A stretch of 64,000 nucleotides of DNA from Geomonas azotofigens (GTDB taxonomy: Bacteria; Desulfobacterota; Desulfuromonadia; Geobacterales; Geobacteraceae): positions 434,001 through 498,000 of the forward strand of contig NZ_JAHLME010000003.1 of the NCBI RefSeq assembly GCF_018919395.1, in the 5' to 3' direction. The translations under genes were made by a program, and so were the position numbers. Positions 1-64,000 of this stretch are shown in pieces. Position 1 is the first letter of the stretch. Each line of letters begins with the position of its first letter. The notes beneath the pieces were generated by a model, which did not search any database, had not been told where the DNA came from, and was given only the letters and a program-made list of their open reading frames with translations.

Positions 1-65
1 TTGTGCTCTTGCTTTACACGTTTATGATTTCCTCTTGGAACAACCTGTAATAAAGGAGCCTTTGG

Positions 66-3000
66 ATGAACAACACCGAACTGAACAACAAAGTCATTGC
101 ACGGGGCAAGGAGTTCTTCTCCACCATCTCCGGCGAAAAGCCGTCTCTCTTCAACAAGGGCGCCTGGATGGGCAAGGTGATGGACTGGAGCATGCAGAAC
201 GAAACCTTCAAGATCCAGATGTTCCGCTTTGTCGACGTCTTCCCGTCCCTCACCACCGGCAAGCTCCTCACCGACCACATCCGCGAGTACTTCGGCGAAG
301 AGAAGGATATGCCGCCGGTCCTCTCTACCGGCGCCAAGGTGGCCGGTATGCTCGGCTCCTTCGGCGGGGCGATGCTGAACAAGTTCCTCACCACCAACAT
401 CCAGGAGATGGCGCGCCAGTTCATCGTGGGCGAGAACACCAAGGAAGCCATCAAGAACATGGAGCGCCTGAGAAAGGACGGCTTCGCGTTCGTCGTGGAC
501 GTGCTTGGCGAGGCGACGCTTTCCGAGAAGGAAGCGGACATCTACATGAACACCTACCTTGAGCTCCTCGATTCGCTCAAAAAGGAGTACAAGGACTGGA
601 AACCGCTGCCGGGCAAGGGGGGCGACGCCAACCTCGACTGGGGGCACGCGCCGAAGGTCAACGTGGCCGTGAAGCCGACCGCGCTCTTCTGTCTCGCCAA
701 CCCGCAGGACTTCGAAGGCTCCGTGGTCGCCATCCTGAACCGCGTCAGGAAGATCGCCCAGAAGGTCATGGAACTGAACGGCTTCCTCTGCATCGACATG
801 GAGTCCTACCGCCACAAGGACATTATCATCGAGGTGTACAAGCGGCTTAAGCTGGAGTTCCCCAACTACGACCAGTTCGGCATCGTGCTCCAGGCGTACC
901 TGGTGGACACCGACAAGGACCTGCCGGAACTGCTCGCCTGGGCCCGCCAGAAGAACGTGAAGATCTCCATCCGCCTGGTGAAGGGCGCCTACTGGGACAT
1001 GGAAACCGTCAAGGCAAAGCAGAACGACTGGGCCATCCCGGTCTGGACCATCAAGGCCGAGTCCGACGCCGCCTACGAGCGCCAGGCGAGGATGATCCTC
1101 GAGAGCTCCGACATCTGCCACTTCGCCTGCGCTTCCCACAACATCCGGACCATCTCCGCGGTCATGGAGATGGCCAAGGAGCTGAACGTTCCCGACGAGC
1201 GTTACGAGTTCCAGGTGCTCTACGGCATGGCCGAGCCGGTCAGAAGGGGCATCCTGAAGGTCGCCGGCCGCATCCGCCTCTACTGCCCGTACGGCGACAT
1301 GGTGCCTGGCATGGGCTACCTGGTCCGCCGCCTGCTGGAGAATACCGCCAACGAATCCTTCCTGCGCCAGAGCTTCGCCGAGGACGCGCAGATCGAGCGC
1401 CTGCTCGAGGACCCGGAGATCACCGCCCAGCGCGAACGCGCCGCACGCGCCGCCACGAAGAAGGCGGAAGCCAAGGGCCCCGGAGGCCTGAAGCCGTTCT
1501 ACAACGAGGCCATGGTCGACTTCACCCGCGCCGACCACCGCTCCGCGTTCCCGAAAGAAATCGCCGAAGTGAGAAAGCAGCTCGGCAAGACCTACCCGCT
1601 CTTCATCAACGGCAAGGAAGTGAAGACCGCCGACACCATCCCGTCGGTGAACCCGAACAAGCCGTCCGAGACCATCGGCGTCATCTGCCAGGCCGGCACC
1701 AAGGAAGTGGGCGACGCCATCCAGGCCGCCAAGAAGGCATTCCCGGCATGGCGCGACACCGACCCGAAGGACCGCGCCCAGTACCTGATCAAGGCAGCCG
1801 CCGTTGCGCGCCGCCGCATCTTCGAGCTTTCCGCCTGGCAGGTACTCGAAATCGGCAAGCAGTGGGACCAGGCCTACGCCGACGTCTGCGAGGCGATCGA
1901 CTTCCTCGAGTACTACGCCCGCGAGATGATCACCCTGGGCACCCCCAAGCGCGTGGGCAACGCGCCGGGCGAGCTGAACCACTACTTCTACGAGCCCAAA
2001 GGGGTCGCCGCGGTCATCGCTCCCTGGAACTTCCCGCTGGCCATCAGCCTCGGCATGACCTCCGCCGCCATCGTGGCCGGTAACTGCGTGGTGTTCAAGC
2101 CTTCCGGCATCACCTCCGTCATCGGCTACCACATCGTGGAACTGTTCCGCGAAGTCGGCCTCCCCGAAGGCGTCTTCAACTACACCCCGGGCCGCGGCTC
2201 CGTCATGGGCGACTTCCTGGTGGACAGCCCCGACGTCTCCCTGATCGCCTTCACCGGCTCCATGGAAGTCGGCCTCAGGATCATCGACCGCGCCGCCAAG
2301 GTCTACCCGGGCCAGGAGAACGTCAAGAAGATCGTCTGCGAGATGGGGGGCAAGAACGCCATCATCATCGACGACGACGCCGACCTGGACGAGGCGGTGC
2401 CGCACGTCCTCTACTCCGCCTTCGGCTTCCAGGGGCAGAAGTGCTCCGCCTGCTCGCGCGTCATCGTGCTCGACGCGGTGTACGACAAGTTCGTCGAGCG
2501 TCTGGTCTCCATGGCGCAGGCGACCCTGGTCGGCCCCTCCGAGGATCCGGCGCACTACATGGGCGCCGTCGCCGACGACAAGGCGATGAAGACCATCAAG
2601 GAGTACGCCGAGATCGGCAAGAAGGAAGGGCACGTGCTCTACGAGAGCAAGGTCCCCAGCGACGGCGGCTACTACGTCCCGATGACCATCATCGGCGGCA
2701 TCAAGCCGGAGCACAGGATCGCCCAGGAGGAGATCTTCGGACCGGTCCTCGCCGTGATGCGCGCGAAGGACTTCGACCAGGCCATCGAGTGGGCCAACTC
2801 CACCAAGTTCGCCCTGACCGGCGGCGTCTTCTCCAGAAGCCCCGAGCACCTGGCCCAGGCGCGTCGCCAGTTCCGCGTCGGCAACCTGTACCTGAACCGC
2901 AACAACACCGGCGCCCTCGTCGGCCGCCAGCCCTTCGGCGGTTCAAAGATGTCCGGCGTCGGCACCAAGGCGGGCGGGCACGACTACCTGCTGCACTTCA

Positions 3001-3080
3001 TGGACCCGAGGGTGGTCACCGAGAACACCATGCGCCGCGGCTTCGCACCGGTCGAGGAGGACGACGACTGGGTCGCGTAA
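66..3080 (+). CDS. putA: Bifunctional proline dehydrogenase / L-glutamate gamma-semialdehyde dehydrogenase (PutA-like)
   Basis: A 1004-aa cytoplasmic enzyme that would oxidise proline to P5C with FAD and then glutamate semialdehyde to glutamate with NAD. Residues about 1-470 are the proline dehydrogenase barrel (RLVKGAYWD and YGMAE motifs). Residues about 515-1000 are the aldehyde dehydrogenase, with catalytic Glu759 in EMGGKN and Cys793 in GQKCSAC. Both active sites look intact. There is no ribbon-helix-helix DNA-binding domain as in E. coli PutA, so it should not self-regulate that way. The start is an ATG behind AAAGGAG. It stands alone and is followed by a repeat element and a terminator. 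Confident on function; the symbol could also be given as pruA. Confidence 0.93.
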   Translation: MNNTELNNKVIARGKEFFSTISGEKPSLFNKGAWMGKVMDWSMQNETFKIQMFRFVDVFPSLTTGKLLTDHIREYFGEEKDMPPVLSTGAKVAGMLGSFGGAMLNKFLTTNIQEMARQFIVGENTKEAIKNMERLRKDGFAFVVDVLGEATLSEKEADIYMNTYLELLDSLKKEYKDWKPLPGKGGDANLDWGHAPKVNVAVKPTALFCLANPQDFEGSVVAILNRVRKIAQKVMELNGFLCIDMESYRHKDIIIEVYKRLKLEFPNYDQFGIVLQAYLVDTDKDLPELLAWARQKNVKISIRLVKGAYWDMETVKAKQNDWAIPVWTIKAESDAAYERQARMILESSDICHFACASHNIRTISAVMEMAKELNVPDERYEFQVLYGMAEPVRRGILKVAGRIRLYCPYGDMVPGMGYLVRRLLENTANESFLRQSFAEDAQIERLLEDPEITAQRERAARAATKKAEAKGPGGLKPFYNEAMVDFTRADHRSAFPKEIAEVRKQLGKTYPLFINGKEVKTADTIPSVNPNKPSETIGVICQAGTKEVGDAIQAAKKAFPAWRDTDPKDRAQYLIKAAAVARRRIFELSAWQVLEIGKQWDQAYADVCEAIDFLEYYAREMITLGTPKRVGNAPGELNHYFYEPKGVAAVIAPWNFPLAISLGMTSAAIVAGNCVVFKPSGITSVIGYHIVELFREVGLPEGVFNYTPGRGSVMGDFLVDSPDVSLIAFTGSMEVGLRIIDRAAKVYPGQENVKKIVCEMGGKNAIIIDDDADLDEAVPHVLYSAFGFQGQKCSACSRVIVLDAVYDKFVERLVSMAQATLVGPSEDPAHYMGAVADDKAMKTIKEYAEIGKKEGHVLYESKVPSDGGYYVPMTIIGGIKPEHRIAQEEIFGPVLAVMRAKDFDQAIEWANSTKFALTGGVFSRSPEHLAQARRQFRVGNLYLNRNNTGALVGRQPFGGSKMSGVGTKAGGHDYLLHFMDPRVVTENTMRRGFAPVEEDDDWVA

Positions 3081-3106
3081 GTGGGCAGGGGTGGTGGTTG
3101 AACTGT

Positions 3107-3217
3107 TGTAGGGGCAGATAAATATGTGCCCAGCCGCCGTGGGCCGATCGGTGACGATGGCGAGAGAGGCCGAGGCGGCAGATGCTGTAACGGCGGGCGA
3201 ATCATTATTCGCCCCTA
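3107..3217. repeat. Composite palindromic repeat, diverged copy
   Basis: The outer ends read TGTAGGGGC and GCCCCTA in inverted orientation. The right half is GGGCGAATCATTATTCGCCC, a nearly perfect palindrome. The left half is diverged. The same design recurs at 6495-6588, and a single half occurs at 48689-48714. This suggests a dispersed intergenic element of REP or small-MITE type. Confidence 0.6.
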
Positions 3218-3240
3218 TCGAAGCAATCGAGGTGACAATG

Positions 3241-3273
3241 GCGCCTGCACTTTTTAAGAGTGCAGGCGCTTTT
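3241..3273 (+). terminator. Rho-independent terminator after putA
   Basis: A GCGCCTGCACT arm pairs with AGTGCAGGCGC across a short T/A-rich loop and is followed by a T run. It lies 160 bases after the putA stop, beyond the repeat element. Confidence 0.85.
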
Positions 3274-3431
3274 TCCGTTTGAACTTCCTCTCTCAGTTCC
3301 TCCCATAAATCCACGCCGTGGAGGCGGAAGCTCATAACCTATTGCTCTCACTATGTGGTCAATTTTGTTTACCAAGTACCCCTTTACGGTTTACGTATTG
3401 CGCCCTTTTTTTCCTTGATTTGTGCCCTTTT

Positions 3432-3458
3432 TTGACATAATCTACCGGGTCGTAAAAT
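3432..3458 (+). promoter_or_regulatory. Candidate sigma70 promoter for fbp
   Basis: TTGACA at 3432-3437 and TAAAAT at 3453-3458, separated by 15 bases, which is short. It sits about 28 bases before the fbp start in an AT-rich stretch. Confidence 0.4.
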
Positions 3459-3485
3459 AATTTTAATTTAATCTTGGAGGGTCCT

Positions 3486-4466
3486 ATGCCTGCTGCACCG
3501 GGAACGTCGAAATTCCAGATAGAACTGCGCCGTCATCTGCGCGGCCAGAACATCAGTGACAACCTCGTGCACCTCATCTGCGAGATTGCCGAGGCCAGCA
3601 AGTACGTCATTAACGCGGTGCGCACCGGTGACCTGGGTGTCGCCGGTACTTCGAACCTCTACGGCGAGGAGCAGCTTGCCCTCGACGTGCTCTCCGACCG
3701 CATCATGCGGAAACGTCTGATCCACTCCGGCGTCGTCTGCAACATCGCCTCCGAGGAAATGGACGAGATCTACCAGGCCCAGGCCAGCGCCGACGGGCTG
3801 TACTCGGTCGCCTACGATCCCTTGGACGGTTCCTCCCTGGTCGACGTGAACCTCGCCGTCGGCACCATCGTCTCCATCTATGAAGGGTGCGACCTGCTCC
3901 AACCGGGCCGCAACCAGGTCGCCGCCATGTACATACTGTACGGACCGAGGGTCTCCCTGGTCTACACCGTGGGTGACGGCGTGCACGAGTTCACCATGAA
4001 CAACCTGATGGAGTTCACCCTGACCCGCGAGAACATCAGGATGCAGGAAGAGGGGAACATCTACGCTCCGGGCGGCCTCAGGAACAAGTACAACGACGGC
4101 GACGAGAAGTTCATCCGCCACCTGGAGGCCAAGGGGTGCAAGCTGCGCTACTCCGGCGGCTTCGTTCCGGACATCAACCAGGTGCTGATGAAAGGGAAGG
4201 GGCTCTTCATGTACCCGGCGCTCAAGGGCTCGCCCAACGGGAAGCTGCGCGTGTTGTTCGAGCTCAACCCGATGGCGTTCATCATCGAGCATGCCGGCGG
4301 CGCCGCCAGCAACGGGAAAATCCCGATCCTCGACATCGTTCCCGAGTCGCTCGACCAGAGGGCGCCGATCTACATCGGCTGCAAGTCCGACGTCAAAGTG
4401 GCCACCGACTTCCTCAAGGAGGGAGTTCAGGAACCCGCAGCTGCCGCATCGTTTGTCAACGGCTAG
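3486..4466 (+). CDS. fbp: Fructose-1,6-bisphosphatase class I
   Basis: A 326-aa gluconeogenic enzyme that removes the 1-phosphate of fructose 1,6-bisphosphate. The metal-binding DPLDGSS motif is followed by VNLAVGTIVSIYEG. The substrate-binding region YSGGFVPD and the C-terminal ELNPMAFIIEHAGG block are also present, as expected of the class I family at this length. I chose ATG 3486 because GGAGG lies at 3476-3480; an in-frame TTG at 3474 would overlap that site. It is monocistronic or loosely linked to the following small gene. It fits a respiratory organism that builds sugars from acetate. Confidence 0.95.
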   Translation: MPAAPGTSKFQIELRRHLRGQNISDNLVHLICEIAEASKYVINAVRTGDLGVAGTSNLYGEEQLALDVLSDRIMRKRLIHSGVVCNIASEEMDEIYQAQASADGLYSVAYDPLDGSSLVDVNLAVGTIVSIYEGCDLLQPGRNQVAAMYILYGPRVSLVYTVGDGVHEFTMNNLMEFTLTRENIRMQEEGNIYAPGGLRNKYNDGDEKFIRHLEAKGCKLRYSGGFVPDINQVLMKGKGLFMYPALKGSPNGKLRVLFELNPMAFIIEHAGGAASNGKIPILDIVPESLDQRAPIYIGCKSDVKVATDFLKEGVQEPAAAASFVNG

Positions 4467-4564
4467 GCTTTTGTTGTAACATTGGTCGTCCCGCGATGAT
4501 TTTCGCTAAAGTTGTCACGCTGCGGGGCGATAAAAGTATTGACCGCAATTCTCAGAGGTAAGAA

Positions 4565-4810
4565 ATGGATACTAGTACCAAAAGGTTGTGCAGCGAAATC
4601 CAGCTTTTCGATCTGTGCGATCTCGACACCTGCACCTGCAAGGAAGGGCGTTTCTGCACCAATCCGGCCATACTGGCCCGTTTCGAGGCTATCAAGGAAG
4701 AGGATGACCGCCCGCAGTACCTCGCCGACGAATTCGACGAGGAAGAAGAGGATGCTGACGACGACCTTGATGCATTCGGTGATGACGATTACGAGGACGA
4801 AGAACAGTAA
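4565..4810 (+). CDS. Small acidic cysteine-containing protein, unknown
   Basis: An 81-aa protein with two halves. The first 31 residues hold five cysteines (Cys9, 18, 23, 25, 31), including a CTC pair, which could bind a metal. The last 30 residues are almost all Asp and Glu. No signal peptide or membrane segment is seen. GAGGTAAGAA precedes the ATG, and a good terminator follows. I do not recognise a named family. It could be a metal-buffering or protein-binding factor, but no function can be assigned. Confidence 0.7.
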   Translation: MDTSTKRLCSEIQLFDLCDLDTCTCKEGRFCTNPAILARFEAIKEEDDRPQYLADEFDEEEEDADDDLDAFGDDDYEDEEQ

Positions 4811-4838
4811 TCGTTTCGATCTTTAGAGGTGAACCAAG

Positions 4839-4872
4839 AGAACCGCTTCTCCAAAAAAGGGCGGTTCTTTTA
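4839..4872 (+). terminator. Rho-independent terminator
   Basis: AGAACCGC (4839-4846) pairs with GCGGTTCT (4861-4868), followed by a T run. It closes the small acidic gene. Confidence 0.85.
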
Positions 4873-4914
4873 CTATCGCCCTGTGCTGCTGACAGAGACT
4901 TTGATACGCCCGGC

Positions 4915-4942
4915 TTGGCAAAAAGTCGGTGCGGATTATAAT
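4915..4942 (+). promoter_or_regulatory. Sigma70 promoter for the NtrC-type regulator
   Basis: TTGGCA at 4915-4920 and a perfect TATAAT at 4937-4942, 16 bases apart. The expected start of transcription is about 14 bases before the ATG, giving a very short leader with GGGAGG. Confidence 0.7.
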
Positions 4943-4962
4943 AGCCCATCGGGAGGGCGGCC

Positions 4963-6417
4963 ATGACTGCTAAACTGCTGATTCTGGATGACGATCACGA
5001 CATCCTGCTCATGCTGAAGACCATCTTCGCGGGCGAGGAATACGAACTGCTGCTGGAAAGCGACAGCGAAGGGGCGTTGAAGCGGGTCATCTCCGATCGT
5101 CCCAACGTGGCGATCATGGACATCAGCCTCCCCCAGAAGTCCGGCATCGAGGTGCTCAAAGAGGCGAAGAAGATCGATCCGGGACTCGCCGTCATCATGG
5201 CCACCGGCTACAAGACCACCCAAAACGCCATCGAGGCGATGAAACACGGCGCCTTTGACTACGTCACCAAGCCGTTCGACATGAACAAGCTGAAGGGGGC
5301 CGTCAAGAAGGCGCTCGAATGCAACCTCCTGAGCCGCAAGGTGCGCTACACCAGAGAGCGGCCTCAGGCCGAGGAGGATCTCACCGAGGACCTGATGATC
5401 GGTTCCTCGCCCGAGATGATCGAGATCTGGAAGATGGTCGGGACGGTCGCCGATTCGGACGCCACCGTCTTGATCCAGGGGGAATCGGGCACCGGCAAGG
5501 AACTCCTCGCCCGCGCCATCTATAACAACTCCCGCCGCAAGAACCGCCCCTTCCTGGCGGTCAACTGCGCGGCGCTCCCCGAGGCCCTGCTGGAGTCCGA
5601 GCTCTTCGGCCACGAGAAGGGGGCCTTCACCGACGCCCACTCCCGCCGTATCGGCAAGTTCGAGCAGTGCAACGGCGGCACCATCTTCCTGGACGAAATC
5701 GGGGAGATGAGCCCCGCCAACCAGGGCAAGTTCCTGCGCGTCCTCGAGAACCAGGAATTCGAGCGGGTAGGGGGGAACGAGACCATCAAGGTCGACGTCC
5801 GGGTCATCGCCGCCACCAACCGGTCGCTTCTGGCCTGCGTCAAGGACAAGAGTTTCAGGATGGACCTCTTCTACCGCCTGCGCGTGGTGAACTTCTTCCT
5901 GCCGCCGCTTCGGGACCGGACCGAGGACATCCCGCTGCTGGTCGACCTCTTCGTCAAGAAGTTCGCCAAGAAGTACGGCAAGAACGTGAAGGGGGTCGCC
6001 CCCGACACCATGGCGCTCTTGATGAACCACCAGTTCGACGGCAACATCAGGGAGCTGAAGAACGTCATCAACTCGGCCGTGGTCTTTTGCCGTGGCGACA
6101 TCCTCGTCCCCGGTGATTTCGAGTCCTTCCTGACCGCCAAGGCGGGGTTCAAGGAAGTCGACCTCGAGGTGGTGGGGGATGACTACTACGAGGTGTTCTG
6201 GAGCATGCTGGAGCCGGTTTTCGACGGCATCTGCCAGAAGAACAAGGGCGCCATCTACGAGAGCGTCAACATGGGGCTGGAAAAGGCGCTGATCCACATG
6301 GCGATGGAGAAGAGCAACAACAACCAGGTTTTCGCGGCCAAGCTGCTCGGCATCAGCCGCAACACCCTGCGCGACCGGCTGGAGCGTTACCGGATCGGGA
6401 TGGGCGAACAGTCCTAG
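4963..6417 (+). CDS. Sigma54-dependent response regulator (NtrC/AtoC type)
   Basis: A 484-aa transcription activator. Receiver domain about 1-120 with Asp53 as the phosphate acceptor; AAA+ domain about 135-365 with Walker A GESGTGKE (about 173) and FLDEIGEM as Walker B; Fis-type helix-turn-helix at the end (AAKLLGISRNTLRDRL). The sigma54-contacting GAFTGA loop reads GAFTDA, a substitution at a usually strict site. About 70 residues between the AAA+ domain and the helix-turn-helix form an unusual spacer. No kinase is adjacent in the same direction, so the partner is unknown. Confidence 0.92.
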   Translation: MTAKLLILDDDHDILLMLKTIFAGEEYELLLESDSEGALKRVISDRPNVAIMDISLPQKSGIEVLKEAKKIDPGLAVIMATGYKTTQNAIEAMKHGAFDYVTKPFDMNKLKGAVKKALECNLLSRKVRYTRERPQAEEDLTEDLMIGSSPEMIEIWKMVGTVADSDATVLIQGESGTGKELLARAIYNNSRRKNRPFLAVNCAALPEALLESELFGHEKGAFTDAHSRRIGKFEQCNGGTIFLDEIGEMSPANQGKFLRVLENQEFERVGGNETIKVDVRVIAATNRSLLACVKDKSFRMDLFYRLRVVNFFLPPLRDRTEDIPLLVDLFVKKFAKKYGKNVKGVAPDTMALLMNHQFDGNIRELKNVINSAVVFCRGDILVPGDFESFLTAKAGFKEVDLEVVGDDYYEVFWSMLEPVFDGICQKNKGAIYESVNMGLEKALIHMAMEKSNNNQVFAAKLLGISRNTLRDRLERYRIGMGEQS

Positions 6418-6440
6418 AAGGCAGGCGGGCAGAGAACGAG

Positions 6441-6476
6441 AGAGCCGGCGACCAGATGGTCCGCCGGCTCTTTTCA
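6441..6476 (+). terminator. Rho-independent terminator
   Basis: AGAGCCGGCG (6441-6450) pairs with CGCCGGCTCT (6462-6471), followed by a T-rich tail. It ends the regulator transcript. Confidence 0.85.
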
Positions 6477-6494
6477 TTTTGGGCATCTTGTTTC

Positions 6495-6588
6495 TGTAGG
6501 GGCGAACGATCATTCGCCCTCGTTCTTTGTCTTGCGTGGGCAGTCCTGGGTGCCACCAGCGCTGGGCGAATAATTATTCGCCCCTACA
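6495..6588. repeat. Composite palindromic repeat, best copy
   Basis: A 94-base unit with inverted outer ends TGTAGGGGCGAA and TTCGCCCCTACA. Each half contains its own palindrome, GGCGAACGATCATTCGCC on the left and GGGCGAATAATTATTCGCCC on the right. It lies between convergent genes. Related copies are at 3107-3217 and 48689-48714. Confidence 0.7.
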
Positions 6589-6603
6589 GCGTGAGGATTC
6601 AGG

Positions 6604-7647
6604 TTACAGTGTCTTCCCGGCGGCCTTCTCCCACTCCTCCTTGGGGATGGAGAGGAACACGTCCACGAGCTTCGGGTCGAACTGCTGCCCCGAGCAGCGC
6701 ACCACCTCGTCCAGCACGGCCTGGAAGCTGAGCGCCTTGCGGTAGGGGCGGTCCGAGGTCATGGCGTCCAGGGTATCCACCAGCGAGAAGATGCGCGCGC
6801 TGATCGGGATTGCCTCGCCGGCGACGCGGTGGGGATAGCCGGCGCCGTCGTAGCGCTCGTGATGGAACAGGACCAGTTCGGCGGCGTCGGAGAAGTACTT
6901 GATGCCTGCCAGGATGTCGTAGCCGATCTTCGGGTGCTGGCGCATCACCTTCCACTCCTCGTCGTCGAGTTTCCCCGGCTTCAGCAGGATGTTGTCCGAT
7001 ACGCCGATCTTGCCGATGTCGTGCAAGAGGGCGCCTTTGCCCATGATGACCCGCTCTTCCGGCCCGATCCCCGCTCTCTCCGCCAGCAGGCAGGTATAGG
7101 CCATCACCCGCTCGGAGTGCGAGCCGACTTCCTTTTCCCTGGCGTCCAGCGCCCGGATCAGCGCCGCCAGCGTGTGCTCGTAGGCGAGGTTGATCTCGCC
7201 CATGACGGTCCTGATCACCTCGGTCTGCTCGCGGACCTTGAGCTCGAGGTTGGCCTGGTACTCCTTGTTCTCCATGACCAGGCGCCGCTTCTCCAGGGTG
7301 TTCTTCACGGTCAAAAGCACCCGGTCCAGGTTGAACGGCTTGGTGATGTAGTCCTCGGCACCGTTGTGGATGCAGGACAACGCGGTGTCCATGTCGTTCA
7401 TGGCCGTGATCATGAGCACGGTGGTGTCCGGCGTGACCTGTTTGATGTCCTTCAACAGGTCGATCCCGGAGCGGCCGGGCATCATGATGTCCAAAAGGGC
7501 CAGGTCCAGTTGCTGGCTGTTGATTATCTCCAGACCTTCTTCCGCGCTGGCGGCTTGGAAGCAGGTGAATCCTTCCTTGGACAGAGTGATGTTGATCAGT
7601 TCTCTGATCATGTCCTCGTCGTCGGCTATCAGTATCTTCCCTTTCAA
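6604..7647 (-). CDS. Response regulator with HD-GYP domain (cyclic di-GMP phosphodiesterase type)
   Basis: A 347-aa RpfG-like protein. Receiver about 1-120 with Asp53, a short coiled linker, then an HD-GYP domain from about 165 to 340 with LLHDIGK, HHERYDGAGYP and the other expected metal ligands. HD-GYP enzymes hydrolyse cyclic di-GMP; catalysis here is inferred from intact motifs. Its ATG overlaps the stop of the hybrid kinase by 4 bases, so the two are translated together and the kinase is the likely phosphodonor. Confidence 0.92.
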   Translation of the reverse strand: MKGKILIADDEDMIRELINITLSKEGFTCFQAASAEEGLEIINSQQLDLALLDIMMPGRSGIDLLKDIKQVTPDTTVLMITAMNDMDTALSCIHNGAEDYITKPFNLDRVLLTVKNTLEKRRLVMENKEYQANLELKVREQTEVIRTVMGEINLAYEHTLAALIRALDAREKEVGSHSERVMAYTCLLAERAGIGPEERVIMGKGALLHDIGKIGVSDNILLKPGKLDDEEWKVMRQHPKIGYDILAGIKYFSDAAELVLFHHERYDGAGYPHRVAGEAIPISARIFSLVDTLDAMTSDRPYRKALSFQAVLDEVVRCSGQQFDPKLVDVFLSIPKEEWEKAAGKTL

Positions 7648-9968
7648 TTGCTACCTCCTGAAATCGCCCGTGTCGCTTCCTGCGACTCGGTCCCCTGCAG
7701 GGTGTCCCTCACCTTTCTGATCAGGGCGTCACTCGTGAAGGGTTTGGGCAGGAACTGCATTCCCTTTTCCAGCGTCTTTTCGAAACTCACCCGGTTGTCG
7801 GTGTGCCCCGACATGAAGAGCACCTTGAGCTTCGGCTTCTTGGCCAAAAGTATCTCGGCCAGGGTGGGGCCGCTCATGAACGGCATCACCACATCGGTCA
7901 ACAGCATGTCGATCTGGTCGGCGTGCTGCTCGAACAGGGTGACTCCCTGCTCGGGGTCTGTCGTCTCCAGCACGGTGAACCCGCGCATCCTCAGGGTGTG
8001 CACCACGAGGTTCAGCACCCCGGGCTCATCCTCAACTACCAGAATGGTGTGATCGGTGTCAATGGGCTCATCCTGTTGCCGCTTGCCCTGGGACTCCGCC
8101 TCCTGGTACGTGCGCGGCAGGTAGATGTCGAAACGCGCCCCTTGGCCCGGCTCGCTGATCACCTCGATGTAGCCGCCGCACTGCTTCACGATGCCGTACA
8201 CGGTGGCGAGGCCGAGCCCGGTGCCGCGCCCCATCTCCTTGGTGGTGAAGAAGGGTTCGAAGAGCCGCTGCTTCACCTCGTCGGTCATCCCCTGGCCGCG
8301 GTCGGTGACGCTCAGCTTGACGTAACTGCCGACCTGCGAGCCCGGGTGCAGATGCCGGTACCCCTCGTCCAGTTCGCTGTTGCCGGTTTCCACCGTGATC
8401 ACGCCGCCGGTGTCGGAGGCGTCGCGGGCGTTGACCACCAGGTTCATGACGATCTGCTCCAGTTGCCCCGGGTCCATCTTGATCAGCCCGGCGTCCGGCG
8501 CGAGATCGGTTATGAGCCGGATGTTCTCGCCGATGAGCCGCTCCAGCATCTTCTGGACCGACTTCACCTGGCGGTTGATGTCCAGCACCCGCGGCTCCAT
8601 GATCTGGCGCCGGCTGAAACTGAGGAGCTGCCTGGTGAGGTCCGCGGCCCGCTCGCCGGCGCGCAGGATCTGCTCCGCCTCCTTGTGCATGGGCGAGCTC
8701 TCGTCAAGGGCCCGGATCAGCAGCGTGCTGTAGCCGTTGATCACGGTGAGCAGGTTGTTGAAGTCGTGGGCGATCCCTCCCGCCAGCTGCCCCACGGCCT
8801 CCATCTTCTGCACCTGTCGCAACTGGTCCACGGCGAGCTTTCTCTCGGTGATGTCCTCCTTGACCCCGACGAAGTGGGTGATCTGTCCTTCCGGGTTTTT
8901 CACCGCGGAGATGGAGCAGCTCTCCCAGAACAGCTCGCCGTTTTTCTTCCGGTTGTGCAGCTCGCCATGCCACTCCTTGCCGGAACAGATGGTCCCCCAG
9001 AGTTCCCGGTAGAACTCGACCCCCATGGTGCCGGACTTGAGGATGCTGGTCTTCACGCCGATCAGCTCGGCTTCGGGGTAGCCGCACACCTCGATGAACT
9101 TCGGGTTCACGTATTCGATGCATCCCTTGAGGTCGGTGATCACCACCGACACGGGGCTTTGTTCGACGGCGCGCCACAACTTGCTCAGTTCGGCCTCGGC
9201 GCGACGGCGCTCGGTGATGTCGAGCAGGGTGCCGATGACGGCGTCCGAGCCGTTGATCAGGGTCCTGGTGCCGTTCACCTCAAGGTCGATGGCGGCGCCG
9301 TCCTGCCGTTTGCCACGGAAGAAGAAATGCAGCGGCTCGCTCCCTTCCTTGAGCGGGCGCAGAAACTGGGTCAGCACGCGGATCTGGTCGTCGGGGGCGA
9401 CCAGGTCGAGGAGGCTGCGCTTTTCGATCAGCTGCTCGGGGGCATAACCGAAAATGGCGCACAGCTTCGGGTTCGCGTAGATGAAGATGTCCTCCTGCAA
9501 CATGAAGATGCCGACCAGGGACTGCTCCACGAGGCTTTGGAAACGCGCCTCGGTCGCGGAGAGCGCCTCCTCCGCCACGCGCCGCTCGCGGCGCACCACC
9601 GCCTCTCGCAGTTCCCGCTTGATGGCCGGGATCAGCCGTGACAGCCGGTCCTTGATCAGGTAGTCATGGGCGCCGGCGCGCATCGCCTCGACGGCGGCAT
9701 CCTCGCCCATCTGTCCCGACACCATGATGAAGGGGAGGTCGATGCCGCGCTCGTGCATGAGCTGCAGCGCTCCCGGGCCGCTGAAACGCGGCATCACGTA
9801 GTCGGAGATGACCAGGTGCCATCCTCCCCGGTCCAGCGCTTCATCCATCTCGTCCGGAGTCTCGACCCGCTCATAGACGGGAGCGAACTCCTTTTGCAGG
9901 TGCCGGACGATGAGGGTGGCGTCCTCGGGGGAATCGTCTACGATCAGGATGCGCAATGGATGTTTCAT
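7644..9968 (-). CDS. Hybrid histidine kinase REC-PAS-PAS-HisKA-HATPase-REC
   Basis: A 774-aa soluble sensor kinase with no membrane segment. Receiver about 5-120 (Asp56), two PAS domains about 140-380, phospho-accepting His401 in GGIAHDFNN, ATPase domain about 500-625 (MNLVVNARDA, GRGTGLGLA), and a second receiver about 650-765 (LLTDVVMP). The order implies phosphate transfer from an upstream partner to the N-terminal receiver and onward from the C-terminal one. It forms an operon with the HD-GYP regulator, linking a cytoplasmic signal to cyclic di-GMP breakdown. Confidence 0.92.
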   Translation of the reverse strand: MKHPLRILIVDDSPEDATLIVRHLQKEFAPVYERVETPDEMDEALDRGGWHLVISDYVMPRFSGPGALQLMHERGIDLPFIMVSGQMGEDAAVEAMRAGAHDYLIKDRLSRLIPAIKRELREAVVRRERRVAEEALSATEARFQSLVEQSLVGIFMLQEDIFIYANPKLCAIFGYAPEQLIEKRSLLDLVAPDDQIRVLTQFLRPLKEGSEPLHFFFRGKRQDGAAIDLEVNGTRTLINGSDAVIGTLLDITERRRAEAELSKLWRAVEQSPVSVVITDLKGCIEYVNPKFIEVCGYPEAELIGVKTSILKSGTMGVEFYRELWGTICSGKEWHGELHNRKKNGELFWESCSISAVKNPEGQITHFVGVKEDITERKLAVDQLRQVQKMEAVGQLAGGIAHDFNNLLTVINGYSTLLIRALDESSPMHKEAEQILRAGERAADLTRQLLSFSRRQIMEPRVLDINRQVKSVQKMLERLIGENIRLITDLAPDAGLIKMDPGQLEQIVMNLVVNARDASDTGGVITVETGNSELDEGYRHLHPGSQVGSYVKLSVTDRGQGMTDEVKQRLFEPFFTTKEMGRGTGLGLATVYGIVKQCGGYIEVISEPGQGARFDIYLPRTYQEAESQGKRQQDEPIDTDHTILVVEDEPGVLNLVVHTLRMRGFTVLETTDPEQGVTLFEQHADQIDMLLTDVVMPFMSGPTLAEILLAKKPKLKVLFMSGHTDNRVSFEKTLEKGMQFLPKPFTSDALIRKVRDTLQGTESQEATRAISGGSN

Positions 9969-10170
9969 CTGGGTCGGACCCCTCGCGTCGGTGCATCTGA
10001 TTCGTAACCTTCCTTCACCTCCTTATCGGCCGCCCCCCCGGATAGGTTTAGCCGCGCGGCGAATTTTATGAAAAAAGGAAAGAATATGAAACCGGCTTTC
10101 TTGGCTACTATTTGACGCCGGAGTATGCTATGAATCTTCCAGCTTCCCCCGCCGTAAAGGAGAAATCAGC

Positions 10171-11289
10171 GTGCACATCCTTTCTCTTGCCCGTCCCTTT
10201 TCCAAGATCCTGCTGCTTGTGCTGTTGTCCGCCTCCCTGGGCGCAGGCTGCTCCAAAGAGAGCGAGAAACCGAAGGCGAAAGCCCCTGCGCCGGTCACGG
10301 TGGCCCGGGCCTCCCAGAAGGACGTTCCCATCGAGCTGCGCGCCATCGGCAACGTCGAGCCCTACGCCACCGTGGCCCTCAAGTCCCGCGTCGCCGGCAT
10401 GATCACCGGGGTGCAGTTCAAGGAGGGGGACGACGTCGCCAAGGGGGCGCTTTTGTTCACCGTGGACCCGCGCCCGTTCCAGGCGCAGCTGGCGCAGGCC
10501 CAGGCGAACCTCGCCCGCGACACGGCCAGCGCCAACAACGCCAAGGAACAGGCGAAGCGCTACGCCTCGCTCTGGCAGGAGGGGATCGTGACCCGGGAGC
10601 AGTACGACCAGCTCCAGGCCACCGCCGATTCCCTCTCCGCCTCGGTGGCCTCGCTGCGCGCCGCGGTGGACAACGCCAAGCTGCAGCTTGATTACTGCTT
10701 CATCCGATCCCCCATGAGCGGGCGCACCGGCGGCCTCACCACCCACGCCGGCAACCTCGTCAAGGAAAACGACACCGCACTGGTCACCATCAACCAGATC
10801 ACCCCGCTTTACGTCACCTTCTCCCTGCCGGAAAAGGACCTGGCCGCCATCAAGGTGAGGATCGGCGGAAAACTCCCGGTCCAGGCGCGGGTCGCCGGGA
10901 GCGCCGTGGCGGAGCAGGGGACGGTGACCTTCCTGGACAACGGCGTTGATCCCGCCACCGGCACCATCAAGGTGAAGGGCACCTTCGCCAATGCCCGCAA
11001 AACGCTCTGGCCCGGCCAGTTCGTCAACGTCTCCATCACCCTCGACACCAGGAAGGGAGCGACCGTGGTCCCCACTCGCGCCGTTCAGACCGGGCAGCAG
11101 GGTGAATTCGTCTACGTCGTGAAGCCCGACGCCACGGCCGAGGTGCGCCCGGTCAGTACCGGGCCGTCCCTCGACGGAGTGACCGTCATCGAGAAGGGGC
11201 TTTCCCCTGGTGACACGGTCGTCACCGACGGGCAGGTGAAACTGGTTCCCGGCGCAAAGGTGGCGGTGAAGGGCGGGGCGCCCTCATGA
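10171..11289 (+). CDS. RND efflux periplasmic adaptor (membrane fusion protein), lipoprotein
   Basis: A 372-aa HlyD/AcrA-type adaptor that bridges an RND pump to an outer-membrane channel. It has a hydrophobic signal and a lipobox-like LGAGC ending near residue 27. The barrel-sandwich start AIGNVEPYATVALKSRVAG, a helical hairpin about 90-170 and the DFCFIRSP-like return strand (LDYCFIRSPMSG) follow. The start is GTG 10171 with AAAGGAG ahead. It overlaps the pump gene by 4 bases. No outer-membrane factor is in this operon. Confidence 0.9.
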   Translation: MHILSLARPFSKILLLVLLSASLGAGCSKESEKPKAKAPAPVTVARASQKDVPIELRAIGNVEPYATVALKSRVAGMITGVQFKEGDDVAKGALLFTVDPRPFQAQLAQAQANLARDTASANNAKEQAKRYASLWQEGIVTREQYDQLQATADSLSASVASLRAAVDNAKLQLDYCFIRSPMSGRTGGLTTHAGNLVKENDTALVTINQITPLYVTFSLPEKDLAAIKVRIGGKLPVQARVAGSAVAEQGTVTFLDNGVDPATGTIKVKGTFANARKTLWPGQFVNVSITLDTRKGATVVPTRAVQTGQQGEFVYVVKPDATAEVRPVSTGPSLDGVTVIEKGLSPGDTVVTDGQVKLVPGAKVAVKGGAPS

Positions 11290-14200
11290 ACCTCGCGGAA
11301 CTCTTCATCCGGCGGCCGGTAATGACCAGCCTGGTCATGCTCGCCATAGTGCTGGCGGGTGTGATCGGTTACCAGCTCCTCCCGGTGAACGACCTCCCCA
11401 ACGTCGACTACCCCACCATCCAGGTCACCGCCAACCTCCCCGGGGCGAGCCCCGAGACCATGGCCAGCGCCGTCGCTACGCCGCTTGAGCGGCAGCTCTC
11501 CACCATCGCCGGCATCGACACCATGAACTCCACCAGCGGCCAGGGCGTCACGCGCATCACGCTGCGCTTCGCGCTGGAGCGCGACATCGACGCGGCGGCG
11601 CAGGACGTGCAGTCCGCCATCACCAAGGCGAGCCGCCAGCTCCCCCAGGACATGCCGTCCCCCCCCTCCTACCAGAAGGTGAACCCCGCCGACCAGCCGG
11701 TGCTCTACCTGGTGCTCAGTTCGAAAACGCTGCCGCTGTCCCAGGTGAACGAGTACGCCGACACCATGATCGCGCAGCGCATCTCCATGGTGAGCGGGGT
11801 GGCGCAGGTGCAGGTCTACGGCGCCCAGAAGTACGCGGTCCGGGCGCGGCTGAACCCGATGGCGCTCGCCTCCCGGAAGATCGGTATCGACGAGGTGTCC
11901 CAGGCGCTCTCCGGCGGCAACGTAAACCTCCCCACCGGCACCCTGCAGGATGCCAGCAAGTCCTTCGCCATCCAGTCCCAGGGTGAGCTCCTCGACGCGG
12001 CCGCCTACCGCCCGCTGATCGTCGCCTACCGCGGCGGCGCACCGGTGCGCCTCTCCGACCTGGGGAGCGTGGTCGACTCGGTCGAGAACGACAAGATCGC
12101 CGGCTGGTTCAACGGCAACGTGCGCGCCATCATCCTCGCCGTGCAGCGCCAGCCCGGCACCAACACCATCGAGGTGGTCGATTCCATCAAGAAGCTTCTC
12201 CCCGGCTTCCGCGACCAGCTTCCCGGCGCGGTGACCCTGCACGAGCTCTACGACCGCTCCCAGGCGATCCGGCACTCGGTGGCGGACGTGAAGTTCACCC
12301 TGGTGCTCACCATCGGTCTGGTGATCATGGTGATCTTCCTGTTCCTCAGGAACCTCTCCGCCACGGTCATCCCGAGCCTTGCGCTTCCCATCTCGCTCAT
12401 CGGCACCTTCGCCGCCATGTACGGCCTGGGCTTCTCGGTGAACAACATCACCCTGATGGCGCTCACCCTCTCGGTCGGCTTCGTCGTCGACGACGCCATC
12501 GTCATGCTGGAAAACATCGTGCGCCACATGGAGCAGGGGGAGCGCCCCATGGAGGCCGCGCTCAAGGGTGCCAGGGAGATCGGTTTCACCATCGTCTCCA
12601 TGACCATCTCGCTGGTGGCGGTGTTCATCCCGGTGCTCTTCATGGGAGGGATGCTGGGGCGGCTCCTGCACGAGTTCGCCGTCACCATCACCTGTGCCAT
12701 CCTGATCTCGGGGGTGGTCTCCCTGACCCTCACCCCGATGCTCTGCAGCCGCTTCCTGCATCCCCCCGCCGAGGAGCGCCACGGCCGGCTCTACCTTTTC
12801 CTGGAGCGCGGCTTCGACGCCTTGCTCGCCGCCTACAGCGGGACCCTCACCGCCGTGCTCAGGCACCGTCGCGCCATCCTCGCCCTCACCCTGGTGATGA
12901 CCGCGGTGACCGTGTACCTGTTCAAGGTGATGCCCATGGGGCTTCTCCCCAGCGAGGACCTCGACTCCTTCTACTGCACCACCGAGGGGGCGCAGGGGGC
13001 ATCGTTCGACGAGATGGTCACCCACCAGCAGGAACTCGCCAAGCGGATCGCGGCCGATCCAAACATCAAGGGGTTCATGTCCACCGTCGGCGCCTCGGGC
13101 TCCCGGGTCGGCTCCAACTCGGGATTCATGTTTGTCACGCTGAAGCCGAGAAGTGAGAGGAAGGATTCGGTCGACCAGGTGATCCAGCGGCTGCGCCCGA
13201 AACTGGCCGAGGTGCCGGGGATCCAGGCCTTCATGCAGAACCCGCCCCCGATCAGGCTGGAGGCGCAACTTTCCAAGAGCCAGTACCAGTTCGTGCTGCA
13301 GAGCCCGGACACCCAGGTGCTCTACGAGAGCGCGGCCGCCTTCGAGCAGAAGCTGAAGCAGGTGCCGCAACTGCTCGATGTCACCAGCGACCTGCAGCTC
13401 AAGAACCCGCAGGTCGACCTGAAGATCGACCGGGACAAGGCGACGGCGCTCGGGGTGACGGCGCAGCAGATCGAGGACGCGCTCTATTACGCCTACGGGT
13501 CCCGGCAGGTGTCGACGATCTTCGCGCCGACCAACCAGTACCAGGTGATCCTGGAGCTGGAGCCGCAGTACCGGCTCGACCCCTCCGCCCTGGGGCTCCT
13601 CTACGTGAGGTCTTCATCGGGCGCGCTGGTGCCGCTTTCGACCATGACCACGCTGACCAAGTCGCTGGGCCCCTTGTCGGTGAACCACCTGGGGCAGATC
13701 ACCAGCGTCACCGTCTCCTTCAACGTGAAGCCGGGGGTCCCCCTGGGAGAGGCGGTGGCCGCGGTCGAGAAGATGGCGGCGAGCACGCTGCCGCCGGGGA
13801 TCAACACCGGCTTCCAGGGGGCGGCGCAGGCGTTCCAGTCCTCCACCAAGGGGCTCACGCTCCTTTTGCTGGCCGCCGTGGTCGTGATCTACCTGGTGCT
13901 CGGGATCCTGTACGAGAGCTACGTCCACCCGATCACCATCCTCTCGGGGCTTCCCTCGGCGGGGCTCGGGGCGCTCCTGACCTTGATGCTGTTTCACAAG
14001 GAGTTGGACCTGTACGCCTTCGTGGGGATCATCATGCTGGTCGGGATTGTGAAGAAGAACGCCATCATGATGATCGACTTCGCGCTCGACGCGCAGCGGC
14101 GCGAGGGGAAGAGCCCGCTGGATGCGATCCACCAGGGATGCCTGGTCCGTTTCCGACCCATCATGATGACCACCATGGCCGCGCTCATGGGGACACTCCC

Positions 14201-14384
14201 CATCGCGCTCGCCATCGGGGCGAGCTCCGAAGGGAGGAGGCCCCTGGGCCTGGCGGTAGTGGGTGGACTCCTGGTATCGCAGCTGTTGACGCTCTACATC
14301 ACGCCGGTGGTCTACTACTACCTCGATCGTGCCGTGCAGAGGGGGCGGGAGTTCTTTCGGAGCAAAGCGCCGGCGAGAACGTAG
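11286..14384 (+). CDS. RND multidrug efflux permease (HAE1, MdtB/MdtC/AcrB type)
   Basis: A 1032-aa inner-membrane proton-driven exporter. The N-terminal FIRRPVMTSLVMLAIVLAGV helix, two large periplasmic loops and twelve predicted membrane helices match family size. The LSVGFVVDDAIVMLENI block carries the paired acidic residues used in proton transfer, and a matching VGIVKKNAIMMIDFAL block is in the second half. The sequence is nearer the MdtB/MdtC branch than the AcrB-like pump at 52558. Substrate unknown. Confidence 0.93.
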   Translation: MNLAELFIRRPVMTSLVMLAIVLAGVIGYQLLPVNDLPNVDYPTIQVTANLPGASPETMASAVATPLERQLSTIAGIDTMNSTSGQGVTRITLRFALERDIDAAAQDVQSAITKASRQLPQDMPSPPSYQKVNPADQPVLYLVLSSKTLPLSQVNEYADTMIAQRISMVSGVAQVQVYGAQKYAVRARLNPMALASRKIGIDEVSQALSGGNVNLPTGTLQDASKSFAIQSQGELLDAAAYRPLIVAYRGGAPVRLSDLGSVVDSVENDKIAGWFNGNVRAIILAVQRQPGTNTIEVVDSIKKLLPGFRDQLPGAVTLHELYDRSQAIRHSVADVKFTLVLTIGLVIMVIFLFLRNLSATVIPSLALPISLIGTFAAMYGLGFSVNNITLMALTLSVGFVVDDAIVMLENIVRHMEQGERPMEAALKGAREIGFTIVSMTISLVAVFIPVLFMGGMLGRLLHEFAVTITCAILISGVVSLTLTPMLCSRFLHPPAEERHGRLYLFLERGFDALLAAYSGTLTAVLRHRRAILALTLVMTAVTVYLFKVMPMGLLPSEDLDSFYCTTEGAQGASFDEMVTHQQELAKRIAADPNIKGFMSTVGASGSRVGSNSGFMFVTLKPRSERKDSVDQVIQRLRPKLAEVPGIQAFMQNPPPIRLEAQLSKSQYQFVLQSPDTQVLYESAAAFEQKLKQVPQLLDVTSDLQLKNPQVDLKIDRDKATALGVTAQQIEDALYYAYGSRQVSTIFAPTNQYQVILELEPQYRLDPSALGLLYVRSSSGALVPLSTMTTLTKSLGPLSVNHLGQITSVTVSFNVKPGVPLGEAVAAVEKMAASTLPPGINTGFQGAAQAFQSSTKGLTLLLLAAVVVIYLVLGILYESYVHPITILSGLPSAGLGALLTLMLFHKELDLYAFVGIIMLVGIVKKNAIMMIDFALDAQRREGKSPLDAIHQGCLVRFRPIMMTTMAALMGTLPIALAIGASSEGRRPLGLAVVGGLLVSQLLTLYITPVVYYYLDRAVQRGREFFRSKAPART

Positions 14385-14432
14385 AACCTAGGACGTGTTT
14401 CGCCTTTCGTCTTTCGCCTTTTGGGGGCGGCC

Positions 14433-15374
14433 ATGCTGATCAACGATGAAGCCCAAAAGCAGGTACTGACCATCCTGGCCAAGACGGCGGTGACCCCGAC
14501 CGCCGACGTTCAGGAGCGCGCCAGCTCGCTGCTGCAGCTGAACCCCGGGCAGCAGGTCAAGGCCGAGATCATCGCCAACCTGCCCAACAACTTGTACATG
14601 GCCCGGGTGGCCGGGGAGCTCTACAAGCTGGAGATCCCGCTCAACGTGCAGCCGGGGGAGACCCTGGAGCTTACCTTCGTCACCGCCGATCCCCGCGTCA
14701 CCTTCCAGATGCTGCGCCCCCAGACCGAATCGGTGCAGCTAAGTTCCATGGGGAAGTGGCTTGCCGACGTGGTGGAGAACGCGCCGGGGCTACCGCCTGC
14801 GTCCGAGCCGTTGGTCGAGCATCCGGAACAGGCCATCGCCCAGCTCGCCGGGAGGCTGAAGGAGAGCCTGACCCAGAACGGGCTGTTCTACGAGTCGCAC
14901 CTGGCCCAGTGGGCCCTGGGAGGGCTCTCCTTGAAGGAACTGCTCAAGGAGCCCCAGGGGAAGCTCTCCCGCCTGCTGTCGGACGGGGAGGGGCGTTCGG
15001 CCGAAGACGCCGCTGGTGGCGCCATCGCCGACGGCAGGACCCTGCCGCTCATCAAGGAGCAGCTCCACCTGTTGAATACCGGGGTGCTGGTGTGGCAAGG
15101 GGAGGCCTGGCCCGGGCAGGAGATGAAGCTTGTGGTGGGGGAGGGGAGCGCTGAGCAGTGGGAGCAGGGGATCGAGGCGAACCTCTCGCTGGAACTGCCC
15201 CGCCTGGGCGGGGTCGCGGCTAAGCTTCGCTTCACCCCCGAGGGGATCGACGTGGAACTGGTCTGCGACCGCCCCGGCGCATCGGAGCTTTTGCGGCAGG
15301 CAAGCGGAGAACTGCGTTCCTCGCTCGCGGGCCAGGGCCTGCACCTGAACAAGATGGCGGCCAAGGATGGCTAG
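14433..15374 (+). CDS. FliK-like (flagellar hook-length control C-terminal domain) protein
   Basis: A 313-aa protein whose C-terminal 80 residues (LGGVAAKLRFTPEGIDVEL, then LRSSLAGQGLHL) follow the pattern of the FliK secreted-substrate-switch domain. The first 100 residues form a beta-rich region with PGETLELTFVT. The start is taken at ATG 14433 behind GGGGGCGG; a TTG lies at 14421. It overlaps an FlhB C-terminal-like gene by 8 bases, the same pairing seen for ylqG-ylqH in Bacillus. No other flagellar genes are near. It could act on a type III export apparatus elsewhere in the genome. Confidence 0.65.
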   Translation: MLINDEAQKQVLTILAKTAVTPTADVQERASSLLQLNPGQQVKAEIIANLPNNLYMARVAGELYKLEIPLNVQPGETLELTFVTADPRVTFQMLRPQTESVQLSSMGKWLADVVENAPGLPPASEPLVEHPEQAIAQLAGRLKESLTQNGLFYESHLAQWALGGLSLKELLKEPQGKLSRLLSDGEGRSAEDAAGGAIADGRTLPLIKEQLHLLNTGVLVWQGEAWPGQEMKLVVGEGSAEQWEQGIEANLSLELPRLGGVAAKLRFTPEGIDVELVCDRPGASELLRQASGELRSSLAGQGLHLNKMAAKDG

Positions 15375-15651
15375 GAAAACCTCCGACATCAAGCGGGCCG
15401 TGGCCATGGCCTACAACCCCGACGAGGCGGGCGCCCCCAGGGTCATCGCCAAGGGAGCCGGCATCAGCGCGGAGGCGATCATCTCGCTCGCCACGGAGCA
15501 CGGCGTCTACGTGCACCAGTCTCCGGAGCTGGTCGCCATGCTGATGCAGATCGATCTCGACGCCGAAATCCCACCCGAACTGTACCAGGCGGTCGCCGAA
15601 CTCCTGGCCTGGCTCTACTCGCTGGACCAGCAACTGGACCGGCAGCTCTAG
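15367..15651 (+). CDS. FlhB C-terminal-domain-like protein (FlhX/YlqH type) with altered NPTH motif
   Basis: A 94-aa cytoplasmic protein equal to the export-switch domain of FlhB/YscU without its membrane part (VAMAYNP..APRVIAKG, then HGVYVHQSPELVAML). In FlhB the NPTH site self-cleaves between Asn and Pro. Here it reads NPDE (residues 17-20), so the Thr and His needed for the classic motif are missing and cleavage is doubtful. It overlaps the FliK-like gene, supporting a joint role in export-substrate switching or in some other function. Confidence 0.8.
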   Translation: MARKTSDIKRAVAMAYNPDEAGAPRVIAKGAGISAEAIISLATEHGVYVHQSPELVAMLMQIDLDAEIPPELYQAVAELLAWLYSLDQQLDRQL

Positions 15652-15797
15652 GCGTTACTCTGCCACTTTCCCCGTTGACACATTCCCGCCTTTATCATGT
15701 GACAATTATAACTGCCCGCCTATCTTGCCGGTTTAACGGCGCATTGTAAAATGGTCAGTCCCAGCACACGCTGTACTTCTCGCTCGCGGGAGGAGGT

Positions 15798-16385
15798 ATG
15801 GTTCCTTTAAAGTCCCTCCGGATGCTGTCCTGTTTCGCGATGACCTCGGCTCTTCTTGCCGGCTGCCCGGAGAATTTCACCTTGATCAGCAGGGGAATAG
15901 AGGGGCGGAGCCCTTGTGAATGGGTGAAGTTCACGCCCCCCAAGGACCCCGACAAGCCGCAGGAGATCGCCGCCCTGGAGGCGGCCCAGGGGCTGTGCAC
16001 GATCTCGCGGGATGGGGTCGACGCGATGTACGTGAATTCGGACGCGGGATGCCAGCTTGTCGCGGTGGTGGAGCAGGCACATGAGGGGGCGGACTGGTTG
16101 ACGCCACGGCGGGTGGTCAGGTACCGGGTGGAGGGGGGCAAGATCGTCGCGAGGACGGTACCTTCGGTTGAGGTATTCCCGGATGTGCAGTTCGAGCGGG
16201 CGGTCATCCTCACCGCGCACAAGGCGAACTCCCTCGATCCGGTCACCCTGTACGAGGGGGGGAAGCTGAGGGTGTCCATGACGGCGCGGCCGTTGAGCCG
16301 GTGCTCGGCGACGGTGAGGATCTTCGACCAGGATCTGAACGACCGTCGCCCCGTCGCCGAAAAGGTGGTCGATTTCTGCCGTTAG
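15798..16385 (+). CDS. Lipoprotein, unknown function
   Basis: A 195-aa protein with an N-terminal signal and lipobox LLAGC (Cys23), so it is probably anchored in the envelope. Beyond that it has a few scattered cysteines and a beta-rich composition, with no family I recognise. GGGAGGAGGT precedes the ATG. It converges with the ChaN-like gene, with only 10 bases between the two stops. Confidence 0.65.
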   Translation: MVPLKSLRMLSCFAMTSALLAGCPENFTLISRGIEGRSPCEWVKFTPPKDPDKPQEIAALEAAQGLCTISRDGVDAMYVNSDAGCQLVAVVEQAHEGADWLTPRRVVRYRVEGGKIVARTVPSVEVFPDVQFERAVILTAHKANSLDPVTLYEGGKLRVSMTARPLSRCSATVRIFDQDLNDRRPVAEKVVDFCR

Positions 16386-16395
16386 CCCGAGGCGT

Positions 16396-17238
16396 CTAGA
16401 AGCGTTCCAGCAGCAGGTAGTCGGCGTCCCGGAGGGTGACGCTCTCCTCGTCCAGCGGCGGAACGGGGGGGAGCACGATCCGGTACTCCAGGTTGCCCCT
16501 CAGTTCGGAAGGGATCCCACCGATACCACGGGCGTGCGCGCCACCCGCGATCACCACCATGACCTTTCCGGGATGCGCGGTCAGGTAGTCGTTGACGCGT
16601 CTTGCCATCACCGCGTTGCGCAGCATCTGCGCCTCGGCGATGTTGCGGAAGCCGTCGCCGCTTCGGCCGTGGCTGGGCGAGTAGCCCCGCATGAAGTTCA
16701 GGAATTCATCGGTCACCCTGGCGTCGACATCAGGCGGCAGTTCCGCGAGTTCCGCGCCGCTCAGGGAGGCGAATCCCCCCCGGGCCACGGACTGGACGAT
16801 GTCACGGGGCGCGTTCAGCGCGACGATCGGGATATGGTTGTCGCGGGCGAAGCGGAGGATGTCGCTGTACATGTCCCAGGGGATGTGGCGCCAGCTCCAC
16901 TGGTACACCTTGCGGAAGGCCGCCTCCGGCACCTTGCCCGCGCTCCAGGCGTCCAGAGCCGGCTGGCTCACCTTCTCGAACATCTCCATACCGATGGCGA
17001 GGTCCTTGCCTTGGGCCTTGAGCGCCTCGAGCACCCGCAGTTGCAGCTCGTGATGCGCGGAGGCGTCGTGCCGCTCCCCCAGGAAGAGGACGGAGGTGTC
17101 GGAAAGGTCGGCGATCATCGTCTTCACGTCGACCCTTTCGCGGTCGCTCACCCGCAGGGCCTGCGTGATGGAGCAGCCGCAGAGCTGGGCGGCCAGAAGG
17201 ATGAAGAGCAGCAGCTTGGCGGGGTATCGAATGGGCAT
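16396..17238 (-). CDS. ChaN family (DUF399) lipoprotein
   Basis: A 280-aa protein of the ChaN family, heme-binding iron-regulated lipoproteins in Campylobacter. The signal ends in a lipobox LCGC. The core shows VLFLGERHDASAHHELQL, IGMEMFEK and VVIAGGAHARGIGGIP, which are typical of the fold. I chose ATG 17238 because it directly precedes the signal peptide; the open frame further upstream runs through the purN terminator region. Heme binding is only a family inference. Confidence 0.82.
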   Translation of the reverse strand: MPIRYPAKLLLFILLAAQLCGCSITQALRVSDRERVDVKTMIADLSDTSVLFLGERHDASAHHELQLRVLEALKAQGKDLAIGMEMFEKVSQPALDAWSAGKVPEAAFRKVYQWSWRHIPWDMYSDILRFARDNHIPIVALNAPRDIVQSVARGGFASLSGAELAELPPDVDARVTDEFLNFMRGYSPSHGRSGDGFRNIAEAQMLRNAVMARRVNDYLTAHPGKVMVVIAGGAHARGIGGIPSELRGNLEYRIVLPPVPPLDEESVTLRDADYLLLERF

Positions 17239-17300
17239 GGGCGTGGTTATAGCAGAAACCGTGGCCGTTGGCCATCGGGAAAGGGGAAACGCGGGCAAAG

Positions 17301-17330
17301 AAAAACCCCCTCGGCATCGAGGGGGTTCTT
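17301..17330 (-). terminator. Rho-independent terminator after purN
   Basis: Read leftward, AACCCCCTCG pairs with CGAGGGGGTT and is followed by a T run. It sits 24 bases after the purN stop. Confidence 0.85.
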
Positions 17331-17353
17331 TCGTTTTCAGTGTCGCGCTGGCG

Positions 17354-17968
17354 TCAGGCGGAGACGGTGACCACCCTGCCGTCCACCTGCAGGAGCCCCT
17401 CGCAAAAAAGCCGGACCGCTTCCGGGTAGATGCGGTGCTCCTCCTTCTGGATGCGGGCGCACAGGCTCTCCTCGGTGTCACCCTCAAGGACCGGCACCGC
17501 CGCCTGCATGATGATGGGGCCGGTGTCGGTGCCGCAGTCCACGAAATGGACGGTGCAGCCGGCGACCTTGGCGCCGTATTCCAGCGCCTGGCGTTGCGCG
17601 TGCAGCCCGGGGAAGGCGGGGAGCAGCGCAGGATGTATGTTCATGACCCGCATCGGGAAGGCGTCCAGCAGCACCGAGGTGATGATGCGCATGAAGCCCG
17701 CCAGCACCACCAGTTCCACGTCGAACTCGCGCAGGGTCGCCACCAGCGCCTCGTCATAAGCCTCGCGGCCGGAGTAGGCACGGTGGTCCAGGTGCAGCGC
17801 AGGGAGCCCCGCCTTCCTGGCCCGCTCCAACCCGAAGGCGTCGGCCTTGTTGCTGATCACGCAGACCACGCGCCCGTTGATGGCGCCCGCCGCGCAGGCG
17901 TCCATGATCGACTGCAGGTTGCTGCCGCTGCCCGAGATCAGTACCCCTATTTTGAGCTCTTTTCCCAT
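17354..17968 (-). CDS. purN: Phosphoribosylglycinamide formyltransferase
   Basis: A 204-aa enzyme of purine synthesis that formylates GAR with 10-formyl-THF. It shows the family N terminus KIGVLISGSGSNLQSI, the folate/catalytic region MNIHPALLPAFPG and HFVDCGTDTGPII (the conserved Asn, His and Asp). The start is ATG 17968, 16 bases after the purM stop; extending the frame upstream would run into purM. Co-transcribed with purM. Confidence 0.95.
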   Translation of the reverse strand: MGKELKIGVLISGSGSNLQSIMDACAAGAINGRVVCVISNKADAFGLERARKAGLPALHLDHRAYSGREAYDEALVATLREFDVELVVLAGFMRIITSVLLDAFPMRVMNIHPALLPAFPGLHAQRQALEYGAKVAGCTVHFVDCGTDTGPIIMQAAVPVLEGDTEESLCARIQKEEHRIYPEAVRLFCEGLLQVDGRVVTVSA

Positions 17969-17984
17969 ACAGGCTCCGCGCGGA

Positions 17985-19031
17985 CTACACCAGCTCCACG
18001 CACTCCTTGCCGGCTTCGCACTTGACGACGTCGCCGATGACAAATGCGGTTTCGTTGAGGCCGGAGAGCCTGATCATGATGTCGTCGGCCTCGTTCTCCG
18101 GGACCACCAGGACCATGCCGATGCCGCAGTTGAAGGTGCGGAACATCTCGTTCTCCTCGATGTTGCCGCCTTTCTCGATGATCTTGAAGATCTCGGGGAC
18201 CTCCCAGCTGTCCTTCCTGATCACGGCCTTGCAGCCGTTGGGGAGCACGCGGGGGACGTTCTCCAGCAGGCCGCCGCCGGTGATGTGGGCCAGGCCGCTG
18301 ATGTTAAAGTCCCGAAGCAGGTTCAGCACGGAACGGACGTAGATGCGGGTCGGGGTGAGCAGCTCCTCGGCGACGGTCTTGCCAAGGCCCGGGATCTCGT
18401 CGTTGATGTTGAGCCCCATGTGCTCCAGGATCACCTTCCTGGCCAGCGAGTAGCCGTTGGAGTGCAGGCCCGAGGAGGAGAGGCCGATCAGCTTGTTGCC
18501 GACGGTGATGGAGGAGCCGTCGATGATCTTCTCGCGCTCGACCACGCCGACCGCGAAGCCGGCCATGTCGTACTCGTCGCCGGTGTAGAAGCCGGGCATC
18601 TCGGCGGTCTCGCCGCCGATCAGGGCGCAGCCGGCCTGGACGCAACCCTCGGAAACGCCCTTGATGATCGAGGCGCCCTTTTCGGGGTCGAGCTTGGCGG
18701 TGGCCAGGTAATCGAGGAAGAAGAGGGGTTCGGCGCCCTGCACGATGATGTCGTTGACGCACATCGCCACCAGGTCGATGCCGATGGTGTCATGACGATC
18801 CGCCAGGAAGGCGAGTTTCAGCTTGGTGCCGACACCGTCAGTGCCGGAAACAAGTACGGGATGTTTGTACTTGCCGGTGTTCAGCGAGAAGAGACCGCCA
18901 AAACCGCCGATGTCGGCGAGGACTTCCGGGCGGGAAGTGGCCTTCACCAACGGCTTGATCATCTTGACGAAAGTATTGCCGGCGTCTATGTCTACCCCGG
19001 CGTCTTTATATGTGATTTTCTTCTCTTTCAA
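17985..19031 (-). CDS. purM: Phosphoribosylformylglycinamidine cyclo-ligase (AIR synthetase)
   Basis: A 348-aa ATP-dependent enzyme that closes the imidazole ring in purine synthesis. Markers are [47 protein letters not shown] and HITGGG. The start is a TTG at 19031, supported by GGAGG 7 bases upstream (19039-19043 on this strand) and by normal family length. Any longer form would need an upstream start inside the promoter. Divergent from rimI. Confidence 0.95.
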
Positions 19032-19059
19032 GGCGAAACCTCCGATAAAGTAAAGACGA

Positions 19060-19088
19060 AATCTATCCCATTCCCCTGTAAAAGTCAA
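19060..19088 (-). promoter_or_regulatory. Sigma70 promoter for purM-purN
   Basis: Read leftward, TTGACT (19088-19083), 17 bases, TAGATT (19065-19060). It gives a leader of roughly 20 bases before the TTG start. No PurR-type palindrome was seen by eye. Confidence 0.55.
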
Positions 19089-19101
19089 AGTGAAAAAAAT
19101 G

Positions 19102-19130
19102 TTTACTTCGCCATGTCCTTTGCTTAATAT
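19102..19130 (+). promoter_or_regulatory. Candidate sigma70 promoter for rimI-pyrK-pyrD-kamA
   Basis: TTTACT (19102-19107), 17 bases, TAATAT (19125-19130). Transcription would begin about where the GTG start of rimI lies (19139), so either the mRNA is leaderless or translation begins at ATG 19175. Confidence 0.45.
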
Positions 19131-19138
19131 GCCTTGCT

Positions 19139-19621
19139 GTGCCAGCCCCCGGGAAGAAAATAACACTGCGTTCCATGTCTATTGAGGACTTAGACACGGT
19201 CCTCAAAATCGAGTCAGCCTCCTTCCCCCGCCCCTGGACCAGGCGTCATTTCCTGGACGAGATGGAACATCCCGGCAGCTTCCCGACGGTCGCCGCGACC
19301 GGCGACGGGGAGGTCGCGGGATACCTCTGTCTGAAACAGGTGCTGGACGAGGCGGAGATCCTCGACGTCGCCGTCGACCCGACTTTTCGTGGGAGCGGCA
19401 TCGGTCGCGCGCTGGTCGACTGGGCCATCGCCTTCTGCCGCGTGCGGAAGTTGCGGCTGCTCTGCCTCGAAGTGCGGGTGGGGAACCACGAGGCGATCTC
19501 CCTGTACCGGCACCTGGGGTTCGCCGAGGTGGGGCGGCGCAAGAACTACTACGAAAATGGCGACGACGCCATTCTGATGGACCTATCCATAGCTCAAGTA
19601 GAGGAATGCGATGCAGTTTAA
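19139..19621 (+). CDS. rimI: Ribosomal protein S18 alanine N-acetyltransferase
   Basis: A 160-aa GNAT enzyme. The acetyl-CoA site is [19 protein letters not shown], followed by [24 protein letters not shown] and the C-terminal [20 protein letters not shown] typical of RimI. The first strand [12 protein letters not shown] is part of the fold, which favours GTG 19139, although it has no ribosome site; ATG 19175 is the alternative. It overlaps pyrK by 11 bases. The pairing with pyrimidine genes appears to be positional only. Confidence 0.88.
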
Positions 19622-20420
19622 ATCAATGGTTATCTCCAACGTCGAGGTGTCGCCCAAGTACTTCAGGATGAGGATGACGGCCCCCCAGGAACTCGCCTGC
19701 GCGGTGCCCGGGCAGTTCGTCATGCTGAAGGTGAACGACGCCATCGATCCGCTGCTGCGGCGTCCCTTCGGTCTCTTCGACGTCGGCAGCTTCGTTCCCG
19801 AGTACGCCGGCTGCGGCGCCCAGGTGTACTGCGAGATCCTGTACAAGGTGGTGGGGAAGGGGACCAAGCTTCTCTCCGCGCTGCACCACGGCGACCTGGT
19901 CGATCTCCTGGTCCCCCTGGGCAAGGGGTTCCAGATGGGTCCCGCCGGCGAGGAGAAGGTGCTGGTCGGCGGCGGCGTCGGCCTCGCCCCGCTCTACTAT
20001 CTCGCCAAGGAGCTCAAGGAGCGCGGCGAGAAAGTCCGTCTGTTCGCCGGTGGCCGCAACCGCGACGACATCCTCTGCATCACCGAGTTCGAGAGGCTCG
20101 GCGTCGAGACCTACGTGGCGACCGACGACGGCACCCTGGGGGAACAGGGCTTCGTGACCCAGGTGCTGGAGCGCCATCTCGGTTCCGGCATGCGCATCTT
20201 CGCCTGCGGCCCGACCCCCATGTTGAACGCGGTGGCCAAGATGTCCCAGAACCTCGGGGTGCCCTGCCAGGTCTCCATGGAGGCGTACATGGCCTGCGGC
20301 GTGGGCGCCTGCCTTGGCTGCGTCATGAAGGGCGCCAACCACAGCGACGAGACCCCCGACTACCGCTGCGTCTGCAAGGACGGTCCCGTCTTCGACAGCT
20401 TTGAACTGCAATGGAGTTAG
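19611..20420 (+). CDS. pyrK: Dihydroorotate dehydrogenase electron transfer subunit
   Basis: A 269-aa flavoprotein that passes electrons from PyrD to NAD. It has a ferredoxin-reductase-like fold with FAD-binding RRPFGLFDV, the NAD-binding [16 protein letters not shown], and C-terminal cysteines for a 2Fe-2S cluster ([14 protein letters not shown] and [11 protein letters not shown]). It overlaps rimI upstream and abuts pyrD downstream, forming the class 1B PyrDK enzyme. Confidence 0.95.
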
Positions 20421-20422
20421 CA

Positions 20423-21340
20423 ATGCAACGACCTGACATGTCCGTGGTCCTCGCCGGGATCCCGATGCGCAACCCCGTGATGACGGCCTCCGGCACCTTC
20501 GGCTACGGCGCCGAGTTCGCCGATTACCTCGACCTGGAAAGCATCGGCGCCATGGTGACCAAGGGGCTCTCTTTAAAGCCCAAGGCCGGCAACCCCACCC
20601 CGCGCATCGTGGAGACGCCGGGAGGGATGTTGAACGCGATCGGCCTGCAGAACGTGGGGATCGACGCCTTCATCGAGCAGAAGCTCCCCTACCTGAAGAA
20701 CGTCAACACCCCGGTGATCGCCAACCTCTACGGCAATACCCTTGAGGAGTACGGCGAGGTGGCGAGCCGCCTGGACGGCCTGGCCGGCGTGGCCGGCATC
20801 GAGGTCAACATCTCCTGCCCCAACGTGAAGCAGGGGGGTATCGTCTTCGGCACCGACCCGGCGGCCGCGCGGGAGGTGGTCTCCCTGGTGAAGCGCAACA
20901 CCTCCAAGCCGCTCATCGTGAAGCTTTCCCCGAACGTGACCGACGTGGTGCTCATGGCGAAAGCCAGCGCCGACGCCGGTGCCGACGCGCTCTCGCTCAT
21001 CAACACCCTGACCGGCATGGCCATCGACCTCGAGCGGCACCGCCCGGTGCTCGCCAACGTCACCGGCGGCCTCTCCGGTCCCGCCATCAAGCCGGTCGCC
21101 CTCAGGATGGTCTGGCAGGTGGCCCGCGCGGTCAAGCTGCCGCTCATCGGCATCGGCGGCATCATGAACGGCCGCGACGCCCTCGAGTTCATGCTGGCCG
21201 GTGCCACCGCAGTCCAGGTCGGGACCGCGAGCTTCCTCGACCCTTCCGCGGCTCAGCGGATCGCGCAGGAGATGGAACAGTACCTGGTTGAGCACAACAT
21301 CGAAAGCGCCCGCTCCCTGATCGGTGCCCTCGAGGTCTGA
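20423..21340 (+). CDS. pyrD: Dihydroorotate dehydrogenase, NAD-linked catalytic subunit
   Basis: A 305-aa class 1B enzyme (PyrDB) of pyrimidine synthesis that oxidises dihydroorotate with FMN. It shows [43 protein letters not shown] with the catalytic Cys of this class, and [23 protein letters not shown] 20423 is preferred because GGAG lies 6 bases ahead; ATG 20411 is also in frame. It shares one base with the next gene. Confidence 0.95.
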
Positions 21341-22371
21341 TGGAAGCCTGGGAACAGAGCCTTAAAAACTGCATCACCAGCCCGGAGGAGCTTGCCGGGC
21401 TTTTTCATGCGCCGGGACGCGACCTCGACGCGGTGGTGGGGCGCTACCCCATGCGCATCACGCCGTACTACCTCGGCCTGATCCGGGAGGCGGGGGACCC
21501 GATCTGGCGCCAGTGCGTGCCCGACCCGGCGGAGTTGCACGACCTCACCCAGTCCCCGGATCCGCTCGACGAGGAGCGCCTTTCCCCGGTCCCCGGCCTG
21601 ATCCACCGTTACCCGGACCGGGTGGTGTTCCTGGTCTCCACCGCCTGCGCCGTTTACTGCCGCTTCTGCATGAGGAAGAGGGGGGTGGGGTGCCAGGGGA
21701 TGAGCGCGGCACCACTGGACGAGGCCGTGGCCTACATCGCGGGGACGCCGCAGATCCGCGATGTCATCCTCTCCGGCGGCGATCCGCTCTTGCTCCCCGA
21801 CGATCGCCTGGACCAGATCCTCACCGCCCTGCGCCGCATCCCCCACGTCGAGATCATCAGGATCGGCACCCGGGTGCCGGTGACCCTCCCGGAGCGGATC
21901 ACGACGCGGCTCGCCCGCATGCTGAAGCGTCACCAGCCGCTCTACGTCAACACCCACTTCAACCACCCCCGCGAGATCACGGCGCACTCCGCCCGGGCCT
22001 GCGCTCGGCTTGCCGACGCCGGGATTCAGCTGGGCAACCAGAGCGTGCTTTTGAAAGGGGTGAACGACGACCCGATGGTGATGCGCGAACTGATGCGGCG
22101 CCTGCTGGTCATCAGGGTGCGTCCCTACTACATCCACCAGATGGACCTGGTCCAGGGAACCGCGCATTTTCGGACCCGGGTGGCCGACGGCATCGCGGTC
22201 ATGGCGGCGCTACGCGGCCACACCTCCGGCCTCGCCGTCCCGCACTACGTCATCGACCTCCCCGGCGGGAAGGGGAAGGTGGAGGTCGCCTCGGCCCGGT
22301 TCAGCGCGGACGCCAGCCGCCTTTTCGTGCGCACCTACCTGGGTGAGGAGGTCGAGTACCAGGAAACCTGA
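21340..22371 (+). CDS. KamA-family radical SAM aminomutase, short form (EpmB-like)
   Basis: A 343-aa radical SAM enzyme. Cys103, 107 and 110 form the 4Fe-4S CxxxCxxC site, and SGGDPLLLPD is the SAM-binding GGE-like strand. Lys311 in PGGKGKV is the expected PLP lysine. Lysine 2,3-aminomutase is usually longer (about 415 aa). This length matches EpmB, which makes beta-lysine for elongation factor P, but no efp, epmA or ablB lies nearby. ATGA-type coupling to pyrD (TGATG) puts it in the same operon. Confidence 0.85.
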   Translation: MEAWEQSLKNCITSPEELAGLFHAPGRDLDAVVGRYPMRITPYYLGLIREAGDPIWRQCVPDPAELHDLTQSPDPLDEERLSPVPGLIHRYPDRVVFLVSTACAVYCRFCMRKRGVGCQGMSAAPLDEAVAYIAGTPQIRDVILSGGDPLLLPDDRLDQILTALRRIPHVEIIRIGTRVPVTLPERITTRLARMLKRHQPLYVNTHFNHPREITAHSARACARLADAGIQLGNQSVLLKGVNDDPMVMRELMRRLLVIRVRPYYIHQMDLVQGTAHFRTRVADGIAVMAALRGHTSGLAVPHYVIDLPGGKGKVEVASARFSADASRLFVRTYLGEEVEYQET

Positions 22372-22400
22372 CCTTCGGTCGCCTCTTTTGCCTTCCACCT

Positions 22401-22431
22401 GCCGGACGCATTTCTTGTGTCCGGCTTTTTT
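22401..22431 (+). terminator. Rho-independent terminator after kamA
   Basis: GCCGGAC (22401-22407) pairs with GTCCGGC (22419-22425), followed by six T. Confidence 0.85.
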
Positions 22432-22526
22432 GCGTCCGCGAGCATTTCCGTTCATAAAGTGTGACAATATCGACGGTAACTTAGGGAGTTTCTCCTCCAT
22501 CGGGCGATTTTTTTGGGAAAGGAATC

Positions 22527-22556
22527 TTGCCTTGTCGGCGCCTCGCATGCTATAAG
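22527..22556 (+). promoter_or_regulatory. Candidate sigma70 promoter for the LysR gene
   Basis: TTGCCT (22527-22532), 18 bases, TATAAG (22551-22556), 42 bases before the ATG. Confidence 0.4.
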
Positions 22557-22597
22557 CGTATACTCAAATAAAGATTATTATATATAGGCCGAATTGA

Positions 22598-23506
22598 ATG
22601 CAAACTGAGTATCTTAAAACGCTGGTGGTGTTAGGGCAGGTTGGCAGTTTCTCCAAGGCCGCGACGGATCTTTCCATCACGCAGTCGGCGGTGTCGCAGC
22701 GCATCAAGTACCTGGAGGACCATTACGGTTGCCAGTTGGTGGACCGCTCCGGGAAGCTGCTGCTGTTGACGGAGGCCGGCAAGGTGGTGGTGCAACGAGC
22801 CGAGCAGATACTCCTTTTGGAGGCGCAGCTGGCCAACGACCTCAAGCTGCGCGGCGAAAAAAGCCGTCTCTCCATCTGCTGCACGCCGACCTTCGGGGTG
22901 GGGTTCCTGCCGCAGGTCATGGAAAAGTTCATGTCGCGCAAAGACGACAACGTCGATCTTCGCTTCATGTTCCACTCGCTGGACCGCGCCGTGAAGGAGC
23001 TGCAGGAAAACGAATTCGACCTGGCGGTGATCGAACACTGCGAAACGATGGATGTCACAGGGTTCGATATCGTGGAGCTCCCCAGCGACCAGCTGGTCTT
23101 CGTGAGCGCGCCGGCCCTGGGGCTTGCCGCTGGCGAGGTGGAGCTTGACCGGCTGTTGCGGCACTGCCTGATCGCCCGCAAACCCGATTGCACTTCGCGC
23201 CGGTTGCTGGACGTGAACCTCGCGCGGTACGGCCGCAAGGTCGAGGATTTCAAGGCCGTGATCGTGGTCGATGACCTCCGCCTGGCGCTGGAAACGGTGC
23301 TTGCCGGGGGCGGGGTCTCCTTCGTTTCCCGCAGTATAGCGGCACGCGAACTTGAAGCCGGACAGGTGCTGGAGCATGTCGTACCGGGATTCGAGCAGAC
23401 CCGTCGACGCAGCGTCGTGGTGAAGAGCGAGCGCAGGCAGGATCCGGCGGTGGTGGAGTTTCTCGATTGCATCGAGTCCGGCTTTTCCGTTGGCGGGATC
23501 TGCTGA
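22598..23506 (+). CDS. LysR family transcription regulator
   Basis: A 302-aa regulator. The winged helix-turn-helix at about 1-60 is clear (GSFSKAATDLSITQSAVSQRIKYLE), and a co-inducer binding domain follows from about 88. It is unusual in having no divergent target gene: upstream is the kamA terminator and downstream a long gene-free stretch. No strong ribosome site precedes the ATG. Ligand and target cannot be inferred. Confidence 0.88.
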   Translation: MQTEYLKTLVVLGQVGSFSKAATDLSITQSAVSQRIKYLEDHYGCQLVDRSGKLLLLTEAGKVVVQRAEQILLLEAQLANDLKLRGEKSRLSICCTPTFGVGFLPQVMEKFMSRKDDNVDLRFMFHSLDRAVKELQENEFDLAVIEHCETMDVTGFDIVELPSDQLVFVSAPALGLAAGEVELDRLLRHCLIARKPDCTSRRLLDVNLARYGRKVEDFKAVIVVDDLRLALETVLAGGGVSFVSRSIAARELEAGQVLEHVVPGFEQTRRRSVVVKSERRQDPAVVEFLDCIESGFSVGGIC

Positions 23507-24085
23507 GTAGTCGCCGCTCACCGGCATCAGATAAAAAAATGGCCCCGGAGGCTGCCGACATCCGGGGCTTAAATTGCAGTGCTGCAGGGAAATGGTCGGC
23601 CGTTGCCATCCGGCCGCTTATCGTCGTTTCTTTTTGTTCAAGGCATAACTGCCGTTAACGTTCCCGCCCACTTCCTTCCTTTTCGCTTTTCCACTGTCAC
23701 CAGCACACTCCGCATCTGCATCCACCGACAGACCAATCGGTGTGCCGTTTATTATTTGTTGTGGCTAACAAAGTGAAGGCTTTATACCAGTTATGTAAGA
23801 CTATGTCAATGATTACATTTCAATGTCTATGGCGATAAAATGCAGCATTCAGATGTCACCGTGTTGTCTAGATATGGTATCAAAGGCGATTATGACAGTA
23901 GCAAGGGTGAAAAGTAGTAGTGTGTCTTCTATAATAATTACATTATGTTTTGTTAAGTTGTGTGGTCGCGTGGTAGCTCGAGGTGGGGAGCCGCACGAAA
24001 AGGGGCTGCAGGCTCCGAGCCCTTCTGTCTTTTTGGGGTATACTTTGGGCTGTTTTGGGTGAGCTGTTCAGCCAAAGGAGGCGAC
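23507..24085. other. Long gene-free region with AT-rich core
   Basis: Nearly 580 bases. It holds a hairpin (23542-23568) and the inverted repeat CACCGA-N8-TCGGTG at 23723-23742. From about 23740 to 23960 the sequence is far more AT-rich than the surrounding DNA. A 79-codon frame at 23823 lacks a ribosome site and looks accidental. A TATACT at 24039 could be a -10 for the zinc ribbon gene. I find no other gene. Confidence 0.5.
23542..23575. terminator. Hairpin, terminator-like in both directions
   Basis: GCCCCGGA (23542-23549) pairs with TCCGGGGC (23561-23568). The rightward side has only TTAAATT after it, while the leftward side has a run of seven T. It lies 35 bases after the LysR stop. Confidence 0.6.
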
Positions 24086-24244
24086 ATGAGAAGAGTAAGC
24101 GTGGAAGAGGACATTCTGAAGGACAAGCCGGTCGTGGTAAAAGAGGCGACGGAGGTCTGCGCGCTTTGCGGCTCACAACTCCAAAGGGACAAGGAGAGCG
24201 GCGAGCTCTTTTGTCCGCTGTGCGATGTCGAGGACGTTCCCTGA
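24086..24244 (+). CDS. Small zinc-ribbon protein, unknown
   Basis: A 52-aa protein with two CxxC pairs (Cys25/28 and Cys43/46) spaced as a zinc ribbon, after a charged N terminus. AAAGGAGG is 5 bases before the ATG. It ends 66 bases before a DksA/TraR-type zinc-finger gene, so the two are probably co-expressed. I do not know its role; regulators and protein-binding factors of this size exist. Confidence 0.7.
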   Translation: MRRVSVEEDILKDKPVVVKEATEVCALCGSQLQRDKESGELFCPLCDVEDVP

Positions 24245-24310
24245 TGCGGTGGCCCCCCACGGGGGCAAGGCGCCGGTGGCCTGGGCGGGCGCCGGTTTTA
24301 GGAGGACGAG

Positions 24311-24703
24311 ATGCCGGAAAAACTTGAAGGGGATCAACTCGAGTTCAGGAACCTGCTGGCGGAGTACAAGCGCCGGCTTTGGACCGAACTGCGCGACGAG
24401 GTATTCTCACAGACCGGAGAGGCTCTGGCGAGCCAGTACGACATACCGCAGGATCCCGGCGAGAAGAGCATGCTTGACGTGCTTTCCGACGCCGGACTCG
24501 CCGTGGCCGATATCAGGCGGCAGCAGCTCACCGCGCTTGAGGAGGCGCAAATGCGCGTGGAGTCGGGAACCTACGGGAAGTGCGAGGGGTGCGGCCAGCC
24601 CATCGGCTTGCCGCGGCTGAAACTGATGCCCTTCACCGCGTTCTGTGTCGAATGCCAGAAGGAGCAGGAGCTGCCCGGGCGGCCGCCGGGAACCCAGATC
24701 TGA
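24311..24703 (+). CDS. DksA/TraR family zinc-finger protein
   Basis: A 130-aa protein with a coiled N-terminal half and the C4 finger CEGCGQPIG..RLKLMPFTAFCVEC near residues 94-118. DksA-type proteins bind in the RNA polymerase secondary channel and alter ppGpp-dependent transcription. The coiled-coil tip here lacks a clear DxxDxA motif, so activity like E. coli DksA is uncertain. AGGAGG precedes the ATG. Confidence 0.82.
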   Translation: MPEKLEGDQLEFRNLLAEYKRRLWTELRDEVFSQTGEALASQYDIPQDPGEKSMLDVLSDAGLAVADIRRQQLTALEEAQMRVESGTYGKCEGCGQPIGLPRLKLMPFTAFCVECQKEQELPGRPPGTQI

Positions 24704-24833
24704 AAGGAAGGGACGAGAGGCAGGGGCGAGGGAAAGGCACAGGCGGGGACTCCGCCAAGGGCCAAAACAGCTGGAAAAGGCAAGGGCAGGGGGAGCGAGA
24801 GGAAGGGGCAGGGATTAGGGAGGGGACTTGTTG

Positions 24834-24868
24834 TTACTAGCCCCCAGCCCCTAGCCCCTAGCCCCTGT
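24834..24868. repeat. Short tandem CTAGCCC repeat
   Basis: Four near-copies of an 7-8 base unit (CTAGCCCC with one CCAGCCCC) lie between two convergent genes. The 130 bases before it are very purine-rich. No gene is seen. Confidence 0.5.
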
Positions 24869-24876
24869 TTTCGTTC

Positions 24877-25965
24877 TTACAACAGCGCGTCGATGGCCGC
24901 GAAGTCGACGTCCCTTTCGGCGTTGGCCATGATCCAGTTCAGCTTCTCCTGGTCTTCATAGGTGATCTTGGCCACGTCGTCGGACAGGGCGGTGAAGACC
25001 TCGGCCGTGGTTTCTTCCACCCGGATGTAGGGGATGTGCGAGTCGTGCAGGATCTGCTGGCTCACCTCGGATACCGGCACGTGCCCCGATATCACCAGGC
25101 CCGCGATCTTATCCTTGTAGGCCGGGATGTGGTACAGCGAGGAGAGGGTCACGATCAGCTCGTCGCGCGAGCTGGTCACGATCATCAGGGTCGAATCGAG
25201 CAACCCGTCGATGACCCGCTGCGAAGAGGCCGCCCCGAGCTGGATGTTGTGGATGATCCTGCTTTTCTCGTTCAAGTTCCCCTGCAGGGGGAGGTCGAAA
25301 AGTTTGGAGATGTGACTCAAGGTCGGGTTGGCCAGGATGGGGGAGTAGTTGAAGCCGTCGATCACCTTGATCTGCGGCTCGAAGGCGCGCTTTAGGTACT
25401 TCGAGGTGACCTCTTTCTTGCTGGGCATCATCTTGTTGACGATGATCCCCCTCACGTCCGCCCCTTCGCGCTCGTACAGCGCCAGGTTTAGGTGCACGGC
25501 GTCGATCACCTTGCCGATGCCGCTCTCGCTCACGATCATGACCGGCGCGCCGATCAGCTTGGCCACCTTGGCGTTGGAGAGGCCGATGACGGCGCCTACG
25601 CCCCCATGTCCCGCCCCCTCGATGATGAGAAAGTCGTATTTCTGCTCCAGTTCCCGCACCGCCCCGAGGATGCAGTCCGCCAGGGAGAGGTCGTCCAGCT
25701 TGCCGGCGAGGTAATCCTTGGTGAAGTCACGGTACAGCGCCACCGGCGACATCAGCGCGATGTCCTCTTCCAGTCCGAAGGCCTTGGCCATGAGCAAGGC
25801 GTCCATGTCCACCATGAAATCGTCGTAGAGCAGCACTTTCGGGCCGAAGGGCTTCACGAAACCTACCCGCCGATATTTTTTCATGGCCTGGTGCATGAGC
25901 GAAATGCTGATGGTCGTCTTGCCACAGTTTTGTCCGGTCGCCGCAACGAAGATCTTTTTCGCCAT
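24877..25965 (-). CDS. BioD-like P-loop ATPase with DRTGG domain
   Basis: A 362-aa cytoplasmic protein. The N-terminal 200 residues are a dethiobiotin-synthetase-like nucleotide-binding domain with Walker A GQNCGKTT (residues 11-18) and IIEGAGHGGVGA. Residues about 215-330 match the DRTGG domain found in front of phosphotransacetylases and CBS proteins (IAGLVISGHVPVSEVSQQIL). The same arrangement forms the N-terminal part of long-form phosphate acetyltransferases; here the catalytic domain is absent. A regulatory nucleotide-binding role is likely, but the ligand is unknown. Confidence 0.8.
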   Translation of the reverse strand: MAKKIFVAATGQNCGKTTISISLMHQAMKKYRRVGFVKPFGPKVLLYDDFMVDMDALLMAKAFGLEEDIALMSPVALYRDFTKDYLAGKLDDLSLADCILGAVRELEQKYDFLIIEGAGHGGVGAVIGLSNAKVAKLIGAPVMIVSESGIGKVIDAVHLNLALYEREGADVRGIIVNKMMPSKKEVTSKYLKRAFEPQIKVIDGFNYSPILANPTLSHISKLFDLPLQGNLNEKSRIIHNIQLGAASSQRVIDGLLDSTLMIVTSSRDELIVTLSSLYHIPAYKDKIAGLVISGHVPVSEVSQQILHDSHIPYIRVEETTAEVFTALSDDVAKITYEDQEKLNWIMANAERDVDFAAIDALL

Positions 25966-26050
25966 GTCCGCCCCTTTGTTTGGAATGGCGTATGTTTACA
26001 CCATCACGGCGGGCGGCGTCAAGAAAAGTAATACGTGGGGGGATTGCGGG

Positions 26051-27964
26051 TCAGGGGAGGAATTTCAGCAGGAGCATGGAGATGTCGTCATCGAAGCTGC
26101 TGTTGCCGGTATAGTCGCGCAAGGCATCCAGCACGGCGTCGATGATGGCGACGGAGGACTTCCGGTGTTCACGGGCCAAAACCCCCTTCAGCCGGTCCAC
26201 CCCGAAGAGTTCGCCGGAGTGGCTCTGCGTCTCGGTGATGCCGTCGGTGTACAGAAGGAGCAGGTCGCCTTTTTTCACCTGTATGACCGGCTCGTCGAAG
26301 GCGACCCGGCGCTGCACCCCGAGGATGAGCCCCTCGGCGTCGAGCTGGAAGAAGCGCTCCTCGTCGGGGCGGTAGAGCAGGGGAGGGGGATGGCCGGCGT
26401 TACTGTAGCGCAGTCGGCCGGAAGTCCTGTGGTAGCTCAGGTAGGACATGGTGATGAAGAGTTCGGCGCGGGAGAGGTCGTCGTGCAGTATCTCGTTTAG
26501 GGCCGCCACCACCTGTGCCGGACCGTCCAGGGCCGGCATCTGGGCCCGCAGCACGCTGCGCGTCTCGACCATGATGAGGGCCGCCCCGACGCTGTGGCCG
26601 GAGACGTCGGCGATGACCAAGTCGAGCCGTTCGCCGTGGAGCAGTATGTCGTAGTAGTCGCCGCCGATGTGGCTGGCCGGCACGCAGCGGCCGGCGCAAT
26701 CGATTCCCGTCAAAAGCGGCGGGGCGGCCGGCAGCAGCGAGAGCTGGATCTGCCTGGCGATCTCCATCTCCTTGCGCATGCTGGTATTTTGCAAAAGCGC
26801 CTGTTCCGCGACCTTGCGCTCGGTGATGTCCTGCTTGATGCAGATGAAGTGCCTGATGTGGCCGTCCTGGTCGAGGACCGGCGTGATGGTCTGTTCCTCG
26901 GGGTAGAGCTCGCCGTTCTTGCGCCGGTTCACCATCTCCCCCTGCCAGGTCTTGCCGGCCATGATGGTGGCCCAAAGGTCCTGGTACAGTTCGGGGCCGT
27001 GCTGGTCCGATCTCAGAAAGCCCAGGTCGCGCCCGACAGACTCCTCGAGGGTGTAGCCGGTCATCCTGGTGAAGGCCTCGTTGACCGAGAGCACGATGCC
27101 GTCACTGTCGGTGATGACGATGGCGTTGGCCGCCGCCTCCAGCGCGGCGCTTTGCACCCGCAGCGATTCCTCGGCCTGCTTGCGCTCGGAGATGTCCGAG
27201 ATGAGGCCGTCGTAGGCGATCAGCTCTCCCTGTTCGCTGTAGCGCGGCACCACGGTGTTGATGACCCAGCGCAGCGAACCGTCCTTGTGCCGGATCCTGT
27301 GCTCGACCGAAGGGATCTCCTTGCCGGCGCGCAGCTCCTCGGTCAGGCTGGTCACCGCCGGGCGGTCCTCCTCGTGGATCATCTGGTACCACAGGAAGGG
27401 GTTTTGCTGGTACTCCTCGTCGCTGTAGCCGGTGACCGAGAGGCAACCCGGGCCGTGGGAGGTCTTGACCACGCCCCCCTCGCTGATGGTCACCGTGTAG
27501 ATGTAGTCGGTGACCGCCGCCACGAGCCTCTTGTAGCGCCGCTCGCTTCTGACCAGCGCCGCTTCCGCCTCGCGCTTCTTGCGCCGCACCTGCGCTTCCT
27601 GCATCTCGCGCTCGATGGCCGGGATCAGCCGCGAGGTGTTTCCCTTGATCAGGTAGTCGTTGGCCCCTTCCTTCATGGCGCCGACAGCCGTGTCCTCGCC
27701 GATCTTGCCGGAAACGATGATGAAGGGGATATCCAGGCCCGACTCGCGCAGGACCTGCAGGGCTTCCAGACCGGTGAAACCGGGGAGGACGTAGTCGGAG
27801 ACCACCAGGTCCCAGTCCTCCTCCTCCAGCGCCCTGCGCATGGCCTCGGCGGACTCGACCCGTCTCGAGACCGGCGCGTAGTTGCCGCGGCGCAACTCGA
27901 AGATGAGGAGCAGGGCGTCGTCCTCGGAGTCCTCAACAATCAGCACGCGGAGCGGTTTACCCAT
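26051..27964 (-). CDS. Response regulator with two PAS domains and PP2C (SpoIIE/RsbU) phosphatase
   Basis: A 637-aa protein: receiver about 1-120, a linker helix, two PAS domains about 140-395, then a PP2C-like serine phosphatase about 425-637 (GGDYYDIL, VIADVSGHSVGAALIM, LLYTDGITE). Such proteins dephosphorylate an anti-sigma-factor antagonist, but no STAS or anti-sigma gene lies beside it. The start is ATG 27964 preceded by GAAGGTG; the frame opens further upstream without support. Soluble, with no membrane segment. Confidence 0.9.
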   Translation of the reverse strand: MGKPLRVLIVEDSEDDALLLIFELRRGNYAPVSRRVESAEAMRRALEEEDWDLVVSDYVLPGFTGLEALQVLRESGLDIPFIIVSGKIGEDTAVGAMKEGANDYLIKGNTSRLIPAIEREMQEAQVRRKKREAEAALVRSERRYKRLVAAVTDYIYTVTISEGGVVKTSHGPGCLSVTGYSDEEYQQNPFLWYQMIHEEDRPAVTSLTEELRAGKEIPSVEHRIRHKDGSLRWVINTVVPRYSEQGELIAYDGLISDISERKQAEESLRVQSAALEAAANAIVITDSDGIVLSVNEAFTRMTGYTLEESVGRDLGFLRSDQHGPELYQDLWATIMAGKTWQGEMVNRRKNGELYPEEQTITPVLDQDGHIRHFICIKQDITERKVAEQALLQNTSMRKEMEIARQIQLSLLPAAPPLLTGIDCAGRCVPASHIGGDYYDILLHGERLDLVIADVSGHSVGAALIMVETRSVLRAQMPALDGPAQVVAALNEILHDDLSRAELFITMSYLSYHRTSGRLRYSNAGHPPPLLYRPDEERFFQLDAEGLILGVQRRVAFDEPVIQVKKGDLLLLYTDGITETQSHSGELFGVDRLKGVLAREHRKSSVAIIDAVLDALRDYTGNSSFDDDISMLLLKFLP

Positions 27965-28091
27965 GAAAACACCTTCTATGGCAACTACATTATCCGCCGG
28001 GGTGGTCGGTGGTGCCGTGTCGTGCAAAATGCCCAGTGAGGCTGGGCGCTTACAGTATAGCACACTTCCTTGGCGGGAAAGGGGCGGGAAT

Positions 28092-28670
28092 CTAATTAGA
28101 TGGGGCGGGGGTGTCCGAAGCGTACTCGAGGCTGAACTCGCGCAGCCAGCTCTCGAAGATGCGCACCTTTTCCTCTCCGAAGCGGAGCAGGTCCGACCTG
28201 ACCTGGTCCGTGCTCTTCTCTCGATCCAGTTCCCCCCCCTTCTTGGAATAGAAGAGGTCGGCCAGGGCCACGATCCGCTCGCAGTCGGTCACCGGCGACA
28301 TCTCGCGCAGCGGCAGGCGCAGCCTCTGTTCGGCGATGTCCAGGGCGGTGAGACCAACACCGATGTGGCGTTCGCACACCAGGGCGTGCTGGAAAAGCCC
28401 CTCGGACTCCAACATCTGCCGGCCGATGAGGCCGTGGCAGATGTAGGGTGCCTTGCCGAAGCAGTTGAGCTTGGGGGCGTAGGTACGGGCGACGCCGATG
28501 TCGTGCAGCAGGGCCGCCTCTTCGATGAACAGCAGTTCCGAGTCGTTTCTGCCGGCGCGCTCGGCGATGGCGAGGGCCTTGTCGGCCACCTTGCGGCTGT
28601 GCCGGTAGACGATCTCGAGCCCCTGCTCGTTGTCGTGGAAGTACTTCTCTAGGAGAGCTCTAGGATTCAC
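28092..28670 (-). CDS. HD domain protein
   Basis: A 192-aa protein with an HD phosphohydrolase core (IVYRHSRKVADKALAIA, AALLHDIGVAR, HGLIGRQML, VALADLFYSK). It lacks the GYP signature, so it is not a cyclic di-GMP HD-GYP enzyme; substrate unknown, possibly a nucleotide. The start is taken as GTG 28670 because GGAGG lies 6 bases ahead; an ATG at 28703 has no such site. It is divergent from the sigma54 regulator. Confidence 0.8.
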   Translation of the reverse strand: MNPRALLEKYFHDNEQGLEIVYRHSRKVADKALAIAERAGRNDSELLFIEEAALLHDIGVARTYAPKLNCFGKAPYICHGLIGRQMLESEGLFQHALVCERHIGVGLTALDIAEQRLRLPLREMSPVTDCERIVALADLFYSKKGGELDREKSTDQVRSDLLRFGEEKVRIFESWLREFSLEYASDTPAPSN

Positions 28671-28711
28671 GATGCGCCTCCGAATGGATGTGGTCCGACT
28701 CAATGGTATAG

Positions 28712-28739
28712 ATTATGCTGATTCGTCCCCGGATTGCAA
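28712..28739 (-). promoter_or_regulatory. Candidate sigma70 promoter for the HD gene
   Basis: Read leftward, TTGCAA (28739-28734), 16 bases, CATAAT (28717-28712). Confidence 0.5.
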
Positions 28740-28780
28740 CCGTTCCGAATTCAGCATTTTCGAAGCGAGCCAAGAAAGAG

Positions 28781-28809
28781 TTGAATATCGGTTCGCGAGC
28801 GGATATGAT
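28781..28809 (+). promoter_or_regulatory. Sigma70 promoter for the sigma54 activator gene
   Basis: TTGAAT (28781-28786), 17 bases, TATGAT (28804-28809), 40 bases before the ATG. Confidence 0.65.
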
Positions 28810-28849
28810 GTGAAACCTTTAAATAGATACTTCTATCCTGGAAGGTGAG

Positions 28850-30253
28850 ATGACAGCCAAAACAACGACACCACAACGCACCCTGCTCGTGGACGACGAA
28901 CCCGGTATCCTGACCGAGGTGTCGCTGCTGCTCGCCTCGAGCGACATTCCGGAGGTGGCCACCATATCGGATAGCCGGCAGGTGATCCCGTACGTGCGCG
29001 AGCACAGGGTGAATGCGGTGATCCTCGACTGGGTGATGCCCAACGTGACCGGGGCCGAGATTCTGCAGAGCCTGACCGTGGAGCACCCGGAGATCCCGGT
29101 GATCGTGATGACCGCCATGGGTGACGTCGAGACGGCGGTGACCAGCATGCGCCAGGGAGCATTCGATTTTCTCACCAAGCCGGTGGACCCCAACCGCCTG
29201 GTGGCGAGCGTCAAGAAGGCGCTCCAGGTGAGCGAGCTGGGACAGCAAAACCGCAAGCTCAAGGACTACCTGCTGGCGGACACACTCGGCAACCCCGACG
29301 CCTTCGCCGGGATCATCACCACTTCCAAGAAGATGCGCGGCATTTTCCAGTACATCGAGGCGATCGCCAGTTCGCGGCTGCCGGTCCTGATCACCGGCGA
29401 GACCGGCGTCGGCAAGGAGCTCCTGGCGCGCGCGGTGCACGACGTATCCGGCGTCCCCGGCCCCTTCATCTCGTTGAACGCCGCCGGGCTCGACGATTTC
29501 ATGTTTTCCGACACCCTCTTCGGCCACAAGAAGGGGGCCTTCACCGGCGCCGACAGCAAGCGTGACGGACTCATCAGCGCGGCCGCCGGCGGAACCCTCT
29601 TTCTCGACGAGATCGGGGACCTGAACCTCGCCTCCCAGATCAAGCTGTTGCGGCTATTACAGGAACGCGAGTACTATCGGCTGGGGTCGGACCTGCTTTT
29701 GAAGAGCGACGCTCGCATCGTGGCCGCCTCCAACATGGATTTCGCCGCCCTGCGCGCCGCCGGGACGTTCCGAAACGACCTCTACTACCGTCTCTGCGCC
29801 CACGAATTCCGCGTCCCTCCCTTGCGGGAGCGCCTTGAGGACGTGGAGGCACTGGTCGAATATTTCGTTGGGCAGATCGCGTCGCAGCAGGGGAAACCGG
29901 CTCCCAAGGTGCCGCAGAACGTGATCGCGGCGCTCAGGCAGTGCAGGTTCCCCGGCAACGTGCGCGAGCTCTACAACATGGTGCACCACGCAGTCACCTG
30001 CAACGAGGGGGCGCCCCTGTCGGTCGACGACTTTCCCGGGGTCGCGGCGGCGCCGGTGCGGGCGGCGCAGCCCGTGGACTGCGCCAACCCGTTGTTTTCG
30101 CTGTTCGGGAAGTTTCCGACCGTTTTGCAGGTCGAGGAGTACCTGATCGCCGAGGCCATGAAGCTCACCAGCGGCAACCAGACCCAGGCGGCGGAGCTTT
30201 TGGGACTGACCCGGCCGACCCTGAACAAGCGGCTCAAGCAGGAGCGTCAGTAG
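28850..30253 (+). CDS. Sigma54-dependent response regulator (NtrC type)
   Basis: A 467-aa activator. Receiver about 10-125 with Asp60 (VILDWVMP); AAA+ domain about 150-380 with Walker A GETGVGKE, an intact GAFTGA sigma54 loop and LFLDEIGDL; Fis-type helix-turn-helix at the end (AAELLGLTRPTLNKRL). It converges on the geopeptide maturase, overlapping its 3' end by 7 bases. The nearest kinase is the receptor-operon kinase at 34593, a possible partner. Confidence 0.92.
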   Translation: MTAKTTTPQRTLLVDDEPGILTEVSLLLASSDIPEVATISDSRQVIPYVREHRVNAVILDWVMPNVTGAEILQSLTVEHPEIPVIVMTAMGDVETAVTSMRQGAFDFLTKPVDPNRLVASVKKALQVSELGQQNRKLKDYLLADTLGNPDAFAGIITTSKKMRGIFQYIEAIASSRLPVLITGETGVGKELLARAVHDVSGVPGPFISLNAAGLDDFMFSDTLFGHKKGAFTGADSKRDGLISAAAGGTLFLDEIGDLNLASQIKLLRLLQEREYYRLGSDLLLKSDARIVAASNMDFAALRAAGTFRNDLYYRLCAHEFRVPPLRERLEDVEALVEYFVGQIASQQGKPAPKVPQNVIAALRQCRFPGNVRELYNMVHHAVTCNEGAPLSVDDFPGVAAAPVRAAQPVDCANPLFSLFGKFPTVLQVEEYLIAEAMKLTSGNQTQAAELLGLTRPTLNKRLKQERQ

Positions 30254-31584
30254 GAGGGTGCCGCCGGCTGGGAGGCAATGCCCTGCGTGACGACCTTTTT
30301 CCTGGAGGAAAGGTAGGTGAGGTTCTGCAGCACGGTCTTTTCCAGGGTGGCGTCGTAGAACTTGCGTCGACAGTCCACCTCGGTCAACGCCTTGCCTTGC
30401 AGCTTCATGACGAAACGGCAGCCGCCGAAGCAGAGCGGGAGATAGCTGCACTCCAGGCAGGTGTCCACCTGCCAATTCCCGATCCCGTGAGAGGCCCGGT
30501 AGTCCTTCAGTCCCTCGGACAAACTGCCGACGCTCAACTCTTGCGTGCCCATGAATGCCGGGCACTTGTAGAATCTCCCCGTGCAGTCCACCACCAGGTT
30601 GTCCTTTAGTTCCACGATGCACGCAGACGGCTTTAGGGTAGGGGCGCGGTAGCCCCGGGCGAGCGTGGCCTCGCGCAAAAACGGGACCGCCTCCATGAGC
30701 CACGGTTCCTCGGACAGCGCGCAGCCGGAGTTGACGTCGGAGCAGCCGCCCGCGGAAACTACGGGCGTGAACATCACCACCGCGAGCTTGTCGGGGGTGA
30801 TGCCGTAGCGGGGGAGCTGGTCCAGCAGCCGTGGGAACTCGCGGTAGTTTTCCGGCCGGAAGTTCGCCCCCAGCTGGATGGAAATGAGGTCGCACACCTG
30901 CACCAGGTTGTCCACGATGATGTCGAAACTGCCGGCGCCTGACGCGTACGGACGCTGGACGTCGTGAATCTCCCTGGGGCCGTCCAGGGTGAACTTGGCG
31001 CCAAGCAGCCCCAGGGGGAGCAGCTGCAGGGCCGTGTTGCGGTCCAGCAGCGTGCCGTTAGTGACCAGGTTGAAAGCGTACGTGACCCCGTGGCTTTGGG
31101 CCGCGGCCCGCAGCGGTTCCGAGATGCGCCGGATCAGGTCCTGGGACAGCAGCGGCTCCCCGCCGTAAAACGATATCGTGACATCCCACCCCTGCGCGAT
31201 CCTCTCCCGTATCAGTGCCTGCACCAAAAGGTCCGCGGTCGCCTCCGACATGTAGTGCCCGCAACGGAACTCTCCTTCGAAGCAGTAGCCGCAGTCCAGG
31301 TTGCAGTCGAGGTTCAGCACCACCGAGATCTTGAAGTGGCGTGCCTCGCCGTTGGCGCGCGTGATGAGGCCGCGTAGCTGCTCTTTCTCCAGGTCGGGAT
31401 CCTGAACCACGATGCCGATCCTGGCCAGTGCCGCGCACTCCGCCTCGGGGAACGTGCCGTCTTGCAGCGCCGAAAGTTTTTCGAGAGGGACCGATGCCAC
31501 CGAGCCGCGCAAGGTTGAGTAGAGGATGAAGTGACCGGGACGGTCGGGGGAGGGGAAGACCTTCAGGTAACGCGAAAGTTTCAT
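30247..31584 (-). CDS. Radical SAM/SPASM peptide maturase (geopeptide type)
   Basis: A 445-aa RiPP-modifying enzyme. The radical SAM site CNLDCGYC has Cys94, 98 and 101. The SPASM part near 335-410 shows CTGRFYKCPAF and CLECSYLPLCFGGC for auxiliary Fe-S clusters. The N-terminal 80 residues are a peptide-recognition-like region. It lies directly downstream of a 36-aa precursor on the same strand, the arrangement described for Geobacter geopeptides. It likely installs a thioether or other radical crosslink using the precursor cysteines; the actual product is unknown. Confidence 0.88.
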   Translation of the reverse strand: MKLSRYLKVFPSPDRPGHFILYSTLRGSVASVPLEKLSALQDGTFPEAECAALARIGIVVQDPDLEKEQLRGLITRANGEARHFKISVVLNLDCNLDCGYCFEGEFRCGHYMSEATADLLVQALIRERIAQGWDVTISFYGGEPLLSQDLIRRISEPLRAAAQSHGVTYAFNLVTNGTLLDRNTALQLLPLGLLGAKFTLDGPREIHDVQRPYASGAGSFDIIVDNLVQVCDLISIQLGANFRPENYREFPRLLDQLPRYGITPDKLAVVMFTPVVSAGGCSDVNSGCALSEEPWLMEAVPFLREATLARGYRAPTLKPSACIVELKDNLVVDCTGRFYKCPAFMGTQELSVGSLSEGLKDYRASHGIGNWQVDTCLECSYLPLCFGGCRFVMKLQGKALTEVDCRRKFYDATLEKTVLQNLTYLSSRKKVVTQGIASQPAAPSY

Positions 31585-31652
31585 GGGATGGTACCTATGG
31601 TGAGACCACTTGTTGTCGCAGTCATACTTGTCATGGGTAACGGATCTACTTT

Positions 31653-31687
31653 AGTGTCGCCTTCCCGGCTGCTGGAAAGGCGACACT
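31653..31687 (-). other. Strong RNA hairpin between precursor and maturase
   Basis: A 14-base arm (AGTGTCGCCTTTCC read leftward) pairs almost perfectly with GGGAAGGCGACACT over a 7-base loop. No T run follows, so it is unlikely to be a full terminator. It is placed to stabilise the short precursor mRNA or reduce read-through, giving more peptide than enzyme. Confidence 0.75.
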
Positions 31688-31696
31688 CGTTCCATG

Positions 31697-31807
31697 TCAT
31701 ATCTTGCTTGCCCAGAGGTACACGTAGATACAGCAGCCAAGTCCATCCATGTCTTCCATGCCGGTTCCTTCATCAAGAATTTCCAATGCCACGTTTTCTT
31801 TTGCCAT
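31697..31807 (-). CDS. Geopeptide-type RiPP precursor, 36 aa
   Basis: A 36-aa peptide starting at ATG 31807 with GGAGGAG ahead. The first half is acidic and leader-like (residues 1-21, ending EDMD). The second half starts near Gly22 and carries adjacent Cys25-Cys26, then an aromatic-rich stretch with Tyr28, Tyr30 and Trp32. Only 112 bases separate it from the radical SAM maturase. The peptide is probably modified at the Cys pair. Biological role unknown. Confidence 0.8.
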   Translation of the reverse strand: MAKENVALEILDEGTGMEDMDGLGCCIYVYLWASKI

Positions 31808-31925
31808 TGCGCTCTCCTCCTTTGGGTTGGTGAAAACCTTGGACTTTTTTAACAGGCCGTGGTACATTAGCATAACCTTATTTGGCCCGCAATGATAAAT
31901 TTGTTTTTTTTTATGAGGAGGGGGT

Positions 31926-33755
31926 GTGAGGAAGACGTCCGCAGTTATGTCAGTGTATGCCACAGTCAGATTGATGCTGTTGACTGTGGCGCTCTGCATG
32001 CTGACAGTGGGGCCGGCGAGGAGCGACGACGACCTGAGTTCACTGGAGCTGTTCAGCGGGGAAGGGGCTGAGCTGGTCTCCGCGAGCCGGTCCCCCCGTC
32101 CCGCCTCCCAGACAGCGGAAAATATAACGGTTGTCACGGCTGAAGAAATCAAGGCGCTGAACGCGCACACCCTGCCTGATATCCTTTACGCCGTCACCGG
32201 CATCCAATCGGAGGTGATCGGTACCCCCGGCACCATCACCAACATCGAAATACAGGGCTCGGACTTCGACCACGTACTGGTCCTGATCGACAACGTCCCA
32301 GTCAATAGCCTATCCGACAATTTTCCTGACCTGGCCGCCATCCCGGCGCAGATCATCGACCGGATCGAGATCGTGAAGGGGGCGGCATCCAGTTCATGGG
32401 GGAGCGCCCTGGGTGGCGTCATCAACGTGATTACCAAGATGCCGCAGCAGGACCGCGCCATCGACGGCACCGTGACCGGCTCCTATGGGACCAGGGAGAC
32501 GGCGGACGGTCGAATCGAGGCGACCGGCACCGTGGACCGACTGGGCTATTACCTGACTGGAGGCACGCTCAGTTCGGACGGCCTACGCAGCAATAACCAG
32601 TCCGATCTCAAGAACCTTTACGGCAAGCTGCACTATGAGCTTCCGGTACGGGGGGGCGTGACCCTCTCCACCCTTTACAGCTACAAAAAAACCGGACTTC
32701 TTGCCCTTCCCGGCATCGACATCAATGACCAAAAGCACGAGCTCGTCTCGTCGCTCGCCCTGCAACTGCCGCTGGACAACCGGGTCACCCTGGACGCCGC
32801 CCTGCGGACTCGACAGAGCGACACGGAGATGTTCGTAATCCGCAAACCGGATGCAGCCCTCCTGCAAAGCGCACTCGAGGAGGACCACAGCAGCGGCGGA
32901 AGCGTCAAGCTTTCGTGGCTGGGCGAATGGCAACTGGTCGTGGCCGGCGTTGACTACGACCACGTCAAGGTGAAGCTGCGGGGAGGCGCGTCACCAGGCG
33001 AGGAGTCTAAAGGCGCCGACCGCCTCGGTGTCTACCTGAACGACACCTTCACTGCCGGCAACTTCGCGATAACCCCCAGCGCCCGTTTCGACTGGACCGG
33101 CTTCGGGGGAAACCGTTTCAGTCCCAGCTTCGGCATCACCTACGCCTTGAGCGAGAACAGCCTGCTGCGCGGCTACACCGCCCGGGGCTACAGCCTCACC
33201 TCCCTGAACCGGGCCGACTCCACCGAGAAGGTGTGGACCTCTCAAATTGGCTACGAGTCCGGGGAAATCCCCTACCTCTGGCTCAAGGCGACCCTCTTTA
33301 GAAACGACACCTGGGACGTCATCAGCAACGAGTTCAGCACCATCGTCAAGAAGAGACAATTAAAGCAAGGCGGCGAATTCGAACTGCGCACCGTTCCCGT
33401 TTTCAACACCTCGCTCTCCACCGGCTACACCTACATTTACTCTACCGATGGGGGGGATGGGGCCGCGCTCAATTCGGTACCGAAGCACACCCTCAAGCTC
33501 GGGGTGCGCTACCGGGACCCGTCACGGCTGCAGGCGCAAATCACGGGACACTACATCGACTGGAACGCTACTGACGGCAGGAGCAGGGGCATTCTCTGGG
33601 ACCTGCACCTGAGCAAGACCTTCGAGTATTCCGAATTCGGGTCGGTCGAGCTCTTCGGCTCGCTCAGGAACATCTTCGACGGTCAGCAGTACCTTTCCGA
33701 ACTGTACAAGAACACGGGGCGCTGGGCGGAAGTGGGGGTGAGATGTCACTTCTAA
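31926..33755 (+). CDS. TonB-dependent outer-membrane receptor
   Basis: A 609-aa receptor. It has a signal peptide of about 33 residues, a plug domain about 45-165 (ENITVVTAEEIKALNAHTLPDILYAVTGIQ, with DRIEIVKGAASSSWGSALGGVINVITK), then a beta-barrel ending in the aromatic residue Phe. This size fits BtuB/siderophore-type receptors. The start is GTG 31926 behind GAGGAGGGG. It overlaps the next gene by 13 bases, so it is translated together with a binding protein and a kinase. No TonB/ExbBD genes are near. Confidence 0.9.
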   Translation: MRKTSAVMSVYATVRLMLLTVALCMLTVGPARSDDDLSSLELFSGEGAELVSASRSPRPASQTAENITVVTAEEIKALNAHTLPDILYAVTGIQSEVIGTPGTITNIEIQGSDFDHVLVLIDNVPVNSLSDNFPDLAAIPAQIIDRIEIVKGAASSSWGSALGGVINVITKMPQQDRAIDGTVTGSYGTRETADGRIEATGTVDRLGYYLTGGTLSSDGLRSNNQSDLKNLYGKLHYELPVRGGVTLSTLYSYKKTGLLALPGIDINDQKHELVSSLALQLPLDNRVTLDAALRTRQSDTEMFVIRKPDAALLQSALEEDHSSGGSVKLSWLGEWQLVVAGVDYDHVKVKLRGGASPGEESKGADRLGVYLNDTFTAGNFAITPSARFDWTGFGGNRFSPSFGITYALSENSLLRGYTARGYSLTSLNRADSTEKVWTSQIGYESGEIPYLWLKATLFRNDTWDVISNEFSTIVKKRQLKQGGEFELRTVPVFNTSLSTGYTYIYSTDGGDGAALNSVPKHTLKLGVRYRDPSRLQAQITGHYIDWNATDGRSRGILWDLHLSKTFEYSEFGSVELFGSLRNIFDGQQYLSELYKNTGRWAEVGVRCHF

Positions 33756-34591
33756 AACTTCTGCTGCTGGTGCTCTTCACGCTGACACCGACGCTCGCCC
33801 TGGCCTACGACGTCCTCTTGCTCCAGTCCATGCACGACAAGGGGTACGACGAGGCGGTGCGCGGCTTCAAGCGCGACTGTCGCGGCTCGGTGCGCCGCAT
33901 CGTCCTCGCCGATTACGCCGAGCTCGACCTCACCCGCATCACCCGCGAGGAACACCCGAAACTGATCGTGGCGGTGGGGGACCGGGCCCTGGAACTGGCG
34001 CAAAAGCAGCACGCCACGCCGGTACTGTACATGATGGCGCTTAACGCCAAGCCGCGCGGCGCCGTGGGCGGCGTCAGCATGCTGCTTGACCCGGGGCGCT
34101 ACCTCTCCGTGTTCGGGGAGATGGGCGCGGAACGGGTGGGGGTGCTCTATGACCCGGCCAGAAGCGGGGGGTACGTGAAACGCGCGGTCGCCGCGGCCGC
34201 GCGCTGCGGAGTGAAGCTCGTGTTGCGCGAGGTGCATGCCCCCAAGGAAACGCCGGCCATGCTCGCCTCCTTGAAGGGTAAGGTCAACGCGCTCTGGATG
34301 CTCCCCGACACGACCGCGGTATCCCCGGGCTCCACCGAAGCCTATTTCCTCTTTTCCCAGGCGGAGCGGGTGCCCGTGGTCACCTTCGCCGACGTCTACC
34401 TCTCCATGGGAGGGGCCGTCGCCCTCACCATCGACCGCTACGACATCGGGCGTCAGGTCGCCGAACTGGCGCAGCGCGTGCTGGATGGGAACCCGCCCGA
34501 AGAGGGGGGGGAGCCGCCCAGGCGCGCGATCACCAGGAGCAACGACAGCGTGGTGCGCCAGTTGAAGCTGAACGGCGCGGTGGGGCACTGA
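33743..34591 (+). CDS. Periplasmic ABC-type substrate-binding protein (ABC_sub_bind, PF04392-like)
   Basis: A 282-aa protein with a signal peptide cleaved near LALA-YD. It shows the binding-protein fold with HPKLIVAVGDRALELAQKQ, PVLYMMALNAKP and VPVVTFADVYLSMGGAVALTIDRYDIGRQVAELAQRVLDG. No ABC permease or ATPase is adjacent. Placed between a receptor and a kinase, it probably delivers a ligand to the kinase periplasmic domain instead of importing it. The ligand is unknown. Confidence 0.8.
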   Translation: MSLLKLLLLVLFTLTPTLALAYDVLLLQSMHDKGYDEAVRGFKRDCRGSVRRIVLADYAELDLTRITREEHPKLIVAVGDRALELAQKQHATPVLYMMALNAKPRGAVGGVSMLLDPGRYLSVFGEMGAERVGVLYDPARSGGYVKRAVAAAARCGVKLVLREVHAPKETPAMLASLKGKVNALWMLPDTTAVSPGSTEAYFLFSQAERVPVVTFADVYLSMGGAVALTIDRYDIGRQVAELAQRVLDGNPPEEGGEPPRRAITRSNDSVVRQLKLNGAVGH

Positions 34592-34592
34592 C

Positions 34593-36233
34593 ATGAGAAG
34601 AAGGAAACTGCGACTCCCCCCCTACGCGAAGAGCTTCCGGTTCCGGCTCTACCTGATTTTCACCGTCACCATCGCGCTGCTCACCGCCGCCTTTGTCACC
34701 TTCTACGTCCTCACCGAGCTGAACGCCTTCCGCTCCAACATGGAGCGGGAGGGGAAGCTCCTCGCGACCGTCCTGGCCCAGAACGCGCGCCTGCCGCTCT
34801 TCGCGGAAAACAGGGAGGCGCTGGACATCCTGGCCGACGGGACCGCGCGCTACCCGTCGGTGCTTTCCGTTTCCATCGTGGACCGGGAGGGGAGGCTTCT
34901 CGCCCAGCAGGTGAAATCGCAGACGGTGCCCGGTGACGTGATCGACATGCGGGTGCCCGTCAGCTCTCCCAGCGGGGTACTCTCCCCGGAGTCGGCGCTG
35001 CTTGGGCAGCCCCAGGGGAACGAGCAGCGGGTCATCGGGGAGGTGCGCCTGAAGCTGGACACCTCGGCGGCGCGCGAACGGCTGGTCGCCCTGGTGGCGG
35101 CCTCGCTGGCCATCGGCATCCTGTTCTGGATCCTGGTTTCCCTTTTGTGCTACCAGATCCTGAAGAGGGTCACCAACTCATTCAACCTGCTTCTGGGCGG
35201 TATCGAGAAGATCGGCAACGGCACCCTCTCCGCCCGGGTGGGCCTGGACGGCGACGACGAACTGGGACGTGCCGCCAACGCCATCAACGCCATGGCCGCC
35301 TCGCTGGAGCTGCGCGAACTGGAAAACCAGGCGCTGCAGGATGAGTTGCTGCGCGCCATGCGGCTGGAGGTGCAGGAGGAGAAAAAACAGGTCATGGCGC
35401 GGCTGATCCAGACCAACAAGATGACTTCGCTGGGTCTGCTCCTTTCCTCCATGGCGCACGAGATCAACAACCCCAACGCCTCGATCCGTTTTTCGGGGCA
35501 CATGATCGGCAAGATGCTCGCCGACGCCCTCCCCCTTCTGGACGGGGTATGGCAGGAAGAGGGGGAGTTCTACCTGGGGGGGGTGCCGTACCAGAAGGCG
35601 CGGCTGGTGCTCACCGAGAATGCCGGCAAGATCGTCGAGAATTCCGAGCGCATCGCCCAGGTGGTGCAGGGACTGCGCGATTACGGGGTAGGGGGAGGGG
35701 GACAGTTGCGCCAGAGGCTGGAGATAAACGGCGCCGTGTCGGCGGCCCTGTCGGTGCTGGCCTGCCAGATGAAACGGGACGTGCAGCTGCACACATCCCT
35801 GGGTACCTCGATCCCGGCCGTCGCCGGGAGCCAGCAGCAGATCGAGCAGGTGCTCATCAACCTGATCCTCAATGCCATGCAGTCCTGTGCCGGCCGCAGC
35901 GGCGAGGTCCATCTCAGCACCCGCCACGACGTCGCCAAGGGGGAGGTGGTGGTCGAGGTGCGCGACAACGGGGTCGGCATCACTCCCGAGACCAAGGAGC
36001 GGCTGTTCGAGCCATTCTTTTCCACCAAGCTGGAACTGGGCGGCAGCGGGCTTGGACTGTACATCTCGCAGTTCATCGTGTCCGAGCACGGCGGCCGGCT
36101 GCAGCTCGACTCCACGCTCGGCAAGGGTACCGTGGCGACCGTGGTGCTCCCGGTCGCCCCTGCCTCAGTGGTGGGCATGCTCCCCGCCCAGCTCGGTCAG
36201 CATGCCGCCGATCCGCTCCATGAGGTCGGTTAA
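34593..36233 (+). CDS. Membrane histidine kinase with periplasmic sensor and HAMP
   Basis: A 546-aa kinase. Membrane helix about 17-40, periplasmic sensor about 40-165, second helix about 167-190, HAMP about 190-245, phospho-accepting His289 in SSMAHEINNPNAS, ATPase domain about 405-530 (NLILNAMQS, VRDNGVGI, GGSGLGLYISQF). It starts one base after the binding-protein stop, so the three genes form one sensory operon. The C terminus overlaps a convergent small gene. Confidence 0.92.
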   Translation: MRRRKLRLPPYAKSFRFRLYLIFTVTIALLTAAFVTFYVLTELNAFRSNMEREGKLLATVLAQNARLPLFAENREALDILADGTARYPSVLSVSIVDREGRLLAQQVKSQTVPGDVIDMRVPVSSPSGVLSPESALLGQPQGNEQRVIGEVRLKLDTSAARERLVALVAASLAIGILFWILVSLLCYQILKRVTNSFNLLLGGIEKIGNGTLSARVGLDGDDELGRAANAINAMAASLELRELENQALQDELLRAMRLEVQEEKKQVMARLIQTNKMTSLGLLLSSMAHEINNPNASIRFSGHMIGKMLADALPLLDGVWQEEGEFYLGGVPYQKARLVLTENAGKIVENSERIAQVVQGLRDYGVGGGGQLRQRLEINGAVSAALSVLACQMKRDVQLHTSLGTSIPAVAGSQQQIEQVLINLILNAMQSCAGRSGEVHLSTRHDVAKGEVVVEVRDNGVGITPETKERLFEPFFSTKLELGGSGLGLYISQFIVSEHGGRLQLDSTLGKGTVATVVLPVAPASVVGMLPAQLGQHAADPLHEVG

Positions 36234-36464
36234 GGCATCCCCCTGGGAACCCTCGCCGCAGATCCTGCGCATCTGGTTCAACAACCCCTCGAAAACGTCC
36301 TCTCCGCAGGCCCCCGTTACCATGTCGTTGGTGAGCCTGTCGTTCAAAAGCAGCCGCTTCATCTGGATCAGCTGAATCTCCACGCGCAGCTTCTTGATGG
36401 TGGGCAGGTCGCTTTGCTTGAGCAGCTGGAGGCACTGGTTGATGATGCTGTACTGGTGGTCCAT
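36165..36464 (-). CDS. Small helical protein overlapping the kinase 3' end
   Basis: A 99-aa soluble, helix-rich protein (LLKQSDLPTIKKLRVEIQLIQMKRLLLND). The ATG is preceded by GGGAG. Its last 69 bases run antisense to the end of the kinase gene. A sigma54-like promoter lies ahead of it. The ribosome site, coding character and size support a real gene; family not recognised. Confidence 0.6.
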   Translation of the reverse strand: MDHQYSIINQCLQLLKQSDLPTIKKLRVEIQLIQMKRLLLNDRLTNDMVTGACGEDVFEGLLNQMRRICGEGSQGDALTDLMERIGGMLTELGGEHAHH

Positions 36465-36509
36465 GGTCTTCTCCCGATCGCGTTGACATTGAAACTAGAT
36501 ACGCTGCTT

Positions 36510-36524
36510 CCAATATCCGTGCCA
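36510..36524 (-). promoter_or_regulatory. Sigma54-like promoter with imperfect -12 element
   Basis: Read leftward it is TTGGCACGGATATTGGAA. The -24 TGGCACG is perfect and the spacing correct, but the -12 reads TTGG where GC is expected at the last two bases. It lies about 45 bases before the small gene at 36464. Activity is doubtful. Confidence 0.3.
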
Positions 36525-36714
36525 AGTCTGGCGGGGAAAAGCGATGCAAGATCCGGCACTTATGCCACATCGATGTGGCGGGCGGGACGGGACGGAGTGT
36601 GCATTTTTTTACAGTTTCCGAAGCGCCGCGCGAAAAACGCCGGTGGCGGGAGACTTTACCGGCGCTTTGTAAAAAAAGGAACTGTTCGTTTTTTTACAGG
36701 TGGGCGCCGCCGCC

Positions 36715-37086
36715 TCACCTGCCCAATGCGGCGCTCACCGCCGCGGTGATCTGTTCCGGCGTGAAAGGCTTCAGGATGTAGCCGTTGGCCTTGGCCTCGT
36801 CCACCAGCTGGCGCATCTCGGCTTCGCTCTTGGAGGAGAGGAGCAGGATCGGGATGTCGCGGCTCACCTCGTTCTCCTTCAAAAGCTTCGCCTTCTTGTT
36901 GCCGTCCAGCATGGGCATCATGATGTCCATGATGATCAGGTCGGGCCTGTCCTTGGAGAAAATGAAACGGTTGGCCTCTATGCCGTTGGTGGCGGTGACC
37001 ACCTGGTAACCGGCTTGATCAAGGGCGTCCTTGGCCATGGCTAGTACCAGTTCGCTGTCGTCGATGATGAGGATCTTTTCTTTCAA
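36715..37086 (-). CDS. CheY-like single-domain response regulator
   Basis: A 123-aa receiver with Asp9, Asp10, phospho-acceptor Asp54 (IIMDIMMP), Ser-Ser switch residues and the conserved Lys in ILKPF. Last gene of the chemosensory operon; its start overlaps cheB by 4 bases. It is the likely output of the CheA hybrid, either to a motor or to a non-motility target. Naming it cheY is tentative. Confidence 0.88.
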   Translation of the reverse strand: MKEKILIIDDSELVLAMAKDALDQAGYQVVTATNGIEANRFIFSKDRPDLIIMDIMMPMLDGNKKAKLLKENEVSRDIPILLLSSKSEAEMRQLVDEAKANGYILKPFTPEQITAAVSAALGR

Positions 37087-38177
37087 GGCACGTCTCCTTT
37101 CTGGGGTTGATGTTGCCGCGGATGAACGCCGGTCCCGGCTGCGGGGCGTTCCGCCACGAACAGTTCGTCCAAAGCGGCGGGAATGAGGTCCAGGGGGACC
37201 ACCTGGTCGGCCGCGTCGAGGGTGATGGCGGCCTTGGGCATGCCGAACACCGCGCAGGAGGGCTCGTCCTGGACGATGGTGGTCCCGCCGGCCTCCCTGA
37301 TATGCAGCATCCCCTGGGCGCCGTCGCGCCCCATCCCGGTCAACAGCACGGCCACCACCTGGTCGCAGCGCTGCCGCGCCAGCGAATCGAAGAAGACATC
37401 GATGGAGGGGCGACAGCAGTTTACCGCAGGGGCGTCGTTGAGCAAGGTGACACCGTCGGCGACGGTGAGGTGTCTGCCGTCGGGAGCCACGAGCGCCTCG
37501 CCGGCGCGGAAGGGGGCGCCGTCACGGGCGAGCCTGACCGGCAGGGCGCACTCCCGGTCCAGCCAGTTGGCGAAGCCGGCGGCGAACCCCTGCGCGATGT
37601 GCTGGACCACGAAGACCGCCCCGGGGAAGTCCGCCGGCAGGGCCTTCAAAAGCCGCATCACCGCCTTGGGGCCGCCGGTCGAGGCTCCGATGGCGAGGAT
37701 GCTGTGTCCGGGGCCGCCGGGGAGCGTGGCGAGCGGCTCGTCCGGGCGCGGTTTGCGCCGGGGGTGCCGGATGACCCGGATCCTTGCGAGGAAAAGGACC
37801 TTCTCCCGCAGCGTGGCGGCGAACTCCGCCAGCGCCCCGGCGCCGTCCAGTCTCGGCTTCTCCATGACGTCCAGCGCCCCCCTCTTGATGGCGACGAAGG
37901 CGCGGTCCACCTCGCTGGCCTCCACCGCCGCCGAGAGGACCAGCACCGGGGTAGGGTGGAGGGCCATGATCTCCTCGATGGCGTCCAGCCCGTCCAGCAC
38001 CGGCATCAGCAGGTCCATGATCACGAGGTCGGGCTTGAGCGCCTGGACCAGTTCGACCGCCTGCCTGCCGTCGCACGCCTCGCCGACCACGCGGATGTCG
38101 TGGCTTTCCTGCAGCATGTCCTTGAGCACCTGGCGCGCGAGGAGGGAATCGTCGGCCAGAAGCACCCTCGTGGTCAT
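37083..38177 (-). CDS. cheB: Chemotaxis response regulator protein-glutamate methylesterase
   Basis: A 364-aa CheB: receiver about 3-120 (Asp55) and methylesterase about 160-345 with catalytic Ser in IGASTGGPKA, His in VVQHIAQGF and Asp in LTGMGRDGAQG. It removes methyl groups or deamidates the receptor. It follows cheA after 64 bases and has AAGGA ahead. It would be balanced by the CheR-like gene of the same operon. Confidence 0.95.
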   Translation of the reverse strand: MTTRVLLADDSLLARQVLKDMLQESHDIRVVGEACDGRQAVELVQALKPDLVIMDLLMPVLDGLDAIEEIMALHPTPVLVLSAAVEASEVDRAFVAIKRGALDVMEKPRLDGAGALAEFAATLREKVLFLARIRVIRHPRRKPRPDEPLATLPGGPGHSILAIGASTGGPKAVMRLLKALPADFPGAVFVVQHIAQGFAAGFANWLDRECALPVRLARDGAPFRAGEALVAPDGRHLTVADGVTLLNDAPAVNCCRPSIDVFFDSLARQRCDQVVAVLLTGMGRDGAQGMLHIREAGGTTIVQDEPSCAVFGMPKAAITLDAADQVVPLDLIPAALDELFVAERPAAGTGVHPRQHQPQKGDVP

Positions 38178-38241
38178 AGCAACTATCCTTCCTTTGCCTT
38201 CCTCGGCACGGCAACGGGCGTGCCGGCGTGAAGACGGTTTC

Positions 38242-40284
38242 TCAGCCGATCAGCATCTGCACCGTTTCCAGCAGCAGACCCTGGTCGAAGGCGCCCTTGA
38301 CGATGTAGGCCTGCGCCCCGGCCTGCAGCGCCTGGCGCTTGTCCTCGTCGCGCGACAGCGACGAGACGATGATCACCGGCGTTTCCCGGTAGCGCTCCGA
38401 GGCGCGCAAGGCCCGGGTCAGCTCGAAGCCGTTGATCCCCGGCATCTCCACGTCGGAGATCACCAGGTCGAACTGCTCCTCGGCGCTCTTCTCCAGGGCG
38501 TCCTCGCCGGAGACCGCCGTCACCACCGCGTACCCCTGGCTGACCAGGATACTCTGCTCCATGGTGCGGGTGGTGATGGAGTCGTCGACCACCAGCACCT
38601 TTGGGCGGCGCTTCGCCGCCTGCGCCTCATCGGCCGAGAGGGTGGCGCGCTGCACGCCGCGACCGGACTCGAACAGGTCCGGGACGTTCAGGATCAACGC
38701 GGGATTGCCGTCCCCGAGGATGGTGGCGCCGAACAGGAACCTGACGTTTCGGAACTGCTTGCCCAGCCCCTTGACCACCACCTCGCTGTAGCCCAGGTGG
38801 GCCTCCACGGTGCAGGCGATGCGCTGGTCGCAATGCTTCAAGACCACCGCCGAGAGCGGCGCGTCGCCGGCATCGCGGCGCTCGGGGAGCCCCAGCATCC
38901 CCGGCAGACTGTACAGCGGCGTGGTCGCGCCGCGCACCTTGATCACCTCGCCGCTGCCGAGCGTGTCGATCTCGCTGGCGCGCACCTTGACGATCTCCTG
39001 CAGGTAGGTGGTGGGGATGGCGAAGGTCTCGCCGCCGCAGGCGACGATCAGCGCGTCCAGGACGGAAAGGGTGAGCGGAAGCTGCAGGGTGACCTGGGTG
39101 AAGCTCCCCGGCTCGCTGGCCAGGGTCACGCTCCCCTTGACCCGCTCGATGTTCTTCTTCACCACGTCCATCCCCACCCCGCGCCCGGAGATGTCGGTGA
39201 CGATCTCGGCCGTGGAGAAGCCGGGACGGAAGGTGAGGTAGAGCGCCTCCTCGTCGCTGATGCCGTCCGCCTCGCGCGGATCGAGCACGCCGCGCGCGAC
39301 CGCGGCCGCCCTGATGCTGGCCGGGTCCATGCCCCGCCCGTCGTCGCGCACCTCGACCAGCACCGAGTTCCCCTCGTGGCGGGCCGAGAGGAGCACGGTG
39401 CCCCGGCGCGGTTTCCCTGCGGCGGCGCGCGCCTCCGGGGCCTCGATGCCGTGGGAGAGGGCGTTGGTCAGGAGGTGGATCAGAATCGGTTTGAGCCCCT
39501 CCAGGAGCACCCGGTCGATCTCGATGGCCTGCCCGATGATCTGGAACTGCACCTCGCGCCCCAGCTGCTGCGCCAGGTCCCGCACCAGGCGCTCCAGGCC
39601 GTCGGAGATGGTCCGCAGCGGCAGCATGCGCAGCCCCATCGCCTTGCCGTGCAGCTCCTGGATCAGGTAGTCGAGGTAGAGGACGTCCTCCTCGAGCTCG
39701 CCCCGGAAAGTCGTCAGCGGCGCGCTGTGCTCGGCGGGAAGGGCGCAGGCGATCTCCTTGAGCTGCGCAAGCTTCGCCTCCAGGCGCTTCTTGTTGATGA
39801 TCAGCTCCCCGACCAGGTTCACCAGGTGGTCCAGGGTCTTCACGTCAGCCCGCACCGTGTCCGAAGCCGCCTCGGGCTGGTGCTCCTTGGGCTCGGCGTG
39901 CAGGTGCTGCCCCAGCTCGCCCCGCTCGTACTCGGCGACGAAGCGCTCCACGTCCAGTTCCGGCGCCTCGCCGCGCACCAGCGCCGACGTGATCAGCGCC
40001 ACCGCGTCGGCGCCGCGCAGAAGGAGATCGATGGCCTGGGCATCCACCTTGCGCTCGCCCCGCTCCATCCCCTTCAACTGCTCCTCCATGGTATGGGTGA
40101 TGGCGCTGATGTCGGCGAGCCCCACCATGCGGGCGGACCCCTTCAGGGTGTGCGCGTTGCGCAGCAGCTCGTGCAACAGGTCGGTCCTGGCCGGATTTCT
40201 CTCCAGCACCAGCAGGCCGCTCTGCAGCGAGGCCAGGTGCTCCTCCGCCTCGCGGCAGAAGATCTCCAGGTAACGGTTCGCCAT
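38242..40284 (-). CDS. cheA: Hybrid CheA histidine kinase with C-terminal receiver
   Basis: A 680-aa kinase. Hpt domain about 1-110 with His45 in NAHTLKGSARMVG; P3 dimerisation about 155-215; ATPase about 215-400 (NALSHGIEAPEAR, RGVGMDVV); CheW-like about 400-535; receiver about 555-680 (LVISDVEMPGING). CheA with an attached receiver is typical of alternative (Wsp/Frz-like) systems rather than classical flagellar control. Its ATG directly follows the mcp stop, with GAGGAAGAGG inside the mcp end. Confidence 0.93.
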   Translation of the reverse strand: MANRYLEIFCREAEEHLASLQSGLLVLERNPARTDLLHELLRNAHTLKGSARMVGLADISAITHTMEEQLKGMERGERKVDAQAIDLLLRGADAVALITSALVRGEAPELDVERFVAEYERGELGQHLHAEPKEHQPEAASDTVRADVKTLDHLVNLVGELIINKKRLEAKLAQLKEIACALPAEHSAPLTTFRGELEEDVLYLDYLIQELHGKAMGLRMLPLRTISDGLERLVRDLAQQLGREVQFQIIGQAIEIDRVLLEGLKPILIHLLTNALSHGIEAPEARAAAGKPRRGTVLLSARHEGNSVLVEVRDDGRGMDPASIRAAAVARGVLDPREADGISDEEALYLTFRPGFSTAEIVTDISGRGVGMDVVKKNIERVKGSVTLASEPGSFTQVTLQLPLTLSVLDALIVACGGETFAIPTTYLQEIVKVRASEIDTLGSGEVIKVRGATTPLYSLPGMLGLPERRDAGDAPLSAVVLKHCDQRIACTVEAHLGYSEVVVKGLGKQFRNVRFLFGATILGDGNPALILNVPDLFESGRGVQRATLSADEAQAAKRRPKVLVVDDSITTRTMEQSILVSQGYAVVTAVSGEDALEKSAEEQFDLVISDVEMPGINGFELTRALRASERYRETPVIIVSSLSRDEDKRQALQAGAQAYIVKGAFDQGLLLETVQMLIG

Positions 40285-42021
40285 CTAGGCCTCTTCCTCG
40301 GTGATCTCCTTGAGGCGCTCGGCGAGCTCCAGGATCTCGGCGATGGCCTTCTCGGTCTCGTGCGCCGAGAGTGCCACCTGCTGCGCCACGTCGCGCACCT
40401 CGGTCATGGTCTCCGCCATCTGCTCGCAGGCGGAGGTCTGCTGCTGGGTCGAGAGGGTGATCTCCTTGGCGGTGCGGGCGGTCTCGTGGGCCGTGGACAT
40501 GATGGAGGCGAAGGAGAACTGCACCTTGTCCACCAGTTGCGAGGCGGCGTCGACCGCCTTGGTCCCTTCCTCGGTGACCATGATGGTGTTGTTGGTGGCG
40601 CGCTGGATCTCGCCGATCAACCCCTTGATCTGGCGGGTCGCCTCCACGGTGCGGTCGGCCAGGCGCTTCACCTCCTGGGCCACGATGGCGAAGCGCTTGC
40701 CCGCCTCGCCGGCGCCCGCCGCCTCGATGGCGGCGTTAAGGGCGAGGAGGTTGGTCTGGTCGCTGATCTCGTCGATGATCTCCACGATGCCGCCGATCTT
40801 CTGGCTGTTGTCACCGAGTTCCAGCATGCTCTTGGCGATGCTCTGCACCTGGCTTCTCACCTGTCCCATCCCCTCGATGGCGTTGGTGACGTCCTCGCGC
40901 CCGCTGTTGCAGTTCCTCGTGGTGTCCTCGGCGACCGCCTCGACGCTCTTCGAGTTGCCGGTGATCATCTTGGCGGTGATGGCGATCTCCTCGCTGGTGG
41001 TGGTCACCTCCTGGACCGCGCTCGCCTGCTGGGTCGAGCCCGACGCCTGCTGGGCGCTGATGGCCATCATCTCGTTTGCGGCGCTGGAGAGCTGGATCAC
41101 CGCCTCCTTCACCGAGGCGATCAGGCGCCCGGAGCGGCCGATCTCGTCCTTGAGGTCCCTGACGATGACCGTGGTCATCACGTTGAAGGCCTCGGCCAGT
41201 TCGCCTATCTCGTCGTTACTTTCCACGGGGATGGTCTCGTCGAGGTCGCCGCCGGTGATCTTGTGCGCTTTCTCGGTCAGCTTTCGTAACGGCTGTACCG
41301 CGCGACTCACCACCACCAGGATGGTGATGCTGGCCACGAGCAGCATGACCGCCATGCTCCCCACGATCTGGTTCCTGAGCTCGGCTCCCTTTTGCTCGGT
41401 CTTCACCATGGAGAAACCGATCCGGAAGGAGCCCCAGTGTTTCCCCTTCACGTAGACCGGGGCGGAGAGGTCCCACATGGTCTCGCCGGTGTCGCGCTGG
41501 TAGACCTGCTTCAGTATCGGCTCGGTGTTCTTTGAGGCCGCGACCCCCACCGGATCGCTGAAGATACGCTTGGTGCGGTTGTTCAGTTTGTCCTTCTCCC
41601 GGTCACCGGTCAGGGGGACCGAGTACCTGGTATTGTGAGTCGCGATGTAGCCGTTTCTATCGGTGAGGACCGCGAAGACGATCTGGTCGTCCTTCAGGAA
41701 CTCGTCCTCCAGCGCCTGCACCGCCTGGTCCATGAAACGGTCGAACTGGGTGTGAAACTTCTGCGGCTCCGTGTTCGGGATCGGGATGTAGTGCTCGTCG
41801 AAGAGCTGCTCCTGGGTGAGGGTCCCGTTGGCCACCGCCTCCTCGAGAATCCGTTCCATGGACCGGGCGCCGGTCTGCGCCAGGATGCGCCCCTTGGAGA
41901 GGAGTTCCTCCTCCATGTTGGCGCGGCGCGAACGGACGAAGTACACCGAGAAGGCGGTCATGATGACCACCATGACCATGATCAGGACGCTGACGATCTT
42001 TACCGATAGCTTGTTGGACAT
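40285..42021 (-). CDS. Methyl-accepting chemotaxis protein
   Basis: A 578-aa receptor: helix about 8-30, periplasmic sensor about 31-235 (Cache-like fold suggested by [20 protein letters not shown]), helix about 237-260, HAMP about 260-315, and signalling domain with hairpin tip [20 protein letters not shown]. The C terminus ends LKEITEEEA with no NWETF-type pentapeptide, so CheR/CheB would not be tethered. Dedicated receptor of this operon; ligand unknown. Confidence 0.93.
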
Positions 42022-42087
42022 GTCGAAACCCCAGTATCTAGTTTATGTTCGTAACTTCCTACTCTCTTCCAAGGCCCAGCGCCCGCC

Positions 42088-42624
42088 TCACAGCTCGCCC
42101 GCGACCAGCTCGGGGTCGGCCAGCAGCGCCTCCATGTCGAGCAGGATCACGCTTCCCTCCTCGACCGCGAAGTGCCCCCGGACGAAGGGGGCCTTGATGC
42201 CGGAACCCGTCGCGACCGGCTCGAAGCTGTCGAAACAGAGCCCCTGCACCCCGTGCGCCGCCTCGGCGAGGATGCCGGTGGCGAAGTTGTCGCCCCGCAC
42301 CACGAGGATCCTCCCCGTCGGACCGATCTCGGGCTGGGGGAGCCCCAGCATGGGGCGGATGTCGATGGCGGCGGTGATCTCCCCGCGCAGGTTGAAGATC
42401 CCCCGGATCAGGCTCTGCACCGCGGGTACCCGCACCAGTTTGGGGACCCGGATCACCTCGCAGGCGTAGTGGGTCTCGAAGGCGTAGCGTTTCCCCCCCA
42501 GCGTGAAAACCAGGCACTCCAGCGTTTCCCTCGCCTCGCTCTCCTCCTCGGCGAGCGCCAGCCAGTAATCTTCCCGCATCTGGGTCAGGATGGTGCGGAT
42601 GTCGTAGCTGTTGTCGTCTCCCAT
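42088..42624 (-). CDS. cheW: CheW-like coupling protein
   Basis: A 178-aa protein with the CheW fold (LVFTLGGKRYAFETHYACEVIRVPKLVRVP, GIFNLRGEITAAIDIRPMLG), which joins receptor and kinase. About 35 N-terminal residues precede the fold. Positioned between the CheR-like and receptor genes. Confidence 0.92.
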   Translation of the reverse strand: MGDDNSYDIRTILTQMREDYWLALAEEESEARETLECLVFTLGGKRYAFETHYACEVIRVPKLVRVPAVQSLIRGIFNLRGEITAAIDIRPMLGLPQPEIGPTGRILVVRGDNFATGILAEAAHGVQGLCFDSFEPVATGSGIKAPFVRGHFAVEEGSVILLDMEALLADPELVAGEL

Positions 42625-42655
42625 CTAGAAACCTCTCGTGGCTGGTTCGGCCGGC

Positions 42656-44671
42656 CTAGGCCACCCGTGCCAGCGTGCTCTGCAGTTGCAGCATGCAGAC
42701 CGCCCTGGTGAGTCCCCCGGAGAAGGGGATGGTCTCCTCGTCGCGGCAGCGCGACAGGATCCTGATGCTGTTTCTGATCTCCCGCGTCCCCTCGGCGATC
42801 CTCCCCTGGCGCAGGTGCAGCCGCCCCATGTGGTAGCGCGGCATGATGAAGTCGTGGTCCAAAAGGAGCGCCTTGCGGTACTCGCCGGCGGCCTCGTCCA
42901 AGCGGTCCGCCGCGTCCAGGAGCACCCCCTTCAGGAAGTAGGCCTCCGGGAGGAGGTCGTTCAGGGCGAGCACCCGTTCGCTGGTCTCAAGCGCCTGCTC
43001 CAGCGCCCCCTTGCCGGCCAGGATGAACCCCTTGAGCACCAGGGCGTCCGGGAAATCGGGACGGCACCGCAGCACCAGCTCCAAAAGCTCCAGGGCCGGC
43101 TCGAACTCCTCACGGTCGAAAAGCTCCCGCGCCGCCTGCAGCAGGTCGGCCGCGTCCGACGCGCCGGCGGCGGTCGCGGCGGTCGCGGCGGTCGCGGGCT
43201 CAGCGGGCTCAGCGGGCTCAGCGGGCTCAGCGGGCTCAGCGGGCTCAGCGGGCGCCGGTACACCCCCTCTCCCTCCGGGAGAGGGGCGGGGTGAGGGGCG
43301 CCCCGGGCCAGCGGTGCCGTCCGCCCTCTGCGGCTCGGCGTCACCCTGCCACGGCGTCTGCTTGCTGAGCCACTCCGCCGCCAGCCGGAGCTGCTCCGCG
43401 CTCAGGGCATCGCCATCCTCCCAGGCCGGCGCCGCGGCGTCGCGGGGGGGGGCGGCGGCCGGTTCGCCGACGGTGCCCCCCTTCACGTAGTAAAAGCTTC
43501 GCTCCTTGCGCCTCAATTCGAGGTCGAGGCCGCGCTGCAGCAGGGTCTCCGAGTGCCCCAGGAAGAGCAGGCCCCCAGGCTTCAGCGCCTGGGTGAACCG
43601 CTGCAGCATCCCCGCCGCGGTCTCGGGGGTGAAGTAGATCAGCACGTTGCGGCAGAAGATGGCGTCCAGTTCGCGCAGCTCGTCGCAGACCGGCTCCCGG
43701 CAGGGGATCGAGAGGTTCAGGTGGGAGAACTGCACCAGCCGCTTCACCTCGTCCCGGATCAGGAAACTTTCGCCGACCCGCCTGAAATAGCGCGCCGACT
43801 GCTCCGGCGTCGCGATCCTCATCGACCACGGGGAGTACACCCCCTCGCGCGCCCTTTTCAGGGACCGGTTGTTGATGTCGGTGGCGATGATCCGGATGTC
43901 GCGCTCCCTCCAGTCGGGGAGCGTCTCCATCAGGGTCATGGCGATGGAGTAGGGCTCCTCGCCGGTGGAGCACCCCGCCGACCAGATCCGGATCGGGCAG
44001 GCGCTGGCATGGTGCTGGGCGAAGCGCTCCCTCAGGACCTCGAAGTGGGCGGGGTAGCGGTAGAAGTAGGTTTCCCCGACGGTGAGGAACTGCAAAAGCT
44101 TCTGGAGCTCGTGACGGTCCTCGCCGTGTTCCTTGAGGTACTGCAGGTACTCCCTGAAGTCGGTCAGGCGCAGGGCCGCCATTCGTTTCAGCAGCCCGCG
44201 CGTCAGCGCCGCCCGGTTGCGCTGGTCGAAGTGCAGCCCGCTGCGGGACAGGATGTGCCGGGAAAAGGCGGCGGCCAGCGGTGCGTCGAGCTCCTGGTCC
44301 TGGGGGGGCACTTCCTTTCGCAGCGCCACCGCGGTGACGTCTTCCAGCAGGCGCTTCACGTCCAGGGGCTTGCCGATGAAATCGAAAACCTGCAAAAGCT
44401 CCGCCTCGAGTCTCAGGCACTCGGAAATGACGATGACGGGAACCGAGCGGGGCCCTGACGGCGTCTGTACCCTGTGCTCGATGGCGAGGGGGGCGATCTT
44501 CGACGCCTCCAGGGCGAGGATGATCAGGTCCGGCTTCTGCCGCCTGATGGCGGGAAAGGCTTCCTTTTCCTGGGCGACGGAGCGGGTGATATGCCCGGCG
44601 CACTGCAACAGTTCACCCAGGTAGGTGGTGAAGGATTCGTTGTCGCTGATGATGAGGATTTGCAGTGGCAA
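42656..44671 (-). CDS. CheR methyltransferase with degenerate N-terminal receiver and C-terminal TPR
   Basis: A 671-aa fusion. Residues about 1-120 look like a receiver but lack the acidic pocket and acceptor Asp (IILALEAS; the GKPL lysine is kept). Residues about 140-400 are CheR, with IRIWSAGCSTGEEPYSIAM as the SAM site. A low-complexity linker about 440-500 (PAE repeats, TAA repeats, PSPRPSPGGRG) follows, then TPR repeats about 510-640. It resembles WspC plus an extra domain. The start is TTG 44671, behind GAGGGA; the frame upstream has no supported start. Confidence 0.87.
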   Translation of the reverse strand: MPLQILIISDNESFTTYLGELLQCAGHITRSVAQEKEAFPAIRRQKPDLIILALEASKIAPLAIEHRVQTPSGPRSVPVIVISECLRLEAELLQVFDFIGKPLDVKRLLEDVTAVALRKEVPPQDQELDAPLAAAFSRHILSRSGLHFDQRNRAALTRGLLKRMAALRLTDFREYLQYLKEHGEDRHELQKLLQFLTVGETYFYRYPAHFEVLRERFAQHHASACPIRIWSAGCSTGEEPYSIAMTLMETLPDWRERDIRIIATDINNRSLKRAREGVYSPWSMRIATPEQSARYFRRVGESFLIRDEVKRLVQFSHLNLSIPCREPVCDELRELDAIFCRNVLIYFTPETAAGMLQRFTQALKPGGLLFLGHSETLLQRGLDLELRRKERSFYYVKGGTVGEPAAAPPRDAAAPAWEDGDALSAEQLRLAAEWLSKQTPWQGDAEPQRADGTAGPGRPSPRPSPGGRGGVPAPAEPAEPAEPAEPAEPAEPATAATAATAAGASDAADLLQAARELFDREEFEPALELLELVLRCRPDFPDALVLKGFILAGKGALEQALETSERVLALNDLLPEAYFLKGVLLDAADRLDEAAGEYRKALLLDHDFIMPRYHMGRLHLRQGRIAEGTREIRNSIRILSRCRDEETIPFSGGLTRAVCMLQLQSTLARVA
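43166..43252. repeat. Two 9-base tandem repeats inside the CheR linker
   Basis: Three copies of GGTCGCGGC (43170-43197) followed by about six copies of GGGCTCAGC (43196-43252). The unit of 9 keeps the reading frame, so length changes would alter only linker size (TAA and PAE peptide repeats). Confidence 0.85.
43264..43286. repeat. Intragenic palindrome (REP-like)
   Basis: CCCCTCTCCC pairs with GGGAGAGGGG across TCC, next to GCGGGGTGAGGGG. In the leftward gene it encodes PSPRPSPGGRG, a peptide seen in many bacterial proteins that carry inserted REP-like DNA. It sits in the flexible linker of the CheR fusion. Confidence 0.65.
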
Positions 44672-45000
44672 GTGGCTGTCCCTCTTACTTGTATATCTTG
44701 GTAACAGGCTCGAAGCGTGACAAGTGGCGGTGAAACCTGTGTACGACAAAATAAAACGCTCTGGTAAAAGGTAATCAGCCGAAATCACATCAATACTATT
44801 GGTTTAGCCTGCGTAGGTCAACTAAAATTAATTTCATCCATAAAATCCTGTTTTGATGAATTCTCACCCTGCGGGATCAGGAGCGATTGCAATCGCCGGT
44901 GTCAATGTTAAAAACTTACAATGTTTTGCGGACCCCAATAAACCCCGGCTGCAGCCCCGCAACTCCCCGTCACCGCGGGCTGCTGATCGACGAGGAAGCC

Positions 45001-46095
45001 ATGAACGTCCTGCTGGTTGCCGGTGCCAGACCCAATTTCATGAAGATAGCTCCCATCTACCGCGCCTCGCTCGCCTGCCGCTCCGTGCGCTGCAGCATCG
45101 TGCACACCGGCCAACACTACGACCAGGAGATGTCTGGCACCTTTTTCGAGGAGCTGGAGATCCCGCAGCCGAGCTACTCGCTCAACGCCGGTTCCGGCAG
45201 CCATGCCGCCCAGACCGCCACCGTCATGGTGGCCTTCGAGGAGGTCTGCCTCCGGGAGCGTCCCGACCTGGTCCTGGTGGTGGGGGACGTCAACTCCACG
45301 CTCGCCTGTTCCATCGTGGCCAAGAAGTGCGGCATTGAGGTTGCCCACGTCGAGGCCGGGTTGCGCAGCTTCGACCTCGCCATGCCCGAGGAGATCAACC
45401 GGATGGTGACCGATGCCATCTCGGACCATTTCTTCGTCACCGAGGAGAGCGCCGTCGACAACCTGCTCCGCGAGGGAAAGCCCGCGGGGAGGATTCACGC
45501 GGTGGGGCACGTCATGGTGGACAATCTCCTGCACCAGGTCGAGTGCCTCGCGCGCGAGGACCAGACCCGGCTCGATCGGTTCGCCATGAAGGAGCAGGCG
45601 CGCCCCTACCTGTTCCTCACCCTGCACCGCCCCTCAAACGTCGATTGCCGCGAGACCTTCTCGGGCATAGCGCAGGCGTTGAACCAGCTCGCCCAGAGCC
45701 GGACCATCTTTTTCCCGGTGCACCCGCGCACCAGGAAGATGATGCAGGCACACGGCGTGCACCTCTCGGAGAAGGTGGTTCTGCTGCCGCCGCTAGGCTA
45801 CCGCGAGGCGCTGTTTCTGTGGAAGGATGCGGAAGCCGTGTTGACCGACAGCGGTGGTCTCCAGGAAGAGACCACCGCCCTGGGCGTTCCCTGCGTCACC
45901 ATCAGGGAAAACACCGAGCGCCCCATCACCGTGGAGATCGGCAGCAACGTGCTTGCCGGCACCTCGCCGCGGGGGATCCTCGCGGGCTTCGAGCAAAGCC
46001 TGGCCAAGAAAAACAGCGCCCGGGTCCCGCCCCTTTGGGACGGACGAGCCGCGCAACGCATCTGGCACGTGCTGACCGAGGGGGAGGGGGCGTGA
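45001..46095 (+). CDS. wecB: UDP-N-acetylglucosamine 2-epimerase (non-hydrolysing)
   Basis: A 364-aa enzyme that makes UDP-ManNAc for surface polysaccharide. Markers are VAGARPNFMKIAPI, HTGQHYDQEMSGTFFEELEIP, VVGDVNSTLA, HVEAGLRSFD..PEEINR and LTDSGGLQEETTALGVPC. The start is ATG 45001, with GAGGAAG ahead; the frame opens earlier at 44887 without support. No other polysaccharide genes are adjacent. Confidence 0.94.
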   Translation: MNVLLVAGARPNFMKIAPIYRASLACRSVRCSIVHTGQHYDQEMSGTFFEELEIPQPSYSLNAGSGSHAAQTATVMVAFEEVCLRERPDLVLVVGDVNSTLACSIVAKKCGIEVAHVEAGLRSFDLAMPEEINRMVTDAISDHFFVTEESAVDNLLREGKPAGRIHAVGHVMVDNLLHQVECLAREDQTRLDRFAMKEQARPYLFLTLHRPSNVDCRETFSGIAQALNQLAQSRTIFFPVHPRTRKMMQAHGVHLSEKVVLLPPLGYREALFLWKDAEAVLTDSGGLQEETTALGVPCVTIRENTERPITVEIGSNVLAGTSPRGILAGFEQSLAKKNSARVPPLWDGRAAQRIWHVLTEGEGA

Positions 46096-46102
46096 TCATC
46101 CC

Positions 46103-46131
46103 TTGACATGGAGGTATCGCGGCTATAGTAT
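46103..46131 (+). promoter_or_regulatory. Sigma70 promoter for the FmdB-type gene
   Basis: TTGACA (46103-46108), 17 bases, TAGTAT (46126-46131); a TATAGT at 46124 is the 15-base alternative. The -10 runs into a palindrome. Confidence 0.6.
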
Positions 46132-46150
46132 ATGCGAAAGTTTGCATATA
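46129..46150. promoter_or_regulatory. Candidate operator palindrome over the start of transcription
   Basis: TATATGC and GCATATA flank an 8-base centre (GAAAGTTT). The site covers the end of the -10 and the expected +1 of the FmdB-type gene, a position typical of repressor binding. Confidence 0.5.
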
Positions 46151-46170
46151 AAAGAACGAGGAGAGCTGCC

Positions 46171-46347
46171 ATGCCCATTTTTGAGTACGTTTGCAAGGAG
46201 TGCGGTACCCGCTTTGAGAAGCTGCAAAAAGGGGGCGCGACCGACGAGTGCAGCTGCCCGACCTGCGGTTCAGCGGCGGTGAACAAGGCGCTCTCTACCT
46301 TCGCGGCGGGGAGCGCGTCGGAACAAAAGTGCCACAGCGGCGGCTGA
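46171..46347 (+). CDS. FmdB family zinc-ribbon protein
   Basis: A 58-aa protein beginning MPIFEYVCKECG, with a second pair CPTC, the FmdB/CxxC zinc-ribbon signature. GAGGAG lies ahead of ATG 46171. FmdB proteins are proposed regulators, but the function is not well fixed. Has its own promoter and likely operator. Confidence 0.85.
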   Translation: MPIFEYVCKECGTRFEKLQKGGATDECSCPTCGSAAVNKALSTFAAGSASEQKCHSGG

Positions 46348-46483
46348 AGGTTTTAACCGGTCGCCCAGTTGGGCGCAGCATTAAAGCGAGAAGAGGGGGC
46401 CCCTGGCGGCCTCCTTTTTTTTGCTTGTTCTCCCGGCTGGGCCCCCCTCCGAGGGCCTCGATGCTGTAAACGGAGGAATTAGC

Positions 46484-46511
46484 TTGACATGCAAAAAGTC
46501 GAATGTGTATT
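46484..46511 (+). promoter_or_regulatory. Sigma70 promoter for the small membrane protein and reductase
   Basis: TTGACA (46484-46489), 16 bases, TGTATT (46506-46511), about 60 bases before the GTG start of the next gene. Confidence 0.5.
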
Positions 46512-46572
46512 GTGCGGTTGCGGCGCCTGACGCGTGAGAGTCCGGGGCGGCGCGCCTTTTGGGGAGGACGAT

Positions 46573-46812
46573 GTGGAAAAGCTGAAACTGCCGGGATACG
46601 GGGTCCTGATTCCGGTCGCAGTGCTGCTCGGTTTCGCCCCGTTCGTTCCCGAGCCGCACCTGGTGGGCAAGGCGAGGATGCTCCTGTCGGGCACCCTGGT
46701 GCGGCCTTTGGATATCTTCGATCTTTTCTGGCATGCCTGGCCCTTCGCGCTCCTGGCCTGCCGGGTGGCCGTGGATATTCGTGACCGTGGGGGCGCCCGT
46801 GGCCGGTCGTGA
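46573..46812 (+). CDS. Small inner-membrane protein (about 79 aa)
   Basis: A 79-aa protein with two hydrophobic segments (about 9-24 and about 50-65) separated by FVPEPHLVGKARMLLSGTLVRPLDIFDLFWH. I recall similar small proteins from Geobacter relatives sometimes labelled 'RND transporter', a label the sequence does not support. GTG 46573 is chosen because GGGGAGG is 4 bases upstream; a TTG-free longer frame exists from 46534. It precedes the disulfide reductase by 80 bases. Confidence 0.7.
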   Translation: MEKLKLPGYGVLIPVAVLLGFAPFVPEPHLVGKARMLLSGTLVRPLDIFDLFWHAWPFALLACRVAVDIRDRGGARGRS

Positions 46813-46893
46813 GACGGCGTGATGCCAAAGCGCGACGCCGTCGGCCGCTGGAGGCCTCGCGCGGAGCGCAGAGACGAGACTCTGGAGGAGATG

Positions 46894-48567
46894 ATGAACA
46901 AGAGGATAGTGGTGATCGGCGCCAACGCCGCCGGGGCCAAGGCGGCCGCCAAGGCCAGAAGAACCGATTCCCGGGCCGAAATCGTCGTGCTCGACCGCGG
47001 CAACTTCATATCGTACGGCGCCTGCGGCATCCCGTACTACCTGTCCGACATGGTCAAGGACCTGAACGAACTGATGAGCACCCCGGTCGGGGTGGTGCGC
47101 GACCGCAACTTCTTCAGCAAGGTCAAGGGGGTGTCGGTGCGGACCGGCACCGAGGTGACCGGCATCGACCGGCAGCGCAAGGTGATCCGCCTGCGTGAGG
47201 GGGACGGCGCCGAGAGCGAACTCCCCTACGACACGCTGGTGCTCGCCACCGGCAGCTCCCCCCTGGTGCCTCCCCTCGAGAACGTCTCCCTGCGGAATAT
47301 TTTCACCGTGAAATCGATCGAGGATGCCGAGCTGCTGAAGGAAAAGGCGGTTCCCGGTGCGGTGGCCTGCATCATCGGCGCGGGCCTGATCGGCCTTGAG
47401 ACCGCGGAAGCGCTGCGGGGCAAGGGGATGCAGGTGACCCTGGTCGAGATGCGGGACCAGCTCCTGCCGGGTGTGCTCGACCCCGAGGTCGCGTCGGTGG
47501 TGGAGAAACAGCTGAAACTGCAGGGGGTGACCGTGCTCACCGGCTGCGCGGTCACCGGTTTCGCCGGCGAGGGAAGGGTGCGGCAGGTGATCGCCGGCGG
47601 CCACGAGATCGCCGCCGACCTGGTGGTGCTCGCCCCGGGGGTGAGGCCCAACGTGGCCCTCGCCCGCGAGGCCGGGCTCGCGATCGGGGTGACCGGCGCC
47701 ATCGCGGTGGACGAGCGACAGACCACGAGCGACCCCGACATCTACGCCTGCGGCGATTGCTGCGAAACCACCCACCTCGTCACCGGGAAGAAGGTGTTCA
47801 TCCCGCTCGGGAGCACTGCCAACAAGCAGGGACGGGTCGCTGGGATCAACGCGGCCGGCGGGGTAGCGACCTTCGCCGGTGTCGTCGGCACCAGCATCCT
47901 CAAGGTGTTCAACGTCAACGCCGGGAAGACCGGCCTCACCGAGAGCGAGGCCCGTGCCCTCGGGTTGGACGTGGAGACGGTGCTCTCCCCGGCGCCGGAC
48001 CGCGCCCACTTCTACCCCGGCGCCAAGCCGATCCTGCTGAAGCTGGTCGCCGAGCGCGGCACCGGCCGTTTCCTCGGGCTGCAGGCGGCGGGGGAGGGGG
48101 CGGTGGACAAACGGCTCGACGCGGCCGCGGCCGCCATCACCTTTAGGGCCAGCGTGGAACAGCTGTCCCAGTTGGACCTCGCCTACGCCCCCCCTTACAG
48201 CGCCGCCATGGACAACCTCATCGTCGCCGCCGACATCATGAAGAACAAGCTTGCCGGCCACGCCCGGGGCATCTCGGCGCGGGAGGTGAAAAGAAAGCTC
48301 GACGACGGGGACGACTTCATCCTGCTCGATGTCCGCTCCCCCGCCGAGCACGGCGAGATCGGCATCGCCGGCGCCAAGCTGATCCCGCTGGGAGCGCTGC
48401 GCGAGCGGCTGGAAGAGCTCCCGAGGGACAAGGAGATCGTCGCCTTCTGCAAGGTGAGCCTCAGGGGGTACGAGGCACAGAAGATTCTCGACGCGGCCGG
48501 CTTTGGCGACGTGAAGTTCATGGATGGCGGCATCATGGCCTGGCCCTACCGCCTCCGGGACCAGTGA
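46894..48567 (+). CDS. FAD-dependent CoA-disulfide/persulfide reductase with C-terminal rhodanese domain
   Basis: A 557-aa CoADR-RHD or Npsr-type enzyme. FAD/NAD-binding folds about 1-330 include IGANAAGAKAAAKAR, the redox-active Cys in SYGACGIPYY, IIGAGLIGLETAEAL and IYACGDCCE. A dimerisation domain about 335-450 follows, and a rhodanese domain about 460-555 with catalytic Cys in AFCKVSLRG. It reduces CoA disulfides or persulfides, fitting sulfur metabolism. ATG 46894 is 5 bases after GGAGG; ATG 46891 is possible. Confidence 0.9.
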   Translation: MNKRIVVIGANAAGAKAAAKARRTDSRAEIVVLDRGNFISYGACGIPYYLSDMVKDLNELMSTPVGVVRDRNFFSKVKGVSVRTGTEVTGIDRQRKVIRLREGDGAESELPYDTLVLATGSSPLVPPLENVSLRNIFTVKSIEDAELLKEKAVPGAVACIIGAGLIGLETAEALRGKGMQVTLVEMRDQLLPGVLDPEVASVVEKQLKLQGVTVLTGCAVTGFAGEGRVRQVIAGGHEIAADLVVLAPGVRPNVALAREAGLAIGVTGAIAVDERQTTSDPDIYACGDCCETTHLVTGKKVFIPLGSTANKQGRVAGINAAGGVATFAGVVGTSILKVFNVNAGKTGLTESEARALGLDVETVLSPAPDRAHFYPGAKPILLKLVAERGTGRFLGLQAAGEGAVDKRLDAAAAAITFRASVEQLSQLDLAYAPPYSAAMDNLIVAADIMKNKLAGHARGISAREVKRKLDDGDDFILLDVRSPAEHGEIGIAGAKLIPLGALRERLEELPRDKEIVAFCKVSLRGYEAQKILDAAGFGDVKFMDGGIMAWPYRLRDQ

Positions 48568-48596
48568 CGGCAAGCCACGTCGCCCGCTCGACCACG

Positions 48597-48626
48597 GGGA
48601 CCGCCTGAGCGCGGTCCCTTTTCTTT
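48597..48626 (+). terminator. Rho-independent terminator after the reductase
   Basis: GGGACCGC (48597-48604) pairs with GCGGTCCC (48611-48618), followed by TTTTCTTTT. Confidence 0.85.
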
Positions 48627-48688
48627 TGGAGGCGGCTTCAGCGGGGAGTGAATCTGCTCCCTGCGGAGGGGCGGGGACGCCCGCCACC

Positions 48689-48714
48689 TGTAGGGGCGAA
48701 TAATCATTCGCCCG
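48689..48714. repeat. Palindromic repeat, single half unit
   Basis: TGTAGGGGCGAA leads into GGCGAATAATCATTCGCC, the same sequence as the left half of the element at 6495-6588. The right half is absent or lost. Confidence 0.65.
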
Positions 48715-48925
48715 TCCACTGTCCACGCTCCCCTGCGGAGATGGCGGCTGCCGAATATTCCGCAGTCTCAGGGAATATTCTCCACCGCTCGGAGCTGCCT
48801 TCGGAATCACGGCCGCTGAAAAGTGTCTTCCAATCAGCTGGTTAGCGGGGGGCGGCAAGGCAGGCACGCAACTTGATACTGGCTACTCGGCCGGCGCGGC
48901 ACATCCTCTTTGATTGGAACCACGA

Positions 48926-49507
48926 GTGACACGCTACTTCCTATTCATCCTGACCATGCTTCTCTGCGGCGCACCGCTTCCCGTGCTGGCCGGCGCCTCC
49001 CTACCCGTGGACGGCGTGGTGACCTCGGGCACCGGCTGGCGGCTCGATCCCTTCGGGAGCGGCAAACTCGCCTTTCACCGCGGCATCGATATCGCGGTCC
49101 CGACCGGCACCCCGGTACGGGCGACGCGCGCCGGGACGGTGACCTTCGCCGGCGAGCGCCGCGGCTACGGCGCCACGGTGATCGTCGAACACGACAACGG
49201 CGACCGCACCCTGTACGGACACAACTCCAGGGTGAACGTCCATTCAGGCGAACTGGTCGAGGCGGGAGCGGTGCTGGCCTTCTCCGGCAACAGCGGCAGA
49301 TCGACCGGCCCCCACGTGCATTACGAGCAGATACCGAGCGGCCGCCCGGTGGCTGGAGAGAGCGGGGAGGATGCGGAGGTTGCGGCGACCGCGCCGTCGC
49401 CGTCCCGCGGCATGAGCGCGGAGACGCGCCGGATCCTGGAAGAGCGGCTCGACGAATCGCTGCGGTCCCTGTTGCAAAACATCAAGTCCGATATCAACGG
49501 CGGCTAA
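48926..49507 (+). CDS. M23 family peptidase (LytM type), exported
   Basis: A 193-aa protein with a signal peptide (about 1-23, ending in AGA) and a compact LytM domain: GWRLDPFGSGKLAFHRGIDIA gives the first zinc His and Asp, LYGHNS and HVHYE the remaining ligands. Residues after 130 form a tail of unknown role. It probably cuts peptidoglycan peptides or acts as an amidase activator. GTG 48926 is preferred (GGA 7 bases ahead); TTG 48914 is possible. Confidence 0.88.
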   Translation: MTRYFLFILTMLLCGAPLPVLAGASLPVDGVVTSGTGWRLDPFGSGKLAFHRGIDIAVPTGTPVRATRAGTVTFAGERRGYGATVIVEHDNGDRTLYGHNSRVNVHSGELVEAGAVLAFSGNSGRSTGPHVHYEQIPSGRPVAGESGEDAEVAATAPSPSRGMSAETRRILEERLDESLRSLLQNIKSDINGG

Positions 49508-49518
49508 ACGGTGTTATT

Positions 49519-49559
49519 GGCACACCCCTTCAAACCTCCTCCGGGGTGTGCCCTTTTTT
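49519..49559 (+). terminator. Rho-independent terminator after the M23 gene
   Basis: GGCACACCCC (49519-49528) pairs with GGGGTGTGCC (49543-49552), followed by TTTTTT. Confidence 0.85.
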
Positions 49560-49582
49560 CGCCAAGCTGCGCAAACATACGA

Positions 49583-49617
49583 AAAAGGCCCGCCCCCTCA
49601 CCGGGGCGGGCCTTTTT
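49583..49617 (-). terminator. Bidirectional terminator for the nitroreductase gene
   Basis: AAAAAGGCCCGCCCC pairs with GGGGCGGGCCTTTTT, giving T runs on both sides. It sits 4 bases beyond the nitroreductase stop on the left strand. Confidence 0.85.
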
Positions 49618-49620
49618 CTT

Positions 49621-50142
49621 TCAGGACCAGCGGTTGCGCCTCACCTTTTCGCGTTGCAGCTTCTCGGCGGGAAGGGGCCTTGGCTGTTCCGCGGGATGAC
49701 CGATCCCCAGGATGCACTCGACCTTGACCGTATCGGGCAGTCCGAGCAGCGCCTGCACGTGCTGTTCGGCGCTCGATTGGGCGTTGTGATTGCGCTCGCG
49801 GATCTGCGCCCAGCAGCTCCCAAGCCCCAGCGACAGCGCGGTGCACTGGATCAGGATGGCCGCGATGGAGCAGTCCTCGATCCAGACGTCGGACTTGGTA
49901 CTGTCGGCGCATACCACGATGGCGAGCGGGGCGCGGGCCACAAACTCGGAGCCGTGCTGTTTGGCCGCCGCCAGTTGCCGCAGCAGCTCGGGATCGTCCA
50001 CGACGACGAACTGCCACGGGTTCAGGCTGCGCGAGGCGGGTGCTCTCAGGGCGGCTTCGATCAGTGTCTCGACGGCCTCGGCGGATACCGGCTCATCGGT
50101 GAATTTTCGGATGCTGCGGCGTTTGCGTAACAGTTCGATCAT
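49621..50142 (-). CDS. Nitroreductase family flavoprotein
   Basis: A 173-aa FMN enzyme with the family start RRSIRKFTDEPV, the FMN-contacting APASRSLNPWQFVVV and the later LGLGSCWAQ and ECILGIGHPAEQP. Members reduce nitro compounds, quinones or flavins using NAD(P)H; the substrate is unknown. AAGGGAA precedes the ATG. Divergent from the tetR gene. Confidence 0.88.
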   Translation of the reverse strand: MIELLRKRRSIRKFTDEPVSAEAVETLIEAALRAPASRSLNPWQFVVVDDPELLRQLAAAKQHGSEFVARAPLAIVVCADSTKSDVWIEDCSIAAILIQCTALSLGLGSCWAQIRERNHNAQSSAEQHVQALLGLPDTVKVECILGIGHPAEQPRPLPAEKLQREKVRRNRWS

Positions 50143-50299
50143 GGCGTTCCCTTCTTAAGTGAGATGGTCGGCTTTGTTGTGACAGAGGGGCAAATCTACT
50201 CCAAATCCTTTTCCCAGTCAAACCCGCTCCGGTGAGTGCTGCGCGCCGCCTGGTGCTTCATCTTTACCTGTTTTTAATCGTTTTTGCCGTTTTGACTTA

Positions 50300-50328
50300 T
50301 TGACAGCAACAAACGGGGGGCATATAAA
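50300..50328 (+). promoter_or_regulatory. Sigma70 promoter for tetR
   Basis: Consensus TTGACA (50300-50305), 17 bases, TATAAA (50323-50328). The operator begins at the next base. Confidence 0.75.
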
Positions 50329-50346
50329 GGAATGAACGGTCATTCC
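50329..50346. promoter_or_regulatory. Operator 1 of the TetR regulator
   Basis: GGAATGA-ACGG-TCATTCC, an exact 7-base inverted repeat around a 4-base centre, covering the expected transcription start. Its position implies autorepression. Confidence 0.65.
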
Positions 50347-50362
50347 GCACAAGGGGAAGAAG

Positions 50363-50965
50363 ATGGAAAAAGCAGAGAAGTGTGACAAGCCTGACAAGTG
50401 CGCCGAAAAGCGTGAAGCTATCATCCAGGCCGCGCTGGAACTGGTGGCCGAGCAGGGGTTCCACGGCGCCCCCATGGCGATGATCGCCGAGAAGGCCGGC
50501 GTCGGCGCCGGTACCATCTACCGCTACTTCGAGAACAAAGACGACCTGATCCGCTGGATCTACAAGAACGTCGAGGAGCGGTTCGTCGAGGTGATGATGC
50601 AGGGGTACCCCGAGCAGGGGCCGGTGCGCGAGCGCCTGGTGCATATCGGCACCGCGCTGGTGCGCCACCTGATCAGCGAGCCGCTGCAGTTGCGCTTCGT
50701 CGAGCAGTTCCACAACTCACCCTACGGCGTCGACCACCGCAGGGAGAAGCTCTTCGGCGAGACCAGAAAGGACATCATCAGCGACCTGTTCCAGGAGGCG
50801 GTGACGCAGCAGATCTTCAAGCCGCTGGAACTGGCCATTCTCTTCTCGCTCTTTTTCGGTCCTTTGGTCGATATCTGTCGCGATCACATCCTGGGCTTCA
50901 TCAAGCTGGACGATGCGCTGATCGAGCAGGTGGTGGGGGCGTGCTGGGACGCGCTGCGCCGCTAG
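50363..50965 (+). CDS. TetR family repressor of an RND efflux operon
   Basis: A 200-aa repressor. Helix-turn-helix about 14-60 (REAIIQAALELVAEQGFHG, AEKAGVGAGTIYRYFENKDDLI), with an all-helical ligand domain behind it. It is followed at once by an efflux operon, and the operator motif occurs both before this gene and before that operon. The inducer is unknown, probably a pump substrate. Confidence 0.92.
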   Translation: MEKAEKCDKPDKCAEKREAIIQAALELVAEQGFHGAPMAMIAEKAGVGAGTIYRYFENKDDLIRWIYKNVEERFVEVMMQGYPEQGPVRERLVHIGTALVRHLISEPLQLRFVEQFHNSPYGVDHRREKLFGETRKDIISDLFQEAVTQQIFKPLELAILFSLFFGPLVDICRDHILGFIKLDDALIEQVVGACWDALRR

Positions 50966-50969
50966 CGTT

Positions 50970-50987
50970 GACTGATCATTCATTCCT
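50970..50987. promoter_or_regulatory. Operator 2 of the TetR regulator
   Basis: TGACTGA-TCAT-TCATTCC matches operator 1 at 13 of 18 positions, with the right half identical. It lies in the gap between tetR and the efflux genes. A TTGACT overlaps it, but no good -10 was found downstream. Confidence 0.5.
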
Positions 50988-51009
50988 AAAGTAACGCGAG
51001 GTTTTTCCG

Positions 51010-51090
51010 ATGCTGATGAAACTCTGTCTGATTCTGTGCGCCCTGACCTGGGGCGGCATCGTCTTGATAGTTACCTTTAAACGCAAATAA
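51010..51090 (+). CDS. 26-aa membrane peptide between tetR and the efflux genes
   Basis: Reads MLMKLCLILCALTWGGIVLI then VTFKRK: one membrane helix with a positive C-terminal tail. A GCGAGG lies 8 bases ahead of the ATG. It ends 67 bases before the adaptor gene. It could be a pump-associated small protein like AcrZ, or a leader peptide controlling the operon. Coding is inferred only from layout. Confidence 0.5.
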   Translation: MLMKLCLILCALTWGGIVLIVTFKRK

Positions 51091-51157
51091 CGGGGCGGGC
51101 CGCGAGGCGCCGCCTGTACCTTTTTCACGGCAGCAACCAACCAAACGAGGTGTTTTC

Positions 51158-52462
51158 ATGCAGATCAAGTACAGGGCACAGTTTTTATCCGTCGTGGCAG
51201 TTCTCAGCGGCTCCCTGCTTCTCGCCGGGTGCGGCAAGAAACAGCAGCAGGCCGGCGGCCCGCCGATGGGTCCCCCCGAGGTGGGTGTCATCGAGGTGAA
51301 GCCCCAGCGCATCGCCCTGACCACCGAACTCCCGGGGCGCACGTCTCCCTACCTGATCGCGGAGGTCCGTCCCCAGGTGAGCGGCATCATCCTGAAGCGG
51401 GTCTTCACCGAGGGGAGCGACGTCAAGGCAGGCCAGGTGCTCTACCAGATCGATCCCGCGACCTACCAGGCCGCCTACGCCAGCGCCAAGGCCAGCGAGG
51501 CCCGCGCCGAGGCCAACGTGCTCCCCGCCAAGCTCAAAGAGGAGCGCTTCCGCGAACTGGTCAAGATCAACGCGGTCAGCAAGCAGGATTACGACTCCGC
51601 CTACGCCGCGCTCAAGCAGGCCGAGGCCGACGTCGCCTCCGCCAAGGCCGCCGTGGAGACCGCCCGGATCAACCTGGCCTACACCAAGGTGACCGCCCCC
51701 ATCTCCGGCCGCATCGGACGCTCCACCGTGACCGACGGCGCGCTGGTTACGGCGAGCCAGGCAACCGCCCTGGCCACCATCCAGCAGCTCTCCACCATGT
51801 ACGTCGACGTGACCCAGTCGAGCTCGGACATGCTGAAGCTGAACCGCAGCCTCGCCACCGGTCTTTTGAAGCGTGACCAGGCCGGCCAGGCCCGCGTGAA
51901 GCTCCTGCTCGAGGACGGCACCGCGTACCCATCGACCGGTACGCTCAAGTTCTCCGACGTGACCGTGGACCAGAGCACCGGCTCCATCACCGTGCGCGCC
52001 GTCTTCCCGAACCCGAAGCAGACCCTGCTCCCCGGCATGTTCGTGCGCGCGGTACTCGAGGAGGGGATCAACGAGGCGGCGATCCTGATCCCGCAGCGCG
52101 GCGTGACCCGCAACGCCGCCGGCCAGGCCATCGTGCTCGTCGTGGGCGCCGAGAACAAGGTTGAGCCGAGGCCGATCCAGGTCGCCCGCACCGTGGGTGA
52201 CGCATGGCTGGTCAGCTCCGGCCTGAAGCCGGGCGAGAAGGTGATCCTGGAGGGGCTGCAGAAGGCGCGTCCCGGCACCCAGGTGAAGGTGGTGCCGTTC
52301 CAGTCTCCCGAAGGTCAGGGCGGCCCGGCAGGTCAGGGTGGTCAGGCCGCGGCAGGGCAGGGCGGCCAGGGGGGCGCGGGCGCCAAGCCGGCAGCTTCGG
52401 CTGCGGCGGCCCCGGGCGCACCCGCAGCACCCGCGGCTGCGGCACCGTCCCAGAAGAAGTAA
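51158..52462 (+). CDS. RND efflux periplasmic adaptor (AcrA/MexA type), lipoprotein
   Basis: A 434-aa adaptor with lipobox LLAGC (Cys25). It shows the barrel-sandwich and hairpin pattern (PGRTSPYLIAEVRPQVSGII, INLAYTKVTAPISGRIGRSTVTDGALV) and the end FVRAVLEEG..LIPQRGV. The last 55 residues are Gly, Gln, Ala and Pro repeats, a tail not usual in AcrA. It works with the pump and outer-membrane factor that follow. Confidence 0.93.
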   Translation: MQIKYRAQFLSVVAVLSGSLLLAGCGKKQQQAGGPPMGPPEVGVIEVKPQRIALTTELPGRTSPYLIAEVRPQVSGIILKRVFTEGSDVKAGQVLYQIDPATYQAAYASAKASEARAEANVLPAKLKEERFRELVKINAVSKQDYDSAYAALKQAEADVASAKAAVETARINLAYTKVTAPISGRIGRSTVTDGALVTASQATALATIQQLSTMYVDVTQSSSDMLKLNRSLATGLLKRDQAGQARVKLLLEDGTAYPSTGTLKFSDVTVDQSTGSITVRAVFPNPKQTLLPGMFVRAVLEEGINEAAILIPQRGVTRNAAGQAIVLVVGAENKVEPRPIQVARTVGDAWLVSSGLKPGEKVILEGLQKARPGTQVKVVPFQSPEGQGGPAGQGGQAAAGQGGQGGAGAKPAASAAAAPGAPAAPAAAAPSQKK

Positions 52463-52557
52463 TTGGCGAACCAACACAGGCGCACACAGCGGACGTCCGC
52501 GTAGCACGTCGAACACAGAACGCAGAACGTCGCTTTCAGATTTAAGGAGCTTATTCC

Positions 52558-55500
52558 ATGTCCAGGTTTTTCATAAACAGACCCATCTTCGCCTGGGTCA
52601 TCGCCATCGCGGTCATGCTGGGCGGCCTTCTGGCGATGAAGTCGCTGCCGGTCTCGCAGTACCCGCCCATCGCGCCGCCGCAGATCTCGATCAACGCCAT
52701 GTACCCCGGCGCCTCGGCCCAGACGGTGCAGGACACCGTAACCCAGGTGATCGAGCAGAAGATGAACGGCATCGACAACCTGATCTACATGGCCTCCACC
52801 AGCGATTCCGCGGGTGCGGTCTCCATCAACCTGACCTTCAGGGCCGGGACCGACCCCAACATCGCCCAGGTGCAGGTGCAGAACAAGCTGCAGCTCGCCA
52901 CGCCGCTTTTGCCGCAGGTGGTGCAGAAGCAGGGGATCCAGGTGGTGAAGTCGACCCGTAACTTCCTGATGATCGTCGGCATCGTCTCCGAGGACGGCAG
53001 CCTGAACCGCTACCAGTTGACCGACTACATGGTGTCCAACGTCCAGGACATCGTGAGCCGCATCGAGGGCGTGGGCGAGGTGACCGTGTTCGGTTCCCAG
53101 AACGCGATGCGCATCTGGATGAACCCCGACAAGCTGAACAACTACAAGCTGACCCCCAACGACGTCACCAACGCGCTGCAGGCCCAGAACGCGCAGGTCT
53201 CCGCCGGCCAGTTCGGCGGCATGCCCGCCATGCAGGGGCAGCAGCTGAACGCCACCATCACGGCGCGTACCCTCTTGCAGACCCAGGAGCAGTTCCAGGA
53301 GATCGTGCTGCGCACCAACCCCGACGGCTCCACCGTGAAGCTCAGGGACGTGGCCAAGATCGACATCGGCACCGAGAACTACGACACCCTGGCCCGCTAC
53401 AAGGGGAAACCTGTCGCCGCCATGGCGCTGAGGCTTGCCGCCGGCGCCAACGCGCTCGACACCGCGGACCGCGTCAAGACCAAGATGGCCGAGCTGGAGA
53501 AGTTCTTCCCCGCCGGTGCCAAGGTGGTCTATCCCTACGACACCACCCCGTTCGTGAAGATCTCGATGGAGGAGGTGGTGAAGACCCTGATGGAGGCCGT
53601 CTGCCTGGTCTTCATCATCATGTTCCTGTTCCTGCAGAACATCCGCGCCACCCTGATCCCGACCATCGCGGTACCGGTCGTTCTCCTGGGCACCCTCGGC
53701 GTCCTCTTCGCCGCGGGATTCTCCATCAACACCCTGACCATGTTCGCCCTGGTCATCGTCATCGGCCTCTTGGTCGACGACGCCATCGTCGTGGTCGAGA
53801 ACGTGGAAAGGATCATGACCGAGGAGGGGCTCTCGCCGCACGACGCGACGGTCAAGTCGATGGGGCAGATCACCTCGGCCCTCTGGGGCATCGCGACGGT
53901 GCTCTCCGCCGTCTTCATCCCGATGGCCTTCTTCGGCGGTTCCACCGGCGTCATCTACCGCCAGTTCTCCATCACCATCGTCTCGGCGATGATACTGTCG
54001 GTTTTCACCGCCCAGATCCTGACCCCGGCTTTGTGCTCCACCCTCCTTAAACCGGTCGTCAAGGGGCACGAGCCCTGCGAGTCCGGCTGGTTCTGCGGCT
54101 TCTTCCGCTGGTTCAACAGGGTCTTCGACAAGGCGCGCCACAAGTACGAGTCCATCGTGGGCAACTCCTTCGGGAAGCCCTTGCGCTACCTCGTCTTCTA
54201 CGGCTGCCTGGTCGGCGCCATGGCCTTCTTCTTCCTGCGCCTCCCCACCGCGTTCCTGCCGGACGAGGACCAGGGCTTCATCGTCTGCCAGATCCAGCTC
54301 CCCGCCGGTGCAACGCAGGAGCGCACCATCAAGATGCTGGAGAAGGTCGAGAAGCACTTCCTGGAGAACGAGAAGAAGAGCGTCGACTCCCTGATCACGG
54401 TGGCAGGCTTCAGCTTCGCCGGCCGCGGCCAGAACATGGGTCTCGCCTTCGTGAAGCTGAAGGACTGGAAACTGCGTCCGACCCCGGATCTCAAGGCACC
54501 GGCTGTCGCCGGCCGCGCCATGGGCGCCTTCTCCAAGTTCAGGGACGGCATGGCCTTCGCCTTCTCGCCCCCTGCGGTCGTCGAGCTCGGTCAAGCCAAC
54601 GGCTTCGACTTCCACCTGCAGGATCGCGGCGGACTCGGTCACCAGGCGCTCATGGACGCCAGGAACCAGCTCCTCGGTATGGCAAGCCAGAACAAGAAGC
54701 TGATGGCGGTGCGCCCCAACGGCCAGGACGACACGCCGCAGTTCAAGCTGAACATCGACGACGTACGGGCCGGCGCGCTGGGCGTATCGCTGGCGGACAT
54801 CAACAACACCCTGGCCACGGCCTGGGGCTCCTCCTACGTCAACGACTTCCTGCAAAACGGCAGGGTCAAGAAGGTGTACCTGCAGGCGGACGCGGCCTAC
54901 CGCATGGTCCCGGAGGACATCAACAAGTGGTACGTGAAAAACGACAAGGGCGAGATGGTGCCTTTCTCGGCCTTCGCCACCGCGAAGTGGGAGCACGCAT
55001 CGCCCCGCCTTGAGCGCTACAACGGCATTCCGAGCACGGAGATCATGGGCAACGCGGCCAAGGGGGTCTCGACCGGCGAGGCCATGGCCGAGATGGAGGC
55101 CATGGCGGCCAAGCTCCCGCCGGGAATCAGCTACGAGTGGACCGGCCTTTCCTACGAGGAGAAGGCTGCCGGCAAGCAGGCGCCGGCCTTGTACGCCATC
55201 TCGCTCCTGGTCGTCTTCCTCGCCGTCGCGGCGCTCTACGAGAGCTGGAGCATTCCGTTCGTCAACCTGCTCATGCTCCCCTTGGGTCTCGTCGGCGCGG
55301 TCACCGCGGTGACGCTCAGGATGCTCCCGAACGACATCTACCTGCAGATCGGTCTCTTGACCACCATTGGTCTGTCGACCAAGAACGCGATCCTGATCAT
55401 CCAGTTCATCAAGGACCAGATGCACCAGGGGCATGAACTGGTCGAGGCGACGCTGACCGCCGTCAAGATCAGGCTGCGTCCGGTCATCATGACCTCGCTC

Positions 55501-55719
55501 GCCTTCTTCTTCGGTACCCTGCCGCTCGCCCTCACCAAGGGGGCGGGGGCCGGCGCCCAGAACGCCATCGGCACCGCGGTGACCGGCGGCCTCCTGTCGG
55601 CGACCTTCATCGACCTGATTTTCATCCCGTTCTTCTTCGTCATGGTGACGAGGACGTTCTCCAAGAAGCACGGCTCGGCCAAAAAGGCCGTTGCCGCCCC
55701 CGCTGCGGAGGTGCACTAG
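52558..55719 (+). CDS. RND multidrug efflux permease (AcrB/MexB type)
   Basis: A 1053-aa inner-membrane pump starting [20 protein letters not shown], the classic HAE1 start. The proton-relay residues lie in [23 protein letters not shown], and the C-terminal repeat is [17 protein letters not shown]. Its length matches AcrB. AAGGAG precedes the ATG by 9 bases. It is the central subunit of the tetR-controlled tripartite system. Confidence 0.95.
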
Positions 55720-55720
55720 C

Positions 55721-57136
55721 ATGACACGCACGATAGCTAAACCGATTGCCCTGGCCGCCTTCCTGTTCCTTTCAGGCTGCGCCTCCATGGCACCCAAATA
55801 CACCCAGCCGGCGGCTCCGGTCCCCGGCAACTGGCCCGCCGGCCCCTCCTACAAGGCGGAGCAGGCGGCGCAGAAGCCCTTGGCCGAGATCCCCTGGCAG
55901 GAGTTCTTCGTCGAGCCGCAGTTGCAAAAGCTCGTCATGCTCGCGCTGGACAACAACCGTGACCTCAAGGTGGCGGTGCTGAACATGGACCGCTACCGCG
56001 CCCTGTACCAGATAAAGCGCGCCGACCTCTTCCCGACGGTCACCGGTGACGGCGCGTTTTCCGTCAAGAAGACGGCCGACGACCTGGCCCAGAACGGCAA
56101 CGGCGGCGTGGGGCACTCCTACAACGTCTCGGTCGGCCTCAGCTCCTACGAGCTCGACCTCTTCGGCAGGATCAGGAGCCTCAAGGACCAGGCGCTTGAG
56201 CAGTATCTCTCCACCGAGCAGGCCAGGCGCAGCGTGCAGATCACCCTGGTTTCCCAGGTGGCCAACGCCTACCTGACCCTCGGCTCCGATCTCGAGCGCC
56301 TCCAGCTTGCCAAGGACACCCTGGCGAACCAGCAGGAGTCCTACCGGCTCAGCAAGAGCCGGTTCGAGGCGGGTGTCGCCTCCGCGCTGGACCTGCAGCA
56401 GGCCCAGACCAGCGTAGACTCCGCCCGGGTGGACATAGCCCGCTATACCACCCTGGTGGCGCAGGACCTGAATGCCCTCGTCCTGGTGGTCGGTTCCGAC
56501 GTCCCGCAGGACCTCCTGCCCAAGTCGCTGACCGAGGCACTCACCGCGGTGAAGGACGTGGCGCCTGGGCTTCCCTCGGACGTGCTCCTCTCCCGCCCGG
56601 ACATCCTGCAGGCCGAGTACAACCTGAAAGGGGCCAACGCCAACATCGGTGCGGCCCGGGCCGCCTTTTTCCCGCGCATCGCCCTGACCACCAGTGTGGG
56701 CTTTGGCAGCGACCAGCTCACCAGCCTGTTCAAGGGGGGAAACCTCGCCTGGAGCTTCGCTCCGAACATCTCGGTCCCGATCTTCGAGGGGGGGCGCAAC
56801 AAGGCGAACCTCGAGGTGGCCAAGGTGGACCGCGACATAGCGGTGGCCCAGTACGAGAAGGCGATCCAGACCGCGTTCCGCGAGGTGGCCGACGCGCTCG
56901 CCCAGCGCGGCACCATCGACGAGCAGGTGGCGGCGCAGCAATCACTGACCGGCGCCACCGCCGAGACCTTCCGCCTCTCCCAGGCCCGCTACCAGACCGG
57001 GATTGACAGTTACCTGAATGTCCTGGACGCCCAGCGCTCGCTGTACGCGGCCCAACAGAACCTCATCACCACCCGCCTCGCGCGCCTGAACAACATGGTG
57101 ACCCTCTACAAGGTGCTGGGGGGCGGCAGCAAATAA
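55721..57136 (+). CDS. Outer-membrane efflux channel lipoprotein (OprM/NodT type)
   Basis: A 471-aa channel with lipobox FLSGC (Cys19). It has the two repeated helical hairpins typical of TolC-like proteins ([32 protein letters not shown] and the second at about 265-420) and ends [15 protein letters not shown]. The start is ATG 55721 with GGAGGTG ahead, one base after the pump stop. It supplies the outer-membrane channel of the system and could also serve the pump at 11286. Confidence 0.93.
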
Positions 57137-57148
57137 GGCAGAAAACAT

Positions 57149-57173
57149 CCCCGGGCCGGCAACGGCCCGGGGA
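57149..57173. other. Strong GC hairpin after the channel gene
   Basis: CCCCGGGCCG and CGGCCCGGGG flank GCAA. No T run follows, so it is probably a stabilising or pausing hairpin and not a full terminator; a small gene follows it. Confidence 0.6.
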
Positions 57174-57233
57174 ATCAGTGACGGGGCAGGGGGACTCACT
57201 GTGTCGAACTCCCTGCAGCCGAAAGGAGCCCCG

Positions 57234-57365
57234 TTGTCCAGAGCACGCATCACCCTCTACAGTTGCATCGCCGCCGTCACTTTGATCATCGCATACTACC
57301 TCCTTACTCCCGAGCCTCTTCCTGACTGGCCGGTCAACCTAGTCCATTTTCTCCTCAAGCACTAG
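57234..57365 (+). CDS. 43-aa single-helix membrane protein
   Basis: It starts at TTG 57234 behind AAAGGAG (5-base spacing). The N terminus is positive (SRARITLY), followed by one hydrophobic stretch (SCIAAVTLIIAYYLL) and a short tail rich in Pro. The strong ribosome site and stop-to-stop layout support a gene at the end of the efflux operon. No family known. Confidence 0.55.
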   Translation: MSRARITLYSCIAAVTLIIAYYLLTPEPLPDWPVNLVHFLLKH

Positions 57366-57497
57366 AGAGCCGGTGCCTGTTCAGGTAGCACCTGCCAACA
57401 TCGACCGTCGACGTTTGCCACCGCCTCCGCTGTGTTTGCGCGAAAAAATGGTATAACATAGGCTTGTTGTTCAAACCTGCTTCACGGGGGGCTCCCT

Positions 57498-58484
57498 ATG
57501 CATGTTTGTCCACCGGTCGCGCGCTTCCTGGCGCTCCTTGCTGTTTCCTCCTTACCGCTTGCACCTTCCCGTCTTCTTGCAGCCCCGCTGCAATCCTTCA
57601 CCATCTCATCCGGCACCACCACCAGTTCCTACTACGCCGCGGCGAGCGCCACCGCCAAGGTCTTCAACAAGAAGAGCGCGGTTTACGGCGTGAGGCTCGC
57701 CACGCTCGCCTCGGCCGGGTCGGTGGCCAACATCGACGCGGTCGCCGGGGGGAAGGCGGCGTTCGGCATCGCCGAGACCGAGCTTTTGAAGCGGGCGGCG
57801 CAGGGGGTACGACCCTGGGAGGGGAACGCGAAGGGGCAACTGCGGGCCGTGCTCGGGCTCTACCCGGCAACCGTCACCATCGTTGCCGCGGTGGACAGTG
57901 GCATACAGCGCATCGCTGACCTGAAAGGGAAAAGACTTAACATCGGCGCTCCCGGCTCCATTGACAACACCTACGCCAGCGCGCTGTTGCAGATGTCCGG
58001 GCTCAACCCCGCGGAGGTGATCACCTCCGGGCACTCTACGGCCATCGCCCCGGAACTGCTGCAAAAAGGGGATATCGACGCCTACCTCTGCATTGTCGGA
58101 CACCCGAACCTGACGGTGCTGGAGGCGAGTGCCGGGAAACGCAAGGTGCTCCTGGTCCCGCTCGAGGAGAGCTTGATCAGGCAGGTGACAAGCAACAACC
58201 CGCTCCTCGCCCCGGTCGTCATCCCCATGCGGTTTTACCCCAAGGTGCAGGCGACCGGTACCGTCCAAAGCCTGGGCGTCCGTACCGTCTTGTTCACCTC
58301 TGCCGACCAGTCCGACGACTCCGTGTACAGTATCGTGCGCGAGATCCTCGGCAACCTGGACCTGTTCCGGCGCCAGCATCCGATCCTCCAGGATCTGACA
58401 CCGGAGCAGGCGGCACGAGTGACCGTGATTCCGCTGCATCCGGGAGCTGCACGCTACTTCAAAGAGTCTGGCCTGGTACCGTAG
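57498..58484 (+). CDS. TAXI family TRAP-type substrate-binding protein
   Basis: A 328-aa exported protein with a signal peptide ending near residue 30 and the TAXI fold (TISSGTTTSSYYAAASATAKVFNK, LYPATVTIVAAVDSGIQRIADLKGKRLNIGAPGS, then DAYLCIVGHPNLTVLEAS). TAXI proteins feed glutamate or other acids to TRAP transporters, but no membrane partner is near. It is followed closely by a hydrolase and MlaA-like lipoprotein. Confidence 0.82.
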   Translation: MHVCPPVARFLALLAVSSLPLAPSRLLAAPLQSFTISSGTTTSSYYAAASATAKVFNKKSAVYGVRLATLASAGSVANIDAVAGGKAAFGIAETELLKRAAQGVRPWEGNAKGQLRAVLGLYPATVTIVAAVDSGIQRIADLKGKRLNIGAPGSIDNTYASALLQMSGLNPAEVITSGHSTAIAPELLQKGDIDAYLCIVGHPNLTVLEASAGKRKVLLVPLEESLIRQVTSNNPLLAPVVIPMRFYPKVQATGTVQSLGVRTVLFTSADQSDDSVYSIVREILGNLDLFRRQHPILQDLTPEQAARVTVIPLHPGAARYFKESGLVP

Positions 58485-58507
58485 CGGCCGGCCGTAGGGA
58501 GGTTTCC

Positions 58508-59797
58508 ATGAAACGTTTACTGGCGCTTGCTCTGCTGCTTCTTTCCTTCATCGCCGTCGCACCTGCCGCCGCGGCGCCACCGCAATCCTACTTCTACCCC
58601 TTCGTGAACCCCTACGAGGCGACGGTGATGGAGCTCCCGAAGGAATTCGAGGTCAGGCTCCCCGACAAGGTCCCGATCTACGAGTTCGTGGTCCGCCCTT
58701 TCCCGAAGCGGGAGATTCCGGAGGTCTTCTGGTACGAAAACGGGCTGATCTGCTCCCTGGTGTACCAGGATCACAAGGCCCCCCTGGTCTTTCTCGTCGC
58801 AGGCTCCGGTTCCCGTTTCGACGTGCCGCGCATGTTGAAGTTGCAGAAAGTGCTGTACCAGGCCGGCTTCCACGTCATCTCGGTCACGTCGCCGACCCAC
58901 ATGGATTTCGTGGTGAATGCGGCCAGCGGCCTCCCCGGCATCGCCACCGATGACGCCAAGGACCTGTACCGGGTGATGGATCTCGCCTACCAGAAGGTTC
59001 GTGACCGGGTAGATGTCTCCTATTTCCTGCTCGCCGGTTACAGCCTGGGGGGCTTCGATGCCGCCTTCGTCGCCAAACTCGACGACCAGCAACATCGCTT
59101 CAACTTCAGGCGCGTGCTCCTGATCAACCCGCCGATCTGCCTGTACGATTCCGTCTCCGCACTGGACCGGTTGCTGGTTGATAACGTTCCCGGGGGCATG
59201 GACAACTTCGACAACTGGTTCCGCGGCGTTTTCAGCCAGACGATGCACCTTGCCGAGGCCTGGGAGCCTGGCGGCCTGAGCGGCGAATCGATGTACCGCA
59301 CCTACAAGCGGATGCAGCCCAGCGAAAGCAACCTGGCGGCGTTGATCGGTCTCACCGCTCGCATGAATGCCGCCGACATGATCTTCACCGCGGACGTCAT
59401 GAACGGCGGCGGCTACATCGTGCCCAGAAACGTACGCCTCACCTCGACGACCTCGCTCACCCGCTATGCTATCGTCGCCTACAAGACCAGCTTCGTCGAC
59501 TACTTCGAACAGTGGCTTTTCCCGCACTACCAGAAGATGGAGCCGGGGCTTACCCGCGAGGACCTGCTGCGGCGGGAAACCCTGCGGGCGCTCGAAGGGT
59601 ACCTGAAGGGGTCCAAGAAGTTCGGGCTCATCCACAACGAGGACGACATCATCCTGGTCTCAGGGGACATCGAGTACCTCGAGCGGGTCTTCGGCGACCG
59701 TGCCTGGATCTTCCCCAGCGGCGGGCACATGGGCAATATGTTCCACCCCGACGTCGTCTCCGCCATCACCGGCTTTCTCAAAGGGAAGGAGGAGTGA
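58508..59797 (+). CDS. Exported alpha/beta hydrolase-like protein
   Basis: A 429-aa protein with a clear signal peptide (about 1-22, ending AAA). A hydrolase fold is suggested by PLVFLVAGSG (the strand before the oxyanion site), LLAGYSLGGFDAAFV with the nucleophile Ser in GYSLGG, and later charged residues. The substrate is unknown. It belongs to a run of four envelope genes with short gaps, so a role in lipid or envelope maintenance is possible. Confidence 0.7.
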   Translation: MKRLLALALLLLSFIAVAPAAAAPPQSYFYPFVNPYEATVMELPKEFEVRLPDKVPIYEFVVRPFPKREIPEVFWYENGLICSLVYQDHKAPLVFLVAGSGSRFDVPRMLKLQKVLYQAGFHVISVTSPTHMDFVVNAASGLPGIATDDAKDLYRVMDLAYQKVRDRVDVSYFLLAGYSLGGFDAAFVAKLDDQQHRFNFRRVLLINPPICLYDSVSALDRLLVDNVPGGMDNFDNWFRGVFSQTMHLAEAWEPGGLSGESMYRTYKRMQPSESNLAALIGLTARMNAADMIFTADVMNGGGYIVPRNVRLTSTTSLTRYAIVAYKTSFVDYFEQWLFPHYQKMEPGLTREDLLRRETLRALEGYLKGSKKFGLIHNEDDIILVSGDIEYLERVFGDRAWIFPSGGHMGNMFHPDVVSAITGFLKGKEE

Positions 59798-59799
59798 TC

Positions 59800-60639
59800 A
59801 TGAAAAAGCACGCCGATCACATGCCCTGTTCGATGTCGCGCGTAAAAGGAAAAGGGAACCCCATCATGGCGAAGGGTGCCGGCCTGCGGCTTCTGATGCT
59901 GGTGCTCATCGGTCTGTCGCTCTCCGCCTGCAGCACCGCGCCCAGGGTGACCGGCCCGGTGGAGCCGCCGCTTAGGCGCTACGAGGATTTCGTGAAGCCG
60001 GGCCAGCCCAACATGCTCGACGTGAAGGACTCTGTGGAGGGGTTCAATCGCGGCAGCTACCGGTTCAACTATTACTTCGACGAGTACTTTTACCTTCCCG
60101 TGGTGCGCGGCTACGAGTTCATCATGCCCAACTACCTCGAGGGGCGCGTCTCGGACGCCATCGACAACATGGGTGAAATTAGGAACTTGACTAATAACCT
60201 TCTCCAGTTCAATCTCAAGGCCGCCGGCATCACGGTGAGCCGCTTCGTCATCAACTCCACCATCGGCGTGGGCGGCCTGTGGGACCAGGCCAGGAAGATG
60301 GGGCTCAAACGCCAGACCGAGGATTTCGGGATCACGCTCGGCCACTACGGTACCGGGAGCGGGACCTACCTGATGCTCCCGGTGCTGGGGGCCTCCAACG
60401 TCCGGGACACCACCGGCTTGGTCGCCGATCTCGCCACCTCGAACTACCTGGGCCCGGTGGCCTGGATCAACGACAGCACCTTCACCTACGCCTATTCCGG
60501 GATCTACGCCGTGGACCGCAGGCACCGCACCCCCTTCAGGTACCGCCAGACCGGCTCGCCCTTCGAGTACGAACTGATCCGGACCCTGTACACCATGAAG
60601 CGCGATTTCGACATAGAGCAAAGCAAGGAGAAACGGTAA
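59800..60639 (+). CDS. mlaA: MlaA-like (VacJ) outer-membrane lipoprotein
   Basis: A 279-aa lipoprotein with lipobox SLSAC and the MlaA signature SVEGFNRGSYRFNYYFDEYF, NLTNNLLQFNLKAAGITVSRFVINSTIGVGGLWD and DFGITLGHYGTGSGTYLMLPVLG. It would take phospholipids from the outer membrane toward the Mla pathway. ATG 59800 has AAGGAGG; ATG 59866, giving a shorter signal peptide, is possible. The remaining mla genes are not in the window. Confidence 0.85.
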   Translation: MKKHADHMPCSMSRVKGKGNPIMAKGAGLRLLMLVLIGLSLSACSTAPRVTGPVEPPLRRYEDFVKPGQPNMLDVKDSVEGFNRGSYRFNYYFDEYFYLPVVRGYEFIMPNYLEGRVSDAIDNMGEIRNLTNNLLQFNLKAAGITVSRFVINSTIGVGGLWDQARKMGLKRQTEDFGITLGHYGTGSGTYLMLPVLGASNVRDTTGLVADLATSNYLGPVAWINDSTFTYAYSGIYAVDRRHRTPFRYRQTGSPFEYELIRTLYTMKRDFDIEQSKEKR

Positions 60640-60654
60640 CTTCGGAGGTAACAG

Positions 60655-61608
60655 TTGCTGAGGTTCTTACAATCAATCTTCCGGCGCGGCACCAAAGGCG
60701 GTGCCGTCCCCGACTCCCTGGTCAACAAGGCCATCGAGCGCGCCGTTGACGGCACCGATCCCTGGATCCGTGCCGTTTTCGCCTACAAGAAGAAACTCCG
60801 CCCCGCCGTCCTGCACGCCATCGACCACGTGGTGTCTCTGGTCGACGGCACCGGGCCGGCCCTGCCGCTCGACCTAAGCGCCTACGACAACGATCCCAAC
60901 CTGCGCACCTACTTCATGACGGCCTCGGAACTGGGCGACTTCCTGGAGCGTGAACCGAACATCGCCCAGTTGCGCGGCAAGCGCGGCAGCCTGCAGCACG
61001 GGGCGACCGGCCTTCTCCTCATGGAAAAGCGGGAACGGCTCACGCTCGGCGCGGAACTCTCCGGCGACGTGGTGCTGCGCGACGTGCCCCAGGTGACGGT
61101 GAGCTTCGAGGCGCACCGGCTCATGGACCTTTACGGCAACGAGGAGGAAACCCGCTACCAGCTGAAACGCCGGGCCTACGACCACCTGCTGCGCATTGCC
61201 CTGGGGAGGATCACCGAGATGAAGACGAGGCGGGGCAACCTGGAGAAGCACCGCACGCTCTTGGGCTCCAAGCTCACCCTTTTGCGACGCGGCGGCTTCG
61301 GCTTCGATCCCCGCACGGGAGCGGCAACGGACGTGGCCGCCCTGGAGAAGAACCTGGCCGACATCGAGGCGCAACTGCTGGCGATAGGGAAGGACGACAA
61401 GATGCTTGAGGTCTACCTGGGCGTGGTAGCCGACGTCTTGGGGCGGGCCGAGGAGCACCTGTGGGTGGGGAGGGAGACCCTGATCGTGGACCGGATGGGG
61501 ATCAAGCGCAAGGAACCCGGGCCGGACGCCCGCGAGGTGACCTTTGACGTCTTGTGCGACGCCGAGGGAAGAAGGCTGGTCGCCTCCCTGGTGAACATCC
61601 CGGCTTAG
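60655..61608 (+). CDS. Hypothetical protein of the envelope cluster
   Basis: A 317-aa protein with no signal peptide, starting at TTG 60655 behind GGAGG. It has helical regions and a coiled-coil-like segment about 215-255. Motifs are not recognised. It follows the MlaA gene after 15 bases, so it is probably co-transcribed; it may be a cytoplasmic partner. Well-formed frame with family-like ending, but function unknown. Confidence 0.65.
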   Translation: MLRFLQSIFRRGTKGGAVPDSLVNKAIERAVDGTDPWIRAVFAYKKKLRPAVLHAIDHVVSLVDGTGPALPLDLSAYDNDPNLRTYFMTASELGDFLEREPNIAQLRGKRGSLQHGATGLLLMEKRERLTLGAELSGDVVLRDVPQVTVSFEAHRLMDLYGNEEETRYQLKRRAYDHLLRIALGRITEMKTRRGNLEKHRTLLGSKLTLLRRGGFGFDPRTGAATDVAALEKNLADIEAQLLAIGKDDKMLEVYLGVVADVLGRAEEHLWVGRETLIVDRMGIKRKEPGPDAREVTFDVLCDAEGRRLVASLVNIPA

Positions 61609-61668
61609 CCGGAAGGGGACTCGCTCCGTCAGGTGCCTCTCCCACTAAAAGGCAACGATGACATCCAT

Positions 61669-61700
61669 GCCTCCCGCGGCATCGCCGCGGGGGGCTTTCT
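61669..61700 (+). terminator. Rho-independent terminator after the envelope cluster
   Basis: GCCTCCCGCGGC pairs with GCCGCGGGGGGC (one mismatch), followed by TTTCTT. It is placed between convergent genes. Confidence 0.75.
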
Positions 61701-62800
61701 TATGCCCGTTCCTGTTCTGGGTCGAGGACCACGCAGCGCAGCCCCAACCCTTCCAGTGCCGGTCCGCAGCACCCGTTGCAGGAAATGCAGACGGACATAC
61801 CGTGGTCTCCCTGGTGCCATCTCCTGACCAGGTCGGGCTCTCCGATCAGTGGGCGGCTCAGCGCCACGAACTGCGCCTCTTCCCGCCGCACCAACTCCTC
61901 CGCCACCTCGAAAGAACGGATGCCCCCAACGAGGATGAGGGGGATACGCACCATTTTCTGGTACTCCTGGGCGGCGCCGTGGTAGTAGACCTCGTGCTCC
62001 TTGCTGGTCAGCTCGCCGGGGCGCGCCGGGATGAGGTCGTTGGAGAGTGGGGTGCCGCCGGAAAACTCGATGGCGTCGACCGAAGCCCGCTCCAGCATTT
62101 CGGCGACCCGGAGCGCCTCGTCCGCCGTCATGCCGTCCTCGAGGAAATCGTCGGAATTCATCTTCACCAGGACCGGGTAGTCTTCGCCTACCCGCAGCCG
62201 CACCCCGCGAACCACCTCCAGCAGCAGCCTGGCCCGGTTCTCCAGGGACCCCCCGTAGCAGTCCTCGCGCCGGTTGAAAGCGGGGGAGAGGAACTCGCTC
62301 AGCAGGAAGCCGTGCGCGGCGTGCAGTTGCACCGCGTCGAAGCCGGCCGCTTTCCCCCTGGCAGCCGCGTCGGCGAAAGCGGTGATCAGCGTCTCCAACT
62401 CGCTACCGGTCAGGGCCTGGTTCAGTGGTCCGTCGGCGGAAGGGACTCGCGGTCGCTCGCCGGTCAGCTCCTGCGAGGAGAAGCGTCCGGCGTGCACCAA
62501 CTGCAGCGCGATCTTTCCGCCGGCGGCATGGACTGCCTCCGCCATGTCGCGCAAGCCAGGAAGGAACCGGTCGTGCCACGCCGCCAGCTGCCATGGGGTG
62601 GATTGTCCCCCCTTGGTGACGAAGGCGTAGCCCGAGATGATGAGACCGACCTCGTTTCGCGCCAGTTCGACCATCATGTCGATGAGCCGCTGGGTAACCG
62701 AGCCCTCCTGGTCAGCCAGCCCCTCCCAGGTCGCCGAGCGCACCAAGCGGTTTTTCAGCCGCAGTTTCCCTATGCGACCCTCCTCAAAAAGTTGTGCCAT
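61700..62800 (-). CDS. NADH:flavin oxidoreductase (old yellow enzyme family)
   Basis: A 366-aa FMN barrel enzyme: KLRLKNRLVRSATWEGLAD, GGKIALQLVHAGR, AGFDAVQLHAAHGFLLSEFLSPAFNRR, then LILVGGIRSFEVAEEL. The C-terminal CISCNGCCG..C cysteines resemble the 4Fe-4S site of the longer dienoyl-CoA reductase relatives, but the second flavin domain is missing. ATG 62800 is taken because GGAG lies 6 bases ahead and it matches family length. Substrate unknown. Confidence 0.85.
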   Translation of the reverse strand: MAQLFEEGRIGKLRLKNRLVRSATWEGLADQEGSVTQRLIDMMVELARNEVGLIISGYAFVTKGGQSTPWQLAAWHDRFLPGLRDMAEAVHAAGGKIALQLVHAGRFSSQELTGERPRVPSADGPLNQALTGSELETLITAFADAAARGKAAGFDAVQLHAAHGFLLSEFLSPAFNRREDCYGGSLENRARLLLEVVRGVRLRVGEDYPVLVKMNSDDFLEDGMTADEALRVAEMLERASVDAIEFSGGTPLSNDLIPARPGELTSKEHEVYYHGAAQEYQKMVRIPLILVGGIRSFEVAEELVRREEAQFVALSRPLIGEPDLVRRWHQGDHGMSVCISCNGCCGPALEGLGLRCVVLDPEQERA

Positions 62801-62961
62801 CTTCCGCTCCTTGGTCCCCGTGCCGGTCCTCGGTGAGGCCGCTTCAACCACAGCCTCTCCAGCGGGATATCTTGCCGAATAAGCCACTGGTGTTGTCGAC
62901 TATTCTCTAATACAGGTCCGCGTGCCGATGCCGACGTCGAAAAATCAGCCATTTGCGACTT

Positions 62962-62975
62962 GGCACGTGTGATGC
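62962..62975 (+). promoter_or_regulatory. Sigma54 promoter of the small periplasmic gene
   Basis: TTGGCACGTGTGATGCTC, with the invariant GG (62962-62963) and GC (62974-62975) separated by 10 bases. The -24 TGGCACG is perfect; the -12 has ATGCT instead of TTGCT. Transcription would start near 62987. Confidence 0.65.
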
Positions 62976-63040
62976 TCTTAGTCAAGGCAGACGCGCGATG
63001 AAGCGCGCAAAAAAAACTCTCGATCAAGGAGGATGTAACG

Positions 63041-63346
63041 ATGAAAAAGAAACTCTTGGTGCTTATGGCGGTATCCCTTTTCGCGGCGGCAACCCCGGTA
63101 CTGGCTGACGAAGCCGCCAACCACGGCAGCATGCACAAAGCCGGTGACGCGCAGTGCGAGAAAGAGTGCGCGATGCTCCTCAAGGATTGCAACAACCAGG
63201 TCGACAGCATCCAGGACAAGATCCGGAAGCTCCAGGTTGCCATCAATGAGCAGGGCGCCAGCACCTATACCGTCGACGAACTGAAAATCCTCAAGAAGAA
63301 ACTGCAGGAGGCCAACGACACGCTTCGCGCGCTGAACAGGCACTAG
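63041..63346 (+). CDS. Small periplasmic coiled-coil protein
   Basis: A 101-aa protein with a signal peptide (cleavage near VLA-DEAA), three cysteines (Cys39, 43, 50) and a helical, coiled-coil-prone second half (LKILKKKLQEANDTLRAL). AAGGAGG precedes the ATG. It is expressed from a sigma54 promoter, so it is probably part of a stress or nitrogen-type response; no family recognised. Confidence 0.75.
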   Translation: MKKKLLVLMAVSLFAAATPVLADEAANHGSMHKAGDAQCEKECAMLLKDCNNQVDSIQDKIRKLQVAINEQGASTYTVDELKILKKKLQEANDTLRALNRH

Positions 63347-63395
63347 TCGTGACCTGCCGCACCCGTGCCTCGGCCAGGTGCGATGGCGACAAGGA

Positions 63396-63430
63396 AAGGG
63401 CACGCCCCCATGGTGGCGGGCCCTTCTTTA
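63396..63430. terminator. Terminator between convergent genes
   Basis: AAGGG..CGCC and GGCG..CCCTT form an imperfect hairpin with T-rich ends on the right. Confidence 0.5.
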
Positions 63431-63461
63431 TTTCAGTCACTGATGCTCCCCGCGTCGCGGG

Positions 63462-64000
63462 TCATTTGATGGTGAAGCCACCTTCCTGGTTTGGAGTGAT
63501 GGTGGCGTCCAGGTACTGGACCTGGTAACCCTTCTCCTTCAGGATGGTGTAGGCCATCTCGGCGCGGGTGCCGGTGTTACAGTGCAGCACGACCTTCTTC
63601 TCCCTGGATATCTCTCCCAGTCGGTCGACAATCTCGTCGGCCGGGATGTTGACCGCGCCCTTTATCATCCCCGTTTTGGCGGCTTCGTCGGCGCCCCGCA
63701 CGTCCAGCAGTTGCACCCCGACCGGAATTGCGCGGGCGAAGGCCTGGAACTCGTTGACCGGTATGGTGCCCGGCTTTGGCTTGGGAACGTAGACGACCTG
63801 TACGGCCGGTTTCCCGGTGGCGGCCTGATAGCCGGCCCCCTTCCAGGCGGCGTAGCCGCCGGTGAGGACGCGGGGACCCGGATAGCCGGCCTTGATCAAC
63901 CTGGCCGCGACGCGCTCGGCGCTGCCGTCGCCGGTGGCATCGTAAAGCACCACCGGAGGCTTCAGTTCCCGCTTCGGGAAGTTCGCCAGGGCCTGATCCA
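63462..64000 (-). CDS. Rhodanese-like double-domain protein, cut by the window edge
   Basis: The frame is open from the stop at 63462 to the end of the window, so the start is missing. The second rhodanese domain is intact (LLDVRGADEA, VVLHCNTGTRAE with the catalytic Cys), and residues before it look like the tail of another rhodanese repeat (RVLTGGYAAWKGAGYQAATGKP). It may take part in sulfur transfer. An internal ATG at 63953 is unlikely to be the true start. Confidence 0.8.
   Translation of the reverse strand, partial: DQALANFPKRELKPPVVLYDATGDGSAERVAARLIKAGYPGPRVLTGGYAAWKGAGYQAATGKPAVQVVYVPKPKPGTIPVNEFQAFARAIPVGVQLLDVRGADEAAKTGMIKGAVNIPADEIVDRLGEISREKKVVLHCNTGTRAEMAYTILKEKGYQVQYLDATITPNQEGGFTIK

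What the first reader, a model, noticed from the sequence alone, without database searches (positions are those of the whole stretch)
28850..36464. Geopeptide RiPP genes inside a possible sensory circuit
A 36-aa precursor with Cys25-Cys26 and its radical SAM/SPASM maturase run leftward. A TonB receptor, an ABC-type binding protein without transporter, and a membrane kinase run rightward from the same intergenic region. A sigma54 response regulator converges on the maturase. Seen directly: order, spacing and motifs. Known: geopeptide-type precursors next to such maturases occur in Geobacter. Inferred: the peptide, once modified, could be sensed by or regulated through the receptor-binding protein-kinase-activator chain.
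Basis: partly seen in the sequence, partly recalled or inferred. Interest (0 to 1): 0.8.

Follow-up and report, generated by a model that had tools for sequence, protein, structure and literature searches.

The report
Modified peptide with its own receptor circuit
A small enzyme-modified peptide in Geobacter relatives, and in some distant bacteria, nearly always sits beside genes for an outer-membrane receptor, a binding protein and a sensor kinase, which suggests that these bacteria sense a peptide signal of their own making.

Summary
In detail: a 36-aa Cys-Cys precursor and a geopeptide-type radical SAM maturase diverge from a TonB receptor / PF04392 binding protein / HAMP kinase operon, and a sigma54 regulator converges on the maturase. 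Among 140 maturase rows (127 in the order, 13 outside), TonB lies within 4 kb in 106 of 109 with full flanks (133 of 140 in all), the binding protein within 5 kb in 102 of 107, a kinase within 7.5 kb in 80 of 86. Of 20 further loci from other families of the phylum, 18 have TonB; the two misses lie on short contigs. Of 54 control loci of weaker maturase relatives, 1 has a weak TonB and 0 the binding protein. Gene order differs between lineages; the gene set stays. No ABC ATPase motif lies within 3 kb of the binding protein in 120 loci. Best reading: a RiPP with its own sensing circuit, perhaps a pheromone. Ligand, export and phosphotransfer are unproven; the receptor module also occurs without the maturase; no sigma54 promoter was found at the window's precursor.

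The parts
28850..30253 (+). sigma54-dependent response regulator (receiver, AAA+ with GAFTGA, Fis-type HTH); candidate output of the circuit
   Evidence: 49 of 52 loci with a window-type kinase also carry it
30247..31584 (-). geopeptide radical SAM/SPASM maturase (TIGR04280)
   Evidence: 641.5 bits vs cut-off 400; closest solved chain by sequence 5wgg, E 1.2e-17
31653..31687 (-). 17-bp inverted repeat between precursor stop and maturase start; mRNA hairpin, probably sets the precursor:maturase ratio (inference)
   Evidence: best hairpin below -8 kcal/mol in this gap in 67 of 74 loci with a gap of 20-300 nt (a best-of search without a shuffle control)
31697..31807 (-). geopeptide precursor, 36 aa, Cys25-Cys26
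   Evidence: motif-matching precursor beside 99 of 140 maturase rows; 0 matches in 777 kb of control loci
31808..31925 (.). divergent intergenic region with conserved blocks; no sigma54 -24/-12 site found
   Evidence: alignment of 8 genus loci
31926..33755 (+). TonB-dependent outer-membrane receptor
   Evidence: Plug and barrel; within 4 kb of the maturase in 106 of 109 full-flank rows
33743..34591 (+). orphan periplasmic binding protein, PF04392, fold like the L-Trp-bound 3lft
   Evidence: model pLDDT 72; no ABC ATPase motif within 3 kb in 120 loci
34593..36233 (+). membrane histidine kinase: sensor region between two long helices, HAMP, catalytic domain
   Evidence: one base after the binding protein; kinase 60 bases or less behind the binding protein in 76 of 120 loci

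Best explanation
This is a RiPP with its own cell-surface sensing chain. Shown by sequence: a short precursor with an acidic leader motif (VLDEG-like), a Cys-Cys and a variable C-terminal core; a SPASM maturase; and, linked to them in several gene orders and in two phyla, a TonB receptor, a periplasmic binding protein without a transporter, and a sensor kinase, in many loci with a sigma54 regulator. Inferred: the maturase cross-links the core, probably by a thioether on one or both Cys (its relatives include PapB and SCIFF maturases); the product leaves the cell by an exporter encoded elsewhere; it, or a complex it forms, is taken to the periplasm by the TonB receptor and bound by the binding protein; the loaded binding protein changes the kinase, which phosphorylates the sigma54 regulator (window-type circuits) or a receiver domain of its own (hybrid kinases of other lineages). 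Since no inner-membrane transporter was found beside it, the periplasmic ligand is more likely read as a signal than fed to the cytoplasm. Most likely it reports the producer's own population or kin.
For: Linkage in the order and beyond against 54 control loci: TonB 1 weak, binding protein 0, kinase 7. TonB receptors are rare: in 3 of 10 genomes the linked one is the only plug-domain hit. Several gene orders with one gene set; binding proteins and kinases of variant layouts confirmed by Pfam in the 10 proteins scanned. Orphan binding protein: 0 of 120 loci with an ABC ATPase motif within 3 kb; TonB directly upstream in 86 of 120 (median overlap of 1 base), kinase directly downstream in 84 of 120. 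In 19 genus loci (18 with a precursor) mean pairwise identity is 18% for the core after CC, 45% leader, 57% TonB barrel vs 75% plug, 68% kinase sensor vs 81% catalytic part, 88% regulator AAA+. Partial Mantel given a flanking gene: core distance tracks receptor plug 0.49, barrel 0.24, binding protein 0.22, kinase catalytic part 0.33 and maturase 0.50, but not regulator (0.07, 0.01), HD gene (-0.10) or the 99-aa ORF (0.05). One genome (G067) holds three diverged sets with TonB, binding protein and kinase. Rank correlations of distances: TonB-binding protein 0.76, kinase-regulator 0.70.
Against: No exporter found: 1 of 134 loci has an ABC ATPase motif within 4 kb of the maturase, and other exporter types were not tested. 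The receptor module occurs without a maturase: of 17 TonB-binding protein pairs in 10 genomes 11 are beside an over-cut-off maturase and 1 beside a truncated one; 12 pairs in 8 of 24 non-carriers (pairs counted by eye). The kinase sensor does not covary with the core (0.08), and partial Mantel tests are liberal. Binding protein (70%) and kinase sensor (68%) are no faster than the flanking CheA and CheB hits (68% each), so only core, barrel and maturase (64%) stand out. Maturase distances track the kinase weakly (0.24). No sigma54 site at the window's precursor. Kinases are common, so kinase linkage alone is weak. L142 and L146 keep maturase, kinase and regulator without TonB, binding protein or a recognisable precursor. 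41 of 140 rows have no motif-matching precursor.
Confidence: 0.5

Rival explanations
1. Metallophore-like system: the Cys-Cys peptide is secreted, captures a metal or metal complex, and TonB receptor, binding protein and kinase return and report the loaded complex, much as methanobactin uses MbnT and MbnE.
For: Vicinal Cys in the motif-defined precursors; TonB receptor plus periplasmic binding protein as for methanobactin (PMC7558416 passages); hosts are largely metal-reducing or sulfate-reducing lineages (recalled).
Against: No linked ABC ATPase; the binding protein is of the PF04392 kind whereas MbnE is OppA-related; the core around CC varies.
Confidence: 0.22
2. The receptor-kinase chain senses an outside compound that is not the peptide, and switches on the peptide, which acts as an effector (antimicrobial, redox cofactor or surface factor).
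For: The receptor module occurs without a maturase; sigma54-like sites in the precursor sense in other lineages: 15 of 90 segments vs 3.4 expected, 55-66 bases before the precursor in several; 3lft, the best structural match of the binding protein, holds L-Trp.
Against: Does not explain why the core covaries with receptor and binding protein, nor why maturases are rarely without a receptor.
Confidence: 0.22
3. Neighbourhood by descent only: an old cluster inherited as a block without functional coupling.
For: In most of the genus the whole block, chemotaxis genes included, is syntenic.
Against: Beyond the genus the flanking genes of the window are mostly absent and the set is rearranged yet kept; multi-copy genomes keep diverged sets.
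Confidence: 0.04

Closest known systems
Geopeptide / geopeptide maturase (NCBIfam TIGR04229 / TIGR04280)
   Same: Maturase 641.5 bits, over the cut-off; precursor hits the geopeptide model.
   Different: TIGR04229 scores this precursor below its cut-off, another in-order precursor at 22.2 bits, and gave no hit for the two outside-order precursors tried; maturases titled Nitrospirota pass TIGR04280; the model names as printed say nothing of a receptor circuit.
Isopeptidase-type lasso peptide clusters of proteobacteria
   Same: RiPP gene linked to a TonB-dependent transporter and regulators, as a rule without ABC exporter (PMC9266682 passages).
   Different: Other chemistry; sigma/anti-sigma pair where here a binding protein, kinase and sigma54 regulator stand; an isopeptidase, not seen here.
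Methanobactin (mbn) operons
   Same: RiPP with TonB receptor MbnT and periplasmic binding protein MbnE (PMC7558416 passages).
   Different: Different maturation enzymes (recalled), OppA-related binding protein, copper uptake; no kinase is named in the passages seen.
SCIFF-derived ranthipeptides of clostridia
   Same: SPASM thioether maturases; reported in quorum sensing (Chen 2020, seen only as cited in PMC8326336).
   Different: Six Cys, Gram-positive, no TonB or periplasm (recalled); this maturase scores 84.7 against 425 for TIGR03974.
Graspetide loci of Bacteroidetes with TonB-related proteins
   Same: RiPP loci where a TonB-related protein was found nearby (PMC8939145 passages).
   Different: ATP-grasp chemistry; there the TonB-related protein is predicted to serve export.
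LuxP-LuxQ type binding-protein/kinase pairs (recalled)
   Same: A periplasmic binding protein working with a membrane kinase, no transporter.
   Different: The ligand there is AI-2, with no TonB receptor and no RiPP (recalled).

Membership tests
Geopeptide maturase TIGR04280 | score over the curated cut-off of 400 bits | tested here: met
   641.5 bits
Geopeptide maturase TIGR04280 | radical SAM CxxxCxYC and SPASM domain | tested here: met
   invariant columns in 6 aligned maturases; TIGR04085 SPASM domain 45.9 vs 27 bits
Geopeptide precursor TIGR04229 | score over the curated cut-off of 30 bits | tested here: not met
   26.4 bits, E 4e-06; the motif family defined here is wider than the model
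Ranthipeptide | beta or gamma thioether in the mature peptide | not testable with these tools
   maturase resembles PapB, CefB and SCIFF maturase models, none over its cut-off; needs mass spectrometry
Lasso peptide with TonB and isopeptidase | isopeptidase and sigma/anti-sigma pair in the cluster | tested here: inconclusive
   not among the cassette genes scanned; the other ORFs were judged by eye only
Methanobactin-like operon | MbnE-type (OppA-related) binding protein | tested here: not met
   PF04392 is the only Pfam family at E 0.01; best folds 3lft and 6hni
Peptide pheromone circuit | export of the peptide and response of producer or kin to it | not testable with these tools
   no linked ABC ATPase in 133 of 134 loci; needs experiment
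Two-component pair | kinase and regulator co-occur | tested here: met
   49 of 52 loci with a window-type kinase; distance correlation 0.70; phosphotransfer untested

The most novel reading that the evidence does not exclude
A new class of Gram-negative peptide signalling: a radical-SAM-modified RiPP pheromone with a hypervariable core is recaptured through its own outer-membrane TonB receptor, handed to an orphan periplasmic binding protein and read by a kinase, in species-specific and paralogous versions across Desulfobacterota and Nitrospirota; receptor modules without a maturase would be eavesdroppers.
Probability: 0.38. Interest if true: 0.92.

Novelty: new variant of a known kind. Interest (0 to 1): 0.74.

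Why it matters
Geopeptides are named in NCBI's models, but the word occurs in no paper of the open library searched (one search found only unrelated uses of 'geopep'). The linkage gives them a testable function: a RiPP with a matched receptor, binding protein and kinase. If the peptide is the ligand, many bacteria of soils and sediments would have a peptide signalling system that can be read or blocked, and the TonB receptor would be a route for self-made signals as it is for siderophores. Diverged copies of the cassette, in one genome and between species, are a natural series for studying receptor-ligand specificity.

Tried and rejected
A sigma54 promoter at the window's precursor or receptor: not found. 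The window has 11 matches with 10.4 expected, none in the divergent region; I see no -24/-12 element conserved in 8 aligned genus loci; the best score among 21 genus precursors is 15.7 of 20.2, mean 13.06, third lowest of six groups. Elsewhere precursor-sense sites are enriched (15 of 90 segments vs 3.4; 7 vs 0.7 at the higher threshold; 25 vs 13.4 at the lower); TonB-sense sites are 6 vs 3.6, 0 vs 0.7 and 19 vs 13.3. The segments include close relatives, so these are not counts of events. A first version with simpler shuffles is.

A linked exporter: ABC ATPase motif within 4 kb of the maturase in 1 of 134 loci; other exporter types were not tested. Receptor module always with peptide: rejected (L158-L162, without a motif-matching precursor). 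Hairpin by alignment of guessed coordinates missed the region; replaced. The kinase model (pTM 0.36) was not used for a fold search. The binding-protein model is moderate (pLDDT 72, TM 0.56 to 3lft). Literature searches for the combination found nothing on it (listings only); passages concern graspetides.

Counts: the 140 rows are maturase ORFs over 200 bits on a profile built here, from 134 loci; they include tandem copies and two genes in fragments (L091, L130). Fetched in the order were 120 stretches; nine over-cut-off places were left out. The 13 outside loci were picked by me from the 80: eight by title (two of them Nitrospirota), five (L177, L179, L185, L186, L187) by low identity only, so their order is not verified. 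The 20 are the 20 best-scoring of 26 over-cut-off places outside the order. The 54 controls are the weaker hits (L191-L245 without L209); they include Gram-positives without TonB receptors and their flanks vary. The 777 kb are L191-L245 with L209, itself a maturase locus without a match. The 24 non-carriers are those that I chose at 90% completeness or more among the 40 genomes without an over-cut-off match. The profiles were built from the same loci that they count; the 20 loci are the test on loci not used to build them.

Full report
What is there. The window lies in an assembly of 4.97 Mb in 18 contigs; the nearest named relatives of its binding protein are from Geomonas. The precursor (31697-31807, minus) is followed by a hairpin (31653-31687) and the maturase (30247-31584, minus). 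Divergently run a TonB receptor, a PF04392 binding protein overlapping it by 13 bases and, one base on, a kinase. The sigma54 regulator (28850-30253) meets the maturase tail to tail.

Is the neighbourhood conserved? A search of 141 genomes of the order with TIGR04280 found 101 with a match over the cut-off, all 19 of the genus among them. I fetched 120 stretches. A first pass with the window's own proteins showed TonB and binding protein beside nearly every maturase, in at least four arrangements. Profiles built from these loci gave the counts. Per group, all rows (TonB, binding protein, kinase): genus 22, 21, 22 of 22; rest of the family 28, 26, 24 of 29; second family 6, 6, 1 of 6; third 11, 11, 10 of 13; fourth 54, 51, 43 of 57; outside 12, 11, 10 of 13. 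With full flanks the sums are 106 of 109, 102 of 107 and 80 of 86. Most misses are on contigs that end too soon; with full flanks 3 rows miss TonB, 5 the binding protein and 6 the kinase. L142 and L146 lack TonB and binding protein but have kinase and regulator.

Beyond the order. One search named relatives in Nitrospirota (L174, L183) and in Desulfobacteraceae, Desulfobulbaceae and Desulfurivibrionaceae MAGs. The two Nitrospirota maturases are over the TIGR04280 cut-off (600.7 and 535.1 bits). TonB is beside 12 of the 13 examined (L185, with 824 bases on one side, has none of the set). A separate draw of 395 genomes of the phylum had 31 with an over-cut-off match. In 20 such loci outside the order TonB 18, binding protein 16, kinase 14; with full flanks 11 of 11, 6 of 7 and 7 of 7. 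No contig length is shared between these and the 13. The family is patchy: the eight other genomes of the same class shown had none, but 335 genomes without a match are not listed there.

Controls. In 54 loci of weaker maturase relatives TonB 1 (23 bits), binding protein 0, kinase 7. In 10 genomes TonB plugs number 1-8 and PF04392 matches 2-6; the chance of a plug within 4 kb averages 0.7% per genome. The genomes are related, so I do not multiply these.

The peptide. A motif scan found precursors beside 99 of 140 rows and, with a looser motif, in 14 of the 20 new loci, with 0 matches in 777 kb of 55 control loci. The motif is a VLDEG-like leader, Cys-Cys and a short tail. In 18 genus members the core after CC is 18% identical on average against 45% for the leader. 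The receptor barrel (57%) varies more than the plug (75%), the kinase sensor (68%) more than the catalytic part (81%). But flanking CheA and CheB hits average 68% too, so sensor and binding protein (70%) are not fast in themselves. Core distances track receptor, binding protein, maturase and kinase catalytic part beyond a flanking gene, not the regulator, HD gene or 99-aa ORF; the kinase sensor does not follow. Physical linkage and the liberal test may add to this. Hairpins between precursor and maturase were found in 67 of 74 loci, several with a T run as in a leaky terminator; there was no shuffle control.

The circuit. The binding protein resembles solved PF04392-type proteins by sequence and fold and has no ABC ATPase motif within 3 kb in 120 loci. 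The window-type kinase co-occurs with the sigma54 regulator in 49 of 52 loci, against 7 of 55 other loci with any kinase or regulator hit; the 3 exceptions are L125, L062 and L073, all on stretches cut short by a contig end. Hybrid kinases with their own receiver stand in other layouts. So the input side looks constant and the output side exchangeable.

Limits. TonB-binding protein pairs exist without the maturase (L158-L162). No exporter was found. The genus has no sigma54 site at the precursor, though other lineages show an excess. Export, modification, binding and phosphotransfer are all inference.

Known relatives. Lasso peptides with TonB transporters and sigma/anti-sigma pairs and methanobactin with MbnT and MbnE show the principle of a RiPP with its own outer-membrane route; in PMC8326336 passages SCIFF peptides are listed with quorum sensing. 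In PMC4289311, a survey of RiPPs in anaerobes, the term search found no 'TonB' (passages). A radical SAM RiPP with TonB receptor, orphan binding protein and kinase did not appear in the searches, which cover an open library only and were judged by listings. I therefore call it a new variant of a known kind.

Noticed in passing
36165-36464 (-) and 36509-36525 (-): A 99-aa ORF without family hits, overlapping the kinase's 3' end, is conserved in the genus. Upstream stands TTGGCACGGATATTGGA, a sigma54-like -24 element with GG in place of GC at -12; the pattern TTGGCAYRNATATTGGA is found exactly in 12 further genus stretches while the flanks drift. A candidate target of the regulator.
   Followed up: partly
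L158 (G000:C14:62000-81000), about 5623-10658: A second kinase, TonB receptor and PF04392 module in the same genome without maturase or motif-matching precursor; similar modules in L159-L161.
   Followed up: partly
L163 (G125), 7712-8656: A truncated maturase beside TonB, binding protein, kinase and regulator, with no precursor match: the sending half looks lost, the receiving half kept.
   Followed up: partly
L142, L146: Maturase next to a window-type kinase and sigma54 regulator without TonB, binding protein or motif-matching precursor.
   Followed up: no
L060 (G050): Two maturases in tandem with several near-identical precursors that differ in the core.
   Followed up: no
L069, L070, L074, L085, L141, L144, L148: Strong sigma54-like sites in the precursor sense; 57-66 bases before the precursor in L069, L070, L074 and L144.
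   Followed up: partly
36715-40284 (-): Response-receiver, CheB-like and CheA-like genes beside the cassette (labels from reading, not from a family search), syntenic in most of the genus.
   Followed up: no
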